Virus record (IMG/VR): IMGVR_UViG_3300046011_005830
Span: 1-48,906 of that record
Source of the DNA: a virus
Length of the DNA stretch: 48,906 nt
Direction: 5' to 3' (one strand)
Of this stretch, positions 1 to 48,906 are shown in pieces; the stretch's first letter is position 1, and every line of letters begins with the position of its first letter. The notes beneath the pieces are model-generated. The model made no database searches, had not been told where the DNA came from, and saw nothing but the letters and a program-made list of their open reading frames with translations. Position numbers and translations under genes: made by a program.

Positions 1-17
1 AACTTGTAATTTTATAG

Positions 18-25
18 GATAAATA
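18..25 (+). promoter_or_regulatory. possible T4-type late promoter box
   Basis: The octamer GATAAATA lies 25 bases before the first structural gene. It resembles the late promoter core of T4-like phages (TATAAATA, often relaxed to NATAAATA in marine relatives). A position just upstream of a virion gene is where a late promoter is expected. In DNA this AT-rich the octamer should also occur several times by chance, so the call rests on position more than on sequence. Confidence 0.35.
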
Positions 26-49
26 TTAAAAACTTGGATAAACGAGCAA

Positions 50-1675
50 ATGGCCTATACGATTAATTTAACAAGCGGTAATTTATTAACTACAATTGCA
101 GATGGTACAGTTAACAGTACTTCTACTCCATTAACGTTAGTTGGTAAAAATTATGCAGGTTACGGTGCTTTTCTTAACACTGATTTAGTACACCTGCTAG
201 AAAATTTCAGTAATGATACTGCACCTACTACTCCTTTAGAAGGTCAATTATGGTGGGACAGTTCAGGTTTGGGTGGAAATTTAAAAGTAAGAACTGGCAC
301 TGATTGGAGAACTTTAGGTAGTATTACTGCTAATACAGTGCAACCATCTTCGCCAGTAGTCGGAAATGCTTGGTGGGATACCGGAGAACAGCAATTAAAA
401 GTATATAATGGTGCAAGTTGGGTGTTAATTGGGCCAGCGTTTACTAGTAATGTAGGCCAAAGCGGATTTATTGTTGGTACTATTGTTGACAGCGATACTA
501 ATAATCATGTGGCTGTAAACGTTTATGTGCAGGATACATTGATAAGCATTTTAAGCAAAGACAGTGAATACACCCCACAAAGTGTAATTACTGGATTTAC
601 AACTGTAAAGCCTGGGTATAATTTAAGCACAGTTGGAAATATTAAATTTGTCGGTACAGCAACAGACGCATCTGCTTTGGGTTCAGTTGCCGCAGCAAAT
701 TATGCAAGAACAGACGAAGAAACAGTATTCAATGATGTTATTAGAATATCTACTCCAAGCGGAATTAAAATTGGTAGTGCAAATAACTTTGTTATAAGTC
801 AAAGCGGTTCTTTAACTACGCTTTATAATAGTGTATTAAATGCCAACACTACTATTTCTGCCAACGTTGGTGGGACGCCTTTTGCAGCAATCACAATTAA
901 CGGCGAATATGGATCAACTACAATTGCTAACTTAAGCACTTCGGGAGCGTTTATTACTTCGGGTTTTATTCAGACTACTCAAGGCAGTGATGCAACCAGT
1001 AATAGTTCGGGTGCTTTAAGAGTTCAAGGTGGTATAGGTCTAACAGGAAACTTATTTACTTCAAACAGTATACAGGCAAATGGCAACATTACAGTATTGG
1101 GACGAGTAATAAGTACTGGTAATATCAGCACTGCTGGGTACTTATTTGTTACAGGTACAGAAAATGCAACCAGTAATACATCAGGTGCAGTCAGAATCAG
1201 CGGTGGTATGAGTGTTCAAGGAAATATTAGATGTGTGGGTAATGTGAGAGGTGACTATCTAATTGGTAGTGCTATCACTGCACTTTACGGTGACTTAGCT
1301 GAAAGATTTGTTGCAGATTCATACTATGATCCGGGTACAGTTTTAACAATTGGTGGTGTTGAAGAGGTTACTTTAGAAAACGAAGAACTAAGTGAAAATG
1401 TATTTGGAGTAGTAAGTACCAATGCTGGTTACTTAATGAATGGTATGGCTGGAACCAATGAAACTCATCCACCTGTTGCTATCAGTGGTAGAGTCCCGGT
1501 TAAAGTTATCGGGAAAATTAATAAAGGCGACAGATTGGTAAGTGCAGGTAACGGAATGGCCAGAGCAGGTAAAAAACATGAACTAACCGCGTTTAATGTA
1601 ATCGGCCGAGCATTAGAATCTAAACAAACTGACGATATTGGAACAGTTTTAGCTATTGTTAAGTTTAATAGTTAA
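50..1675 (+). CDS. tail fibre-like virion structural protein
   Basis: A 541-residue repeat-rich structural protein. The N-terminal half carries two short modules with a conserved G.LWWD / G.AWWD core followed by LKV(Y/R).G..W (about residues 60-90 and 98-128). These are common in tail fibre and neck proteins of marine T4-like phages. The middle has two copies of a motif with core ATSN.SGA.R..GG...GN (about residues 313-340 and 378-400), a fibre-type repeat. The last 130 residues begin with a DLAERF box and contain a P.A.SGRVPVKV segment, matching the C-terminal domain of many phage fibre proteins. It is Ser/Thr/Asn rich with almost no Cys. The next gene starts 16 bases after the stop, so the two are probably co-transcribed. 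The exact virion position (tail fibre, whisker or baseplate) cannot be told from sequence. Confidence 0.72.
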   Translation: MAYTINLTSGNLLTTIADGTVNSTSTPLTLVGKNYAGYGAFLNTDLVHLLENFSNDTAPTTPLEGQLWWDSSGLGGNLKVRTGTDWRTLGSITANTVQPSSPVVGNAWWDTGEQQLKVYNGASWVLIGPAFTSNVGQSGFIVGTIVDSDTNNHVAVNVYVQDTLISILSKDSEYTPQSVITGFTTVKPGYNLSTVGNIKFVGTATDASALGSVAAANYARTDEETVFNDVIRISTPSGIKIGSANNFVISQSGSLTTLYNSVLNANTTISANVGGTPFAAITINGEYGSTTIANLSTSGAFITSGFIQTTQGSDATSNSSGALRVQGGIGLTGNLFTSNSIQANGNITVLGRVISTGNISTAGYLFVTGTENATSNTSGAVRISGGMSVQGNIRCVGNVRGDYLIGSAITALYGDLAERFVADSYYDPGTVLTIGGVEEVTLENEELSENVFGVVSTNAGYLMNGMAGTNETHPPVAISGRVPVKVIGKINKGDRLVSAGNGMARAGKKHELTAFNVIGRALESKQTDDIGTVLAIVKFNS

Positions 1676-1691
1676 TGTATAGGAAAGCACG

Positions 1692-2630
1692 ATGACATAT
1701 GCACTAGGTGGACTAATTCAAGCAGCCGATTACAATGGTTTAGTTGGCGGGAATCCAACTGACGTATCTGGAACTATAAATCGAGTATGGAGCACAGGTA
1801 CCAATAATCGCGGATGGGGACAAACTGCAATTAGTCAAGTAAGCACAGGAGGTGTGGTCACCGGACCACAATGGGCAACCTTAATTAATAATTTGAACAG
1901 TGCATATAGACATTGTATTAGTACTGCTGGAACTGGATTAACTGCCCCGGTAACTGGAGACAATATACGATTTATTTCAACATTGTCTGGATACATCAAT
2001 GACATTTTCACTAATCGAGTAAATACCACTGGTACAGGTACTACAACAACATTTAGTAGTAGCTACAGTCAAAGTGCAGCAGGCGGCGCATCATCAACAG
2101 GATCCGCCACACGTACAGTAACATTTGCTAGTGTAGATCAATGTAGATATTTTTGGAATGCTGGCGGGACAATAACATTTGACGTTACATCTGTTACAAA
2201 TAATGACGGTACTGTCAGATCTGGTAGCATTGTGACACTAGCAAACACTAATTTTAATGCTAAAACGATACGTGCAACAAATGCAGCAGCCAGAACGGGT
2301 ACAGGGGGTGCAGCAGTAACTGACGTAACTGCTTCTGGATTTTATAATTTAACTACAGGATATACTACGTTTGTTTCCATCGCTGGACAGACCTATCCTT
2401 ATACTGGGGATTCAGTTCTTTATCAAATATTAACAAATGGTACTGCAGGATCCAATGCTGGAAATGGTAACGTGATTACACTTTATTTTCAGACTGTAAG
2501 TGGTAGCACAGGAACTGGTCCTAGTCCTACCAGTGATCCAATGAATGTAACTGTAAACTATACTATTACGGTAACATATCCGTCAACTTCGTATTTGTCT
2601 AATACGTGGGGCACTGCCACAATAGCATAA
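1692..2630 (+). CDS. virion structural protein, Gly/Thr/Ser-rich
   Basis: A 312-residue protein very rich in Gly, Thr, Ser and Asn with predicted beta content, as in cyanophage fibre-associated and decoration proteins. The start is supported by AGGA eight bases upstream. The middle (about residues 115-145) is a low-complexity Thr/Ser/Gly stretch, and the C-terminus has alternating hydrophobic residues (VTVNYTITVTY) typical of beta strands. No enzyme motif is visible. It follows the fibre-like gene and precedes two hairpins and the accessory cassette, so it looks like the last gene of a structural operon. The family assignment is by composition and position only. Confidence 0.55.
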   Translation: MTYALGGLIQAADYNGLVGGNPTDVSGTINRVWSTGTNNRGWGQTAISQVSTGGVVTGPQWATLINNLNSAYRHCISTAGTGLTAPVTGDNIRFISTLSGYINDIFTNRVNTTGTGTTTTFSSSYSQSAAGGASSTGSATRTVTFASVDQCRYFWNAGGTITFDVTSVTNNDGTVRSGSIVTLANTNFNAKTIRATNAAARTGTGGAAVTDVTASGFYNLTTGYTTFVSIAGQTYPYTGDSVLYQILTNGTAGSNAGNGNVITLYFQTVSGSTGTGPSPTSDPMNVTVNYTITVTYPSTSYLSNTWGTATIA

Positions 2631-2632
2631 AA

Positions 2633-2683
2633 CTTTTAACACAAGTTAAAAGAAGGTACATAGTAATATACAATAGGTACCTT
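2633..2683 (+). terminator. tandem hairpins between structural genes and accessory cassette
   Basis: Two inverted repeats fill this 57-base intergenic space. The first is CTTTTAAC (2633-2640) against GTTAAAAG (2645-2652) with an ACAA loop. The second is AAGGTAC (2653-2659) against GTACCTT (2677-2683) with a 17-base AT-rich loop, followed by only a short T stretch. They could end or attenuate structural transcription. The same stretch has a weak sigma70-like pair (TTAACA 2636-2641, CATAGT 2659-2664, 17-base spacing) that could restart it. The lack of a long T run makes true termination uncertain. Confidence 0.35.
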
Positions 2684-2687
2684 TAGT

Positions 2688-3005
2688 ATGAATTCTAGTA
2701 TGTCCGAAATTGTGGATCAAATCAAAAAATCCACCGATTTTCAAATCAACAAACGATTACTTAGAGAAAAAATCCAAGCAGATTTACATTTGCCTTATAA
2801 TAATGGATTGTTCAAAATTACGCCTGAGTTGATTTCATTTGTGTCAGTTTGGCCCAACGATGATTTATTTTTAGAAGACACATATCAAAATCCTATTCAA
2901 ATTAATAGAAAAGAATTTCTATCCTTAGCTATTCGCCACTACCAAGCACAAATGAATCTTTGGCATGATCAATATGACAGAATCAAACGAATTAGAAAAG
3001 TCTAA
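2688..3005 (+). CDS. conserved phage hypothetical protein
   Basis: A 105-residue protein with no recognisable enzyme motif. It is rich in charged residues and Gln/Asn, with a likely helical C-terminus ending in a basic R.KRIRK segment. A second in-frame ATG lies four codons in. Its 3' end overlaps the glycosyltransferase-like gene by 41 bases, implying coupled translation. It is the first gene of the plus-strand accessory cassette. The function is unknown. Confidence 0.6.
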   Translation: MNSSMSEIVDQIKKSTDFQINKRLLREKIQADLHLPYNNGLFKITPELISFVSVWPNDDLFLEDTYQNPIQINRKEFLSLAIRHYQAQMNLWHDQYDRIKRIRKV

Positions 3006-3795
3006 AGGGGTTGTTCTTTTTGCGTTTAACAGTAGTACAGTTGATTATGTTAAAATAGCAGATTTGAGTAGTAGACTAATAAGTAAACATCTCAAACTTC
3101 CTATTACATTAATAACAGATAACGATGCTACGCCTTTGTATGAATATGACAATATCATTAGGGTGAGTTCTAAATCGGGAAATTATAGATTAGATAAGAA
3201 AAATAATTTAGTAGAATGGCGTAATTTTGATAGATGTAGTGTGCTGGATTTGAGCCCCTATGACGAAACACTATTATTAGACACAGATTATCTAGTTTTA
3301 GACAGCTCACTTTTAAAACTGTTTCATCAACAATTTGATTATAAATTAATGTATCAAATGCAAACCCCACAAGGCATCAGTAATGAAGAAATGGGCCCTT
3401 CCAGTTTGCCTTTGATATGGGCCACAGTCGTTCTTTTCAGAAAAACTGTTCGGACAAGATTATTCTTCGACCTAGTAAAACGAATTCAACAAAATTATAA
3501 TTACTTTAAAGTTCTTTATTCAATGAGGGATAGTAACTATCGAAATGATCATTCTTTTAGTATAGCTAACATTATTTTAAACGGATATGCGTTAGATCAA
3601 CATACAAGTATACCGTGGCCTATGTTAACTATCAAGGAAGATGTGAAATCTTTGAATATAGAAAATTCTTTACTAGTAATTAAAAATTATGCTAACGCAA
3701 TTGTGACAGCAAAACAAGATTTACACATTATGGATAAAGATTATTTGTTGTCCGAACAATTTATAAACTTTGTAGACAAGGTTTGCAATGAATAA
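2965..3795 (+). CDS. glycosyltransferase-like protein (GT-A type, DxD)
   Basis: A 276-residue protein with the layout of a short GT-A nucleotide-sugar transferase. There is an early beta strand (GVVLFAFNS), a following strand (LPITLITDND), and a LLLDTDYLV segment whose D106-T-D108 fits the metal-binding DxD motif. Family 8-like transferases have the same order. The start may be the ATG at 2965 or the one at 2974. It overlaps the upstream gene by 41 bases and the downstream relative by 8 bases. The downstream protein shares its opening (G..FLTFAQNNSS.DY against GVVLFAFNSSTVDY), so the two look like diverged paralogues. The acceptor and sugar donor are unknown. Confidence 0.55.
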   Translation: MINMTESNELEKSKGVVLFAFNSSTVDYVKIADLSSRLISKHLKLPITLITDNDATPLYEYDNIIRVSSKSGNYRLDKKNNLVEWRNFDRCSVLDLSPYDETLLLDTDYLVLDSSLLKLFHQQFDYKLMYQMQTPQGISNEEMGPSSLPLIWATVVLFRKTVRTRLFFDLVKRIQQNYNYFKVLYSMRDSNYRNDHSFSIANIILNGYALDQHTSIPWPMLTIKEDVKSLNIENSLLVIKNYANAIVTAKQDLHIMDKDYLLSEQFINFVDKVCNE

Positions 3796-4660
3796 AAGTG
3801 GTGTTGGTTTTTTAACGTTTGCACAAAACAACAGCAGCACAGATTATTTGAGATTAGCATATGCACAAGCCTGTAATTTCAAATCTATTCATAGACAAAT
3901 GAAATATGCAGTAATCGTAGATAAACCCACTGCGGCTTGTTTAACACCTTCATGTCATGAAGTGTTTGACTACATAATAGAGTTAGAACACGATTATAAC
4001 CATGAAAATTCGGAATGGAAATTTGCTAACGAATGTCAAGCATTTACATTAACTCCTTTTAAAGAAACCATTAAATTAGAATCTGATTTGTTAGTGACCA
4101 GACCTATAGACCATTGGTTAACTGCATTCAGACTTAAAGATGTTGTTTTAAGTACGGGTTGTAAAAATTATAGACAACAATTATCCGATAAAAGAACATA
4201 TAGAAAATTTTTTGATGATAATGAGTTACCGGATGTGTACAATGGTTTAATGTATTTTAGATTTAGTCAGTTTGCCAATCAATTTTTTCATACAGCAAAA
4301 CAAATATTAGATAATTGGGATTATTTGAAAAATAATATTTTAAAAAATTGTAGAGAAAATGTGCCTAGCACTGATGTACTTTATGCAATTACAGCAAAAA
4401 CACTGGGAGTGGAAAACTGCACACTGCCTAGTCTGCAATTTATCAATTTTGTTCATATGAAGTCAGCTATACAAAATTGGTCAGACATGGGTGACTGGCA
4501 ACAAATGACTACAGTAGAACAAGATGAAAACATGATACGTATACATAACTTGAATCAATATGATCCGATTCACTATTATGAAAAGAGTTTTATAACTGAT
4601 GAAAGGTTAGAACATTATGAACAACAATATAGAAGATCCTGCCTTACTAGAACTTATTAA
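3788..4660 (+). CDS. glycosyltransferase-like protein, paralogue of the preceding gene
   Basis: A 290-residue protein with the same opening pattern as its upstream neighbour. It carries an acidic E98-S-D100 segment (IKLESDLLV) where the neighbour has DTD, which is an acceptable DxD variant for metal-dependent sugar transfer. A later segment DVYNGLMYF resembles the substrate-pocket strand of such enzymes. The ATG lies inside the end of the preceding gene (8-base overlap), so translation is probably coupled. Its last 44 bases are shared with the next gene. It is likely part of a sugar-transfer step with its paralogue. The substrate is unknown and the family call comes from motif order only. Confidence 0.5.
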   Translation: MNKSGVGFLTFAQNNSSTDYLRLAYAQACNFKSIHRQMKYAVIVDKPTAACLTPSCHEVFDYIIELEHDYNHENSEWKFANECQAFTLTPFKETIKLESDLLVTRPIDHWLTAFRLKDVVLSTGCKNYRQQLSDKRTYRKFFDDNELPDVYNGLMYFRFSQFANQFFHTAKQILDNWDYLKNNILKNCRENVPSTDVLYAITAKTLGVENCTLPSLQFINFVHMKSAIQNWSDMGDWQQMTTVEQDENMIRIHNLNQYDPIHYYEKSFITDERLEHYEQQYRRSCLTRTY

Positions 4661-5006
4661 AGCATTTGATTTATTAGATCCGCCCAAAAAGATTGAATAT
4701 GAATATAGACTGTATTATAATGAAGAAGGCATAATTTATAGAACAACTAATCAAAAATCTGATCCTATTGAAGACGGAAATTTTGTAGTCGTAGATGAGT
4801 CTATACATAAAAATTATGTCAGATATAGAATTGAAAATGGTAAGCCTGAACCTATTCCACAACATATGGGATTTGTACGTCCTGGATTGATAAGAAGTGA
4901 AAAAGGTGTTGCAGTGGTCAAAAATAATGCCAGCCTACCATTAACCACAGAAGATGAATACGAGAACATAGAACACTATGACTACAGAAGTAATCGACGT
5001 AGCTGA
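4617..5006 (+). CDS. conserved phage hypothetical protein
   Basis: A 129-residue acidic protein without a known motif. It contains a central beta-rich stretch (EYEYRLYYNEEG and YVRYRIENGKPEPIP) like a small beta-barrel or accessory domain. The start overlaps the preceding gene by 44 bases and its end overlaps the following GT-like gene by 29 bases. This tight nesting suggests a polypeptide made in fixed ratio with the flanking transferases, perhaps an accessory subunit. The function is not recognised. Confidence 0.55.
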   Translation: MNNNIEDPALLELIKAFDLLDPPKKIEYEYRLYYNEEGIIYRTTNQKSDPIEDGNFVVVDESIHKNYVRYRIENGKPEPIPQHMGFVRPGLIRSEKGVAVVKNNASLPLTTEDEYENIEHYDYRSNRRS

Positions 5007-5898
5007 CTTAGACTGTATTTTTTTAACTTACGACGAACCTAAACGGGAAGAATTTTGGATTAAAATTCAAAATTTAGTTCCTTGGGCTAAACGTGTCGAC
5101 GGAATCAAGGGCAGTGATGCTGCACACAAAGCAGCTGGGCAAGCCAGTGACACAGATCGTTTTATTCTTATTGACGGGGACAATCTGCCAGATCCAGATT
5201 TTTTTAATTTAAGATTAGAATTAAATGAACAAAATAAGGATTGTGTGTTTAGATGGAAAGCTAGAAATATTATCAATGGTCTGATGTATGGTAATGGGGG
5301 AATAAGTTGCTGGACCAAAGAGTTTGTACGCAATATGAGAACTCATGAAGCAACAGATGGCAGAGATGAAACACAAGTTGAGTTTTGTTTTGATCCTAAA
5401 TATTGGGCCATGCATGACTGTTATAGCACAACTTATCCTAATGCAACTCCTTTTCAAGCTTGGCGTGCTGGGTTTAGAGAAGGCGTTAAGATGTGTTTAG
5501 ACAGAGGAAAACGTCCTTCTTTAACAGAGTTTGAACAACGTGTCTATCAAAGGAATTATGATCATTTGTGTATATGGCAATCAGTGGGAAGGGATATAGA
5601 AAACGGTGAGTGGGCCATTTACGGTGCCAGATTAGGTACATATCTGACTATGTTTACTGACTGGAATTATACCGAAGTACAAGATTTTGATAAGTTGAAA
5701 AAACTTTGGGAGAATTTTCAACATTGTCCGCCTAATGAATTAACAGAGCAGTTGAAACTAAGATTAAGTTTGCCGATTGTAGAATTAAATGCAGAACAAA
5801 GTAAATTTTTTAAACATCATTATAAGTCATCACATGTGAATGTAGGATTAACTGTAACTGAAAATGATATTAGGAAAATCCTAGAAAACAAACTATGA
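4978..5898 (+). CDS. glycosyltransferase-like phage protein (DGD motif)
   Basis: A 306-residue protein with a strand ending in FILIDGDN (D66-G-D68), placed like the DxD metal site of GT-A transferases. It shares a diagnostic architecture with the 545-residue protein at 19575-21212. A NGLMYG / NGLVYG step comes first, then a WR(A/T).FRE(G/V).K segment, then a (W/C).(I/L).GAR. segment near the C-terminus. It can therefore be grouped with that protein as a phage-specific family. The TGA overlaps the next ATG (ATGA), indicating coupled translation with a sulfotransferase-like protein. Activity and substrate are inferred only. Confidence 0.5.
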   Translation: MTTEVIDVADLDCIFLTYDEPKREEFWIKIQNLVPWAKRVDGIKGSDAAHKAAGQASDTDRFILIDGDNLPDPDFFNLRLELNEQNKDCVFRWKARNIINGLMYGNGGISCWTKEFVRNMRTHEATDGRDETQVEFCFDPKYWAMHDCYSTTYPNATPFQAWRAGFREGVKMCLDRGKRPSLTEFEQRVYQRNYDHLCIWQSVGRDIENGEWAIYGARLGTYLTMFTDWNYTEVQDFDKLKKLWENFQHCPPNELTEQLKLRLSLPIVELNAEQSKFFKHHYKSSHVNVGLTVTENDIRKILENKL

Positions 5899-6533
5899 AA
5901 CTATTTGATAAAAATAAAAAAGGAACTTTGATTGTAAGTTATTACAGATCTGGCACACATTTTTTAAGCAGTCTTATAAATGAAAAAGTAGATTTTGCTA
6001 AAAGTGGATTCGTTGGTGAGTTAGTAGCTGACATAGATTTTCGTGTTATTCACAGTAAAATAGCAAATGTATATCAAATAGCAATACTTAATGCAACAGA
6101 TCCCAAATTTGATTTAGTCGCACATCCTTGGATGATTGCAGATTGGCATGTGATAAAACTTACAAGAACCAATAAAGTAAATCATTTTATTAGTTGGTAC
6201 TTTTGGATGAAAAATTTTGAACAAAACGAAACATTTAAGTTCAAGCATAATTCAGCATCCAGCAGCGACTATTTAAATTATATGAGCAGTCAGACTGAGA
6301 AAATTTATTATGATATCAACAAAATTAAGTCTTGGATATCTGAACAATTGATCACTTATTTTGTTAAATGCGATGAAGTTATTGATTACGATGAATTAAA
6401 GTATTTAACATCGGAAAATTGCGTAACAAAATGGTCTCCAAATGATTATGCCAATATCACACTATATGATATTTTTTCAAATGCAGAAGAAATAGAAAAG
6501 TTATTAGCAAATTTCAAATTGCCTCAAATCTAA
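5895..6533 (+). CDS. sulfotransferase-like protein
   Basis: A 212-residue protein with the two PAPS-contact signatures of the P-loop-like sulfotransferase fold. The 5'-phosphosulfate loop SYYRSGT is at residues 15-21 (family pattern YPRSGTT), and a later strand VIKLTR...NHFISWY (about 86-103) supplies the Arg and Ser of the 3'-phosphate site. It is shorter than typical enzymes (250-300). Another sulfotransferase-like gene and an APS-kinase fusion lie in the same cassette, which supports a real PAPS-dependent role. The start overlaps the previous stop as ATGA. The acceptor is unknown. A degenerate nucleotide-binding role cannot be excluded. Confidence 0.6.
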   Translation: MKLFDKNKKGTLIVSYYRSGTHFLSSLINEKVDFAKSGFVGELVADIDFRVIHSKIANVYQIAILNATDPKFDLVAHPWMIADWHVIKLTRTNKVNHFISWYFWMKNFEQNETFKFKHNSASSSDYLNYMSSQTEKIYYDINKIKSWISEQLITYFVKCDEVIDYDELKYLTSENCVTKWSPNDYANITLYDIFSNAEEIEKLLANFKLPQI

Positions 6534-6548
6534 TTACAATCTAACCTT

Positions 6549-7940
6549 ATGAGTAAAAGTGTATTTTTAAGTTCTGCAGAAGATGCTAAACAAAAATTAG
6601 GCAATTCATTGTGTCTTGCTAAATGGAAGCAAGTTAGTTTTCACTTACCTACCGGGTTAAACAACAGTTGTTATCACCCTCCTTTACATTCTGTGCCCGC
6701 AGATCTATTGCAGGATAATCCCAGTGCATTACACAACACACCTTACAAAAAAGAGCAGCGTAAAATCATGCTGCAGCAACAACGACCTGCCGAGTGTAGT
6801 TATTGTTGGACTCAGGAAGATTTAGGCAACTTAAGCGACAGACATTATCGCAGCGGGGAACCATGGGCAGCTAAAGATTTCGATACTATTAAAAACAGTA
6901 CTGGAGATGAAGATGTCTTGCCCAGTTATGTGGAAGTTAATTTTAATCATGCTTGTAATCTTAAATGTAGTTATTGCAGCCCTCAGTTTAGTAGTTCTTG
7001 GGCAGATGAAGTGTCTAGATATGGTGCATATCCGACCTTAGTACCTCATAATGCTCCAGAGCATTTTACTGGCAATCGTCGTCCTATTCCTGCCCGTGAG
7101 TATAACCCTTATGTAGAAGCGTTTTGGCGTTGGTGGCCTGAATTATATCCTGAGTTAGAACATTTTAGAATGACCGGAGGTGAACCTTTATTGGATCCAA
7201 ATACGTATCGAGTTTTCGATTATGTGTTAGCTAATCCTAGTCATAAATTACACTTAAACGTTACCAGTAATTTCAGTGTAGAGCCTAAACTTTTTGAAAA
7301 ATATTTGGATTATTGCAAAAGACTGTGCGACAACGACGACAAAAAAATTGAACATTTTATGCAGTATGTTAGTTTAGACAGTGTGTTTGATCGTGCTGAA
7401 TATATTCGTTTTGGCTTAAATTTCGAAAGATTGTGGAATAATGTAAATCGATTTCTTAATGAAGTTCCTAATCGAAGCAGTTTGACTTTTATTATAACCA
7501 TGAACAATCTTAACGTTACCAGTGTAGGCGACTTAATAACTAATATCCATGGTCTTAGAGAAATATATAGCAAAACTTATCAACGTGTCTGGTTTGACAC
7601 TCCGATTTTACGAAAGCCAGAATGGCAAAATATACAACTACTACCCGAAAGCTATATTGATCAACTTGAACTAGTTTGGAGTTTTATGTTGACTAAATTA
7701 GAAACTAGCAATCGTCCTTTTAAAGGATTTAAGGATTACGAACTGCAGCGTCTTCAACGGGTCATTGATTACATGAAAGAAGGGCAGAAATTAGATCCCA
7801 CTTATGTTAATCAACAAAAAGCAAATTTTTACAAATTTTTTAAAGAACATGACACTAGAAGAAAAACAAATTTTGTAGTCACTTTTCCGGAAATGAGAGA
7901 GTATTATTTAGAATGTGCACATCATGCCCGATCAAAGTAA
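6549..7940 (+). CDS. twitch-domain radical SAM protein 1
   Basis: A 463-residue radical SAM protein. The [4Fe-4S]/SAM motif CNLKCSYC gives C136, C140 and C143, followed by a glycine-rich MTGGEPLLD. The N-terminal extension carries four extra cysteines (C22, C41, C83 and C86, the last two as CSYCW) that fit an auxiliary iron-sulfur cluster of the twitch/SPASM kind. A conserved D.RR..NF...FPE block closes the protein. It is closely related to the gene at 9063: cysteine positions match within one residue, and both carry HNT..KK..R..M....RP before the CxxC. This suggests duplication. Twitch radical SAM enzymes often modify peptides or sugars. The target here is unknown. Confidence 0.85.
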   Translation: MSKSVFLSSAEDAKQKLGNSLCLAKWKQVSFHLPTGLNNSCYHPPLHSVPADLLQDNPSALHNTPYKKEQRKIMLQQQRPAECSYCWTQEDLGNLSDRHYRSGEPWAAKDFDTIKNSTGDEDVLPSYVEVNFNHACNLKCSYCSPQFSSSWADEVSRYGAYPTLVPHNAPEHFTGNRRPIPAREYNPYVEAFWRWWPELYPELEHFRMTGGEPLLDPNTYRVFDYVLANPSHKLHLNVTSNFSVEPKLFEKYLDYCKRLCDNDDKKIEHFMQYVSLDSVFDRAEYIRFGLNFERLWNNVNRFLNEVPNRSSLTFIITMNNLNVTSVGDLITNIHGLREIYSKTYQRVWFDTPILRKPEWQNIQLLPESYIDQLELVWSFMLTKLETSNRPFKGFKDYELQRLQRVIDYMKEGQKLDPTYVNQQKANFYKFFKEHDTRRKTNFVVTFPEMREYYLECAHHARSK

Positions 7941-9066
7941 TATATCTAAAACTTTTTGTCCAGCTAAATGGGATGAATTAGTTATAAATAGTACCTACAA
8001 TTTTGCCTATAGTTGTTGTAAAGCAGTACCTTTACTGTTTGAAAAAGATTATAAGACTGTTTTAGATAACCAAAAATTCAATCTTTTAAACAATATACAA
8101 GATGATTCTTGCAAGTATTGTTGGGAGGTAGAAAACAACAATGAATTCAGTCTGAGAATGGAGCACCTGAAGGATTTTAATTTTGAGTCGTATTCGGAAT
8201 ATCAAAATTTAAATAAATCTATTAAGAACTTAGAAATAAATTTAGGTAATACTTGTAATTTACAATGTCAATATTGTAATCCTAAATTTAGTAGTGAATG
8301 GGAAAAGGATATTCGTAATAAAATGTATCCAATTTTTACAGATAGATACAATTACGAAATTCTTGAAAAAAATAAATCTAATAGAGAAACTAATTTTAAT
8401 TTATTGGCAAAAGAAAGTCCTGAAATATTAACTGTAATCGGCGGAGAACCTTTTTTATACAAAAGTTTATGGCAAATATTAGATAATGCAAAAGTCAAAG
8501 AAGTTCGACTTACAAGCAATTTTATGGTAGACTTCCGTACTATTGATAGATTGCTGTCATACGAAGATAAATTTCTAATAAGTCTTAATGTAAGTATTGA
8601 TGCAACCAAGACTATTGCAGAATATGTGAGACACGGATTAAATTTTGAAAAATTTTTTCAAAATTTGAAATATTATTTAAAAAATTCTAAGTTAAAAAAA
8701 ATTTCTATATCAAGTTTAATGACGGCCGTAACAGTATTAGATTTTGAAAATTTTTATAATTATATAACTGATCTTAGAAATGAAATGCGTGATTGCGTTA
8801 TAGCATTAACTATCAGTAATTGTTTGTATCCAAAAATACAAACGTTTGCTGTGTTGTCTCCTGAAGTGAGAAAGCCTATAATTGAATTTATTGGTCAAAT
8901 TCAAAATAAAGATTATACATTTGGATTAGAGTCGTTGTGTTCTGCATTACAGTCGGAACAATATAATGTTGGGTATCATAAACAGTTTAAATATTTTATT
9001 GATGAATGGGACCATAGAAGGTCCTCTGCTTTGCCAAACAACATTAAAGAACTTTTATGCATATGA
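7924..9066 (+). CDS. twitch-domain radical SAM protein 2
   Basis: A 380-residue member of the array. The radical SAM motif is CNLQCQYC (C111, C115, C118), followed by VIGGEPFLY. The N-terminal cysteines are C12, C31/C32 and the pair C63/C66 (CKYCW). An upstream GTG at 7915 is possible, but the ATG at 7924 is preferred. Either start overlaps the preceding gene. The closing D.RR block is present (W-D-H-R-R). It is shorter and more AT-rich than its neighbours, so it is either diverging fast or derived from a different branch. The gene ends inside the next start (ATGA). The substrate is unknown. Confidence 0.82.
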   Translation: MPDQSNISKTFCPAKWDELVINSTYNFAYSCCKAVPLLFEKDYKTVLDNQKFNLLNNIQDDSCKYCWEVENNNEFSLRMEHLKDFNFESYSEYQNLNKSIKNLEINLGNTCNLQCQYCNPKFSSEWEKDIRNKMYPIFTDRYNYEILEKNKSNRETNFNLLAKESPEILTVIGGEPFLYKSLWQILDNAKVKEVRLTSNFMVDFRTIDRLLSYEDKFLISLNVSIDATKTIAEYVRHGLNFEKFFQNLKYYLKNSKLKKISISSLMTAVTVLDFENFYNYITDLRNEMRDCVIALTISNCLYPKIQTFAVLSPEVRKPIIEFIGQIQNKDYTFGLESLCSALQSEQYNVGYHKQFKYFIDEWDHRRSSALPNNIKELLCI

Positions 9067-10403
9067 AATATGAAACAGATTTAGAATATAAAAAAAGAGT
9101 GATAGATATAAAGTCAGAATCTTTTTGTGCGGCCAAATGGTATAACGCTACCATTTGGTTAGGTAGCGGCATGACTACAAGTTGTCATCATCCATTACCT
9201 CATAAGGTTGATATCAATGATGTTTTAAAAAATCCCAAAGCTTTACACAACACCATTAAGAAAAAGACAGAAAGACAACAGATGCAACAAGGACAACGTC
9301 CTTCGGGCTGCGAATATTGTTGGAAGATTGAGGATATTGGTAGAGACTCTATAAGTGATAGAGTTTATAAAACAAAAATTTACACAGAAGCGGATTTAGA
9401 CATTGCCTTTCGAACCCCAAGCGATCAAGATGTGGATTTACAAACTTTGGAAATTGCATTTGACAGAACTTGTCAATTTGCATGTAGTTATTGCAATCCT
9501 GCGTTTAGCACCACGTGGGTTAATGATATTAAAAAGAATGGTGCTTATCAAAATTTGATTAGTGACGGTAGAAATCATTTTACTCATACACATGATAGTA
9601 GTCAACTTTATAAACTAGGTGAAGTAAATCCTTATGTAGAAGCATTTTTTAACTGGTGGGATTCAGACTTACACCGTACTCTTAAAGAATTAAGAATAAC
9701 AGGAGGAGAACCATTAATGAGCGGTTCGACTTGGAAGTTATTAGATTGGTTTAAACAAAATCGAGGAAAAAGTCAAACCAGATTGGCTATTAACAGTAAC
9801 TTAGGGCCTGAAACTGACATAGACAGATTGTTGACTGCAGTTGATGGGTTAGAATTTGATCTATACACCAGTAATGAAAGCTTTGGTGTTCACGCTGAAT
9901 ATATTAGGGATGGTTTAAATTGGGATGCATGGTTAAACAATGTTCGTAGATTGTCTTCTAGTAAAAAACTACGAGGTTTGCATGTTATGTGTACTGTGAA
10001 CGCTTTATGTTTAGATAGCTTGCCTAAATTTTTAGATTTGTTAGTAGATTTTAAAAAACAATATGGCAGAGATTTTCCCAATTTTACTTTGAATATTTTA
10101 AGATTTCCTAGCTTCCAAAGTCCATTAGTATTGCCAGATAATTTAAGGACAGATTATAAAAACAACTTGACAACATGGTTAGACAAACATAAAGGCAATA
10201 ATTACTTGCATGGCCATGAACTAGCTCATGTAACACGATTAATAGATTATCTTGACATAGTAAAAACTCCTCACAGTGAAGCGTTTGATTTGAAATCATT
10301 GAGACATGATTTTAAGAAATTTTATCAACAGTATGATATACGCCGCGGAAAAAACTTTGAAGTGGCTTTCCCTAATTTAATGAAATGGTATAACACGTTA
10401 TGA
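9063..10403 (+). CDS. twitch-domain radical SAM protein 3
   Basis: A 446-residue close relative of protein 1 in the array. Auxiliary cysteines are C22, C41, C83 and C86. The radical SAM motif CQFACSYC gives C137, C141 and C144, and ITGGEPLM follows. NPYVEAF and a Trp-rich segment before the GGEP strand are shared with protein 1. The ATG at 9063 overlaps the previous stop as ATGA. An in-frame ATG at 9057 exists, but the 9063 start gives cysteine numbering that matches the paralogue. The gene ends ATGA into the next. The pairing suggests the two enzymes act on related substrates or as a heterodimer, which is inference. Confidence 0.85.
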   Translation: MKYETDLEYKKRVIDIKSESFCAAKWYNATIWLGSGMTTSCHHPLPHKVDINDVLKNPKALHNTIKKKTERQQMQQGQRPSGCEYCWKIEDIGRDSISDRVYKTKIYTEADLDIAFRTPSDQDVDLQTLEIAFDRTCQFACSYCNPAFSTTWVNDIKKNGAYQNLISDGRNHFTHTHDSSQLYKLGEVNPYVEAFFNWWDSDLHRTLKELRITGGEPLMSGSTWKLLDWFKQNRGKSQTRLAINSNLGPETDIDRLLTAVDGLEFDLYTSNESFGVHAEYIRDGLNWDAWLNNVRRLSSSKKLRGLHVMCTVNALCLDSLPKFLDLLVDFKKQYGRDFPNFTLNILRFPSFQSPLVLPDNLRTDYKNNLTTWLDKHKGNNYLHGHELAHVTRLIDYLDIVKTPHSEAFDLKSLRHDFKKFYQQYDIRRGKNFEVAFPNLMKWYNTL

Positions 10404-11740
10404 GCGAAGAAAATAAAATTGTAAGTTTTTATAAAAAAGGATATGACTATAAATCAAAAATTCCATATTTCATTGATTTTGAAAGTTTAACAGAAGAACA
10501 AAAATTTAAACTTGTGGGCAGCGATTATTTTTGTATGTTACCGTGGGTACATATGCATGCCTACCCCGATGGACGGGTCTATCCATGTTGTTTAGGTGAT
10601 TACTGGCACCCAGTTGGCGATCTTAGAAAAAATACAATGAAAGAAGTATGGAACCAAGAAGGGTATCGTCAAGTCCGAAAAAATATGTTAGAAGAAAAAC
10701 CTAGTAAACAATGCACTAAATGTTATGAACAAGAGTCTAACGGATTTTTTAGTATGCGCAATGACTCTAATAGAAATTATGGACATTACATCAATGAAGT
10801 AGATAAGACATCTGCAGATGGTGAGTATGAAACTTTCCAACTTAAGTATTGGGATGTAAGATTCAGTAATCTTTGCAATTTTAGATGCAGAACTTGCGGA
10901 CCAATCTTTAGCAGCAATTGGTATAACGATCATGTAAAATTGTATAAAAAAGCTCCTGACGTGTTAGGTCGCCCAATGGCCAGGATAGAATATACAACAG
11001 GCAATGAAGAAAACATGATGGATCAAATGGAACCCCATATACCTTATTTAGAGCAAATTTATTTTGCTGGTGGTGAACCTTTGATTATGAAGGAGCACTA
11101 CTACTTACTAGAAAGATTAATAGATTTAGGCAAAACAGATGTTCGTATTCATTACAATACTAATTTTAGCGAATTGTCTTTCAAAGATAAACATGTATTC
11201 GAGTATTGGAAACATTTTAAAAATGTCAGTGTTGGGGCAAGTTTGGATGCCAGTGGTGCAAGAGCAGAATTACTACGTAAAGGCACAGACTGGGCACAGA
11301 CTGTACAGAATAGAAAACGTATGATGAAAGAAGTGCCACATGTTGATTTTTATATTGCTGCAACCATTAGTGCAATGAATGTTTTACATGTATTAGATTT
11401 CCATAAAGAGTGGGTTGACTTAGGATATGTCAAACCAAAAGATTTTAATGTAAATCCTCTGTTAGGACCAGACTGGTATAGAGTAGACATATTTCCACAA
11501 TCTATTAAAGACGAAATATTAATACCTGCTTATGAAAATCATTTAGAATGGCTTAGACCACAAGACAATTTAAAAAGAGCAACAACAGGATTTGAAAGTA
11601 TTATTAATTTAATAAAATCTAATAATGATAAATCCAGAGATTGGTCCAAGTTCAAAGTTGAACTTTATGCTTTAGATAAAGCCAGAGGGGAAAATTTTTG
11701 GGAAGTTTTTTCTGAGCTGAAACCGTTTAAATCATTATGA
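10400..11740 (+). CDS. twitch-domain radical SAM protein 4
   Basis: A 446-residue radical SAM protein of the second sub-type in the array. Here the N-terminal motif is CMLPW (C45) with PCC (C63, C64), followed by the pair C105/C108 in QCTKCYEQE. The catalytic motif CNFRCRTC gives C159, C163 and C166, followed by FAGGEPLI. C.LPW...G...PCC is the classical twitch N-terminal pattern. The KA.RG.NF..VF.E block closes the protein. It overlaps both neighbours by 4 bases. The substrate is unknown. Its longer N-terminus (about 40 residues before the first Cys) separates it from the others. Confidence 0.85.
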   Translation: MSEENKIVSFYKKGYDYKSKIPYFIDFESLTEEQKFKLVGSDYFCMLPWVHMHAYPDGRVYPCCLGDYWHPVGDLRKNTMKEVWNQEGYRQVRKNMLEEKPSKQCTKCYEQESNGFFSMRNDSNRNYGHYINEVDKTSADGEYETFQLKYWDVRFSNLCNFRCRTCGPIFSSNWYNDHVKLYKKAPDVLGRPMARIEYTTGNEENMMDQMEPHIPYLEQIYFAGGEPLIMKEHYYLLERLIDLGKTDVRIHYNTNFSELSFKDKHVFEYWKHFKNVSVGASLDASGARAELLRKGTDWAQTVQNRKRMMKEVPHVDFYIAATISAMNVLHVLDFHKEWVDLGYVKPKDFNVNPLLGPDWYRVDIFPQSIKDEILIPAYENHLEWLRPQDNLKRATTGFESIINLIKSNNDKSRDWSKFKVELYALDKARGENFWEVFSELKPFKSL

Positions 11741-12954
11741 AACAATTACCGGCTACTATTTGTTTATTGCCCTGGATTAGTATAGAAACTAGTCCAATGG
11801 GCACAATGCGACCTTGTTGTTTGGCTAGGGAAGAAATTACTGATGAACAAGGTATAAAATTAGATCTTAGAACTTCAACTCTGGAGGATGCATATAAAAG
11901 CAAATATATGCAGCAACTCAGACAGCAGTTTCGGGCAGGAGAAAAACCTTCTACATGTAAATTGTGTTGGAATGAAGAAGCTGCCGGCAGAACTAGTAAA
12001 CGTATTAACAGTCGTATACGATTAAAAGAATTATATGCTAATGTTGATTGGAGCAATGATCGGCCCGATCAATTGTGGTTCTTAGATTTAAAGTTAGGAA
12101 ATATATGTAATCTTAAATGCCGTATATGTGGTAGCTGGTCTAGCAGTAAGTGGGCTGCAGAAGAAATGGATTATTTGCCTAAGGACGCAGATAAGAAAAA
12201 ACACATAGCATACACTTGGTTAAAGAACGGAAAATGGCCTGAAGAAAGTCCTGCATTTTGGGACAATTTGAAAACCTTGTTACCTAACATTAAGTATCTT
12301 GAATTTACTGGCGGTGAGCCATGGCTAATAGAAGAACATTGGGAATTACTAAAATACGCTGCCGAAGCTGGGCACAGTCGTAATATTGATATTCATTATA
12401 ATACTAATGCAACTCAACCACTTGGTGAGAGGTCCATGGTTTGGCAACAATTTGGTCGTGTAGATATAGCGTTCAGCATTGATAATGTAGCAGATAGATT
12501 TGAATATGAACGTTATGGAGCTAAATGGGATCGAGCCAATGAAATTATAGACATGGTGCACTTTACAAAAGACATAGATTGTCCTAACATTACTACTCAA
12601 CTATGTTTTACTATCAATATTCAAAACGTATATTATCTGGATGAACTATTAGAGTGGGCTAGTACTAAACCGTTCGGCAGTGTTCATTTCAATATGTTGC
12701 ATAGTCCTAATCATATGAGCGTTCAGTATATGACGCTTGACGCAAAGGAATTAGTGTTGAATAAGTTAAAAAATACTTTTTGGAAATCTACCAGATATCA
12801 AAAAGAAATTGATAATTTAATTACATTTATTGAAATCGGGTCGGGTAGCGATGGTAAGGAATTTCTAAGACGAATGAAACAGACTGATGAGTATCGCAAT
12901 CAAAATTTTATGGATACTCATCCAGAGATAGCAAAAACAATGGGATATGAATAA
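11737..12954 (+). CDS. twitch-domain radical SAM protein 5
   Basis: A 405-residue radical SAM protein. Its N-terminus is CLLPW (C9) and PCC (C27, C28), then C74/C77 in TCKLCW followed by NEEAAGRTS. The radical SAM motif CNLKCRIC gives C124, C128 and C131, with FTGGEPWL after it. The Arg/Asn-Phe plus HPE ending is the array's shared C-terminal block. The start overlaps the previous stop (ATGA). It belongs with proteins 4 and 6 as the classical twitch sub-type. The role is inferred to be oxidative modification of a peptide or sugar by analogy only. Confidence 0.85.
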   Translation: MKQLPATICLLPWISIETSPMGTMRPCCLAREEITDEQGIKLDLRTSTLEDAYKSKYMQQLRQQFRAGEKPSTCKLCWNEEAAGRTSKRINSRIRLKELYANVDWSNDRPDQLWFLDLKLGNICNLKCRICGSWSSSKWAAEEMDYLPKDADKKKHIAYTWLKNGKWPEESPAFWDNLKTLLPNIKYLEFTGGEPWLIEEHWELLKYAAEAGHSRNIDIHYNTNATQPLGERSMVWQQFGRVDIAFSIDNVADRFEYERYGAKWDRANEIIDMVHFTKDIDCPNITTQLCFTINIQNVYYLDELLEWASTKPFGSVHFNMLHSPNHMSVQYMTLDAKELVLNKLKNTFWKSTRYQKEIDNLITFIEIGSGSDGKEFLRRMKQTDEYRNQNFMDTHPEIAKTMGYE

Positions 12955-12955
12955 T

Positions 12956-13597
12956 ATGAAAAGAAAATTATTAGTAGCTGGCTGTAGTATAACTCATGGA
13001 TTAGAAACAGTTCATCATTGGTTTAGTCAAGAGAACATTCAAAACAGTTATGGAAAATTTATTGCAGATCATCTTCAAGCTGATTATGTAAATATAGCCT
13101 ATCCTGGGGCAAGTAATGAAATGATTTTTCATCGAATCGTCAATGCACTAACTACAAACGATTATACTGATTGTATAATCGGATGGACATCTTTGCATAG
13201 AGAAGCATGGGAAAATAATAACATGACGTGGACATTTAATTTTAATTATGGTGCTTTTACAGATAATAATATCGACGAAATGCCATTTATTAAAAATCAT
13301 AGACTTGCTAAAATTACGTCCAATGTGAAAGAGAAATTAAATGATGTTTATAACTACTATAATACTCTGAGGGTCAAATTATTAACTGACAATTTAGAAA
13401 ATAAATTTAAAAATTATAGGTTACTGATACAAAAATTATGTGTCAGTAAAAATATCGATCTTAAAGAATTTACTGTGACAGAAGAAATTGATAATTTGAC
13501 TAAAATTACTGGGCGATGGTTATTGCAAGGGAGACATCCTAACAAACAAGAGCATCAGCAAATTTCGAAATTTTTAATTTCTAATTTTTATGAATAA
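12956..13597 (+). CDS. SGNH-hydrolase-like protein
   Basis: A 213-residue protein with an SGNH/GDSL-type layout. The first strand ends in GCSITHG (Ser11 as possible nucleophile), a PGASNE segment supplies block III-like Gly/Asn, and a late GRHPN...H provides a block V-like His. It shares an unusual GWT..hRE.W segment with the minus-strand protein at 35162-35815, marking the two as one phage family. The start is taken at 12956, because a GGGA lies about ten bases upstream. The ATG at 12947 is possible. SGNH enzymes add or remove acyl groups on sugars, which would suit the cassette. Activity is unproven. Confidence 0.55.
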   Translation: MKRKLLVAGCSITHGLETVHHWFSQENIQNSYGKFIADHLQADYVNIAYPGASNEMIFHRIVNALTTNDYTDCIIGWTSLHREAWENNNMTWTFNFNYGAFTDNNIDEMPFIKNHRLAKITSNVKEKLNDVYNYYNTLRVKLLTDNLENKFKNYRLLIQKLCVSKNIDLKEFTVTEEIDNLTKITGRWLLQGRHPNKQEHQQISKFLISNFYE

Positions 13598-14891
13598 ACC
13601 CGACACTTTATGTATGGCTCCGTGGACTCATACGTATTTAAGTCCACAAACTGAACGCAGAATGTGCTGTGCCAGCCGTGAACCTGCACAAAACTTTAAA
13701 CAATATATCGATACTAGTAATGGTACAGGAAAATATATACCAATTACTTTGGACCAACACTGGAATGGTGAACATATGCGTTCTGTTCGACAACGGATGA
13801 TGCGGGGAGAAACTCTGCCAGAGTGCGAGGTATGTAACGATAAACTTTTGAATACATCTGTTTACCGTAGTTATTTTAATAGTTTATTCGGGCATAAGTA
13901 TAATGAGGCGATGGAAAAAACACGCCTTGACGGCTACACAGATATGAAACCTGTGAGCTGGGATTACAGATTTAGCAATTTATGTAATTTTAAATGCCGG
14001 ATGTGCGGCGATATGCTCAGTAGTTCATGGGAAAGTGAGCAAAGACAACACAACATGATAAATTGGGCAGATCCAAAAAATTCATGGATGATTCCCGAGA
14101 TAAAACAGCAAATCGAATCATTTCAAACAACTCAAATTGAACAAGAATTCGCTCAGGCAGTAGAAGAACACCGAGTGGAGGAAGTTTATTGGGTGGGCGG
14201 TGAGCCTTTGATGTATGAGCAGCACTGGCGGTATATGCAGCGAATAATTGAATTAGGGGATGGTCCAAATGTTTACGCAAGATATAATACAAATCTCAGC
14301 AGAGTTCGTTATAAAGGTGTTGATCTTTATGATGATATTCTTACTGGGTTACGTGATTGGCAAATATGTGCAAGTTTGGACGGAACAGGATCGATTGGAG
14401 AATATATTAGAACAGGTCTCAATTACGATTCGTGGCTTGAAAACTTCCGTCAAGGAACTAGAATCCAACGTCACAGACGTCAAATGCGAATTGACTTTAC
14501 GCTCACTTTGCCCGGAATGTTCGAAATTACTAATATTCAGCAACTTGGACAACAAGAAAAGGTAGACATTCTAGCCAAAGTAATTTTTAGTTTTAGCCCG
14601 GACATAGTCATGTCTCCCTTGACACTACCCAAAGAACTTTTACATTCTTGGATAGATGAACAATTAAATAATACTATCTTGACAAATACGACTCTGAGGG
14701 ACATGCTTGTCCAGCTAAAAACTAGACCTACTTTTCAAGAACAATGGCCAGATGATTATGAATCGGGATTAAAAAAGGGCAAACGAAGAATATTACAACT
14801 TGAAACTATTAGAACTCAATCTATAACTTTTGAGGAAATTATTAGTCGACGACCTGAAATTTTAAATTGGTGGAATCAAATTGAATGTTGA
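13590..14891 (+). CDS. twitch-domain radical SAM protein 6
   Basis: A 433-residue radical SAM protein, the last of the array and separated from the rest by the SGNH-like gene. N-terminal cysteines are C8 (CMAPW), C26/C27 and the pair C79/C82 (CEVC). The catalytic motif CNFKCRMC gives C132, C136 and C139, with WVGGEPLMY following. The start overlaps the preceding gene by 8 bases and its end overlaps the next by 11. The C-terminus keeps the F..I..RPEI ending related to the shared FPE block. As with the others, no substrate can be read from sequence. Confidence 0.84.
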   Translation: MNKPDTLCMAPWTHTYLSPQTERRMCCASREPAQNFKQYIDTSNGTGKYIPITLDQHWNGEHMRSVRQRMMRGETLPECEVCNDKLLNTSVYRSYFNSLFGHKYNEAMEKTRLDGYTDMKPVSWDYRFSNLCNFKCRMCGDMLSSSWESEQRQHNMINWADPKNSWMIPEIKQQIESFQTTQIEQEFAQAVEEHRVEEVYWVGGEPLMYEQHWRYMQRIIELGDGPNVYARYNTNLSRVRYKGVDLYDDILTGLRDWQICASLDGTGSIGEYIRTGLNYDSWLENFRQGTRIQRHRRQMRIDFTLTLPGMFEITNIQQLGQQEKVDILAKVIFSFSPDIVMSPLTLPKELLHSWIDEQLNNTILTNTTLRDMLVQLKTRPTFQEQWPDDYESGLKKGKRRILQLETIRTQSITFEEIISRRPEILNWWNQIEC

Positions 14892-15972
14892 AGTTACATT
14901 AAGAAACCCTTTAAGAAAAGATGATTTTCTTGTTTACTATATAAAAGTATATGATACACCAATAGCAAAATTGTGGTATGCGGCTCTTCAAGAGCTTTTA
15001 AATCAAACACGGTATTTAGAAAAAAATTTTTGTTTTTTAGGATTTCCAGACAGCCACCGTTCTTTAGAATATATCTGTAAAGAGTTATCGTGGGCCAAAT
15101 CTGTTATCAATTCTTATTTCCGAGACGAATATCAAATTGTTGAAGAATTTGAAATAAACAATCTCAGAGATCCACAAACTTTAAAGCCCAACCAAGATTT
15201 ATTAAACAAACTTCATAATCATTTTGAAAATCTTCAAGGCACAGTTTGGAAGTTAAGCAGTTATTATGCTCAAGCAAATTATGAAACTAAATTTGCAATA
15301 AGACAACTAAACAATCTATGCCACGAAGCTGAAAGCTTGATATTAAGTCAAAGAAAAAAAGTTACAGCACCTGAATGGATAAGACCCAGTCAGATTACAA
15401 CTTTTCTAAATGCCACTAGATATGAATACCCCGAAAATTTAAAACAATCATTTGACGAATCTAATTATGACAGAAAATTAGGTGAGGTATATCTTCATTG
15501 GAGCCAAATTGGTAAAACATTATATGAAGTTTTTCGAGATGAAAACGGGGCAGATATCGATCAAGTAGTTTGCGAAGCAATTACACATCTTAAATATTAC
15601 AGTGGAGAATTTGACATTGAATGGGCACGTGATGTATGTTATAACGGACTTCATCCTTGGTATACAGACGAAATGCGTAAGTTCAGACCTTGGTTACAAC
15701 GTAATGGTTTTGACTTAGATAATACGATGTATAATTTTGGTTATCATCCTGTAGGGCAAGTAGATTTAGAAAAAAGTTTTGGAACAGTAAATGTAGAAAC
15801 AATCTGGCAAAAATTGTCGGATCATTTAGACATTTATAAAATTCAAGCAGGACAAGCACAATCAGTTTATGATTACAGTTGGACGGACAAAGATTATTAT
15901 CAACAACAGATCAACAGACTTAAACCTGGATATGATTACAGTAGTAAATACAACAATAAATCGGGATCTTAA
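14881..15972 (+). CDS. large unknown protein inside the radical SAM cassette
   Basis: A 363-residue soluble protein, rich in Tyr, Trp, Asn and Gln, with no motif I recognise. The only usable start is TTG at 14881, because no ATG occurs in frame until far downstream. It overlaps the radical SAM gene by 11 bases. A central helical stretch (about residues 95-150) is followed by a region with clustered aromatic residues such as LHPWYTDE and YNFGYHPVGQVDLEKSFGTV. Its position between the radical SAM array and the carbamoyltransferase makes it a candidate accessory, scaffold or substrate-binding protein. The function is open. Confidence 0.6.
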   Translation: MNVEVTLRNPLRKDDFLVYYIKVYDTPIAKLWYAALQELLNQTRYLEKNFCFLGFPDSHRSLEYICKELSWAKSVINSYFRDEYQIVEEFEINNLRDPQTLKPNQDLLNKLHNHFENLQGTVWKLSSYYAQANYETKFAIRQLNNLCHEAESLILSQRKKVTAPEWIRPSQITTFLNATRYEYPENLKQSFDESNYDRKLGEVYLHWSQIGKTLYEVFRDENGADIDQVVCEAITHLKYYSGEFDIEWARDVCYNGLHPWYTDEMRKFRPWLQRNGFDLDNTMYNFGYHPVGQVDLEKSFGTVNVETIWQKLSDHLDIYKIQAGQAQSVYDYSWTDKDYYQQQINRLKPGYDYSSKYNNKSGS

Positions 15973-16074
15973 ATGAGCTGGCTAAGAAAACTTTATTTTA
16001 GAATTAAACTAGAAATCAGTTACAGAAAAAAATTAAAGGAACTGAGAAAGCGTGATCCTTTTATTTACAAATGA
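15973..16074 (+). CDS. 33-residue basic microprotein
   Basis: An intact small ORF starts directly after the previous stop (TAAATG), and its TGA overlaps the ATG of the carbamoyltransferase (ATGA). Its 33 residues open with MSWLRKLYFRIKLEISYR and are about one third Lys/Arg, ending in RDPFIYK. It reads as a single amphipathic basic helix. Exact stop-start coupling on both sides is strong evidence that it is translated. It could be a small adaptor, a membrane- or RNA-binding peptide or, more speculatively, a peptide substrate of the neighbouring radical SAM enzymes. It has no Cys and no obvious leader/core boundary. Confidence 0.7.
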   Translation: MSWLRKLYFRIKLEISYRKKLKELRKRDPFIYK

Positions 16075-17552
16075 ATATTTTAGGAATTTCAGCCGGATTT
16101 CATGACGCAGCCATGTCGGTCATTGACTGTCACGGCGAAATTCTTTTTGCAGGTCATAGTGAACGATACAGTAAAATTAAACATGACTCTAATCTAAGTG
16201 ATGGAATAATAAATGATTGTTTAGCCTATTATCCATTTAATACAATAGCCTATTACGAAAATCCAGTGTTAAAACAAACTAGACACTTTTATTCTGGACA
16301 AAAAATCGAATGGGATAAATTAACAGTTCGACAAATTCTAAAAGCACAATTAAAAGATCAAATTGTCCTTCCTAAAAGTATAAAATCTTATTCGCATCAT
16401 CTTAGTCATGCCGCAGCAGGTTTTCAAACCAGTAATTTTGATCATGCCACTGTAGTAGTAATCGATGCTATTGGTGAATGGGACACAGTTAGTATATGGG
16501 CAGCAGAATATGTTAATGATCGTGCTGTATATAAAAAATTATGGTCTAAACGATATCCTCAGAGTATAGGATTATTTTACAGCGCAATGACACAACAAGT
16601 GGGTCTAAAACCTTTAGATGAAGAATACATCTTAATGGGCATGAGTGCTTATGGTAACCGCAATACAGATCGTTTGAATAGTTTTAAAAATTTATTCATA
16701 GAAAATGAATGGGATTTAGATTTCAAACAAAATTTTCACATAGGGCATCAGACTGAGCAATTGAACGATTGGCATGTTTGGGATATTGCAGGAGCTGCTC
16801 AACAACTAATAGAAAATTTGGTTTGCAATGTAATGCGTAGGGCCAGAAATTTTAATTGGTCTGAAAATTTAGTATACATGGGAGGAGTTGCATTAAACTG
16901 TGTTGTTAATTCAAATCTGTTTAATTATTTTAATGATGTTTGGATAATGCCTAATCCCGGGGATGCAGGCAGTAGTTTAGGTGCTGCTGCATTGGCATAT
17001 GGTAAAAAATTAAATTGGAAGAATGCTTTTTTGGGACATAACATACCTGGAGTTTATCCTGTTTCCAATTTATTGGATGAGTTATTAACAAATAAAATTG
17101 CAGGAGTAGCAAATGGTCGAGCTGAATTTGGCCCAAGAGCATTAGGTAATCGCAGTTTGTTAGCAGATCCCAGAGGTACAGATATCAAAATGCAAGTGAA
17201 CAATATTAAACAAAGACAGCAGTTTAGACCTTTTGCGCCTGTTATATTAGAGGAGTTAGCCTCAGATTATTTTGATATGCCAACATCCAACAGTCCTTAT
17301 ATGCAATTTGTAGCAAAATGTAAAATGCCGGATTTATATCCTGCGATAGTACATATCGACGATACTAGCAGAGTGCAAACAGTACCCAAAGACGGGTCCG
17401 GCTTACGAGAACTATTGGAAAAGTGGTTTGTTTTGACAGGGTGTCCTATGTTATTAAATACAAGTCTTAATATTCGGGGTGAACCTATGGTCAATGATAG
17501 GTTAGATGCAGATAGATTCGAAAAATTATATAGTTTAAAAGTTTTATCCTAA
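16071..17552 (+). CDS. carbamoyltransferase (NodU/TobZ family)
   Basis: A 493-residue enzyme of the family that uses carbamoyl phosphate and ATP to put a carbamoyl group on a hydroxyl. The N-terminal Kae1-like domain has the opening GISAGFHDAA, a metal-site HHLSHAA (H109, H110, H113) and a VVIDAIGEWD strand. An ALNCVVNS..F segment and PNPGDAGSSLGAA follow. The C-terminal YrdC-like part has GRAEFGPRALGNRS and LNTSLNIRGEP. It is shorter than the usual 550-620 residues, mostly at the end. The start overlaps the microprotein stop. The acceptor is likely a sugar or other hydroxylated product of the cassette. It is among the most confident calls in this region. Confidence 0.9.
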   Translation: MNILGISAGFHDAAMSVIDCHGEILFAGHSERYSKIKHDSNLSDGIINDCLAYYPFNTIAYYENPVLKQTRHFYSGQKIEWDKLTVRQILKAQLKDQIVLPKSIKSYSHHLSHAAAGFQTSNFDHATVVVIDAIGEWDTVSIWAAEYVNDRAVYKKLWSKRYPQSIGLFYSAMTQQVGLKPLDEEYILMGMSAYGNRNTDRLNSFKNLFIENEWDLDFKQNFHIGHQTEQLNDWHVWDIAGAAQQLIENLVCNVMRRARNFNWSENLVYMGGVALNCVVNSNLFNYFNDVWIMPNPGDAGSSLGAAALAYGKKLNWKNAFLGHNIPGVYPVSNLLDELLTNKIAGVANGRAEFGPRALGNRSLLADPRGTDIKMQVNNIKQRQQFRPFAPVILEELASDYFDMPTSNSPYMQFVAKCKMPDLYPAIVHIDDTSRVQTVPKDGSGLRELLEKWFVLTGCPMLLNTSLNIRGEPMVNDRLDADRFEKLYSLKVLS

Positions 17553-17582
17553 ACTATATACTCAACCATTTAAGGAGTACAA

Positions 17583-18455
17583 ATGAACCAACATGCAAAA
17601 AGAATTTTGATAATGGGTTTGCCTGGTGCAGGAAAAACTTATTTTGCTGAAAGATTAAAATACTATTTAGAAAACTATTCTGATATTTCTCATATGCCTT
17701 TAGTACACATGCTACATTTAGAAAATTTACCTAAAGCATGGAAGGCAAAGGTTAATTGGTTTAACGCAGATGAAATACGTAAGAAATTTAATGATTGGGA
17801 TTTCACTAAGGAAGGTAGAATTAGACAAAGTTTACGAATGTTTCAGTTTGCATTGGAATGTTCAGGCGATTTTGTAATTTGTGACTTTGTGGCCCCCTTA
17901 CCAGAAATGAGACATAATTTCAAAGCCGATTGGACGATTTGGATAGATACAATTGATCAAGGGAGATACGAAGATACAAACAAAGCTTTTGTGGCCCCTG
18001 AAATATATGATTTCAGAATTAACGAACAAAACGCAGAAAAATGGGTACCGTTTGTAGGGCAACATATTTTACAAAATAAACGTAGACCTATTTTTGATTG
18101 GAAAAAAGAAACAGTTCAAATGCTAGGACGTTGGCAACCTTGGCATGCAGGACATCGCGCTCTATTTGAACGTGCTATTGCAAAAACTGGACAAGTTTGT
18201 ATTATGATACGTGATTGTCAAGGTTGGCAAGGTAGTAATCCGTTTGCTATTGAACAAGTTACTAACTTGATTAAAAGAGATCTTGATCCTTTCTATCAAG
18301 GACAGTATACTATTCAAGTTGTTCCTAATATAGTAAATATTACCTACGGCAGAGATGTTGGATACAAAATAGAACAAGAAACATTTGACGAAAGCATTAC
18401 AAGTATAAGTGGTACTAAAATTAGAGAAGAAATGACAAAACAAGGTTTACTGTAA
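17583..18455 (+). CDS. APS-kinase-like / nucleotidylyltransferase fusion
   Basis: A 290-residue two-domain protein. The N-terminal half has a Walker A GLPGAGKT (12-19), then FNADEIRKKF and a FTKEGRIRQSL segment followed by CDFVAPLPEMR. These match the order in adenylylsulfate kinase (DGDNVR, GF...R..N.RR, SFISPF..R). The C-terminal half has GRWQPWHAGH (182-191) and a late ISGTKIREEM, the HxGH and ISxTxIR motifs of nucleotidylyltransferases. The layout suggests production or handling of activated sulfate (PAPS), with the second domain perhaps adenylylating a sulfate or nucleotide. Start: AAGGAG seven bases upstream. The HxGH domain resembles NMNAT/cytidylyltransferases more than classical ATP sulfurylase, so its product is uncertain. 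Confidence 0.75.
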   Translation: MNQHAKRILIMGLPGAGKTYFAERLKYYLENYSDISHMPLVHMLHLENLPKAWKAKVNWFNADEIRKKFNDWDFTKEGRIRQSLRMFQFALECSGDFVICDFVAPLPEMRHNFKADWTIWIDTIDQGRYEDTNKAFVAPEIYDFRINEQNAEKWVPFVGQHILQNKRRPIFDWKKETVQMLGRWQPWHAGHRALFERAIAKTGQVCIMIRDCQGWQGSNPFAIEQVTNLIKRDLDPFYQGQYTIQVVPNIVNITYGRDVGYKIEQETFDESITSISGTKIREEMTKQGLL

Positions 18456-18456
18456 A

Positions 18457-19164
18457 ATGTTCGATGTTGCATACTTTCTGCAAACAATAACATCTGAATA
18501 TAAAGGCCTTCAAGCAGCTACTTGTGGTAGTATAACATATATTCGAACCTATAAGTGCGCCAGCAGTCTTTTTTATTTAAATTTAATAGAAAACTACGGT
18601 TGGAAATCTATCCCCATAAATCAAATTAATTGGAATGGGAAAGTATTTTCTCATATTCGAAATCCCATTGACCGTAGACACAGAGGCCTAGCGCATTACA
18701 TTTACCATAATCATCCAAAAATTTTAGACAATCCGGAAATCTTTGAAGTTATGTTAGATATTCCATTTGTAGATTCTCACAGTGAAAGTTATTATAGTGC
18801 ATTGGGGGAATACTGTTACAAAATTGATTGGATACCCATAGATTATTATAGTAATGATCTGGTGGTCAAGTTAACTACAATGTTGTTAAATCATTCAGGG
18901 CAAATACTTTTATCCGGTTTAGATCAAACATATCAGAATAGCAGTAATGATGAAGAAAAGTTGATTTATGAAAAAATTAAAACACATTTTGACTTTACAT
19001 GGAAACAAAATTTAAAAAATAATATATATAGAAATTTTGCATTTGACAGGTATTTTCAAAAAGATTTAATTTTATATAAAGACATAATCGAAAACTTTAA
19101 CCCTAATGGAACAAATTGGCCTGAAACAAGTTGGTTAAAAAAATATGAAAACAAAATTAATTAA
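18457..19164 (+). CDS. sulfotransferase-like protein 2
   Basis: A 235-residue protein with a TYKCASS loop (residues 31-37), which fits the PAPS 5'-phosphosulfate loop of carbohydrate-type sulfotransferases, and an SHIRNPIDRRHRG segment (about 66-78) like their 3'-phosphate RNP.DR motif. It starts one base after the APS-kinase fusion stop (TAAAATG) and overlaps the dCMP deaminase by 20 bases. Direct coupling to the kinase supports a PAPS-dependent role. It is more divergent than the protein at 5895-6533. The acceptor is unknown. Confidence 0.6.
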   Translation: MFDVAYFLQTITSEYKGLQAATCGSITYIRTYKCASSLFYLNLIENYGWKSIPINQINWNGKVFSHIRNPIDRRHRGLAHYIYHNHPKILDNPEIFEVMLDIPFVDSHSESYYSALGEYCYKIDWIPIDYYSNDLVVKLTTMLLNHSGQILLSGLDQTYQNSSNDEEKLIYEKIKTHFDFTWKQNLKNNIYRNFAFDRYFQKDLILYKDIIENFNPNGTNWPETSWLKKYENKIN

Positions 19165-19582
19165 TGCATACATGAAAACAGCAAAGACATTTGCTGAATG
19201 TAGCACTGCTCGACGCTTACATGTTGGTGCTATCGTTGTTAAAGACGACAGAATTATTAGCATCGGATACAATGGGATGCCGTCTGGATGGGACAATAAT
19301 TGTGAAGATGAAATACGATGGCCTAACGGTGAAATAAGATTTTTAGAAACTAAACCTGAAGTTCTACATGCTGAGCGAAATGCCCTAGACAAGTTAGCAA
19401 GAGGTAATGAAGGTGGTCTTGGTGCAACTATGTTTATCACTCATTCTCCTTGTTTGGAGTGTGCTAAAAGCATTTACGGAGCAGGTATTTCTAGAGTATT
19501 TTATGGAGAGCAATACCGCAGTGTTGATGGTATTGAATTTTTAAAAAAATGTAATGTTGATGTAGAACAAGTCGATGTTTGA
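19145..19582 (+). CDS. deoxycytidylate (dCMP) deaminase
   Basis: A 145-residue zinc deaminase converting dCMP to dUMP, feeding thymidylate synthase. The zinc site is visible: H75 in HAERNA with catalytic E77, and PCLEC (C103, C106). The N-terminal CSTARRLHVGAIVVKDDRIISIGYNG is the family's opening block. The length is normal for phage and bacterial enzymes. It is the only clear nucleotide-metabolism gene in the plus-strand cassette. ThyA and DHFR, its pathway partners, are on the minus strand 4-6 kb away. Overlaps of 20 and 8 bases with its neighbours indicate it travels with the cassette. Confidence 0.92.
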   Translation: MKTKLINAYMKTAKTFAECSTARRLHVGAIVVKDDRIISIGYNGMPSGWDNNCEDEIRWPNGEIRFLETKPEVLHAERNALDKLARGNEGGLGATMFITHSPCLECAKSIYGAGISRVFYGEQYRSVDGIEFLKKCNVDVEQVDV

Positions 19583-21212
19583 TGTTTTTTATTCGGGTCC
19601 TAAGCCCGAACTGTTTGCCTTTGAAAGCCCGGCTGAAAATCTATCACAGGCGGATCAACTAAGTAGGACAAAATACTTTTGGTTCATTAACGGGCATAAT
19701 GATTACAGTCAATTTGATTTTAGTTATAAGCCTGTACCTTGGGAAGCAGATCATACTCATGTATGGCCCAGCCAATGGCAACAGAACGGGGGCACTTTGT
19801 TAGTGCCAACAGGAACTAAGGAACATGCTTGGCACTGGCACAATCAACAGATAACCAGAACTAGTTCTGTACCTATATACTATATGGATTTTATGAATCC
19901 AGAAAGTGCTGCACAACTATCTATGCTTCAAGAAAAATGGGGCAATGTTAAGAAAATACGTTATGTAGATAATCACTTAGATGTGTTAAAAAGAATCATC
20001 AGTATGGCCACAACCGAATACATTTGGGTTACGGCCAGTATCTGTGACTATGAACTTTTTGATTTTACATGGCATCCTAGTCAATGGCAGTCTGAAATGA
20101 TTCATTGCTTTAGCTGGAGCCCCCATGAAAGAAACCGTCGAGGTAATACATTCTATATTCATGTTGAGTCGTTTCGAAAACAAATGTATGAACTTGAGCT
20201 ATTAGATTGGTTTAATGTTATACACTATAATGATGAACAACGGGTTCCTTCTTTCGATTGCCCCACAATCTACTACACAGGAGATAATTTAGTAGAAATC
20301 ATAAAAAAACATGATTTTAAATGGCCCTATGTAAAGTTTATTAATCATAAAAATACCTCAACAACTTTATTCAATGATGAAATATGTTTGTGGAGAGAAA
20401 AAGATAGACAAATTGTGCCTTTTACTTCAGACCATTCTAGTTGTTTAGTGCCTAAAGATGTCAAGCGTTATCTTGATAGCCAACTTTATGATTATCCTTA
20501 CATTAACAATTACGATGTGGTAGTTGCCAGATCTCCGGGGCTGGATGTAAAGTATATAAGCAATGGCGAACCTGATGCCGATCGTTGGTATAATCATCTT
20601 TTAGATCACTGTCGAGGAACAAACGTACAACGTATAATGAATATTAATGGTAGAATGCAGGCATATAAAACTGCCGCTGAGTCTAGTCATACAGATTGGT
20701 TTTTTGCTGTATTTGCTAAACTAGAAGTAGACCCCAATTTTGATTGGGATTGGCAACCTGACTACTGGCAAGAACCTAAACATTATATCTTTCATGCCCG
20801 TAATCCAGTTAACGGTTTAGTATATGGCCATCAAGCTATGATAGCCTATAATAAACGGCTAGTATTAGAAACTATAGAATCGGGGTTAGACTTCACGCTG
20901 AGTAAAGCACACGAAATAGTACCCATTATATCTGGCACTGCACATTTTAATCAAGATCCTTGGACAACATGGCGTACCGCTTTTCGAGAGGTACTTAAAT
21001 TAAAACATTTTCAACAAGGGTCCCCAACAATAGAAACAGAGTCAAGATTAAAAAAATGGTGTTCGATTGCACAAGGTAATTATGCAGAATGGTGTTTAGC
21101 AGGTGCTAGAGATGCAATAGAGTACTATGATTCTGTTCATGGCAATTATGATCAATTGAAACTTAGTTTCGAGTGGGACTGGCTTAAAATTTACTTTAAA
21201 ACTAAATACTGA
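19575..21212 (+). CDS. triple-repeat glycosyltransferase-like phage protein
   Basis: A 545-residue protein with three diverged copies of a module at about residues 32-80, 145-200 and 373-425. Each opens with a T(K/E/D)(Y/W)(F/I)W strand, followed by D...FD(F/W) and a Q.W..Q or S.WQ turn. The third copy runs into NPVNGLVYGHQ, then WRTAFREVLKLK and WCLAGARDAI. It aligns in order with the 306-residue protein at 4978-5898. In that relative the module carries DGDN, whereas the copies here have NGHND, ASICD and AKLEVD at the same place. The repeats may therefore be partly non-catalytic. The family function is unproven. Confidence 0.55.
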   Translation: MFDVFYSGPKPELFAFESPAENLSQADQLSRTKYFWFINGHNDYSQFDFSYKPVPWEADHTHVWPSQWQQNGGTLLVPTGTKEHAWHWHNQQITRTSSVPIYYMDFMNPESAAQLSMLQEKWGNVKKIRYVDNHLDVLKRIISMATTEYIWVTASICDYELFDFTWHPSQWQSEMIHCFSWSPHERNRRGNTFYIHVESFRKQMYELELLDWFNVIHYNDEQRVPSFDCPTIYYTGDNLVEIIKKHDFKWPYVKFINHKNTSTTLFNDEICLWREKDRQIVPFTSDHSSCLVPKDVKRYLDSQLYDYPYINNYDVVVARSPGLDVKYISNGEPDADRWYNHLLDHCRGTNVQRIMNINGRMQAYKTAAESSHTDWFFAVFAKLEVDPNFDWDWQPDYWQEPKHYIFHARNPVNGLVYGHQAMIAYNKRLVLETIESGLDFTLSKAHEIVPIISGTAHFNQDPWTTWRTAFREVLKLKHFQQGSPTIETESRLKKWCSIAQGNYAEWCLAGARDAIEYYDSVHGNYDQLKLSFEWDWLKIYFKTKY

Positions 21213-21623
21213 ATGCGTATTAATGAAATTATAAAAGAAAACAGAAAAACAATTCAGGATGAAGATTATCATCCAAACGAAACTCCGCCTGGTCCAGAGT
21301 TTAAACCAACTATGCCTAAAGGAACAGTAAGAGTTGATGTCAGTGATGTATACGATTGGTATAAGTTAGGACAACATATAAGTAATCTCAAAGGTTTAGG
21401 CAAACACGATTTTGGAAAAGGTCCTCCTAGCACTATTTTTTCTTTTGGTAGTGAAGAACAAGAACACAAATACATAAAAGATTTAGAAAAAACAGGTCTG
21501 ACTACAACAGATATTGACCCATTAGATCCAGATCAACCTCCAGGAATGAAAAAACAAAAAGTAGACCCGACGTTTAACGTAAATGAAAAAAGAAATACTT
21601 TGCTTACAAAAAAGAAATTTTAA
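21213..21623 (+). CDS. conserved phage hypothetical protein, end of plus-strand cassette
   Basis: A 136-residue hydrophilic protein opening with MRINEII, rich in Pro, Asp and Lys, with a likely disordered C-terminus. No domain is recognised. The start follows the previous stop without a gap. Its TAA overlaps the TAA of the convergent minus-strand gene within a TTAA. It is therefore the last gene of the plus-strand block. Confidence 0.55.
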   Translation: MRINEIIKENRKTIQDEDYHPNETPPGPEFKPTMPKGTVRVDVSDVYDWYKLGQHISNLKGLGKHDFGKGPPSTIFSFGSEEQEHKYIKDLEKTGLTTTDIDPLDPDQPPGMKKQKVDPTFNVNEKRNTLLTKKKF

Positions 21624-22711
21624 GTATTAAACCTTTTAATTGTTTCTACTATTTTTTCAACTTCAATGTCTGTGAGTTCTGGATAAATCGGCAAACTCAG
21701 ACATTTCATACAAAATTTACTACTTTCCCTATACAACTGCTTTACTGAATTAACATAAGAGAATCCCAAATTAGAATCAAATAACGGTTGAGTGTAGTGA
21801 ATTTTAGTTTCAATATTATTTTTTTCTAAATGTTCTTTAAGTGCATTTCTTGCAAAAAATTTAATTACATATTTGTGCCAAGCATGGTCAACATTATCTT
21901 CTACTGTGGGTGTTTCTACTAGATTGTTAAGTTCGCGTGTATAGTATTCTGTAATATCTTTCCTTCGTCTTTGCCAACCATCGAAATATTTTAATTTTAC
22001 CAACATACTAGCGCAATCAGTTTCACTCATTTTACTGTTAGTGCCCAGTAATTCGTGTTGGCTATGCTTACCGTTATCTCTAAGATTGCGTAACTTATCG
22101 TATATTTGATAATCATCAGTCAACAACATACCACCTGAGCCATAGTTGGGTAAATTTTTTGTAGGATCAAAGCTTAAACAACTAACTGTCCCTAATTTGC
22201 CACTAGGAATGCCTTTATAGCTTGCCCCAAAACTTTGAGCAGCATCTTCTATCACAAATATGTCTTTGTTAAAGAATTGTGTTTGGGTAATAAATCTGTC
22301 GTAGTCTACTACGTTGCCAAATAGATTCACATACATTACTGTGTCTATGCCTGCGTCATTAAGATTCATATCTAAAGATTCTAAATCTATTAGACCTTGG
22401 TCATCAGTGTCACAAAATACAGGGGTATTGCCAGTCATTAATACACTGTTTAATGTGGCAATGAAACTTATGCTAGGAATCAGTGTTTTTCGTTGATTAT
22501 TTTTGCATTGTTGTGCAAATATTAACGCTTGAGTGCAACTATTTACAGCAATTGCATAAGTTCTATGTGTTCTTAATGCAATTGCAGTTTCAAATTTTTT
22601 AGTATATGGACCATCTAACACCAGACCAGTTTTAAGCACTTGGTCTGTGGTGTCTAATATTTCTTCTTTCAGCGATTGATACTGTCTGTCCAGACCAAAA
22701 AACTTTATCAT
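21620..22711 (-). CDS. DegT/DnrJ/EryC1-family PLP aminotransferase
   Basis: A 363-residue enzyme of the family that transfers an amino group to keto-sugars. Visible features are the N-terminal FFGLDRQY and a G..LDGPYTKKFE block, AVNSCTQAL (cofactor phosphate loop), FVIEDAAQSFGA (Asp for the pyridine nitrogen) and SFDPTKNLPNYGSGG, whose Lys should carry PLP. The length is normal. The start overlaps the epimerase stop as ATGA. Paired with the epimerase, it fits synthesis of an amino-sugar nucleotide used on the virion or host surface. The exact sugar is not predictable. Confidence 0.88.
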   Translation of the reverse strand: MIKFFGLDRQYQSLKEEILDTTDQVLKTGLVLDGPYTKKFETAIALRTHRTYAIAVNSCTQALIFAQQCKNNQRKTLIPSISFIATLNSVLMTGNTPVFCDTDDQGLIDLESLDMNLNDAGIDTVMYVNLFGNVVDYDRFITQTQFFNKDIFVIEDAAQSFGASYKGIPSGKLGTVSCLSFDPTKNLPNYGSGGMLLTDDYQIYDKLRNLRDNGKHSQHELLGTNSKMSETDCASMLVKLKYFDGWQRRRKDITEYYTRELNNLVETPTVEDNVDHAWHKYVIKFFARNALKEHLEKNNIETKIHYTQPLFDSNLGFSYVNSVKQLYRESSKFCMKCLSLPIYPELTDIEVEKIVETIKRFNT

Positions 22712-23679
22712 AATAAAGATGACCAGTAATTGCTTTTTGCAAACCAGTCATGATATTTTTGAAATCCTTGTTCCACATTGGTTTTAGGGGAATAGCCTAA
22801 GTCTTTAATTGCTCTATCTATGCTTAAACGTCCTCTACTAGGAAATTCTGTGTCCTTGTCTGTTACTTCTATGTTCCCGCGTCCAGCAATTTTAACGGCT
22901 ATTTCTGCTGCTTCTAACAGTGTATATAGTTTAGTGTCTGCTCTTGTTATATTATAGATTTTATTGTTAGCTATGTCTTTAGTGGCAGCTAATGCGATCC
23001 CAGTCGCAGTATCTTCAACATAAGTGAAGTCTAACACTTCTGATGCACCTTTTACTTTAAGTGTTTGCCCCCGCATGGCCCCTAACATGAATTTACTTAC
23101 AACACGATCTTCTACATCATATTCGCCGTATACTGCACTGGGTCTAATTATTACATGATCGAAATAGCCTTGCCTGGTAGCATCTTGAACTAACCATTCA
23201 CCCATATATTTCATGATACCATATTGACCTATAGGGCGACAAATACTGTCTTCGGTTACATCATTATTAAAGTCGCCGTACACCATGCTACTACTGATAT
23301 AAACAAATTTAGCAATATTTTGTTTTTTTGCTGCCTGAATTAAATTCACTAATCCTGCCCCCATGACATTAGCAGCAACTACAGGATTTTGACTTACAAT
23401 CTTTTGTCTAGGAAAACTTGCTAAATGAATTATTGCATCTGCATCCCTGTGCTTTTCAATTAGTAAATTAATCTGCTCAAAGTTCATTAGGTCTAGGGAT
23501 ACAATTTCTGAACGAATTCTTTTATGTCGCTCAGTCAACAAGTAATAAAGCTCGTCATGCGGGATAAAACCATAATCAGTGAAGTTATCAATTACCAAAC
23601 ATTGATGACCCCAAGATTCTAAAATACTAACAACATTATGGCCGATAAATCCAGCACCACCGGTTACGATAAATTTCAT
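22708..23679 (-). CDS. NAD-dependent sugar epimerase/dehydratase (extended SDR)
   Basis: A 323-residue extended short-chain dehydrogenase acting on nucleotide sugars. The NAD-binding TGGAGFIG is at the N-terminus, with SSS.VYG and the catalytic YGIMK (YxxxK) in the middle and a RPSAVYG segment after it. The start is set at the ATG at 23679, which overlaps the preceding stop as ATGA and has a GAGGTGG stretch before it. A GTG two codons upstream is less likely. Translation is coupled to the DegT enzyme. It could be a 4-epimerase or 4,6-dehydratase. Sequence alone does not decide. Confidence 0.88.
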   Translation of the reverse strand: MKFIVTGGAGFIGHNVVSILESWGHQCLVIDNFTDYGFIPHDELYYLLTERHKRIRSEIVSLDLMNFEQINLLIEKHRDADAIIHLASFPRQKIVSQNPVVAANVMGAGLVNLIQAAKKQNIAKFVYISSSMVYGDFNNDVTEDSICRPIGQYGIMKYMGEWLVQDATRQGYFDHVIIRPSAVYGEYDVEDRVVSKFMLGAMRGQTLKVKGASEVLDFTYVEDTATGIALAATKDIANNKIYNITRADTKLYTLLEAAEIAVKIAGRGNIEVTDKDTEFPSRGRLSIDRAIKDLGYSPKTNVEQGFQKYHDWFAKSNYWSSLL

Positions 23680-23912
23680 CCCCACCTCAATTTAAAATAA
23701 GTTAAATTTTTTTCAGTAAAATCAGCTACGATTTTAACTTCGTAACCCATAAATTTAGGATTTAGATTAGTGTAAAATACTGGTTTATCGGTACAGTTTT
23801 CCATAACCCATTGCCCCTTTTCTGTTTGTTGCCAATCCCAGATAGGTTCTGCCGCATACAGTTCAGGATCCTCTACATCACTTAGTCTAAAACTGTGAAC
23901 ACAGATTTTCAT
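23676..23912 (-). CDS. conserved phage hypothetical protein
   Basis: A 78-residue protein of a kind common in T4-like marine phages. It opens with MKICVHSFRL.DVEDPELYAAEPIW and ends in a beta strand LTYFKLRW. The protein at 29481-29798 ends in a very similar LFKLKW. Both neighbours are joined by ATGA overlaps, placing it between ThyA and the epimerase. The function is unknown. Confidence 0.6.
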   Translation of the reverse strand: MKICVHSFRLSDVEDPELYAAEPIWDWQQTEKGQWVMENCTDKPVFYTNLNPKFMGYEVKIVADFTEKNLTYFKLRWG

Positions 23913-24760
23913 ACAGCCATTTCAGCCTTAATAGCTGCATGGCTTTTATACCCGACTAATTCAATGTCGGATATTGTAAATTTGTCGATATCTTTAATGT
24001 TATGATTAAGTCGCAAAGTTGGAGCAGGTAATGGTTCACGCTCCAATTGTTCTTTTACCTGCTCTACATGGTTGCTGTATATATGAGCGTCCCCGAGCAC
24101 ATGAACAAACTCACCTACATCTAATTCGCACACTTGCGCAATCATGTGGGTAAGAAGGGAGTAGGATGCAATGTTGAAAGGTACACCTAAAAACATATCA
24201 CATGAACGCTGATACATTTGGCAACTCAACTTGCCATCGGTTACATTAAATTGGCTTAGTACGTGGCACGGTGGCAGGGCCATGTCTTTTAATTCACCTG
24301 GATTCCATGCTGTTAATATATGTCTTCGTCCGTGCGGATCACGTTTGATATTTTCAATTAGAGTCGACAATTGATCGACATTACTGCCCCATCTGGGAGA
24401 CTCCCATTTACGCCATTGTACTCCGTAAATCCTTCCCAAGTCTCCTTTAAATTTAGCCTTACTTTTCCAGTAATCTGCTTCTGCATTTGCAGTCCAGATA
24501 GTAGTCTTTTCCGAATCTTTATTGCCGTGTAGAATCTCTCTGAGTCGTCGTTCGTCTCTTGATCCCTCAATGAACCATAATAATTCGGATACCACACTAC
24601 GCCAAGCTAACTTCTTAGTTGTAATGGCAGGAAAACCTTTAGAAAGATCATATCGTTGTTGTAGACCAAAGTAACTGATAGTGCCTACACCAGTGCGATC
24701 TTGTTTAATGGTGCCTTTTTCCAGCACAAATTTTAATGCGTTGAGATATTCTTGTTCCAT
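23909..24760 (-). CDS. thyA: thymidylate synthase ThyA
   Basis: A 283-residue thymidylate synthase making dTMP from dUMP with methylene-tetrahydrofolate. Conserved parts include the dUMP-phosphate Arg in KQDRTGVGT, LLWFIEGS, WRKWESP, the catalytic C165 in PPCHVLSQF, RSCDMFLGVPFNIASY and GDAHIYSNH. The length is close to bacterial ThyA. It sits next to DHFR as in many T4-like phages, with nine bases between the genes. Supply of dTTP for phage DNA is the obvious role. Confidence 0.97.
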   Translation of the reverse strand: MEQEYLNALKFVLEKGTIKQDRTGVGTISYFGLQQRYDLSKGFPAITTKKLAWRSVVSELLWFIEGSRDERRLREILHGNKDSEKTTIWTANAEADYWKSKAKFKGDLGRIYGVQWRKWESPRWGSNVDQLSTLIENIKRDPHGRRHILTAWNPGELKDMALPPCHVLSQFNVTDGKLSCQMYQRSCDMFLGVPFNIASYSLLTHMIAQVCELDVGEFVHVLGDAHIYSNHVEQVKEQLEREPLPAPTLRLNHNIKDIDKFTISDIELVGYKSHAAIKAEMAV

Positions 24761-24768
24761 ATGCTATT

Positions 24769-25278
24769 TTAATTTGACGCTCTAAAAATGTCAATGTTTT
24801 TATATGTGGTCCAGTTACACAATCTATCCGTACTGGGCTTGGCACTTGTAGCACGAAACAGTTGAAGAAATTTCTTTAAATCAATTTGAACATCAGTTCT
24901 GTATTGACCTTTGAAATGAGTAATGTGCGCTTCGTCTATTCTATCCTTTACGGACATAAGAATTTCGGGCCCACCAATGACCCAAACTGTCTTTTTAGGA
25001 TATATTTTTTGAATGTTAATAAGATGATTTGAAATATCTCCCGAAATAGAAGTTACATTGTATCCTCTTATTGGACGATTAGTTACAACATAAGTAGTTC
25101 TATTGGGTAATGGTTTAGGCATCTTGGGATCGTCCCATGTACGCCGGCCCATAACTACTATATTGTTATCTGTTTGTTCTTTAAAGTATTGTAGATCTTC
25201 ACGGTGATGGGGCCATGGTAAACTACCATCCAACCCCATTCCTCCCCAATAATCTACAGCAAAGATTGCCTTGATCAT
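24769..25278 (-). CDS. folA: dihydrofolate reductase
   Basis: A 169-residue dihydrofolate reductase regenerating tetrahydrofolate after the ThyA reaction. The N-terminal MIKAIFAVD..GGMG.DGSLPWPHHREDLQYFK shows the conserved substrate loop and WPHHREDL helix. VMGRRTWD and VIGGPEIL mark the NADPH site. The length is normal. Its start overlaps the previous stop as ATGA and ThyA follows directly, so they form a folate-thymidylate pair. Confidence 0.95.
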   Translation of the reverse strand: MIKAIFAVDYWGGMGLDGSLPWPHHREDLQYFKEQTDNNIVVMGRRTWDDPKMPKPLPNRTTYVVTNRPIRGYNVTSISGDISNHLINIQKIYPKKTVWVIGGPEILMSVKDRIDEAHITHFKGQYRTDVQIDLKKFLQLFRATSAKPSTDRLCNWTTYKNIDIFRASN

Positions 25279-25610
25279 AGTTTAGCTAAAATTTTATCTG
25301 TTTCTGGTTGTATTGTTTTTTCAACAGATTCAATGTCGACAAAAAAATCTACGTTTTCTATGTATTGATCTAAATCTTCAAGTCGTTTATTAATTTCTGT
25401 TTCCACCAATTCTGGATCTATTCCTTTGGACAGGATTTCTTTAATGTTAATTTCAACGTCGGTGCCGTCTAATAAATGTAAAACTAATCTTTCCAAAACA
25501 TGTACTGGCACTTCTTTTTTATCAACGTCTTTTAGAATATTTCTCCATGCAGATTTCGAACTTAAATTAAGCTTCTTGGACTTTGGCTTTTTTGGTTTTT
25601 GGTCGGCCAT
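25275..25610 (-). CDS. conserved phage hypothetical protein
   Basis: A 111-residue protein with a lysine-rich N-terminus (KPKKPKSKK) and an acidic helical remainder. It has no recognised domain. It overlaps the preceding gene by 44 bases, unusually long for this window, and its end is ATGA-coupled to DHFR. The basic tail could bind nucleic acid, which is only a composition-based guess. Confidence 0.55.
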   Translation of the reverse strand: MADQKPKKPKSKKLNLSSKSAWRNILKDVDKKEVPVHVLERLVLHLLDGTDVEINIKEILSKGIDPELVETEINKRLEDLDQYIENVDFFVDIESVEKTIQPETDKILAKL

Positions 25611-26256
25611 TTTTTTCTTCAGTCACACCTAATAGTGCTTGTGCTTCTTTTTGCAAACGCTCACTTTCTGCCAATAACGCTTTAGCTTCAGCTGCCATTT
25701 TTTGAGATTGTGCTAATCGCTGTGCAGCTAATTGTTCATCTGACAAAATGTCTGTTAATTTCACATTTGTGTCAACTTGTGCAGGAGTACTTCTACTTTC
25801 TCTTGGTGCTTGTACTTCTCCCAAAGTTTTTTCTTGAGGGCGACGTTTTCCTGTATATCCTGCATTTTTATCCAAATCAGCCAATTCTTTTACTGCTTCT
25901 TCTCCCATGGCCATTTTGTTTAAAATTTCATTGAGCTCATCTAACCGTACAGTGCTTTTTACATTTGGGGTAACAATTACTTGATTGGTAGGAATTTTTT
26001 TAATCATTCCTTCTTTATGTAACGTTGCTAGTGCATTATTACCGTCTGACAGTGTATATCTGAATAAGTAATCACTGAATTCTTTAGCTTGTTGACCTGA
26101 TTCACTTTCCAGTGCCGACATTATGTCGTCGTGAATGTGTCTGGGTAAAGTGTCGGGAAAAATTACCAAACACATATGTTCTTCGTTGGGTACTGTTCTA
26201 AATAAAATAACACATTTTTTGCTATTGTGTTTGCCTACATGTTTTATCATGGTCAT
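25567..26256 (-). CDS. conserved phage hypothetical protein with coiled-coil tail
   Basis: A 229-residue protein. The N-terminal part reads VILFRTVPNEEHMCLVIFPDTLP..IHDDIM, a folded alpha/beta domain seen in marine T4-like phages. The last 60 residues are Ala/Gln/Glu/Lys-rich heptads (about 165-215) predicted to form a coiled coil, followed by a basic tail. No enzyme residues are recognised. It is probably an oligomeric protein. The role is unknown. Confidence 0.6.
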   Translation of the reverse strand: MTMIKHVGKHNSKKCVILFRTVPNEEHMCLVIFPDTLPRHIHDDIMSALESESGQQAKEFSDYLFRYTLSDGNNALATLHKEGMIKKIPTNQVIVTPNVKSTVRLDELNEILNKMAMGEEAVKELADLDKNAGYTGKRRPQEKTLGEVQAPRESRSTPAQVDTNVKLTDILSDEQLAAQRLAQSQKMAAEAKALLAESERLQKEAQALLGVTEEKNGRPKTKKAKVQEA

Positions 26257-26262
26257 TCCTTA

Positions 26263-26463
26263 TTAAGTTTTGGCGTTAGGAGCTGAAATTACATTGAGAT
26301 CTACTAGAAAAGAGTAAAGCTGTTGATAAGCTCGACCGATCTCAACGAATTCTTCTGGCCTGAACGCACCCCGTGAGCTGGCTAATTGTATAGAACTTAG
26401 TACAGTTAAAAGCTCTTGTGCAGGGATTTGTATTTCTTTTTGCTGATTTGTTTCTGTAGTCAT
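26263..26463 (-). CDS. small conserved phage protein
   Basis: A 66-residue helical protein with no recognised domain. Its start lies immediately downstream of a 9-bp perfect inverted repeat (26464-26487), so its translation or transcription may be controlled there. It ends 6 bases before the coiled-coil protein gene. Confidence 0.5.
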   Translation of the reverse strand: MTTETNQQKEIQIPAQELLTVLSSIQLASSRGAFRPEEFVEIGRAYQQLYSFLVDLNVISAPNAKT

Positions 26464-26487
26464 ATAATACGTCCAAGTACGTATTAT
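26464..26487 (-). promoter_or_regulatory. perfect palindrome abutting a start codon
   Basis: ATAATACGT (26464-26472) and ACGTATTAT (26479-26487) form a 9-bp inverted repeat with a 6-base spacer, ending directly against the ATG of the 66-residue gene on the minus strand. In RNA the only SD-like purines (TTGGA) would sit in the loop or upper stem. It may be an operator, or a hairpin that limits ribosome access. No T-run follows, so it is not a terminator. Confidence 0.5.
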
Positions 26488-26507
26488 TTACATCTAATAG
26501 ATATATA

Positions 26508-26789
26508 TTAAAAATTATGTTGATTCAATTGATCTAGTATTAAAGCAAAATAACTGGCCTCAGACAATACTTCAAACGCCGCACATTTTTGAATAGTGAT
26601 ATGATTGTCTGCCTTTAGATAGACATCGCCAAACCAAAATCTACCTGCTAAATTTTCATAAATCCAATCACTGAACAGTTTATCCGTGGCTTTAGCATCA
26701 AATGTGACTTTGGCAAAATGTGGCGGGCAATGCGCTAATTTTCTCAAATTGAAAACATTAAGTGGATTAATCTCTCCAAGTTTCAGCAT
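26508..26789 (-). CDS. conserved phage hypothetical protein
   Basis: A 93-residue protein with a clear ribosome site (GGAG nine bases before the ATG at 26789). It contains CPPHF and WIYENLAGRFWFGD segments and reads as a compact alpha/beta domain. Its first 23 bases overlap the end of the 37-residue membrane protein gene in another frame. No function is recognised. Confidence 0.58.
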   Translation of the reverse strand: MLKLGEINPLNVFNLRKLAHCPPHFAKVTFDAKATDKLFSDWIYENLAGRFWFGDVYLKADNHITIQKCAAFEVLSEASYFALILDQLNQHNF

Positions 26790-26880
26790 CTATAAGCTCC
26801 AATGTTTTAATAATAAACAAATTTATAATGTAAACAAAAATACCTACACCTACACCTATGCAAAGAATATCAATAATCAT
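26767..26880 (-). CDS. 37-residue single-pass membrane protein
   Basis: A small ORF on the minus strand running ATG 26880 to TAA 26767. The first 24 residues are almost entirely hydrophobic (MIIDILCIGVGVGIFVYIIN and onward), one transmembrane helix. A short charged tail ends in AETWRD. A GAGG lies about nine bases before the ATG, and it overlaps both neighbours by 11 and 23 bases, the usual arrangement here. The CCTACA repeat in the DNA encodes its GVGVG. Small membrane proteins like this are common in T4-like phages. The role is unknown. Confidence 0.65.
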   Translation of the reverse strand: MIIDILCIGVGVGIFVYIINLFIIKTLELIDAETWRD

Positions 26881-27337
26881 TAACGTCATCCTCTACACAC
26901 AATTTGCTGCATGTAATAAAATAATCGAACGCTTGTTTTACTGCTTCATGTTTAAGAAGTTTTTCTGCTTCTAACATCATCGCAGTGATGCCTGCATCAA
27001 CAGCATCGTTAACGCTAGGGGCATGAAGTGTGCCTAGATCATCCCCTAGTGCTTCTGCCAAATTTTGCCAAGCTCTTACTTGTTTTTCTGTAAGAGGTTG
27101 TTTAGCTGGCGTCAGCTGAGATGCTTTTATTATTGCTTTACAGACTGCATCTTTGGCTACACGACCTGCTGCGATCATTGCAGCATAGTTTGGTTCTATG
27201 TGAAATCTACGGCTTGTACCGCCTGGATAACTCATGATTAAATGGTTGCCTTTAGGATACGCATCCATAAATTCAGAGTCGTACTCTTTTACTGGTATAT
27301 ATTTTTTACCAATTTTTTCATAGTATATTTTTTTCAT
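26870..27337 (-). CDS. conserved phage hypothetical protein
   Basis: A 155-residue protein. The N-terminus is a small beta domain (MKKIYYEKIGKKYIPVKEYD, then HLIMSYPGGTSRRFHIEP), and the remainder is helical and Ala-rich. No catalytic motif is recognised. It overlaps the preceding gene by 20 bases and the small membrane gene by 11. Confidence 0.6.
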   Translation of the reverse strand: MKKIYYEKIGKKYIPVKEYDSEFMDAYPKGNHLIMSYPGGTSRRFHIEPNYAAMIAAGRVAKDAVCKAIIKASQLTPAKQPLTEKQVRAWQNLAEALGDDLGTLHAPSVNDAVDAGITAMMLEAEKLLKHEAVKQAFDYFITCSKLCVEDDVNDY

Positions 27338-27626
27338 CGTCTCTCTTTACACCGTTGCTATGTCGATCGTGATCGTCGTCGATGTTTTGATTGAATCGTT
27401 TTTCTTGAATAGTTAAATCCTTAAACACTTTTCTAGGATTGGCACACAAAATACAGCTAGGATTTCCACAATTCATTCCGTGTTTTTTACTTAATCTATG
27501 GGGTTGTTTTAGTTGAGGATGGGTTTCACTTACATAATGTTTCAGTATATCAACTTGTCTTTGAATAGCAGATTCTTCTTTATGTAACCTTTTGCTGTGT
27601 CGGAACTTATCATTTTCATTGCTCAT
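27318..27626 (-). CDS. conserved phage protein with Cys cluster
   Basis: A 102-residue basic protein. The centre has CGNPSCILCANPRK, three Cys in a Pro/Gly-rich turn. This looks like a small metal knuckle and occurs in related phage proteins. Flanks are rich in Lys, His and Arg, consistent with nucleic acid contact. It begins just downstream of the strong terminator at 27647-27668, so it must be transcribed from a promoter after that point or by read-through. Confidence 0.58.
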   Translation of the reverse strand: MSNENDKFRHSKRLHKEESAIQRQVDILKHYVSETHPQLKQPHRLSKKHGMNCGNPSCILCANPRKVFKDLTIQEKRFNQNIDDDHDRHSNGVKRDDEKNIL

Positions 27627-27640
27627 TATAAACTCCCCTT

Positions 27641-27668
27641 AAAAATAATGCCACCCGAAGGTGGCATT
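27641..27668 (-). terminator. intrinsic terminator with TTCG tetraloop
   Basis: On the minus strand AATGCCACC - TTCG - GGTGGCATT is a perfect 9-bp stem with the very stable UUCG loop, followed by ATTTTTAAG. It stands 21 bases after the stop of the metallopeptidase/VWA gene. This is a textbook factor-independent terminator for that transcript and the clearest one in the window. Confidence 0.92.
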
Positions 27669-27688
27669 TACTCCGAGCTTAAAAGTAT

Positions 27689-28972
27689 TTACGCACCAGC
27701 AAGTTCCTTGGCTTTTTCGTAGATTGCCCACACACCAAAGGGCGGTTCTGCATCTTGATTGCCTTTGATAATGAATACAGTGTCGCAGTAGTCAGGATCT
27801 CCCCAAGAATTATAGGGCATACCATCAGTAAACATAATGAACTTTTTGGGTTCGATATTGTTCTGTTTCATGTATTCCCAGTTAGCCATAAAGTCTGTGC
27901 CACCACCACCTTGAGGTTCATACCCGCTAATATCATCTAGGTTGTCACTGGAGAACGTTTGATGATTGTAAATTTCTGTGTCGAAACTCCACACTTGAAT
28001 TTTATACTCATCGTAAGCTTCCATGATACCTTTGATCTCACTCAAAAATGCTTTGATGTCTGCTTCGCCGATACTGCCCGAAGTGTCAATTGCAATGCAT
28101 ACATCAATCTGCGTACCAGGTTTCATGCCAGGCATGACAGCATCCATGTGCCAGCCTCGACGGTTGGGACGCATCCAGCTAAAGTCATCTTTGACTGTAG
28201 ACTGGATTTGTTGTTGCAGCAGTTCGCGCCAGTTTACTACGGGCTTAGTAAGATCCTTAATCAGTCGCTTAACACCAGATGGCAAGTTACCTGCACCAAC
28301 GGCCTGTGCAGACTGTAGCAATGCCTCACGAATTTCGTCTTTGATCTGACGACGTTCTTCGTCACTCAGCCGAGGCCGGCCTTTGCCTTCTTTGTCGCCA
28401 TCTTGCTCATTCTCACCTTCACTACCTTCGCCTTCAAGATGTTCGTCCAACATCTGTTCCAGCAGATCATTGATATCGATTTTCTCTGCTTTGTCGTAGA
28501 GATCATCATAGACTTCTTCTGCACTCCAACCTTTGTATTTGGGATCATACAAGCAAGGATTAATGCGTTCACCGATTTTTTGTTCAAGCAGATCAGAGTT
28601 TACACAGTAATCTGCAGCACAATTAAACAGCCGGCGGTCACGAAAATCCCCAGTCCGACCAATATGGTCGTAGACATTATGAAGAACTTCGTGTCCAAAC
28701 AAGAATTCAAGCTCACGCGGTTTGAGCTTGTTTACAAATTCAGTATTGTAGTAAAAGTTACGACCGTCTGTGGCCGCGGTGCCCAACCAAGAATCTCCAT
28801 TAACCAACTTCAGCCGAGTAGCCAAGTTACCGAAAAACGGCGCTTTAAGAAGAAGACCAATACGGGCAGTGACTAGTTTTTCACGCACTGATGCATCCAA
28901 TCGCGGATCCGTATTTTCAGTGAGACTGCCTGCCAGTTTAGACTTGGATTTTTCGCTGCTAGTAGTTGCCAT
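27689..28972 (-). CDS. putative metallopeptidase with VWA domain
   Basis: A 427-residue protein of the DUF2201-type metallopeptidase plus VWA-like family. GHEVLHNVYDH contains the zinc motif HExxH (H94, E95, H98), and D296-T-S-G-S300 plus a later FTDG form the MIDAS metal site of a von Willebrand A domain. A Glu/Asp/Gly-rich linker separates them. The start is the ATG at 28972. AAGGAG lies upstream and the promoter's -10 lies just beyond. A longer reading frame from 29026 would start inside the promoter. It partners the MoxR ATPase upstream, as MoxR-VWA pairs usually do. GC content is visibly higher than in the neighbours. Confidence 0.88.
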   Translation of the reverse strand: MATTSSEKSKSKLAGSLTENTDPRLDASVREKLVTARIGLLLKAPFFGNLATRLKLVNGDSWLGTAATDGRNFYYNTEFVNKLKPRELEFLFGHEVLHNVYDHIGRTGDFRDRRLFNCAADYCVNSDLLEQKIGERINPCLYDPKYKGWSAEEVYDDLYDKAEKIDINDLLEQMLDEHLEGEGSEGENEQDGDKEGKGRPRLSDEERRQIKDEIREALLQSAQAVGAGNLPSGVKRLIKDLTKPVVNWRELLQQQIQSTVKDDFSWMRPNRRGWHMDAVMPGMKPGTQIDVCIAIDTSGSIGEADIKAFLSEIKGIMEAYDEYKIQVWSFDTEIYNHQTFSSDNLDDISGYEPQGGGGTDFMANWEYMKQNNIEPKKFIMFTDGMPYNSWGDPDYCDTVFIIKGNQDAEPPFGVWAIYEKAKELAGA

Positions 28973-28992
28973 ATCACGCTCCTTACACAATA

Positions 28993-29014
28993 CCAATATT
29001 ATAAGAAATATTGG
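28993..29014. promoter_or_regulatory. operator-like palindrome over the -10 region, copy 1
   Basis: CCAATATT (28993-29000) and AATATTGG (29007-29014) form a perfect 8-bp inverted repeat with a 6-base spacer. It covers the -10 hexamer and part of the spacer of the promoter for the VWA gene. Such placement suits a repressor that blocks polymerase. No cognate regulator is identified. Confidence 0.6.
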
Positions 29015-29026
29015 AATATTTGTCAA
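28998..29026 (-). promoter_or_regulatory. consensus sigma70 promoter of the VWA gene
   Basis: On the minus strand TTGACA (29021-29026) and TATAAT (28998-29003) are separated by exactly 17 bases, a perfect sigma70 consensus. Transcription would begin near 28991, about 19 bases before the start codon at 28972, and end at the TTCG terminator. It probably uses the unmodified host polymerase, as an early or middle promoter would. Confidence 0.9.
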
Positions 29027-29479
29027 TCAAACTTTATCTGGTAATACAATATCACCACGGAATAAATTTACTAATACATTATAGATATATCTATTTTTGC
29101 TAATACCTACGTTATAAAATTGGAGATCATAATAATAATCTTCAGCTTTAGACAAAGTAAAGCGAACTCGATTGTATTCTACAACCACTTTCCAGTTTCT
29201 ATTGTGTTCATCTTTATAAGTAAATTTTGAAATTTCTTTCCATTTGAATTTGGGAATTTCTTGTGTAACTCTATGCCACAAACTTTTTGCATCAGCAACA
29301 TTAATGTCACGTTCCTTGGCCGAACTAATACGTTCTAATCTTCCGCCGATGCTGATAAGGTCTTTACCGGATAGACCAAGAAGTGTGGTGTAACTAACCA
29401 ACTGTCTAATTTGCTCTTGTTTTTCCGAAGAGAATCTCTTAAAAGTCAAGTCCTCTTCTAATTCTTGATCTAGTTCCAT
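29027..29479 (-). CDS. conserved phage hypothetical protein
   Basis: A 150-residue protein with a helical, acidic N-terminus and a beta-rich C-terminus (KVVVEYNRVRFTLS..EDYYYDL). It ends with its TGA directly against the -35 box of the VWA promoter. It starts one base after the preceding gene. No function is recognised. Confidence 0.58.
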   Translation of the reverse strand: MELDQELEEDLTFKRFSSEKQEQIRQLVSYTTLLGLSGKDLISIGGRLERISSAKERDINVADAKSLWHRVTQEIPKFKWKEISKFTYKDEHNRNWKVVVEYNRVRFTLSKAEDYYYDLQFYNVGISKNRYIYNVLVNLFRGDIVLPDKV

Positions 29480-29480
29480 T

Positions 29481-29798
29481 TTATAACCATTTCAATTTGA
29501 ATAAGGTAAATTCTTCGTCACCAGCAAAGTAGATTGCAGTTTCTTTTCTGCCTTCTGACACAAAGTGCCAAGCCCATTTACGAACAAAAGCATCATCTTT
29601 ATCTGCCAGACAAATTAACACTTCACGTTCGTAACTACGACCAAAAGTGTCCCAACACCAATCTCTTAGTTCAACAAATTTTAAATAGCGTTCTCTAATA
29701 GGCCCTGTAATTAGGACACGAAATTTAAAGTGTTTGTGTCCTGTAAACCTGATGTCTAACTTTTGATAAACAAGAGAGGCATTCATAGTAAAGCCCAT
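29481..29798 (-). CDS. conserved phage hypothetical protein
   Basis: A 105-residue protein with strands RFTGHKHFKFRVLI and a closing EEFTLFKLKW, similar in its ending to the 78-residue protein at 23676-23912. The ATG at 29798 or 29786 may be used. Both sit within a long hairpin (29768-29821) that also holds the possible ribosome site. Trp/Cys-rich middle (RDWCWD). Unknown function. Confidence 0.55.
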   Translation of the reverse strand: MGFTMNASLVYQKLDIRFTGHKHFKFRVLITGPIRERYLKFVELRDWCWDTFGRSYEREVLICLADKDDAFVRKWAWHFVSEGRKETAIYFAGDEEFTLFKLKWL

Positions 29799-29821
29799 TT
29801 AATGAATGCCTCTCTTTGTTT
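29768..29821 (-). promoter_or_regulatory. 19-bp hairpin spanning MoxR stop and next start
   Basis: The arm 29768-29786 pairs with 29802-29821 along about 19 bp with a single bulged T and a 15-base loop. On the minus strand it begins at the MoxR stop codon. The left arm holds the AGAGAGG ribosome-site-like run, the loop holds one ATG (29798) and the right arm starts with the other (29786), followed by CTTGTTTATC. It could attenuate transcription after MoxR or hide the ribosome site of the next gene. Confidence 0.6.
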
Positions 29822-30929
29822 ACTTCTGGCTAGCCGCCACGATGTACTTACCAAATCGCTTGTGGAACTCATCAAAGTTCTTAAGCTTGCCGGGCACAAA
29901 CGGAAGGTTGTAAGTAGTCAGCGCGACCCTTGCACCCATAACAGTCAACTCAGTAGTAAAATTGTCCATCATGAACTTGAAGAAGTTGTCTGCCATTTCA
30001 TGCCATTCCGCACTGATCTTGCCTGCTTCTTTCTTAGCAGCATCCTGCAGTTCGTAGCACATAGCAATGGTCAGACTGTACATAGCACTGATCTCTTTGA
30101 CCTTGAGTTCCTTGACCTTACCAGCAAGGATCTCGGAGGGTTTAGGCAACTGTCCAGCAACCTTACGGTGTGCCATAAACTTAACAGCAACACCTTCGCC
30201 CACAGCACCCGCAACCATATCGGTCAGATCCTCGGTGCTGATATCGTCGTCCTTAAGCAGTTCGCTAACAAAAGTCCACGAACGCGGCGTAGCAAACGAA
30301 CGGCTAGAACTACGCGGATCAAAGTCGTAGAGATCCTGTTTGGCGAAACCCACATAACCAACCACGTCCTTGTGGATCTTGTTGGTCACTGCCCACGTCT
30401 CCCAGCTGGCATGATCTACCCGCATTTCGATATGCACGAAACGATTTGCCAACGGAGCAGGCATACGGTAAGTAACGCCTTTGTCGCTTTCACGGTTGCC
30501 TGCAGCAATTACCACAACGTTGTCAGGCAAAACATACTTGCCAATACGACGATTCAACACCAACTGATATGCTGCAGCCTGGATGCTGGGAGCAGCACTG
30601 TTCATTTCGTCCATGAACAGAACCACATAAGGATATTGGCTGGCGAATTCTTCGTCGGGCAGATCGATAGGCGGCGCCCAATCCATCTTGCCAGCATCTT
30701 TGTTATAGAAAGGGATACCACGCAGGTCAGTAGGTTCCATCTGCGCAAGACGCAGATCGATAAATGCGGCACCCAGTTCATTGGCGACACCAGCAACCAC
30801 TTCACTCTTACCAATTCCCGGAGGGCCCCACAAAAACACGGGACGTTTCTGCTTGAAACAAGCAAGGATGATACGGCGGGCCGCAATAGCGGTAACAGTA
30901 CGATGCTCAGTAACGGATTCTTTGGTCAT
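29820..30929 (-). CDS. MoxR-family AAA+ ATPase
   Basis: A 369-residue AAA+ ATPase of the MoxR type. The Walker A GPPGIGKS is at 35-42, Walker B VVLFMDEMN has D107/E108, AAGNRES is sensor 1, and the MPAPLANRFVHIEM box holds the arginine finger region. MoxR proteins act with VWA-domain partners as chaperones or complex-maturation factors. The VWA protein lies 850 bases downstream, separated by two small genes. AGGAG stands seven bases before the ATG. GC content is near 48 percent in sampled lines, against 25-35 percent in flanking genes. Confidence 0.93.
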   Translation of the reverse strand: MTKESVTEHRTVTAIAARRIILACFKQKRPVFLWGPPGIGKSEVVAGVANELGAAFIDLRLAQMEPTDLRGIPFYNKDAGKMDWAPPIDLPDEEFASQYPYVVLFMDEMNSAAPSIQAAAYQLVLNRRIGKYVLPDNVVVIAAGNRESDKGVTYRMPAPLANRFVHIEMRVDHASWETWAVTNKIHKDVVGYVGFAKQDLYDFDPRSSSRSFATPRSWTFVSELLKDDDISTEDLTDMVAGAVGEGVAVKFMAHRKVAGQLPKPSEILAGKVKELKVKEISAMYSLTIAMCYELQDAAKKEAGKISAEWHEMADNFFKFMMDNFTTELTVMGARVALTTYNLPFVPGKLKNFDEFHKRFGKYIVAASQK

Positions 30930-30960
30930 TTAGACACTCCTGTTTAACGTTGAAAAAACA

Positions 30961-30989
30961 ATTATAGTTGGAAAAAGAATATTTGTCTG
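30961..30989 (-). promoter_or_regulatory. sigma70-type promoter of the MoxR gene
   Basis: On the minus strand CAGACA (30984-30989) and a perfect TATAAT (30961-30966) have 17-base spacing. The spacer holds the same AATATTC stretch as the other promoters of this group. The transcript would start about 25 bases before the ATG, leaving room for the AGGAG site. Confidence 0.75.
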
Positions 30990-30992
30990 TTG

Positions 30993-31211
30993 TTATTCTG
31001 CAACAAGACTGGGACTAAAAGTGAATTTTGCAAAAGAAATATTTTGATTCATGGATTTCGCAGCATTTTCAGCCAGTTCGCGACTGGCAAATTCTGCCAC
31101 CGTTTGACCAAATCTTGCATGATCTGATCCAAGAGTTTCGAATCTAACTACGGTCCAAGCAGGGCTACGATCATCGTTACCACAATCAAATCTAACTTCA
31201 AACTTGGTCAT
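30993..31211 (-). CDS. small conserved phage protein
   Basis: A 72-residue protein starting at MTKFEVRF. It has a beta-alpha fold-like pattern: FEVRFDCG, then TVVRFETLG, then a helix FASRELAENAAKSMNQ, as in small dRBD- or SHOCT-like phage proteins. An upstream in-frame ATG at 31277 is rejected, because it lies before the promoter at 31245-31273. GGAG stands seven bases before 31211. Unknown function. Confidence 0.62.
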   Translation of the reverse strand: MTKFEVRFDCGNDDRSPAWTVVRFETLGSDHARFGQTVAEFASRELAENAAKSMNQNISFAKFTFSPSLVAE

Positions 31212-31239
31212 AATTTTCTCCGTGTTTGTATTTACTATA

Positions 31240-31261
31240 CCAATATTATAAGAAATATTGG
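31240..31261. promoter_or_regulatory. operator-like palindrome over the -10 region, copy 2
   Basis: CCAATATT (31240-31247) and AATATTGG (31254-31261) with a 6-base spacer, in the same position relative to the promoter as copy 1. Two identical copies suggest shared control of the 72-residue gene and the VWA gene. Confidence 0.6.
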
Positions 31262-31273
31262 AATATTTGTCAA
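31245..31273 (-). promoter_or_regulatory. consensus sigma70 promoter of the 72-residue gene
   Basis: Minus-strand TTGACA (31268-31273), 17-base spacer and TATAAT (31245-31250). The expected transcript start is near 31238, which fixes the gene start at 31211 rather than 31277. Confidence 0.9.
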
Positions 31274-31549
31274 TCAAACAACTTCTAGCATGTTAGCAGG
31301 AACACGCCAACGCAATTGCCCTGCGTTAACTGTTACGTACTTGACTGCAACCTTTTCCACGGTTCCAGTGATAGTCTGCTGACGTTTAGTAGAATAGAAC
31401 TTGACACGATCCCCTAGGGTAATACTGCGTTTGATCTCTTTAGACAGTTGGCTGCGCCTATATTTTACAGCCATAATCACACTGTCTAATTGATCATTAG
31501 TCAGATCACCAAACATGATGGTTGAGTTGATGTCTTGAATCGTAGCCAT
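31274..31549 (-). CDS. small phage protein with SH3-like segment
   Basis: A 91-residue protein. The N-terminal helix region (FGDLTNDQLDSVIMAVKYRR) is followed by a beta-barrel-like segment ITLGDRVKFYSTKRQQTITGTV and VPANML, which resembles KOW/SH3-like nucleic-acid-binding domains of phage proteins. GGAG stands before the ATG, and a promoter lies 30 bases further up. The stop TGA abuts the -35 box of the next promoter. Role unknown, possibly nucleic acid binding. Confidence 0.6.
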   Translation of the reverse strand: MATIQDINSTIMFGDLTNDQLDSVIMAVKYRRSQLSKEIKRSITLGDRVKFYSTKRQQTITGTVEKVAVKYVTVNAGQLRWRVPANMLEVV

Positions 31550-31578
31550 CTTGCGCTCCGTGGTTTAAGTGTAGAGTA

Positions 31579-31607
31579 ATTTTACCAAATATTGGAATAT
31601 TTGTCAA
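31579..31607 (-). promoter_or_regulatory. sigma70-type promoter of the 91-residue gene
   Basis: Minus-strand TTGACA (31602-31607), 17-base spacer and TAAAAT (31579-31584). The spacer again contains AATATTCCAATATT. The -35 box overlaps the TGA of the upstream gene. Only one CCAATATT/TTGG half of the palindrome is kept, so its control may be weaker. Confidence 0.82.
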
Positions 31608-31978
31608 CCGCTGGAACGTTCAAGGTTGTTTAGGTAGGCGACAAGATTGCCGTCCATTAGATTGATCATACTGGCATCCTGTTCATCAAAAACAACGAAT
31701 TTTTCAGGCAAAATAAAATACATACCCCCGAAATATCTATCTAGTTGCAACACATTACGATTAGTTAACGGTGGGCTGATATCAAACTTGTATGACTTAA
31801 TGTTTAAGTCACTGGTTACAAATTTGAAACCAGAGAGGCTTAATCTTAGACTGTTAGGATCTTTTGGATTATTCCAAATCATGTACGATAGTTGGCTAGA
31901 ACGCTTGCCAACCATCTCTGCAAATATATCAGTTAGTTGAGTTTGTGTATATCTTTTAAGGGAAGATCCTGTCGCCAC
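31604..31978 (-). CDS. conserved phage hypothetical protein
   Basis: A 124-residue protein. The first half is helical (YTQTQLTDIFAEMVGKRSSQLSYMIW), the second beta-rich (FKFVTSDL and YFILPEKFVVFDE). No known motif. It overlaps its upstream neighbour by 23 bases, and its TGA lies within the -35 hexamer of the following promoter. Confidence 0.55.
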   Translation of the reverse strand: MATGSSLKRYTQTQLTDIFAEMVGKRSSQLSYMIWNNPKDPNSLRLSLSGFKFVTSDLNIKSYKFDISPPLTNRNVLQLDRYFGGMYFILPEKFVVFDEQDASMINLMDGNLVAYLNNLERSSG

Positions 31979-32243
31979 TTTTAAGTAGTACCACAGTGAA
32001 CTGATCTGTTTTAAACAGGGTGTTTAATTTCTTGGCTAGATTGATTGCATGCCCAGGATTACTAAAACTTGTTTTTTTATACTTCGGTCCGGGGTAATTA
32101 GTCAGCATGTTACCGGATTTCAAATTGATGGGTTGATTAGAATAAAATACTGCCCAAATCCCCTCACTGCTCAAAACTTGTTCGGTTTTATAGTTTACTT
32201 TATTTACGTGCTCTACCAGCACTGTGGGTTTGGGTCTACTCAT
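31956..32243 (-). CDS. small phage hypothetical protein
   Basis: A 95-residue basic protein without a known motif. AGG stands seven bases before the ATG, with a late-type GATAAATA box on the same strand at 32259-32266. The C-terminal half (PGHAINLAKKLNTLF..DQFTVVLLKSGD) suggests an alpha/beta fold. Unknown. Confidence 0.52.
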   Translation of the reverse strand: MSRPKPTVLVEHVNKVNYKTEQVLSSEGIWAVFYSNQPINLKSGNMLTNYPGPKYKKTSFSNPGHAINLAKKLNTLFKTDQFTVVLLKSGDRIFP

Positions 32244-32258
32244 TTTATTACCTAATAT

Positions 32259-32266
32259 TATTTATC
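32259..32266 (-). promoter_or_regulatory. possible late promoter box
   Basis: Minus-strand GATAAATA in the 44-base gap before the 95-residue gene, similar to the T4-type late core. It is one of three such boxes in intergenic DNA here. The sequence is also frequent by chance in AT-rich DNA. Confidence 0.3.
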
Positions 32267-32287
32267 TAATTATCTGCTAGTTTTATT

Positions 32288-32512
32288 TTAAAACTTGCCA
32301 CCGTCTATAGCAACTTTAATAACCTGTTCCTGATTTTGTAAAAGCTGAATCTGCTTACTTTGATATGCACAATGTCCTAATAGGTCCATTATATCCGAAT
32401 GTAAACTTTTGGCCTCTTGTGAAGTTAAAATTAATTGTTTACTACCAGTTTGATTTAACAGTCTGACTTTGTCGTTGAATTTTCTTAGATGCAGTGATAA
32501 GTTATTTTCCAT
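32288..32512 (-). CDS. small helical phage protein
   Basis: A 74-residue protein that looks all-helical with heptad-like spacing (LSLHLRKFNDKVRLLNQ, then MDLLGHCAYQSKQIQLLQNQEQ), so a coiled-coil dimer is likely. It overlaps the upstream gene by 11 bases. Unknown function. Confidence 0.52.
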   Translation of the reverse strand: MENNLSLHLRKFNDKVRLLNQTGSKQLILTSQEAKSLHSDIMDLLGHCAYQSKQIQLLQNQEQVIKVAIDGGKF

Positions 32513-32984
32513 GTTGTTCCAATACTTTCAGTTGGTCTAGCATGTCATCTTGACTGTGAAAAGGACCGTAGAACGGATAGCGATTAAGGCTAATTAATTT
32601 AGGACAAAATGCTTCAGTCCAAGAATTATTTAATTTTATAACATAATATCCAGCACAAAAGAAACTTTTACTTTTATTGGTTTTTGTATAAACAGGAAAC
32701 TTATGTTTAATATCCCACATTACATTATATGCTCTGCCTGTAACTGGGTATTCATATACAAATCCATTTATTGTTTTGTTAGGTGCTTTTACTGCTTCAC
32801 GTGAAAACTTAACATTATGAACTTTTGTTAACAGTTTAATAGTGTTAAATTTTTCCCTTTGATCATTTGATACATAAACAAAACCGCCATTATCTACGGC
32901 TTGGATAGTGGCAACTTTGGATCCTTGGGATTCTACAATCCAATATTTGTTTTTGACAATTTGTTTTGCAATTAGTTCATTCAT
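32502..32984 (-). CDS. conserved phage hypothetical protein
   Basis: A 160-residue protein with beta-rich stretches (YWIVESQGSKVATIQAV and GFVYEYPVTGRAYNVMWDIKHKFPVYTK). The start is set at the ATG at 32984, which forms ATGA with the preceding stop. A longer frame to 33056 would run back through the DUF3307-like gene. No function is recognised. Confidence 0.58.
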   Translation of the reverse strand: MNELIAKQIVKNKYWIVESQGSKVATIQAVDNGGFVYVSNDQREKFNTIKLLTKVHNVKFSREAVKAPNKTINGFVYEYPVTGRAYNVMWDIKHKFPVYTKTNKSKSFFCAGYYVIKLNNSWTEAFCPKLISLNRYPFYGPFHSQDDMLDQLKVLEQHGK

Positions 32985-33346
32985 GAAAAAGTAAGTCCTA
33001 GTACAATAATATAAGTGAGTTGATGAGCCAATTGGTCTAAACCCAACTGATGCCAAAAAGATTTATCAGTTATGTCTCTGGTGCCCCAGTACATTTTAGC
33101 CCAATCGATATGATAATGTAGTGCTAAGTCCAATGCGCCCATGGCTAAAGCAAATAAAATTCCTGGGTATCCTAATACGATCCATACACAGCAGAAAGTG
33201 CCAATGCCATGCTTAACACTGTGGGTCATTCCAAGCCAAGAACCATAACGTCCTTTGTTTTCAATTTCAACCTGTGTTTGATTGACAAAATCAAAAAAGA
33301 AATGTTTTAACTGAAGCAATACTAGGAAAAAAATTTCAGGTCCCAT
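32981..33346 (-). CDS. DUF3307-like membrane protein
   Basis: A 121-residue membrane protein. The opening L.LKHFFFDFV..Q, the HSVKHGIGT segment, a membrane span (about 50-72) and the LDLALHYHIDWAKMYWG and FWHQLGLDQLAHQLTYI blocks are the hallmark of DUF3307. Conserved His and Asp in the membrane suggest a metal or substrate site, but the family's function is not established. ATGA coupling to the following gene. Phage copies are common. Confidence 0.8.
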   Translation of the reverse strand: MGPEIFFLVLLQLKHFFFDFVNQTQVEIENKGRYGSWLGMTHSVKHGIGTFCCVWIVLGYPGILFALAMGALDLALHYHIDWAKMYWGTRDITDKSFWHQLGLDQLAHQLTYIIVLGLTFS

Positions 33347-33527
33347 GTTTAATTTTCCTTTGATATTGATATTCGCGTTTAAGCCAGTACTTGTAACGTC
33401 GGAAATATTCTTGGCTGTTATAACTTACTGGCAAATTAAATGATTCTAATTCAGCTATATGGTCATACCACATACTGTTAATCCAAAGGCGAAACGCACT
33501 GAGTTTATTTTTCGCAAAGTTTGTCAT
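33336..33527 (-). CDS. small conserved phage protein
   Basis: A 63-residue protein with many aromatic and basic residues (LWINSMWYDHIAE and YFRRYKYWLKREYQYQRK). This short Trp/Tyr/Arg-rich type recurs in T4-like phages. It overlaps the upstream gene by 23 bases and the downstream by 11. Unknown. Confidence 0.55.
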   Translation of the reverse strand: MTNFAKNKLSAFRLWINSMWYDHIAELESFNLPVSYNSQEYFRRYKYWLKREYQYQRKIKHGT

Positions 33528-33702
33528 AAGTTAGCTCGTAATCGCGGATATGAGCCACGGGTTTAATCCATCCGTGGCCGATACACTCTTGCAGTAGATA
33601 TTTGTAACTTTCTGGACATCGATTACTGATTTCAAATCCTGCTCTAGGAACCGTTGTAAATCCATCTTTGATTAAAAAGTCAGGATCTGATTGTTTAATC
33701 AT
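33505..33702 (-). CDS. small conserved phage protein
   Basis: A 65-residue protein with start at 33702. It directly follows the upstream stop (TAAAATG), the junction type used elsewhere in this window. In-frame ATGs at 33741 and 33810 lie inside the neighbouring gene and are less likely. The sequence DGFTTVPRAGFEIS..CP and GWIKPVAH is a recognisable phage-conserved pattern with no assigned function. Confidence 0.6.
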   Translation of the reverse strand: MIKQSDPDFLIKDGFTTVPRAGFEISNRCPESYKYLLQECIGHGWIKPVAHIRDYELTYDKLCEK

Positions 33703-33703
33703 T

Positions 33704-33916
33704 TTAGTTTGTCTTGGTTGTGTGGTATATTTGATCATCATATAACTCAAATTTTTGCAGGATTTCTTTTGCAACGTTGTATTGTTGATGTTCCAATGCA
33801 ATGGCTGCACATTGTCGTACAGCTATTTCTATACTATGTTCTAGCAACCTTCCGCCAACTACCGGGTAATGAGAACCGCCTGCTTCTAAAGCAATTTGTT
33901 TAATTATGGGTTTCAT
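33704..33916 (-). CDS. small conserved phage protein
   Basis: A 70-residue protein. Start chosen at 33916 with GGAA before it (33928 possible). The EAGGSHYPVVGG..LE..IE.AV..C pattern is typical of a phage family of unknown role. The neighbour upstream has a related layout (IE.LGQYLIEEC), suggesting tandem duplication. Confidence 0.55.
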   Translation of the reverse strand: MKPIIKQIALEAGGSHYPVVGGRLLEHSIEIAVRQCAAIALEHQQYNVAKEILQKFELYDDQIYHTTKTN

Positions 33917-34151
33917 CTTCGATTCCAAAATAATTTTTTATTAGTTCACCAGCTCTTTTCATTGCCTTACCGCCATTGGGGCCGAAGTCATCCTGTGCAG
34001 TAATATCAGTGTTAAGAACCATAACACATTCTTCAATCAAATATTGACCTAAAGTTTCGATAAAACCAGCCATCCATTCTTCTGCTGGTACGTTAATGTC
34101 TGCATGATCCTGCCATGCTCTAACTGCTACTTCTTGTATACGATGATTCAT
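33900..34151 (-). CDS. small conserved phage protein
   Basis: An 83-residue protein opening with MNHRIQEVAVRAW, with a central helix FIETLGQYLIEECVMVL and a Gly/Lys-rich turn near the end. It resembles the following gene's product and similar short phage proteins. ATGA coupling with the exonuclease upstream. Function unknown. Confidence 0.55.
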   Translation of the reverse strand: MNHRIQEVAVRAWQDHADINVPAEEWMAGFIETLGQYLIEECVMVLNTDITAQDDFGPNGGKAMKRAGELIKNYFGIEDETHN

Positions 34152-35137
34152 TTGGGATATCCTGCATTAAGAATTTCTCCAATGGTAGAACTATTTTCAC
34201 TTAATTTGTTAAGCTCATACTTACCACAAAACTTAAGAAATTGTGCTCCTACCATCGGGCGATTTTTAGCTACACAATTTTCTTGAATAGTTTGATCAAT
34301 AATAGATTTAATATTATCTGGTTGAGCATTTAGATCAACCAACTGCACATTTCTCACATAATCATCTAGCACACGATGTTCATTACCGTTATGATCAGTC
34401 CATCTCTGTAGCATTAGGTTATTCCAATGGAAACCTTTACGACTCATATCTTCGTATGCTTCTTGTAAACCCACTTTATTTTTACTACCTTTAGTACGAA
34501 CACCTGGATATGCACTGAAAATATTGTCAGTGGGATCACCACGCATACATTTTTCAAATAGAATCCATTTAGGATTAGGAATACATTTTGCTTCTTTTGT
34601 TTTTTTGTCTATAACAGGGCGGCCTTTTTTATCAAAAATACCGTTAATAGTGTGCAATTCATCTGCCACACCATTGTATTGATTTACATTTTCTGCCAAC
34701 AGTTGATGAAAGTCAGTGTCACTGCTTACAATAGTATGATGATCATTGGGGTGATTGCGGATAAATCCTGCAATAAGATCGTCTGCTTCTAACTGCTCAT
34801 GCCTTAGTACAGTGCAATTTGTTTTTTCTGTCAGAAATGTTTTAAGATCGTCAAATGCTTCCCAAAACAGCCTGTCTTCTTCTGCTTCCCTTTCTGTTAG
34901 GGCAGCTCTAGCTGCAGCACGATTGGCTTTATATGGCGGATAAAAATCCTTGCGCCAACTACGACCTTCTAAACAAAATATAACATGATCGGCATGTTGA
35001 TCCCGCCAAGCCTTATTAACACTGGCAAGAGTTACATGAATGGCAAACCCCAACTTATCCCATGTATCGCTTTGACGATGGGCACTGTGGCGGGCTCGAA
35101 AGAATGTGTTGGCTGTGTCTACAATAAGATATCGCAT
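34148..35137 (-). CDS. T4 RNase H-like 5'-3' exonuclease
   Basis: A 329-residue FEN1/T4 RNase H-family nuclease that removes RNA primers and flaps during phage replication. The metal-binding acidic residues lie in VDTANTFF (N-terminus), LEADDLIAGF and SSDTDFHQLL. RGDPTDNI supplies the helix-hairpin-helix part. The length is close to T4 RNase H (305). The ATG at 35137 lacks an SD and lies close to the predicted promoter, so the mRNA may be nearly leaderless. ATGA coupling into the downstream small genes. Confidence 0.92.
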   Translation of the reverse strand: MRYLIVDTANTFFRARHSAHRQSDTWDKLGFAIHVTLASVNKAWRDQHADHVIFCLEGRSWRKDFYPPYKANRAAARAALTEREAEEDRLFWEAFDDLKTFLTEKTNCTVLRHEQLEADDLIAGFIRNHPNDHHTIVSSDTDFHQLLAENVNQYNGVADELHTINGIFDKKGRPVIDKKTKEAKCIPNPKWILFEKCMRGDPTDNIFSAYPGVRTKGSKNKVGLQEAYEDMSRKGFHWNNLMLQRWTDHNGNEHRVLDDYVRNVQLVDLNAQPDNIKSIIDQTIQENCVAKNRPMVGAQFLKFCGKYELNKLSENSSTIGEILNAGYPK

Positions 35138-35146
35138 AGTGCCATA

Positions 35147-35176
35147 ATAATAGCATATTATTTAAATATTTGTCAA
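35147..35176 (-). promoter_or_regulatory. sigma70-like promoter of the exonuclease gene
   Basis: Minus-strand TTGACA (35171-35176) with TATTAT at 18-base spacing (35147-35152). The AATATTT stretch after the -35 box is shared with the MoxR/VWA group. The implied transcript start is only a few bases from the ATG. Confidence 0.6.
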
Positions 35177-35815
35177 TAGCCTACTTACAGGAGGCAGTAA
35201 AAATTCGGCCCATGCACGATGAGCATCTGGACCATAATGGTAAAATTTTGGATTACTAGGTTTGAATCCTTTGTTTTCTAACCAGTAATAGTATGTAAAG
35301 TTTTGTTCATATGGATTAATATAAGAATCATGCCAATCGTATTTTGGCAAATTCCAATATTTAACGTGGTGAAAGTATGAATAACAATTAAAAAATAAGT
35401 GCGGTATTTTTTTATCTAATAGCTGGCAATGAAAATCATAAATTTTTTGATGCCAACTTAGTTCTTTTTGTTTTTGTATTTCTGGTTTAACAGAGTTTAT
35501 CACCCAATGTTTATATCTTGTTTGTAACTCTTCTGGCACTGAGTCTACCCCTGAACTAGTAACATAAACACATTGACCATTATGTATCCATTCTTCCCGT
35601 TCCCAAGTTGTCCATCCTACTATAACAAAATCTGGTTTGTTATTGCTTAGGTATTGTTCGGTAGTACGTAAAATAGTTTCATTAGAGCAGCCTGCTGTAG
35701 CATCACATCTAAAATGAAATTTTAAAAAAGTCGACAAATGAAACCCATAGCTTGCATTAATACCACCAGCATCATGCCCTGCACTATGACTGTCGCCGTT
35801 GACGTATAAAATCAT
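35162..35815 (-). CDS. SGNH-hydrolase-like protein
   Basis: A 217-residue protein opening with MILYVNGDSHSAG, where GDSH is the SGNH block I with Ser9 as candidate nucleophile. GCSNETI resembles the block II/III region, and YGPDAHRAW near the C-terminus supplies the Asp-x-His of block V. It shares VGWT..EREEW with the plus-strand protein at 12956-13597. Role is likely acyl ester removal or transfer on a sugar, by family analogy. Coupled to the next gene by ATGA. Confidence 0.68.
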   Translation of the reverse strand: MILYVNGDSHSAGHDAGGINASYGFHLSTFLKFHFRCDATAGCSNETILRTTEQYLSNNKPDFVIVGWTTWEREEWIHNGQCVYVTSSGVDSVPEELQTRYKHWVINSVKPEIQKQKELSWHQKIYDFHCQLLDKKIPHLFFNCYSYFHHVKYWNLPKYDWHDSYINPYEQNFTYYYWLENKGFKPSNPKFYHYGPDAHRAWAEFLLPPVSRLLTNI

Positions 35816-36051
35816 TCTGTGTATGTAGGATTAGGAAATTCTAGTTCAAATATGTGATAGCTATTAATTTCAGTGTCTTTAAGAGCCTCCGCAGTTCGAT
35901 TCCATTCAGCTTCTTCTAAAGTCCTAAAAAAACCAAGTCCGATGTACGTACCGTGTGCGTTTCCAACTGGTGAAAATGTAATTGTTGGTTTAGTGGACAT
36001 TTTAATTAACTGATAAAATTTTAATGTCTTGGGAGGCTTAATAGATTCCAT
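35812..36051 (-). CDS. small conserved phage protein
   Basis: A 79-residue protein. The start at 36051 has GAGG eight bases upstream and overlaps the previous stop. An internal ATG at 36000 is possible and would give a 62-residue form. Core TITFSPVGNAHGTYIGLGFF then a helix (LEEAEWNRTAEALKD). Unknown function. Confidence 0.52.
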   Translation of the reverse strand: MESIKPPKTLKFYQLIKMSTKPTITFSPVGNAHGTYIGLGFFRTLEEAEWNRTAEALKDTEINSYHIFELEFPNPTYTE

Positions 36052-36422
36052 TAGCTAACCTCGGTTCTTCCGTCTCCGATATCTTTACGTTGAATTCCAG
36101 AGATTGGTCGCGGGTTATTAGCTTCGTATTGCTCAAAGGTTTCTAATACGACATTGCGACATACATCTTGAAACCAGCGGTCTACAATTTGTACATCATC
36201 CTTGCCTTGATAACCTGCACGTAATAGTTTCATAACAAAGAATTCGTTCCAATCCAACTCAAAAGATCCATTGCCTACATTGTTAGGATCGATTTCTACT
36301 TTGAGAACACTGACCCACGGTTCTTTGCGTTTAGTTGCTTCTTCTTTTGGGTCTCGGGCTTTTACAGTTAACTTTGATTTAGAAGCTGTATTAGCTGCGG
36401 TAGTTGTTTTTTTAGTTGCCAT
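36051..36422 (-). CDS. conserved phage hypothetical protein
   Basis: A 123-residue protein with a Lys/Thr/Ala-rich N-terminus (about 30 residues) and a folded region WVSVLKVEIDPNNVGNGSFELDWNEFFV..L..AGY. AAGGAA stands before the ATG. The fold resembles small phage proteins of unknown function. Confidence 0.58.
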   Translation of the reverse strand: MATKKTTTAANTASKSKLTVKARDPKEEATKRKEPWVSVLKVEIDPNNVGNGSFELDWNEFFVMKLLRAGYQGKDDVQIVDRWFQDVCRNVVLETFEQYEANNPRPISGIQRKDIGDGRTEVS

Positions 36423-36436
36423 ATTTTTTCCTTAGA

Positions 36437-37312
36437 TTATTTACCCCACCCATTGCCCCATAGATCTACATGCAGTCTGGGACTATAATTATACCCTCTG
36501 CTCAAAGCCCAATCAGCAACACGAACGCGATTACGTTCATATGGCGTAACTACACCACCTTGAGGCATGACGTAGACTCTGCCCGAAAAACCTGCTTGTC
36601 TGTATTCGTTTACTGCCTGTTCAACTTCTTCAAAATGTTGTTCTGTTTCTACTACAAACTTTAGATATACAGTACCAATGTTTTCGTAAGCTGCAACTGT
36701 GTCTGGTCTAATAGCATCCTCCCACCGTTCTCCACTTGCACTTATTTTAGGGCTTACACTAAAAGTAATTTCTCCCCCATTGCCATAAGGAAACCTAGAC
36801 TGATTCCATTCTTGTAAATATTCGATAAAGTCGTCTTGTAGTGCTTGTGTACCATTAGTTTCGAAAGTGATATTTCGCAAATCCTCCATCTTTTCATCGC
36901 TGAGCAGATCTCGATAAGCACGTTGCCACCCTAGCAACGGTTCTCCACCTGTGATAACAAGATGAACATCATTGCCATTGTCTTGCAACCAACCTTTGTT
37001 TGGAGTTAGTGCAAGTAGTCGATTGACTACTTCATGCACAGACAGTGCGGGACTTAGATTTTTAAATGCTGGATGCCAACTTGCATAGCTGTCACAACCT
37101 GTATTGACCAATGGTAAACTGTTAAAATCCTTATACAAATGAACATTTTTTGCAATGTCATCTGCTTCAGTACTTCGAACACCTGGTGCACATCCAAATC
37201 CTGCGCATGTAAAGTTACAACCAAAGGTTCTTAGAAAGACACTGGGCACGCCAACAAAACGTCCTTCACCTTGTGCACTATAGAAAATTTCACTAATTTT
37301 AATTTTAGACAT
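36437..37312 (-). CDS. queE: 7-carboxy-7-deazaguanine synthase QueE-like (radical SAM)
   Basis: A 291-residue radical SAM enzyme that rearranges 6-carboxytetrahydropterin to 7-carboxy-7-deazaguanine. Opening SEIFYSAQGEG..VG.PSVFLR and VITGGEPLLG are QueE signatures. The cysteines are unusual: C32 and C36 (CNFTC), then C41 and a GCDS at C73, instead of a compact CxxxCxxC. The 30-odd residues between C41 and C73 look like an insertion in the cluster loop. It works with FolE and QueD nearby. QueC is not in the window. The family call is firm. The cluster ligands are uncertain. Confidence 0.88.
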   Translation of the reverse strand: MSKIKISEIFYSAQGEGRFVGVPSVFLRTFGCNFTCAGFGCAPGVRSTEADDIAKNVHLYKDFNSLPLVNTGCDSYASWHPAFKNLSPALSVHEVVNRLLALTPNKGWLQDNGNDVHLVITGGEPLLGWQRAYRDLLSDEKMEDLRNITFETNGTQALQDDFIEYLQEWNQSRFPYGNGGEITFSVSPKISASGERWEDAIRPDTVAAYENIGTVYLKFVVETEQHFEEVEQAVNEYRQAGFSGRVYVMPQGGVVTPYERNRVRVADWALSRGYNYSPRLHVDLWGNGWGK

Positions 37313-37318
37313 AATGGT

Positions 37319-38338
37319 TTATTTTACAAAAATATCGTTAATTTGTCTATTAACTCGGACAAATGTTGTACATTTTGGTAGCTGTTTTAAAGTAGGTGCA
37401 CCCACATAAGTGCAAGTACTCCTTAACCCGCCCAGTATGTTCAATACTGTGTCATTTACTGAGCCCTTATAATCTATAGAGACGGTTCTTCCTTCGGATG
37501 ATCTATATTCTGCCATACCCCCATGATGTTTATGCATAGCAGTATCAGAACTCATACCATAGAAAGTTATCTTTCCATCGTTGACAGCTCCGCCACCTTC
37601 ATCGTGGCCAGCTAGCATACCCCCAAGCATAACATAATCGGCGCCAGCTCCAAAAGCCTTGGCCACATCTCCAGGGCAAGTACAGCCACCATCAGCAATA
37701 ATATGAGCACCCAGGCCATGGGCAGCATCGGCACACTCGATGATTGCTGATAATTGCGGATATCCCACACCAGTTTGAACGCGAGTAGTACACACACTAC
37801 CAGGACCAATACCCACTTTAACAATGTCTGCTCCACGTAAAATTAACTCCTGAGTCATGTCTGCAGTTACAACATTTCCTGCAATAATGGTACAATGTGG
37901 GAATGCATCCCGCACATCAGCAACATAATCCCCAAATCTTTCGCTGTATCCATTTGCAACATCAATGCAAATGAATTTGATTTCAGGATACGAATTTATG
38001 ATTCTACTTAGTCGCTGAAAGTCTTGTTCACTGGTGCCAGTGCTGACTGCAAAATAATTGCCACCAATTTTTGCAACCAATTCATAAAGGTCACACTCGT
38101 CATAATTTTTTACCATACAAGTAAACATTCTATGATTCGATAGCGATTCGGCCATAGATATTGTACCTACCCCATCCATATTTGCAGCCATGATAGGTAC
38201 ACCTGTCCATTTGAATTTGCTGTGTTTAAATTGATATGTTCTACTTAAGTCCACTTCTTTTCGACTAGAAAGATTACTTCGTTTGGGACGGATCAAAACA
38301 TCTTTAAAATCTAATTTTATGTCTTCTTCAATTCGCAT
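37319..38338 (-). CDS. guaC: GMP reductase GuaC
   Basis: A 339-residue enzyme of the IMPDH/GMPR family. The catalytic loop GPGSVCTTR has C183 (E. coli GuaC uses Cys186). [47 protein letters not shown] and [12 protein letters not shown] are GuaC-specific. There is no CBS domain and the length matches GuaC. It converts GMP to IMP with NADPH, linking guanine and adenine pools. Its place between QueE and the transporter suggests balancing of guanine use. It overlaps the upstream gene by 11 bases. Confidence 0.93.
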
Positions 38339-38618
38339 TCGCGTTCTCTTTAAAAATATTGGACCAAGTTCGGAGTTTTTCTTTTTTTACTTGTTTTGCT
38401 TTATCTAGTGAAAGTCGATCTACTAGCCCTTGATCAATTAAAATATCAATCATGGCCAGAACATCACCCATCTCATTTGTTAACATTTGATTATGGGGAA
38501 TTTGCGTTCGGTAGTGCATACTTTCCAATCCAAATCTTCTGCACTTACTGACTTCTACTATTAGTTCCGCACATTCTTCTTGAAGGATGTCTAAAGTTTC
38601 TTGAATTTTATTGTTCAT
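38328..38618 (-). CDS. MazG-like nucleotide pyrophosphohydrolase
   Basis: A 96-residue helical protein. [17 protein letters not shown] supplies the EExxE metal motif, and [13 protein letters not shown] the ExxD partner, as in MazG-like hydrolases of phages. Start is taken at 38618 (TAAAATG junction) rather than an upstream ATG inside the neighbour. It could hydrolyse dNTPs or (p)ppGpp-type nucleotides. The substrate is uncertain. Confidence 0.68.
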
Positions 38619-38619
38619 T

Positions 38620-38784
38620 TTACCAATGTCTAATAACACCTGCAATAATTACAGAATTAGTTATGATATATGTTAACACAATCGCGGTGCGAATACAAGC
38701 AATACGATCTGCTTCCTTGTCGTCGTTTCCTGTTTTTTCACCCAGAGCTTTAGCCCAAAGTCGCCAAAATTTTTTTTTGTGCAT
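38620..38784 (-). CDS. small membrane protein
   Basis: A 54-residue protein starting at 38784. A basic amphipathic N-terminus (HKKKFWRLWAKALGEKTG) is followed by a transmembrane helix at the C-terminal end (about 32-52). Similar short proteins are common in T4-like marine phages. A GTG ten codons upstream is possible but has poor spacing to any SD. Unknown role. Confidence 0.55.
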   Translation of the reverse strand: MHKKKFWRLWAKALGEKTGNDDKEADRIACIRTAIVLTYIITNSVIIAGVIRHW

Positions 38785-38827
38785 AACAAAAATGGCAATG
38801 AGTTTTAAACTCACTGCCTATTCAGCT

Positions 38828-39472
38828 TTAATTGTTTGATTTGATAATATGTGATTCGTTTGTGTCTGCTGCAACTCTACGTTGAAGCCAACTTAACAAA
38901 ACTCCATATGCAGGTAGAATTACTAACAAACTAACTAGAATTTTACTGATGCTGTTATTAGTAGCAACAATATGCCAGTTAGCAGCCATAAATTCATTTG
39001 CACCTTTGTAGAAAGCTGTAAAGAAAAATGCGTAGGTATCAATAAACGTACTGACTACTGCACTAAGGCTTGGAGCAATCCACCAAGTTGCATATTTTTC
39101 ACGTAGATATTGGAAAACATAAACATCCAACAAATTACTGACAAAGTAAGCAACACCAGACCCCAGTCCGATTCTAATTGCTACAGAATCAGGAGCTCCG
39201 CCCAATTTTACAACTAGCATACTGACTAAAATTGCAGGAATAAATGCAAGCGTAATTACTGCACGACCGGTTTGTTTACCAAGCAAACGCACAGTCAAAT
39301 CAGTTAATACCACTACCAACGGAAATGTAAATGCCGCTAATGCTAAAGGATTTCCAAAAATATTGATTTTAAACTGAACAAGATAATTACTTACTGCAAT
39401 GATTACTACATGTAGTGCCATTAGTTTGTAAGCTAATGAACGATCTACTCCACCTAAGATTTTGTCTAACAT
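38828..39472 (-). CDS. yhhQ: YhhQ-type queuosine precursor transporter
   Basis: A 214-residue membrane protein with about six hydrophobic spans and the family hallmarks: VSNYLVQFK in span 1, FTFPLVVVLTDLTVRLLGKQTGR after the second, and STFIDTYAFFF with a later GVL ending. YhhQ/VUT1 proteins import preQ0/preQ1. AGGAG precedes the ATG. Placed between GuaC and QueD in the deazaguanine block, it suggests the phage supplements synthesis with uptake of the base, or imports it into the infected cell. Confidence 0.85.
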   Translation of the reverse strand: MLDKILGGVDRSLAYKLMALHVVIIAVSNYLVQFKINIFGNPLALAAFTFPLVVVLTDLTVRLLGKQTGRAVITLAFIPAILVSMLVVKLGGAPDSVAIRIGLGSGVAYFVSNLLDVYVFQYLREKYATWWIAPSLSAVVSTFIDTYAFFFTAFYKGANEFMAANWHIVATNNSISKILVSLLVILPAYGVLLSWLQRRVAADTNESHIIKSNN

Positions 39473-39485
39473 TTTTTCTCCTTAA

Positions 39486-39965
39486 TTAATCGACAAATTC
39501 TCTATCTTCCCTATGGCCAACTCTCATGGCCATATTACTGTCGGTTTCCCGTACTTCAACCTTGCAGCACCAAATTCGTTCTGCTTCAGTTTTTCCGTAC
39601 ATGGGTAGAAAGATAGTGTTTATGTACTCATAAAGAAAATCTGCAAGACCTTCACAGCCGGTTTTCTCTACGACAGTAATTTTTGCTAAACCAAGTTCTC
39701 CAAGACGGAGTAGTTCAGCCTTTTTGGGATCATCTTCTGCTACAAGCAAAGTATGATCGAACCATTCTTCTAGTTTTTCTTTTAAAGGTTTTAGTCCACC
39801 AAAATCCATACACCAATTACGTGCATCTAGTGTATCACATTCAAATTCAAAATGAAATGATAGTGCATAACCGTGAATTAGATTGCAATGACTGTCTGCC
39901 CGCCATTGACGATATGCAACTGGACCGATTTGTCTGTATGTTTTAGTACTAATATATTTTGCCAT
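39486..39965 (-). CDS. queD: QueD-like 6-carboxytetrahydropterin synthase (divergent zinc site)
   Basis: A 159-residue T-fold protein. The start is the ATG at 39965 with AAGAG upstream, rather than 40079. Conserved QueD points are CNLIHGY (catalytic Cys and one zinc His), MDFGGLK, FDHTLL (the DH of the triad) and a late VEVRE. However, the usual HGH is HGY, and the first zinc His (AAH in E. coli QueD) is not visible. Either the metal site is rebuilt with other His residues (SFHFE follows), or the enzyme has a changed reaction. It follows FolE in the pathway and QueE uses its product. Confidence 0.75.
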   Translation of the reverse strand: MAKYISTKTYRQIGPVAYRQWRADSHCNLIHGYALSFHFEFECDTLDARNWCMDFGGLKPLKEKLEEWFDHTLLVAEDDPKKAELLRLGELGLAKITVVEKTGCEGLADFLYEYINTIFLPMYGKTEAERIWCCKVEVRETDSNMAMRVGHREDREFVD

Positions 39966-40047
39966 CTCTTGCCTTTTGTAAGTAAGTTTGATGACTTGCA
40001 GAATATTTTGAGTGGGTTGAAAGTCTGAGTCCACTGTAAAATAATAT

Positions 40048-40545
40048 TTATCGCCACCAGGATTCATAAGGAAAAACAATCCAATCTAATGGTTGTTTAG
40101 TAACTTCCCTACCTACGTAATCCATTTTTAATTTACAACTGCTAGCAGTATTGTCGACGACCACGGCGAATCTGACATTATTATTCCAAACGTTTACCCA
40201 CCGTTCATTGTAAGGATGACAGCCGGATGGCCAATCATCTACAAGCCAATTAATGGTTGCCCCTGAGTCATTGATATCATCTACTACTAAAATATTTTTA
40301 CCATTGAATGCATCTTCTGCCATCCAAAGATTGCTTTCACAGCCATTTTCCTCATCACGCAAACTAATTTTAATTGTTTGCATAGGAACATCTAAATAGT
40401 GACTGATCATCGTTGCTGCAGTCAACCCACCACGAGTGATTCCTACAATGTAGTCAGGTCGCCAATCGGATAATGTAATTTGTCTAACAATATCTGCTAC
40501 TAAATTTCTATGTTCTTGGCCGGTAATATTAATATAATTCATCAA
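40048..40545 (-). CDS. phosphoribosyltransferase
   Basis: A 165-residue type I phosphoribosyltransferase. The PRPP loop ILVVDDINDSGATI (VVDD..DSG.T) is clear, as are IVGITRGG and the flexible region SLRDEENG. Phage versions are usually annotated as nucleobase or xanthine/hypoxanthine transferases. The substrate cannot be chosen here. In a block with GuaC and FolE, a purine substrate is plausible. Confidence 0.85.
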   Translation of the reverse strand: MMNYINITGQEHRNLVADIVRQITLSDWRPDYIVGITRGGLTAATMISHYLDVPMQTIKISLRDEENGCESNLWMAEDAFNGKNILVVDDINDSGATINWLVDDWPSGCHPYNERWVNVWNNNVRFAVVVDNTASSCKLKMDYVGREVTKQPLDWIVFPYESWWR

Positions 40546-40862
40546 GCTTCCATATGTGAGTTTAAATTGGTTTGTTCTACATGATTCATAAATTTAATAA
40601 TGAACATGCTGGCTACACCAGCATCGTCACCGTGAAAGTGTAGTCTAACACCTCCAGATCCATCTTGTCTACGATAACAAGGTTTGCTTTTACCAAATTG
40701 AACATACTTATCTAACCTTTTTCCGCCGCGGTGATCCCACCATTCTTTTTGAACAACTGTTCCACCGACCATTTCGTACCACTCGACCATTTCTTCCGTT
40801 AATGTATCAATTTCGATATAGATAGCAAAGTTAACGGTGCATCCTGGCGGTAATGGAATCAT
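40542..40862 (-). CDS. conserved phage hypothetical protein
   Basis: A 106-residue protein starting at 40862 (ATGA with the previous stop). PLPPGCTVNFAIYIEIDTL and a VRLHFHGDDAGVASMFIIKF segment form a beta-rich fold, with His residues that could bind metal. ATGA coupling with the PRTase. No function is recognised. Confidence 0.55.
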   Translation of the reverse strand: MIPLPPGCTVNFAIYIEIDTLTEEMVEWYEMVGGTVVQKEWWDHRGGKRLDKYVQFGKSKPCYRRQDGSGGVRLHFHGDDAGVASMFIIKFMNHVEQTNLNSHMEA

Positions 40863-41308
40863 TGTTTTCTTTCCACAAGATATTGTTCCCAATGAATCCA
40901 TTTGTTTCTAACAAGAAATCCCCACTCCCTGCGTTGTGGGCCTGGCATAAACAGTGTCCAAGCAGTTACACCTTCTTTTAATTCAATGCGATGATATGAA
41001 GTAGAAGCACATACACGAAAATGTCCAGGACCACGCCAATGACGGGTTTCTCCCACCTTGACACCGTTTGAATCAAAGTCGGGAGTCCATTCATAATAAC
41101 CGCCTTTAAGTATTAGGGTAGCATATGGCCAAGGATGATCATGTACATCATCGGGATCGCTTTTAAGAAACTTGTGCAAGAACACGTTAAACGGAAAGTG
41201 TTTTCTGTCTTTTAGAAACAGATAGTAACGCTCGAGATAAGGTTCATCGTTGACACGATCCATAACAATGCGTTTACGACCTATTCGATCTAACAGTTTT
41301 AAGAACAT
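40859..41308 (-). CDS. cupin-like protein
   Basis: A 149-residue protein with the cupin metal-box pattern. HDHPWPYATLILKGGYYE matches cupin motif 1 (HxHxxxx...G), and the later CASTSYHRIEL matches motif 2 with a single His. This set gives three likely metal ligands. The length fits a single-domain cupin. Phage cupins have been linked to dioxygenase-like or sugar-isomerase-like roles. No specific substrate is indicated. Confidence 0.7.
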   Translation of the reverse strand: MFLKLLDRIGRKRIVMDRVNDEPYLERYYLFLKDRKHFPFNVFLHKFLKSDPDDVHDHPWPYATLILKGGYYEWTPDFDSNGVKVGETRHWRGPGHFRVCASTSYHRIELKEGVTAWTLFMPGPQRREWGFLVRNKWIHWEQYLVERKQ

Positions 41309-41309
41309 T

Positions 41310-41600
41310 TTAGGACCTTAGCATTTCCATTGAAACTATATCTGCAACTTTTTTACTGATGTCTTCACTCTCATCAATCACATAAACGATGCGATCATTT
41401 CTGTCTTTTCTGTCATCGTATCTGGACACAGTACAAATATATCCGCCTCGTGCAGAAGTTATATTGAACCTTACAGTGTGCGGAAAATTTGTATCCTCGT
41501 CCACGTCCCTAATAGAGGTAAGTTGCGCATCCTCATACTGGCTTTTGTGTTCCCAAGCTTTTTTCGCCTGTTTATAGAACCATCGATCAAACCAATTCAT
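41310..41600 (-). CDS. conserved phage hypothetical protein
   Basis: A 96-residue protein starting at MNWFDRWFYKQAKKAW (ATG 41600 with GAG upstream). The frame extends upstream to 41705, but that part lies over the preceding gene. The C-terminal beta-rich part (TVRFNITSARGGYICTVSRYDD) may be a small nucleic-acid or ligand-binding fold. Function unknown. Confidence 0.58.
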   Translation of the reverse strand: MNWFDRWFYKQAKKAWEHKSQYEDAQLTSIRDVDEDTNFPHTVRFNITSARGGYICTVSRYDDRKDRNDRIVYVIDESEDISKKVADIVSMEMLRS

Positions 41601-41850
41601 TTTTTCTCGCTTTCTTTGTTTTTGATTTGCTATTGCCTTTACTAGTCTGTCCACTGCTGTCGCTGTTGATTTTTTGACTTGTGCTCTGTTGATTGATTGC
41701 ATCATTAATATCCTTATTGAGTTTATCCCAGTCCCAAGTCATATCCACACGGCCATCTTCATGTTCAATGATTGTAGTATGCGAACCTTGCGTAACCTTA
41801 GGCCAGATCGAATTCAATATTTCTTTAGTTGATTTCTTTTTGGTCACCAT
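41587..41850 (-). CDS. small phage hypothetical protein
   Basis: An 87-residue protein. The first half is folded (IWPKVTQGSHTTIIEHEDGRVDMTWDWDKL), while the last 40 residues are Ser/Lys/Gln-rich and probably disordered. AGGAAAAT before the ATG is the ribosome site. Unknown. Confidence 0.55.
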   Translation of the reverse strand: MVTKKKSTKEILNSIWPKVTQGSHTTIIEHEDGRVDMTWDWDKLNKDINDAINQQSTSQKINSDSSGQTSKGNSKSKTKKARKNELV

Positions 41851-41851
41851 A

Positions 41852-42268
41852 TTATTTTCCTGTAAATTCTTGACCAGTATCTTTGTTTACTAACTTAATT
41901 GGACCATAAATTATGTGATCAGTTTCGTCATTCGTCCAACCATCGGCTTCCATGCCATCAAACCAATCTTCATCCCACAGTTCTTTAATACGTTCTTGCT
42001 CTTCTTCGCTAATAGAATCTGGGAATTGCCAATCCAACCAGCAGCCATCATCCATTTCTTCCATGTCCCAATCATAGTCAGTGCCGAATAGATAATAGCC
42101 TTCTGAATCTTTATTATCTAAATCAATGTCTGGCTGCGTATCACTTTCACAAGACCAATAGCCCCAACGGAAACCTTCTTCTTTAATGATTGTAACATCA
42201 CCTTTGGTCCAGTATTGTCGTTCAACTGCTTCTTTTTTATATAGATTGCTAATTTGCCAATTAGCCAT
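41852..42268 (-). CDS. acidic conserved phage protein
   Basis: A 138-residue very acidic protein (many Asp/Glu/Trp, e.g. GTDYDWDMEEMDDGCWLDW). The composition could mimic nucleic acid or bind cations, which is only suggestive. One base separates it from the next gene. No motif is recognised. Confidence 0.58.
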   Translation of the reverse strand: MANWQISNLYKKEAVERQYWTKGDVTIIKEEGFRWGYWSCESDTQPDIDLDNKDSEGYYLFGTDYDWDMEEMDDGCWLDWQFPDSISEEEQERIKELWDEDWFDGMEADGWTNDETDHIIYGPIKLVNKDTGQEFTGK

Positions 42269-42270
42269 GA

Positions 42271-42474
42271 TTAGTCCTTAAAATAAACATTTAATACTTC
42301 GAGTTTATCCATGTATTCTGCAATTTGTGCAACTTCTTTTTCAATAGCATCCATGATGTCACTATGTTCTGCAATTGCAGTTGGATTGTGAAGTAAAACT
42401 TCTACATTCATTCTATGTTTTTCAATGTGTGCTTGGTAATGTTGTCGGCTTGCATTTAGTAGTAGAGTTCTCAT
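42271..42474 (-). CDS. small helical phage protein
   Basis: A 67-residue helical protein with His-rich N-terminal helix (ASRQHYQAHIEKHRMNVEVLL) and a Glu/Ala/Lys helix after. The likely fold is a helical hairpin. Unknown function. Confidence 0.52.
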   Translation of the reverse strand: MRTLLLNASRQHYQAHIEKHRMNVEVLLHNPTAIAEHSDIMDAIEKEVAQIAEYMDKLEVLNVYFKD

Positions 42475-42492
42475 TTTTCACAGCATCCATTT

Positions 42493-42500
42493 GATAAATA
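42493..42500 (+). promoter_or_regulatory. possible late promoter box for the HNH gene
   Basis: Plus-strand GATAAATA, 35 bases before the preferred HNH start, in the only gap on the plus strand of this region. T4-like homing endonuclease genes often carry their own late promoter, which supports the reading. Confidence 0.45.
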
Positions 42501-42534
42501 AGTATAGTTTAACATGTTCGAAAGGAACAAGTCA

Positions 42535-43146
42535 ATGTTTTTAGAAAACAAATACGCCAAAGTTTATTTTAAAATAATTGATAACGCTAAAAATCGAGGG
42601 AGCATTAAAGAAAGATTTGATATGAATCAAACTCATCATATTATTCCTCGCTGTATGGGCGGAACGAATGATTTCGACAATCTTGTTGTTTTGACATATA
42701 AGGAACATAGGCTCTGCCATCGTCTTCTTATTAAGATGACTTCTGGAGAGTATAAGCATAAGATGATGTATGCTTATCTTCTCTTTGACAAATCATATGA
42801 TACCTCCGGTATGCCATCTCCCCAAATGTATTGCACCGACGAGTCTTACCGAAAAATGGTAGATACTCGAAAAAGACAAGGCTCGTATAAACGAGGCAAG
42901 GAAAATATTTTTTCTTCTCCAGGTATTGTAGAACAAGTTCGAAAACGGATGATTGAACAAAATCCTATGAAATCTCCGGAACAGAAAGAGCGTATGCGAC
43001 AGCAGAACAATAACCCGTTTTGTAAGCCAGTTATTGTAGAGGGTATTATTTTTCCTTCTATAGGTGCTGCTGCAAGACACTTTAATACTACTCCTTTTAA
43101 ACTTAAAAAATATTTTAGCGTGGAGAGAAATCCTGCTGGAGTTTGA
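42535..43146 (+). CDS. HNH homing endonuclease
   Basis: A 203-residue HNH endonuclease of the free-standing homing type. QTHHIIPRCMGGTNDFDNLVVLTYKEHRLCH is the HNH core (His-His and late His metal ligands). The C-terminal PVIVEG.IFPSIGAAARHF.TTP is an IENR1/NUMOD-like DNA-binding repeat. Start is set at 42535 with AAGGA eight bases upstream. The ATG at 42514 lacks one. It is the only plus-strand gene in 27 kb of minus-strand genes, and it overlaps the folE end by 32 bases, so it looks like an inserted mobile element. Confidence 0.9.
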   Translation: MFLENKYAKVYFKIIDNAKNRGSIKERFDMNQTHHIIPRCMGGTNDFDNLVVLTYKEHRLCHRLLIKMTSGEYKHKMMYAYLLFDKSYDTSGMPSPQMYCTDESYRKMVDTRKRQGSYKRGKENIFSSPGIVEQVRKRMIEQNPMKSPEQKERMRQQNNNPFCKPVIVEGIIFPSIGAAARHFNTTPFKLKKYFSVERNPAGV

Positions 43147-43816
43147 TATTATCAAAAAACTCTTTTTTAGTTCCAATATCGTCCTTAAATGCTCCCCGCA
43201 AAACTGTAGTCTGAGTCAGACTCGAGTGCGCCATTATCCCCCGATTTTCACAGCAGCCATGTTGAGCCTGTATATAAACCCCTACATCTTTGGCTCCCGT
43301 TGCACGTTCGATCTCCCTAGCAATGTCATTACAAAGTTCCTCCTGGAGAGTACCACGTCTTGCACACCACTGAGCAATCCTAGTATATTTTGAAAGACCG
43401 ATAAGCTTTTGGGCAGCAATAATACCAATGTAAGCAACACCAGTAACGGGTTGATGATGATGGCTACAAACACTACGAAGCTCACTGCGAACAACAAGCA
43501 TACCTTCGTAACGTTCCTCCGAATCATTTGGGAATGATGTGCAATCTGGACTGGGGTCATATCTACCTGCCATTATTTCATTAAAATACATTTTTGCAAG
43601 ACGCTTCGCAGTGCCTTTACTGTTAGGATCTGTTTCTCTGTCAATTAAAAGACTATCGAGCACTTTTTCAAATGCTTTAGCAGCTTCTACAATAAGAATA
43701 TCTTTCATGTCTTCATTGACATATTCTGAAATGTTATCGCCAGCCCAAAATCTTTTGCCGTCTTGTTTCATTTGTTTGCGAATTATCTGTGATAAGGGAA
43801 CGCCTTCGTCTTCCAT
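43115..43816 (-). CDS. folE: GTP cyclohydrolase I FolE
   Basis: A 233-residue type I GTP cyclohydrolase, producing dihydroneopterin triphosphate, the first step of both folate and deazaguanine synthesis. The zinc Cys in SVCSHHHQPVTG, with the His pair, and QAQHGCCENRG are clear. GRYDPSPD sits in the N-terminal part. The last eight residues beyond the expected EF..NI ending are shared with the 3' end of the HNH gene on the other strand. It is the pathway's entry enzyme in this window. Confidence 0.95.
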   Translation of the reverse strand: MEDEGVPLSQIIRKQMKQDGKRFWAGDNISEYVNEDMKDILIVEAAKAFEKVLDSLLIDRETDPNSKGTAKRLAKMYFNEIMAGRYDPSPDCTSFPNDSEERYEGMLVVRSELRSVCSHHHQPVTGVAYIGIIAAQKLIGLSKYTRIAQWCARRGTLQEELCNDIAREIERATGAKDVGVYIQAQHGCCENRGIMAHSSLTQTTVLRGAFKDDIGTKKEFFDNIKLQQDFSPR

Positions 43817-43817
43817 A

Positions 43818-44465
43818 TTAGTCCTGTATTGTAATTTCTCTTAGATCTGTATAGTTTACTTTTTTTGGCGCGGGCTTGTCAAGTTTTAATTGATTCAAAA
43901 GTTCTAAACCTTTTATAGCTTCTTCTGGTGTAGGTTTATAATGATACCCAACTCGGAAAGTTTTTTGTTCTGGCCAAGGTCGAATATTTAGATTCCTGCC
44001 ATCATATCTCATCTCGATTAGTGCATCATATGCATTTCGATTATCTAACAAAATTGCACCACCACGACCAATGCTTAATGGTTTGTCAAATCCGAAACTC
44101 AAGCACTGCATCATGCCAGGCCGATACATGTTTTGTTCTAACCGTCTTGCACTATCCCAAATGCAGGTATTTTGAAATCTATATTCACCTGTCCAATAAT
44201 CAGGTATCAGCTTATAAGATATTCCTAATTTGTGCATAGTCATAGGAATACTTAGATATGTAAATGCAGTAAATTCACAATATCTTACCTGTTCATACCT
44301 CAAACAAAGTTCAATGGCATGAGTGCAGCAGTCGGTCATTACTGCATACGGAGCACCAACAAACTCTGCCAGCTGGCTCTCGAATTCAAAAATTTTATCG
44401 AATGTTACCAAGTAATTGTTTCGCTGAAAAGAAATCGTCTGACAATTTTTTGACAGTGGATTCAA
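43818..44465 (-). CDS. short DegT/DnrJ-like aminotransferase
   Basis: A 215-residue protein that keeps the PLP core of the DegT family: APYAVMTDCCTHAIEL (phosphate loop), WDSARR (Asp for the cofactor), and SFGFDKPLSIGRGG with the Lys that should bind PLP. It is only about 60 percent of the usual 360-400 length, and the C-terminal domain is missing. The true start may be later (TTG near 44411), since the ATG lies 71 bases inside the glycosyltransferase gene. It may be functional as a small phage variant, or a decayed copy. Confidence 0.7.
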   Translation of the reverse strand: MNPLSKNCQTISFQRNNYLVTFDKIFEFESQLAEFVGAPYAVMTDCCTHAIELCLRYEQVRYCEFTAFTYLSIPMTMHKLGISYKLIPDYWTGEYRFQNTCIWDSARRLEQNMYRPGMMQCLSFGFDKPLSIGRGGAILLDNRNAYDALIEMRYDGRNLNIRPWPEQKTFRVGYHYKPTPEEAIKGLELLNQLKLDKPAPKKVNYTDLREITIQD

Positions 44466-45498
44466 TCTGATTGTGATAACTGTCGTAATGTTTCATCATT
44501 ACTCTAATATGATTAATTAGATAATCTTTGTAATGAATATAACTTGCCCAGTCTTCAGTCCATGCACTTGGATATTTAAAACATTCTGGGTACATTTCCG
44601 AATAACTTAGTCTATCAGGTACTACAGGAATTGCACCCAGTATTGCACCTTCATATGCACCTATACCCAATGTTTCTTGCAAACTAGCACTGAACACCAT
44701 TTTGGCTTCTGCTAAAATGTTGTGATATTCGTCTTTAGTAAGTTCGCGATCTTGGCACACTATAAATTCAAATTCAGGAAGGTTAGCCGCAAGATCTCTA
44801 AATATTTCAACTTGTTTTTCTGGAGCAATCCTATGTGGAAAAACAATTAAGTCTCTTTTTGTTTTATTTTTGTATGGACTTAAAATTTCTGGCATATATT
44901 CCATAGGCCAGCCACTACGAACAATTTTTCCATCGTCGTCAGTATAACGATCCTGCCATTCTTCGTCATACCATGGATTTTCCGACGGAACACCGTCGTG
45001 AAGTAGTTCGTCGAAGAACAGTTTCACATGAAACTCAGTAGCAAAATAGTTATGATTGAATGCATAGAAAAAGCTTTTCTCTGCGTGTCTGACCCAACGT
45101 TCAGGACCAATCAACCTACCAAGAAAATCATAGTTATCATAACTGCCTGCATGCCACAGACCATGAGTAATTACTGGGATACCCAGTAATTCACTCATAT
45201 ACTTCAAGTTTATGATGCCAGGGTGCCAAGCATCAGTAAACAAAAAATGATCGCCAGGCTTAACTGCTCCAGAGCAAAAAAGCCTGCCCATACCTTCAAC
45301 TTGTAAAGACTTATAGATATTAGTGCCACCAAAGTTAAGAAAAGCGCCTGGAGTGGTTGAATTAGGAATATCTTTAGGGCCAGATAAAATTGATACATTG
45401 TGTCCTGCCTCAGTAAGTAGTTTGGGTACATGCACTTTCCATTGTGCAGTGTACCGTGTTTCTACTGGTTCTAAGTCTATGAGAAAAACATTAGCCAT
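44395..45498 (-). CDS. GT-B glycosyltransferase
   Basis: A 367-residue GT-B fold glycosyltransferase (GT4-like). The nucleotide-sugar side shows IVFPHRIAPEKQVEIFRDLAA and the E-x7-E style ETLGIGAYEGAILGAIPVVPDRLSY. The N-terminal half has W..HVPKLLTEAGH and the FTDAWHPGI strand. It may glycosylate a virion component, DNA or an envelope glycan. The neighbourhood of DegT-like and sugar-oxidoreductase genes favours a carbohydrate product. Upstream overlap with the next gene is 8 bases. Confidence 0.8.
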   Translation of the reverse strand: MANVFLIDLEPVETRYTAQWKVHVPKLLTEAGHNVSILSGPKDIPNSTTPGAFLNFGGTNIYKSLQVEGMGRLFCSGAVKPGDHFLFTDAWHPGIINLKYMSELLGIPVITHGLWHAGSYDNYDFLGRLIGPERWVRHAEKSFFYAFNHNYFATEFHVKLFFDELLHDGVPSENPWYDEEWQDRYTDDDGKIVRSGWPMEYMPEILSPYKNKTKRDLIVFPHRIAPEKQVEIFRDLAANLPEFEFIVCQDRELTKDEYHNILAEAKMVFSASLQETLGIGAYEGAILGAIPVVPDRLSYSEMYPECFKYPSAWTEDWASYIHYKDYLINHIRVMMKHYDSYHNQIESTVKKLSDDFFSAKQLLGNIR

Positions 45499-45688
45499 TG
45501 TGCATTTCTTTTAGCATGCGGTTACGATGTTTTTCAAATTTACGCCATTGATCTGTTTTGTATAGATCACGCTCATCATACCGTAGCATATTATCTCGAC
45601 AGTAGTCGAGATAACCTTCAAGATCGTCAAAAATTTTACTAACTTCTTCTTTCATACCGAAATGTTTTGAGTTCTTTTTGTCAGCCAT
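45491..45688 (-). CDS. small conserved phage protein
   Basis: A 65-residue protein starting at 45688, directly after the upstream stop (TAAAATG). A helix-rich charged core (EEVSKIFDDLEGYLDYCRDNML) with a basic tail. No function is recognised. Confidence 0.55.
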   Translation of the reverse strand: MADKKNSKHFGMKEEVSKIFDDLEGYLDYCRDNMLRYDERDLYKTDQWRKFEKHRNRMLKEMHNG

Positions 45689-45689
45689 T

Positions 45690-46139
45690 TTAAAGTTCCA
45701 TAGAAAGGGTTGGGACTGTAATTTCATATTTGATCAAAGCACCATTTTCTCCATCTTCGCTTACTTCGATCCAAACTGCTCGATCAGGATAGCGTGAGGC
45801 AATCTGCACATAAAGATCATCACTGATCATTTCGCAACTTTTGTAATCTAGTTGCAAAACACTCGATGGGCCAGAATACAATCCTTCGAGCCATCGTTTA
45901 AATTGTATGAATTCAATGTCTCTGTCATTGTGTAAGACATCAATCCAAACACGAAAATGAAAAATATGCCTATGAGGACTTGCAAGAAACGACACATCAA
46001 ATCTATCTCCTGTAGCTAATTGTGGATCGGTAGCTGCAGCAGGATAACAATGGATACCCTCTTTTTGAAAAGTGACCCAAATTTTACGTTCTGCACGATC
46101 CATAATTCTATTTACTTGCTCTCTTTGCTCTTGATTCAT
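45690..46139 (-). CDS. possible T-fold protein related to QueD/FolB
   Basis: A 149-residue conserved phage protein. A SPHRHIFHFRVWIDV segment, IEFIQFKRWLE, LQLDYKSCEMI and a late WIEVSEDGENGA follow the order of the T-fold family: H.H before a strand, FxxLK, LD..(P)T/SCE, and a closing V.V.E. I suggest a T-fold relative, but it lacks the QueD catalytic Cys placement, so the reaction is unknown. It is the second such protein besides QueD. ATGA coupling at its start. Confidence 0.5.
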   Translation of the reverse strand: MNQEQREQVNRIMDRAERKIWVTFQKEGIHCYPAAATDPQLATGDRFDVSFLASPHRHIFHFRVWIDVLHNDRDIEFIQFKRWLEGLYSGPSSVLQLDYKSCEMISDDLYVQIASRYPDRAVWIEVSEDGENGALIKYEITVPTLSMEL

Positions 46140-46666
46140 TTATTCTCACCTTGATAATTGATCGGGGTATCACCTATATACTCACTCCAGTCTGTATAAA
46201 CATCCCTAGTCATTAATTCATTCAACGGGTGACACCATACACCTGTATTAGTATCTCCCCAAGTATTGTCGTCAATCTTTACTGTGGTATGATAATTATA
46301 AAGTCGAATGTAAGGAATCTTAACGCTGATCATAGGTACAAATGTTTTATATTCACACCACCCTTCTTCGTGAATTTCCTTTGCGTATGCAACATCAAAG
46401 TCTAGAGTAACCCAGTAATCTTTGACTAACAAAGGAGTAATCATTTCATCCCAATTACTCCATTCATATGCATTTTGCGGATGAAAACTTTGACTCGTGC
46501 CAAAATATACATGAGAAATTTTATGTTCGGTTAGCAGACTAATAATATTGTCTACTGGTTGAATTCCCACTACAAACAAGGTTTGTTTACCTTTCATTAC
46601 AGTGTTTTCAACTTCGGTACCAATAAAATAATCTAATTGTTGACGTGTTTCTGTATTAATTCCCAT
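46136..46666 (-). CDS. conserved phage hypothetical protein
   Basis: A 176-residue protein. The opening (TETRQQLDYFIGTEVE) and the KQTLFVVGIQPVD / HVYFGTSQSF segment are typical of a conserved protein of T4-like marine phages. No catalytic motif is recognised. It overlaps the zinc-ADH-like gene by 11 bases. Confidence 0.62.
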   Translation of the reverse strand: MGINTETRQQLDYFIGTEVENTVMKGKQTLFVVGIQPVDNIISLLTEHKISHVYFGTSQSFHPQNAYEWSNWDEMITPLLVKDYWVTLDFDVAYAKEIHEEGWCEYKTFVPMISVKIPYIRLYNYHTTVKIDDNTWGDTNTGVWCHPLNELMTRDVYTDWSEYIGDTPINYQGENK

Positions 46667-47561
46667 TATTATTCCAAATCAAATAGCCTCTACTATAGTT
46701 TTTTGGACGAACTAATCCGTCGCTGAATGCTTGTTGCCATTCAGTATCCCTATTATAGCCTTTAGTCCAGAATTTGTCAACGTCGAGTTTACCAGTTTGA
46801 ATCCAGTATACAGCATCCTGCATACAACTGTAAAATTCAGTGTTTCTGGGACTTGGAAATATCATGGTGCAAGCTTTCCAAAGTAAATTACCAAAATCTG
46901 TACTTACCTGCTTTTGTGCTCCAAATATAATTAGTGCTTGATTATTGACAATAGGGCAATCAAATACATAACTATTACTGCTTAAGTCAATGACAACGTC
47001 ATAAGTTCCCGAATAACTCGAACTTAACTTGTCTTCCCATATGTCCTTATTTGAGTTGCCTATCACTGTAATATCAAAATCGAGTTGATTAATTTTTATA
47101 GTGTTATAAGCTACCCAAGCAAGAAAGCCGCTTCCCAGAATTAAGAGTCTTTTTCCTGGTCCGCTTCTTTTTACAATTTCGTGAAATGGTTGTTCAATAA
47201 TGTTAATTCCACAAGCTACCGGCTCGATAATAAATCTAGGATGTACTTCTGGAACTTTTACATATTCTTTTTCTTTTGAATCATATACGTCTGCGTATGC
47301 GGGTTCTCCCCGTGTAGCTACGTAATCACCAACTTTAACGTCTTCGACATTGGCCCCGATTTGAATTACTTGACCTAGTCCTTCATGCCCTTGCATAGGT
47401 AAAGGTAAAATTCCAAAATTTCCTTGCATCATGTCTATATCGCTGCGACAAATACCTGTCAGACATGATCTAACTCGAATACTTGTAAGTTCTAATTGGG
47501 AAAGATGGAACTCAGTTTCTTGAAATTGACCAGTACCGTCTGTATATAAAAGTTTGTTCAT
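46656..47561 (-). CDS. zinc-type alcohol dehydrogenase-like oxidoreductase
   Basis: A 301-residue medium-chain dehydrogenase. TGICRSDID (zinc Cys), GHEGLGQVIQIG, VGDYVATRG and EPVACGINI are the GroES-like catalytic domain, and LLILGSGFLAWVA is a modified nucleotide-binding loop. The structural-zinc Cys cluster is absent, as in sugar-alcohol and threonine-type subfamilies. With the following Gfo/Idh enzyme it likely oxidises a sugar or polyol. It forms an ATGA overlap with that upstream gene. Confidence 0.83.
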   Translation of the reverse strand: MNKLLYTDGTGQFQETEFHLSQLELTSIRVRSCLTGICRSDIDMMQGNFGILPLPMQGHEGLGQVIQIGANVEDVKVGDYVATRGEPAYADVYDSKEKEYVKVPEVHPRFIIEPVACGINIIEQPFHEIVKRSGPGKRLLILGSGFLAWVAYNTIKINQLDFDITVIGNSNKDIWEDKLSSSYSGTYDVVIDLSSNSYVFDCPIVNNQALIIFGAQKQVSTDFGNLLWKACTMIFPSPRNTEFYSCMQDAVYWIQTGKLDVDKFWTKGYNRDTEWQQAFSDGLVRPKNYSRGYLIWNNNGN

Positions 47562-48421
47562 AAATTAATTTGCCTATGGATCCAGGAATCTATTTCTAAT
47601 TGGGTTTGCCAATACGATTTATTAAATTGATTTTCTATTGCCGAAACTATCATTGATCGATATGCAGATTCGGGACACAAGCCTAACGGAACAGATTCTT
47701 GATCAAAATGAATTGCAATATCATCATCTTTCAACGTTCTCCAGCTAGACTTTATATACCAACGATGATTGTTAGTGACAGATTCTAATTCTACATTATC
47801 ATCAACATCATAAATTCCGTTATGATTAATTTCACCATAATCACTAGATGTTAAATCTTTCAATTCCCATCTACGCCATGCATGTTTATATAACCAAGTT
47901 GTCGAATGATAATCCGGTTCTAGTGCTGCGTATAAACTTAGCAAATGAGGTAGTAAATCTCTACTTACTCCTCCGTAGGCTAGGTCTTTATCAGTAAACC
48001 AACTACCCGCTTTAGGAACTCTATTATTATTCAACCAATGCAGATTTACTGTGTTAGAATTTTGATATAATTCTTTGAGTTCTTGAATATTATCTCGCCA
48101 CATATTATTTTTAACCATCATAATGCGGGTATCAGGATAGTTGTTGACTAACTGTTTCCAACGGGATTCAAATCGAAATCCTGGTTTTTCGATGAACAAA
48201 AATCTGGTATGTTTAGCAACTGTATTGGCGATGTTTTCGTGAGTAAAATTTGGAGTACAAATGTGTATAGTATCGAACCTGCGATGATCAGAAATTGCAT
48301 CTTGATAAAACTTATAATCTGCAGGTAAATTTAAGTCAACGGTAATACAGTCAAAATTTAGATCAGATAGCACTTGTTTATAAAGCTGCCCGATATTCAT
48401 TCCAATAATTAAACTTTTCAT
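47558..48421 (-). CDS. Gfo/Idh/MocA-family oxidoreductase
   Basis: A 287-residue NAD-dependent oxidoreductase. The N-terminal Rossmann part shows IHICTPNFTHENIA and FIEKPG (the EKP motif whose Lys contacts the sugar), and LAYGGVSRDLLPHLLSL is the catalytic-domain GG...D...H pattern. The first strand (SLIIGMNIGQLY) has fewer Gly than usual. Works on sugars or inositol-like compounds and is probably coupled with the zinc-ADH-like protein. Confidence 0.8.
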   Translation of the reverse strand: MKSLIIGMNIGQLYKQVLSDLNFDCITVDLNLPADYKFYQDAISDHRRFDTIHICTPNFTHENIANTVAKHTRFLFIEKPGFRFESRWKQLVNNYPDTRIMMVKNNMWRDNIQELKELYQNSNTVNLHWLNNNRVPKAGSWFTDKDLAYGGVSRDLLPHLLSLYAALEPDYHSTTWLYKHAWRRWELKDLTSSDYGEINHNGIYDVDDNVELESVTNNHRWYIKSSWRTLKDDDIAIHFDQESVPLGLCPESAYRSMIVSAIENQFNKSYWQTQLEIDSWIHRQINL

Positions 48422-48612
48422 TTTTTGCTTAACGAACTTTCTAGTTGTAATTTTTCTAGTTTCATAATTTCATCTTTAAGCAATAACTTTTGCTTTTTGA
48501 GTTCTGCTAGTTCGTAAACATGAGAATACGGATGATTTCGTTCGTGATAGAAAATTTTATCATCTAATACTCTATGTAGTTCTTTAAGATGTTTAATTTT
48601 ATTTTCATACAT
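48418..48612 (-). CDS. YdcH/DUF465-like small protein
   Basis: A 64-residue protein, helical throughout, with the DUF465 signature LKKQKLLLKDEI in the second half and H..LDDKI before it. It forms a helical hairpin or coiled coil in family members. The function is not defined. ATGA coupling with the Gfo/Idh gene, and its own ATG overlaps the stop of the next gene upstream. Confidence 0.72.
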   Translation of the reverse strand: MYENKIKHLKELHRVLDDKIFYHERNHPYSHVYELAELKKQKLLLKDEIMKLEKLQLESSLSKK

Positions 48613-48906
48613 TTTCTGCTATGCCCTCTAGTTCATTTAATTTACTTTGATCAAGATTGCTGTCGTCTCTAGTATACAGTTCTTCTTGCTCTACTTCAAA
48701 CAAATTACTAAACATATACGAAGCATTAATAGTTTTTTTTCCCACAGTTCCCCTGGTTCCGATAATACTTTTCCAATATCGTGAATAATGTTCAATTAGT
48801 TGTTCTGCTTGACCACGATCACTAGTAGCAAAAATATCATTAACAATATCTTTAAAGAAATTTCGATCATATTGTCGAAACTCTTTTTTGTTAGCAGTAG
48901 TGCCTC
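48605..48906 (-). CDS. partial conserved phage protein cut by the window edge
   Basis: A reading frame open from the window's right edge to a TGA at 48605. It covers about 99 residues and its 5' end lies beyond the window. The visible part contains FRQYDRNFFKDIVNDIF and GTRGTVGKKTINASYMFSNLF. It overlaps the YdcH-like gene by 8 bases, in the usual style. No family is recognised from this fragment. Confidence 0.6.
   Translation of the reverse strand, partial: GTTANKKEFRQYDRNFFKDIVNDIFATSDRGQAEQLIEHYSRYWKSIIGTRGTVGKKTINASYMFSNLFEVEQEELYTRDDSNLDQSKLNELEGIAENV

Follow-up and report, generated by a model that had tools for sequence, protein, structure and literature searches.

Identical promoter units beside a phage moxR gene as a very probable part of a dispersed set of co-directional sigma-70-type early promoters in a jumbo-phage family

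The stretch of DNA analysed here (the window) is the IMG/VR virus record IMGVR_UViG_3300046011_005830, 48,906 bases long with a GC content of 36%. Two promoter units of 43 nt lie on its minus strand, unit 1 at 28990–29032 and unit 2 at 31237–31279, and a pairwise comparison within the window revealed 0/43 differences between them. Read on the minus strand, both have the sequence GTTTGA-TTGACA-AATATTCCAATATTTCT-TATAAT-ATTGGTAT, in which a promoter scan identified a -35 element matching at 6/6 positions, a spacer of 17 nt and a -10 element matching at 6/6 (unit 1: TTGACA at 29026–29021 and TATAAT at 29003–28998; unit 2: 31273–31268 and 31250–31245). The 8-nt arms of a dyad, CCAATATT-N6-AATATTGG, span the -10 element in both units (28993–29014 and 31240–31261). 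A dyad search found a mismatch-free dyad at these two units alone in the window, and every other match contained at least three mismatches. The first-pass annotation of this DNA had described identical 43-base units, each with a perfect TTGACA-17-TATAAT promoter and an 8-bp palindrome over the -10 region, and this description was borne out.

Unit 1 stands before the gene (27689–28972, minus strand, ATG at 28972) for a 427-aa protein with a DUF2201 N-terminal metallopeptidase-like part and a VWA-like part (PF13203, E=1.7e-41; PF09967, E=3.1e-19; PHROG 1314). Downstream of unit 2 is a 72-aa open reading frame (ORF; 30993–31211, minus strand) with the ribosome-binding site CACGGAG ahead of its start; Pfam and PHROG searches gave no match for it, and the matching promoter in loci L150, L006 and L246 likewise precedes a 72-aa ORF. 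This ORF is located directly upstream of moxR (29820–30929, minus strand), which encodes a 369-aa MoxR-type AAA ATPase (PF00004, E=9.8e-10; PF07726; PHROG 1297, E=7.2e-98). The two genes near MoxR/VWA that the units had been said to control can accordingly be named as the DUF2201/VWA gene itself for unit 1 and the 72-aa ORF adjoining moxR for unit 2.

The promoter scan identified three related minus-strand promoters in the window, described earlier as relatives that keep the -35 element. This holds for the promoter at 31579–31607 (TTGACA-17-TAAAAT, without the -10 dyad), located 29 nt ahead of a 91-aa ORF (31274–31549, minus strand) with no confident Pfam or PHROG family, and for the one at 35147–35176 (TTGACA-18-TATTAT). 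It does not hold for the weaker site at 30961–30989, upstream of moxR, where AATATT is present and the -10 is perfect but the -35 is degenerate (CAGACA, 4/6 matches); a TTGACN-17-TATAAT promoter occupies the corresponding place upstream of moxR in many relatives. The 35147–35176 promoter precedes a 5'-3' exonuclease gene (34148–35137, minus strand; PF02739, E=2.5e-20; PHROG 107), and similar sites were observed in loci L152, L154 and L158. Since it lies only ~10 nt from the ATG, the exonuclease mRNA would be nearly leaderless.

An exact search of IMG/VR with 34 nt of the unit found three further contigs (G001, G002 and G003). G003, 6.1 kb long, matches the window at 97.7% identity across its length, and apart from the promoter units blastn detected no similarity of the window to G001, G002 or locus L089. 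The 79-kb G002 is a member of the window's phage family, because its DNA ligase shares 69% identity with the ligase of the 338-kb phage G004, and the MoxR of G004 is in turn 81% identical to that of the window. G002 contains ~16 promoters of this type; all are co-directional with the majority of its genes, and most have 29–31 nt from the -10 to the start codon and an ACGGAG-like ribosome-binding site. IMG/VR was also scanned with the -10/dyad 22-mer alone, CCAWTATTTCNTATAATAWTGG, and 17 distinct copies were examined. TTGACA was found exactly 12 nt upstream of the 22-mer in 17/17 copies, and an ORF start 6–35 nt past the -10, mostly at 30 nt, also in 17/17. The promoter core had 0 matches among 84,980 bacterial and archaeal genomes. 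Within the scanned collections the sequence is therefore always located at promoters and is phage-specific; spread at non-promoter sites, which the first-pass annotation had named as the finding that would speak against it, was not seen in any of the 17 copies, and the further copies it proposed to search for were found in IMG/VR contigs and in none of the 84,980 genomes. The regulon part of its proposal, namely phage genes under one shared promoter sequence, is supported, as the unit recurs before many co-directional genes in close relatives, with none found off promoters.

These results also bear on whether the units are a chance repeat or AT-rich noise. The window is AT-rich, and a dyad with three mismatches is expected about once per window; nevertheless, 43-nt exact identity, exact consensus spacing and the repeated finding of the unit in independent contigs, in every case as a promoter, make the probability of chance negligible, and the 22-mer scan refutes it.

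A query with MoxR matched at least 599 IMG/VR stretches, and promoters were counted in 79 loci (913 kb) from the best 80 of these at least 599 matches. Relatives with a MoxR 69–88% identical to that of the window share the promoter architecture and have no palindrome. On the moxR strand the 79 loci contain 173 distinct perfect TTGACn-17-TATAAT sites and on the opposite strand 0, compared with 2 for both strands together in one order-1 Markov replicate. All but four of the 173 lie outside same-strand ORFs of at least 100 aa (169 outside, 4 inside), and 141 are followed by a ribosome-binding-site-like stretch and a start codon at a median of 29 nt from the -10. Five near-complete relatives of 315–343 kb carry 22, 35, 35, 37 and 17 sites on one strand, but with one extra site on the opposite strand in the genome with 37. 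A recurring form in the wider family, TTGACC-AATAAWTCCCAATTTGC-TATAAT, was found exactly in 89 IMG/VR stretches, is often followed by ATACACATAG and contains the extended -10 motif TGn, whereas the window lineage has TTGACA and no TGn. Across loci L151–L229, A at the sixth base of the -35 occurs 11 times with TG and 37 times without it, and other bases 67 times with and 50 times without (Fisher p=7e-5, for sites that are not phylogenetically independent). TTGACA thus tends to go without TG and TTGACC/T/G with it, as if overall promoter strength stayed bounded. A further lineage, represented by loci L169–L192, uses a spacer version of its own, TTTTGG-TTGACT-TTTTGGTAAAATGACTG-TATAAT, in which the TTTTGG flank recurs in the spacer.

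The units very probably belong to a set of strong, co-directional sigma-70-type early promoters that is dispersed over the genome of a jumbo phage. Their promoter-like sequence, copy number, orientation and place upstream of ORFs are observed, as is their absence from the scanned bacterial genomes and from non-promoter positions of the scanned contigs. The near-consensus -35 and -10 elements with 16–18 nt spacing, in many co-directional copies upstream of ORFs, are what characterizes a set read by host sigma-70. On entry of the phage DNA, host RNA polymerase (RNAP) with the housekeeping sigma factor would bind the consensus -35 and -10 elements, initiation would occur at the A seven nt past TATAAT (predicted at ~28991 for unit 1 and ~31238 for unit 2), and short transcription units would be read directly after infection, from a leader of ~24 nt ending in a strong, ACGGAG-like ribosome-binding site. 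Searches with Sigma70_r2 (PF04542) gave nothing above cut-off in 9 phage records and one weak sub-threshold stretch, with diverged T4 gp55-type factors being beyond this profile's reach. This negative result fits reliance on host sigma, which also agrees with a review according to which most jumbo phages lack their own RNAPs and rely on that of the host (PMC13282480). Sigma homologues are often encoded by such jumbo phages (PMC13282480); none was seen here by PF04542. An early timing is likely from comparison with T4-like phages, and the term 'early' rests on this analogy, as many of the genes behind these promoters are small and lack a known function.

By function, such a set is of a known kind, the phage early promoter set. 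T4-type phages such as RB69, RB49 and Aeh1 have dozens of near-consensus early promoters before early or novel ORFs, with 57 predicted in RB69 (PMC1524935). The two sets have in common the correct orientation, conservation extending past the -35 and -10 elements, a phage-specific consensus and, very probably, reading by the host RNAP. However, T4 early promoters have GTTTAC as their -35 and an A-rich UP-like stretch, whereas the window family has TTGACA or TTGACC with the conserved spacer AATATTCCAATATTT or AATAAWTCCCAATTTGC; the window family shows no strong element upstream of the -35, where positions carry little information. T4 middle promoters resemble the window units in that a conserved element precedes the -10, but in them a MotA box (consensus TGCTTtA, 11–13 nt ahead of the -10; PMC1524935) replaces the -35, while the window units have a perfect sigma-70 -35 at 17 nt. 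The suggestion of an early/middle switch therefore retains its early half, likely by analogy, and loses its middle, MotA-like half, given the perfect -35 at 17 nt and no MotA box. Cultured jumbo phages that have a moxR homologue, including PA5oct (Arenbergviridae), carry related genes for the ATPase, the exonuclease and a QueE-like protein in an order similar to that of the window, and 10 of the 11 TTGACN18TATAAT sites of PA5oct are on one strand, though without a shared spacer like that of the window lineage. A literature search on promoters of this jumbo-phage family or of PA5oct did not find the motif, a weak negative with subscription papers mostly outside its coverage.

The palindrome over the -10 invites a different interpretation, in which the CCAATATT-N6-AATATTGG dyad is an operator and a phage repressor dimer bound over the -10 shuts the dyad-bearing promoters in concert. 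The arms are perfect at both window units, the site at 18404 of G002 is changed compensatorily in both arms (CCATTATT/AATAATGG), and the dyad-bearing promoters form a subclass apart from the non-dyad promoters of the same genome. Nevertheless, perfect symmetry is seen in fewer than half of the distinct copies (8 of 17), and the symmetry is broken in the L150 counterparts of both window promoters and in the L246 counterpart of unit 2, and sites with one altered arm outnumber the single G002 site altered in both. Among 28 lineage sites, complementary arm pairs numbered 162 compared with 155 when right arms were permuted (p=0.07), and the five variable pairs gave p=0.13. A scan over all centres found at least 7 of 8 dyad pairs in 0 of the 173 wider-family sites. 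Moreover, the left arm is a local version of a family-wide spacer motif, and the -10 itself supplies three right-arm positions. On these grounds a conserved symmetric operator was rejected, an operator function, which could at most be confined to this small lineage, is very unlikely, and the shared repressor envisaged in the first-pass annotation is unsupported, the symmetry being incomplete, lost in orthologous promoters and absent from the wider family, with no significant covariation between the arms. The palindrome is probably a lineage-specific spacer/discriminator trait that spreads and decays with promoter copies, and its reading as an operator was a tempting over-interpretation that is corrected here. 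Mycobacteriophage L5 carries stoperators, which are repressor-controlled, asymmetric and located largely away from promoters. Like the window units, they are short sites repeated in a single orientation across a phage genome, but window-type copies are all promoters, and dyad symmetry is not maintained among them.

Conservation of the spacer AATATTCCAATATTT and of the initial leader exceeds what host sigma-70 needs, so that a phage factor could read them too. Such a factor, either an activator or an RNAP modification as by T4 Alt, would read the spacer and discriminator together with host sigma-70 and favour phage promoters over those of the host. Consistent with this, conservation runs beyond the -35 and -10 into spacer, discriminator and leader, and spacers vary by lineage, though those from one locus resemble each other somewhat more than those from different loci (0.43 vs 0.37). 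Spacer-centred inverted repeats of the types AATATT-CC-AATATT and AATT-CCC-AATT, with arms of at least 5, are slightly enriched (11.5% of wider-family spacers compared with 4–5% expected, a weak difference among sites that are not independent). However, the match to the sigma-70 consensus already makes an activator unnecessary, the small enrichment comes from non-independent sites, likeness within a genome is explicable by recent copying, and no candidate factor was found; participation of such a factor is unlikely. It is quite improbable that the spacer/discriminator in this jumbo-phage family is a fast-evolving, lineage-specific element, homogenized among the promoters of each genome and recognized by a transcription factor that the phage encodes; if it were, the early regulon of each lineage would be its own, although the underlying sigma-70 promoter is universal.

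That the two units are identical may also result from recent copying or gene conversion between promoter cassettes, as in a mobile or homogenized promoter, and the identity would then carry no regulatory meaning of its own. This explanation concerns origin and not function, and is compatible with the sigma-70 early promoter reading. The window units differ at 0/43 positions from each other but at 6 and 4 from their L150 counterparts, and the corresponding L150 pair differs at 8, which suggests recent copying or conversion in the window lineage; that the promoter unit is the sole blastn-detectable likeness of the window to G001, G002 and L089 points the same way. On the other hand, the L150 pair is no closer, the comparison is limited to two loci, and selection on a short AT-rich motif could yield an equal outcome, so that such an origin has slightly less than an even chance.

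As sigma-70-type early promoters, the units allow an early-promoter set to be defined by sequence in a jumbo-phage family that is mostly uncultured and, to judge from the at least 599 IMG/VR stretches that match MoxR, large. Early genes in metagenomic contigs, often encoding small proteins of unknown function that may aid host takeover, could be picked by their promoter.

Several minor observations were made beside these promoters. A broad scan combining the -35, AATATT and -10 gave matches of which those listed were mostly contigs with one match each; among the matches listed, L043 (IMGVR_UViG_3300028833_000132) contains, within 5 kb, 10 TTGAC-17-TATAAT promoters that are co-directional and among which a ATAGTCACAAAGA-like start region recurs; it may be an independent array of early promoters. 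The core of the T4 late promoter, TATAAATA, occurs 10 times in G002 and once in the window, which is rarer than the 6.7 expected, and T4-type late promoters were rejected for the window. QueE-like, QueD-like and GTP cyclohydrolase genes (window positions 36437–37312, 39486–40079 and 43115–43816) likely constitute a route of 7-deazaguanine synthesis, possibly serving DNA modification. On the plus strand, a Nol-like carbamoyltransferase (16071–17552) is encoded beside several radical SAM proteins (6549–14891), and these genes are possibly involved in base or glycan modification.
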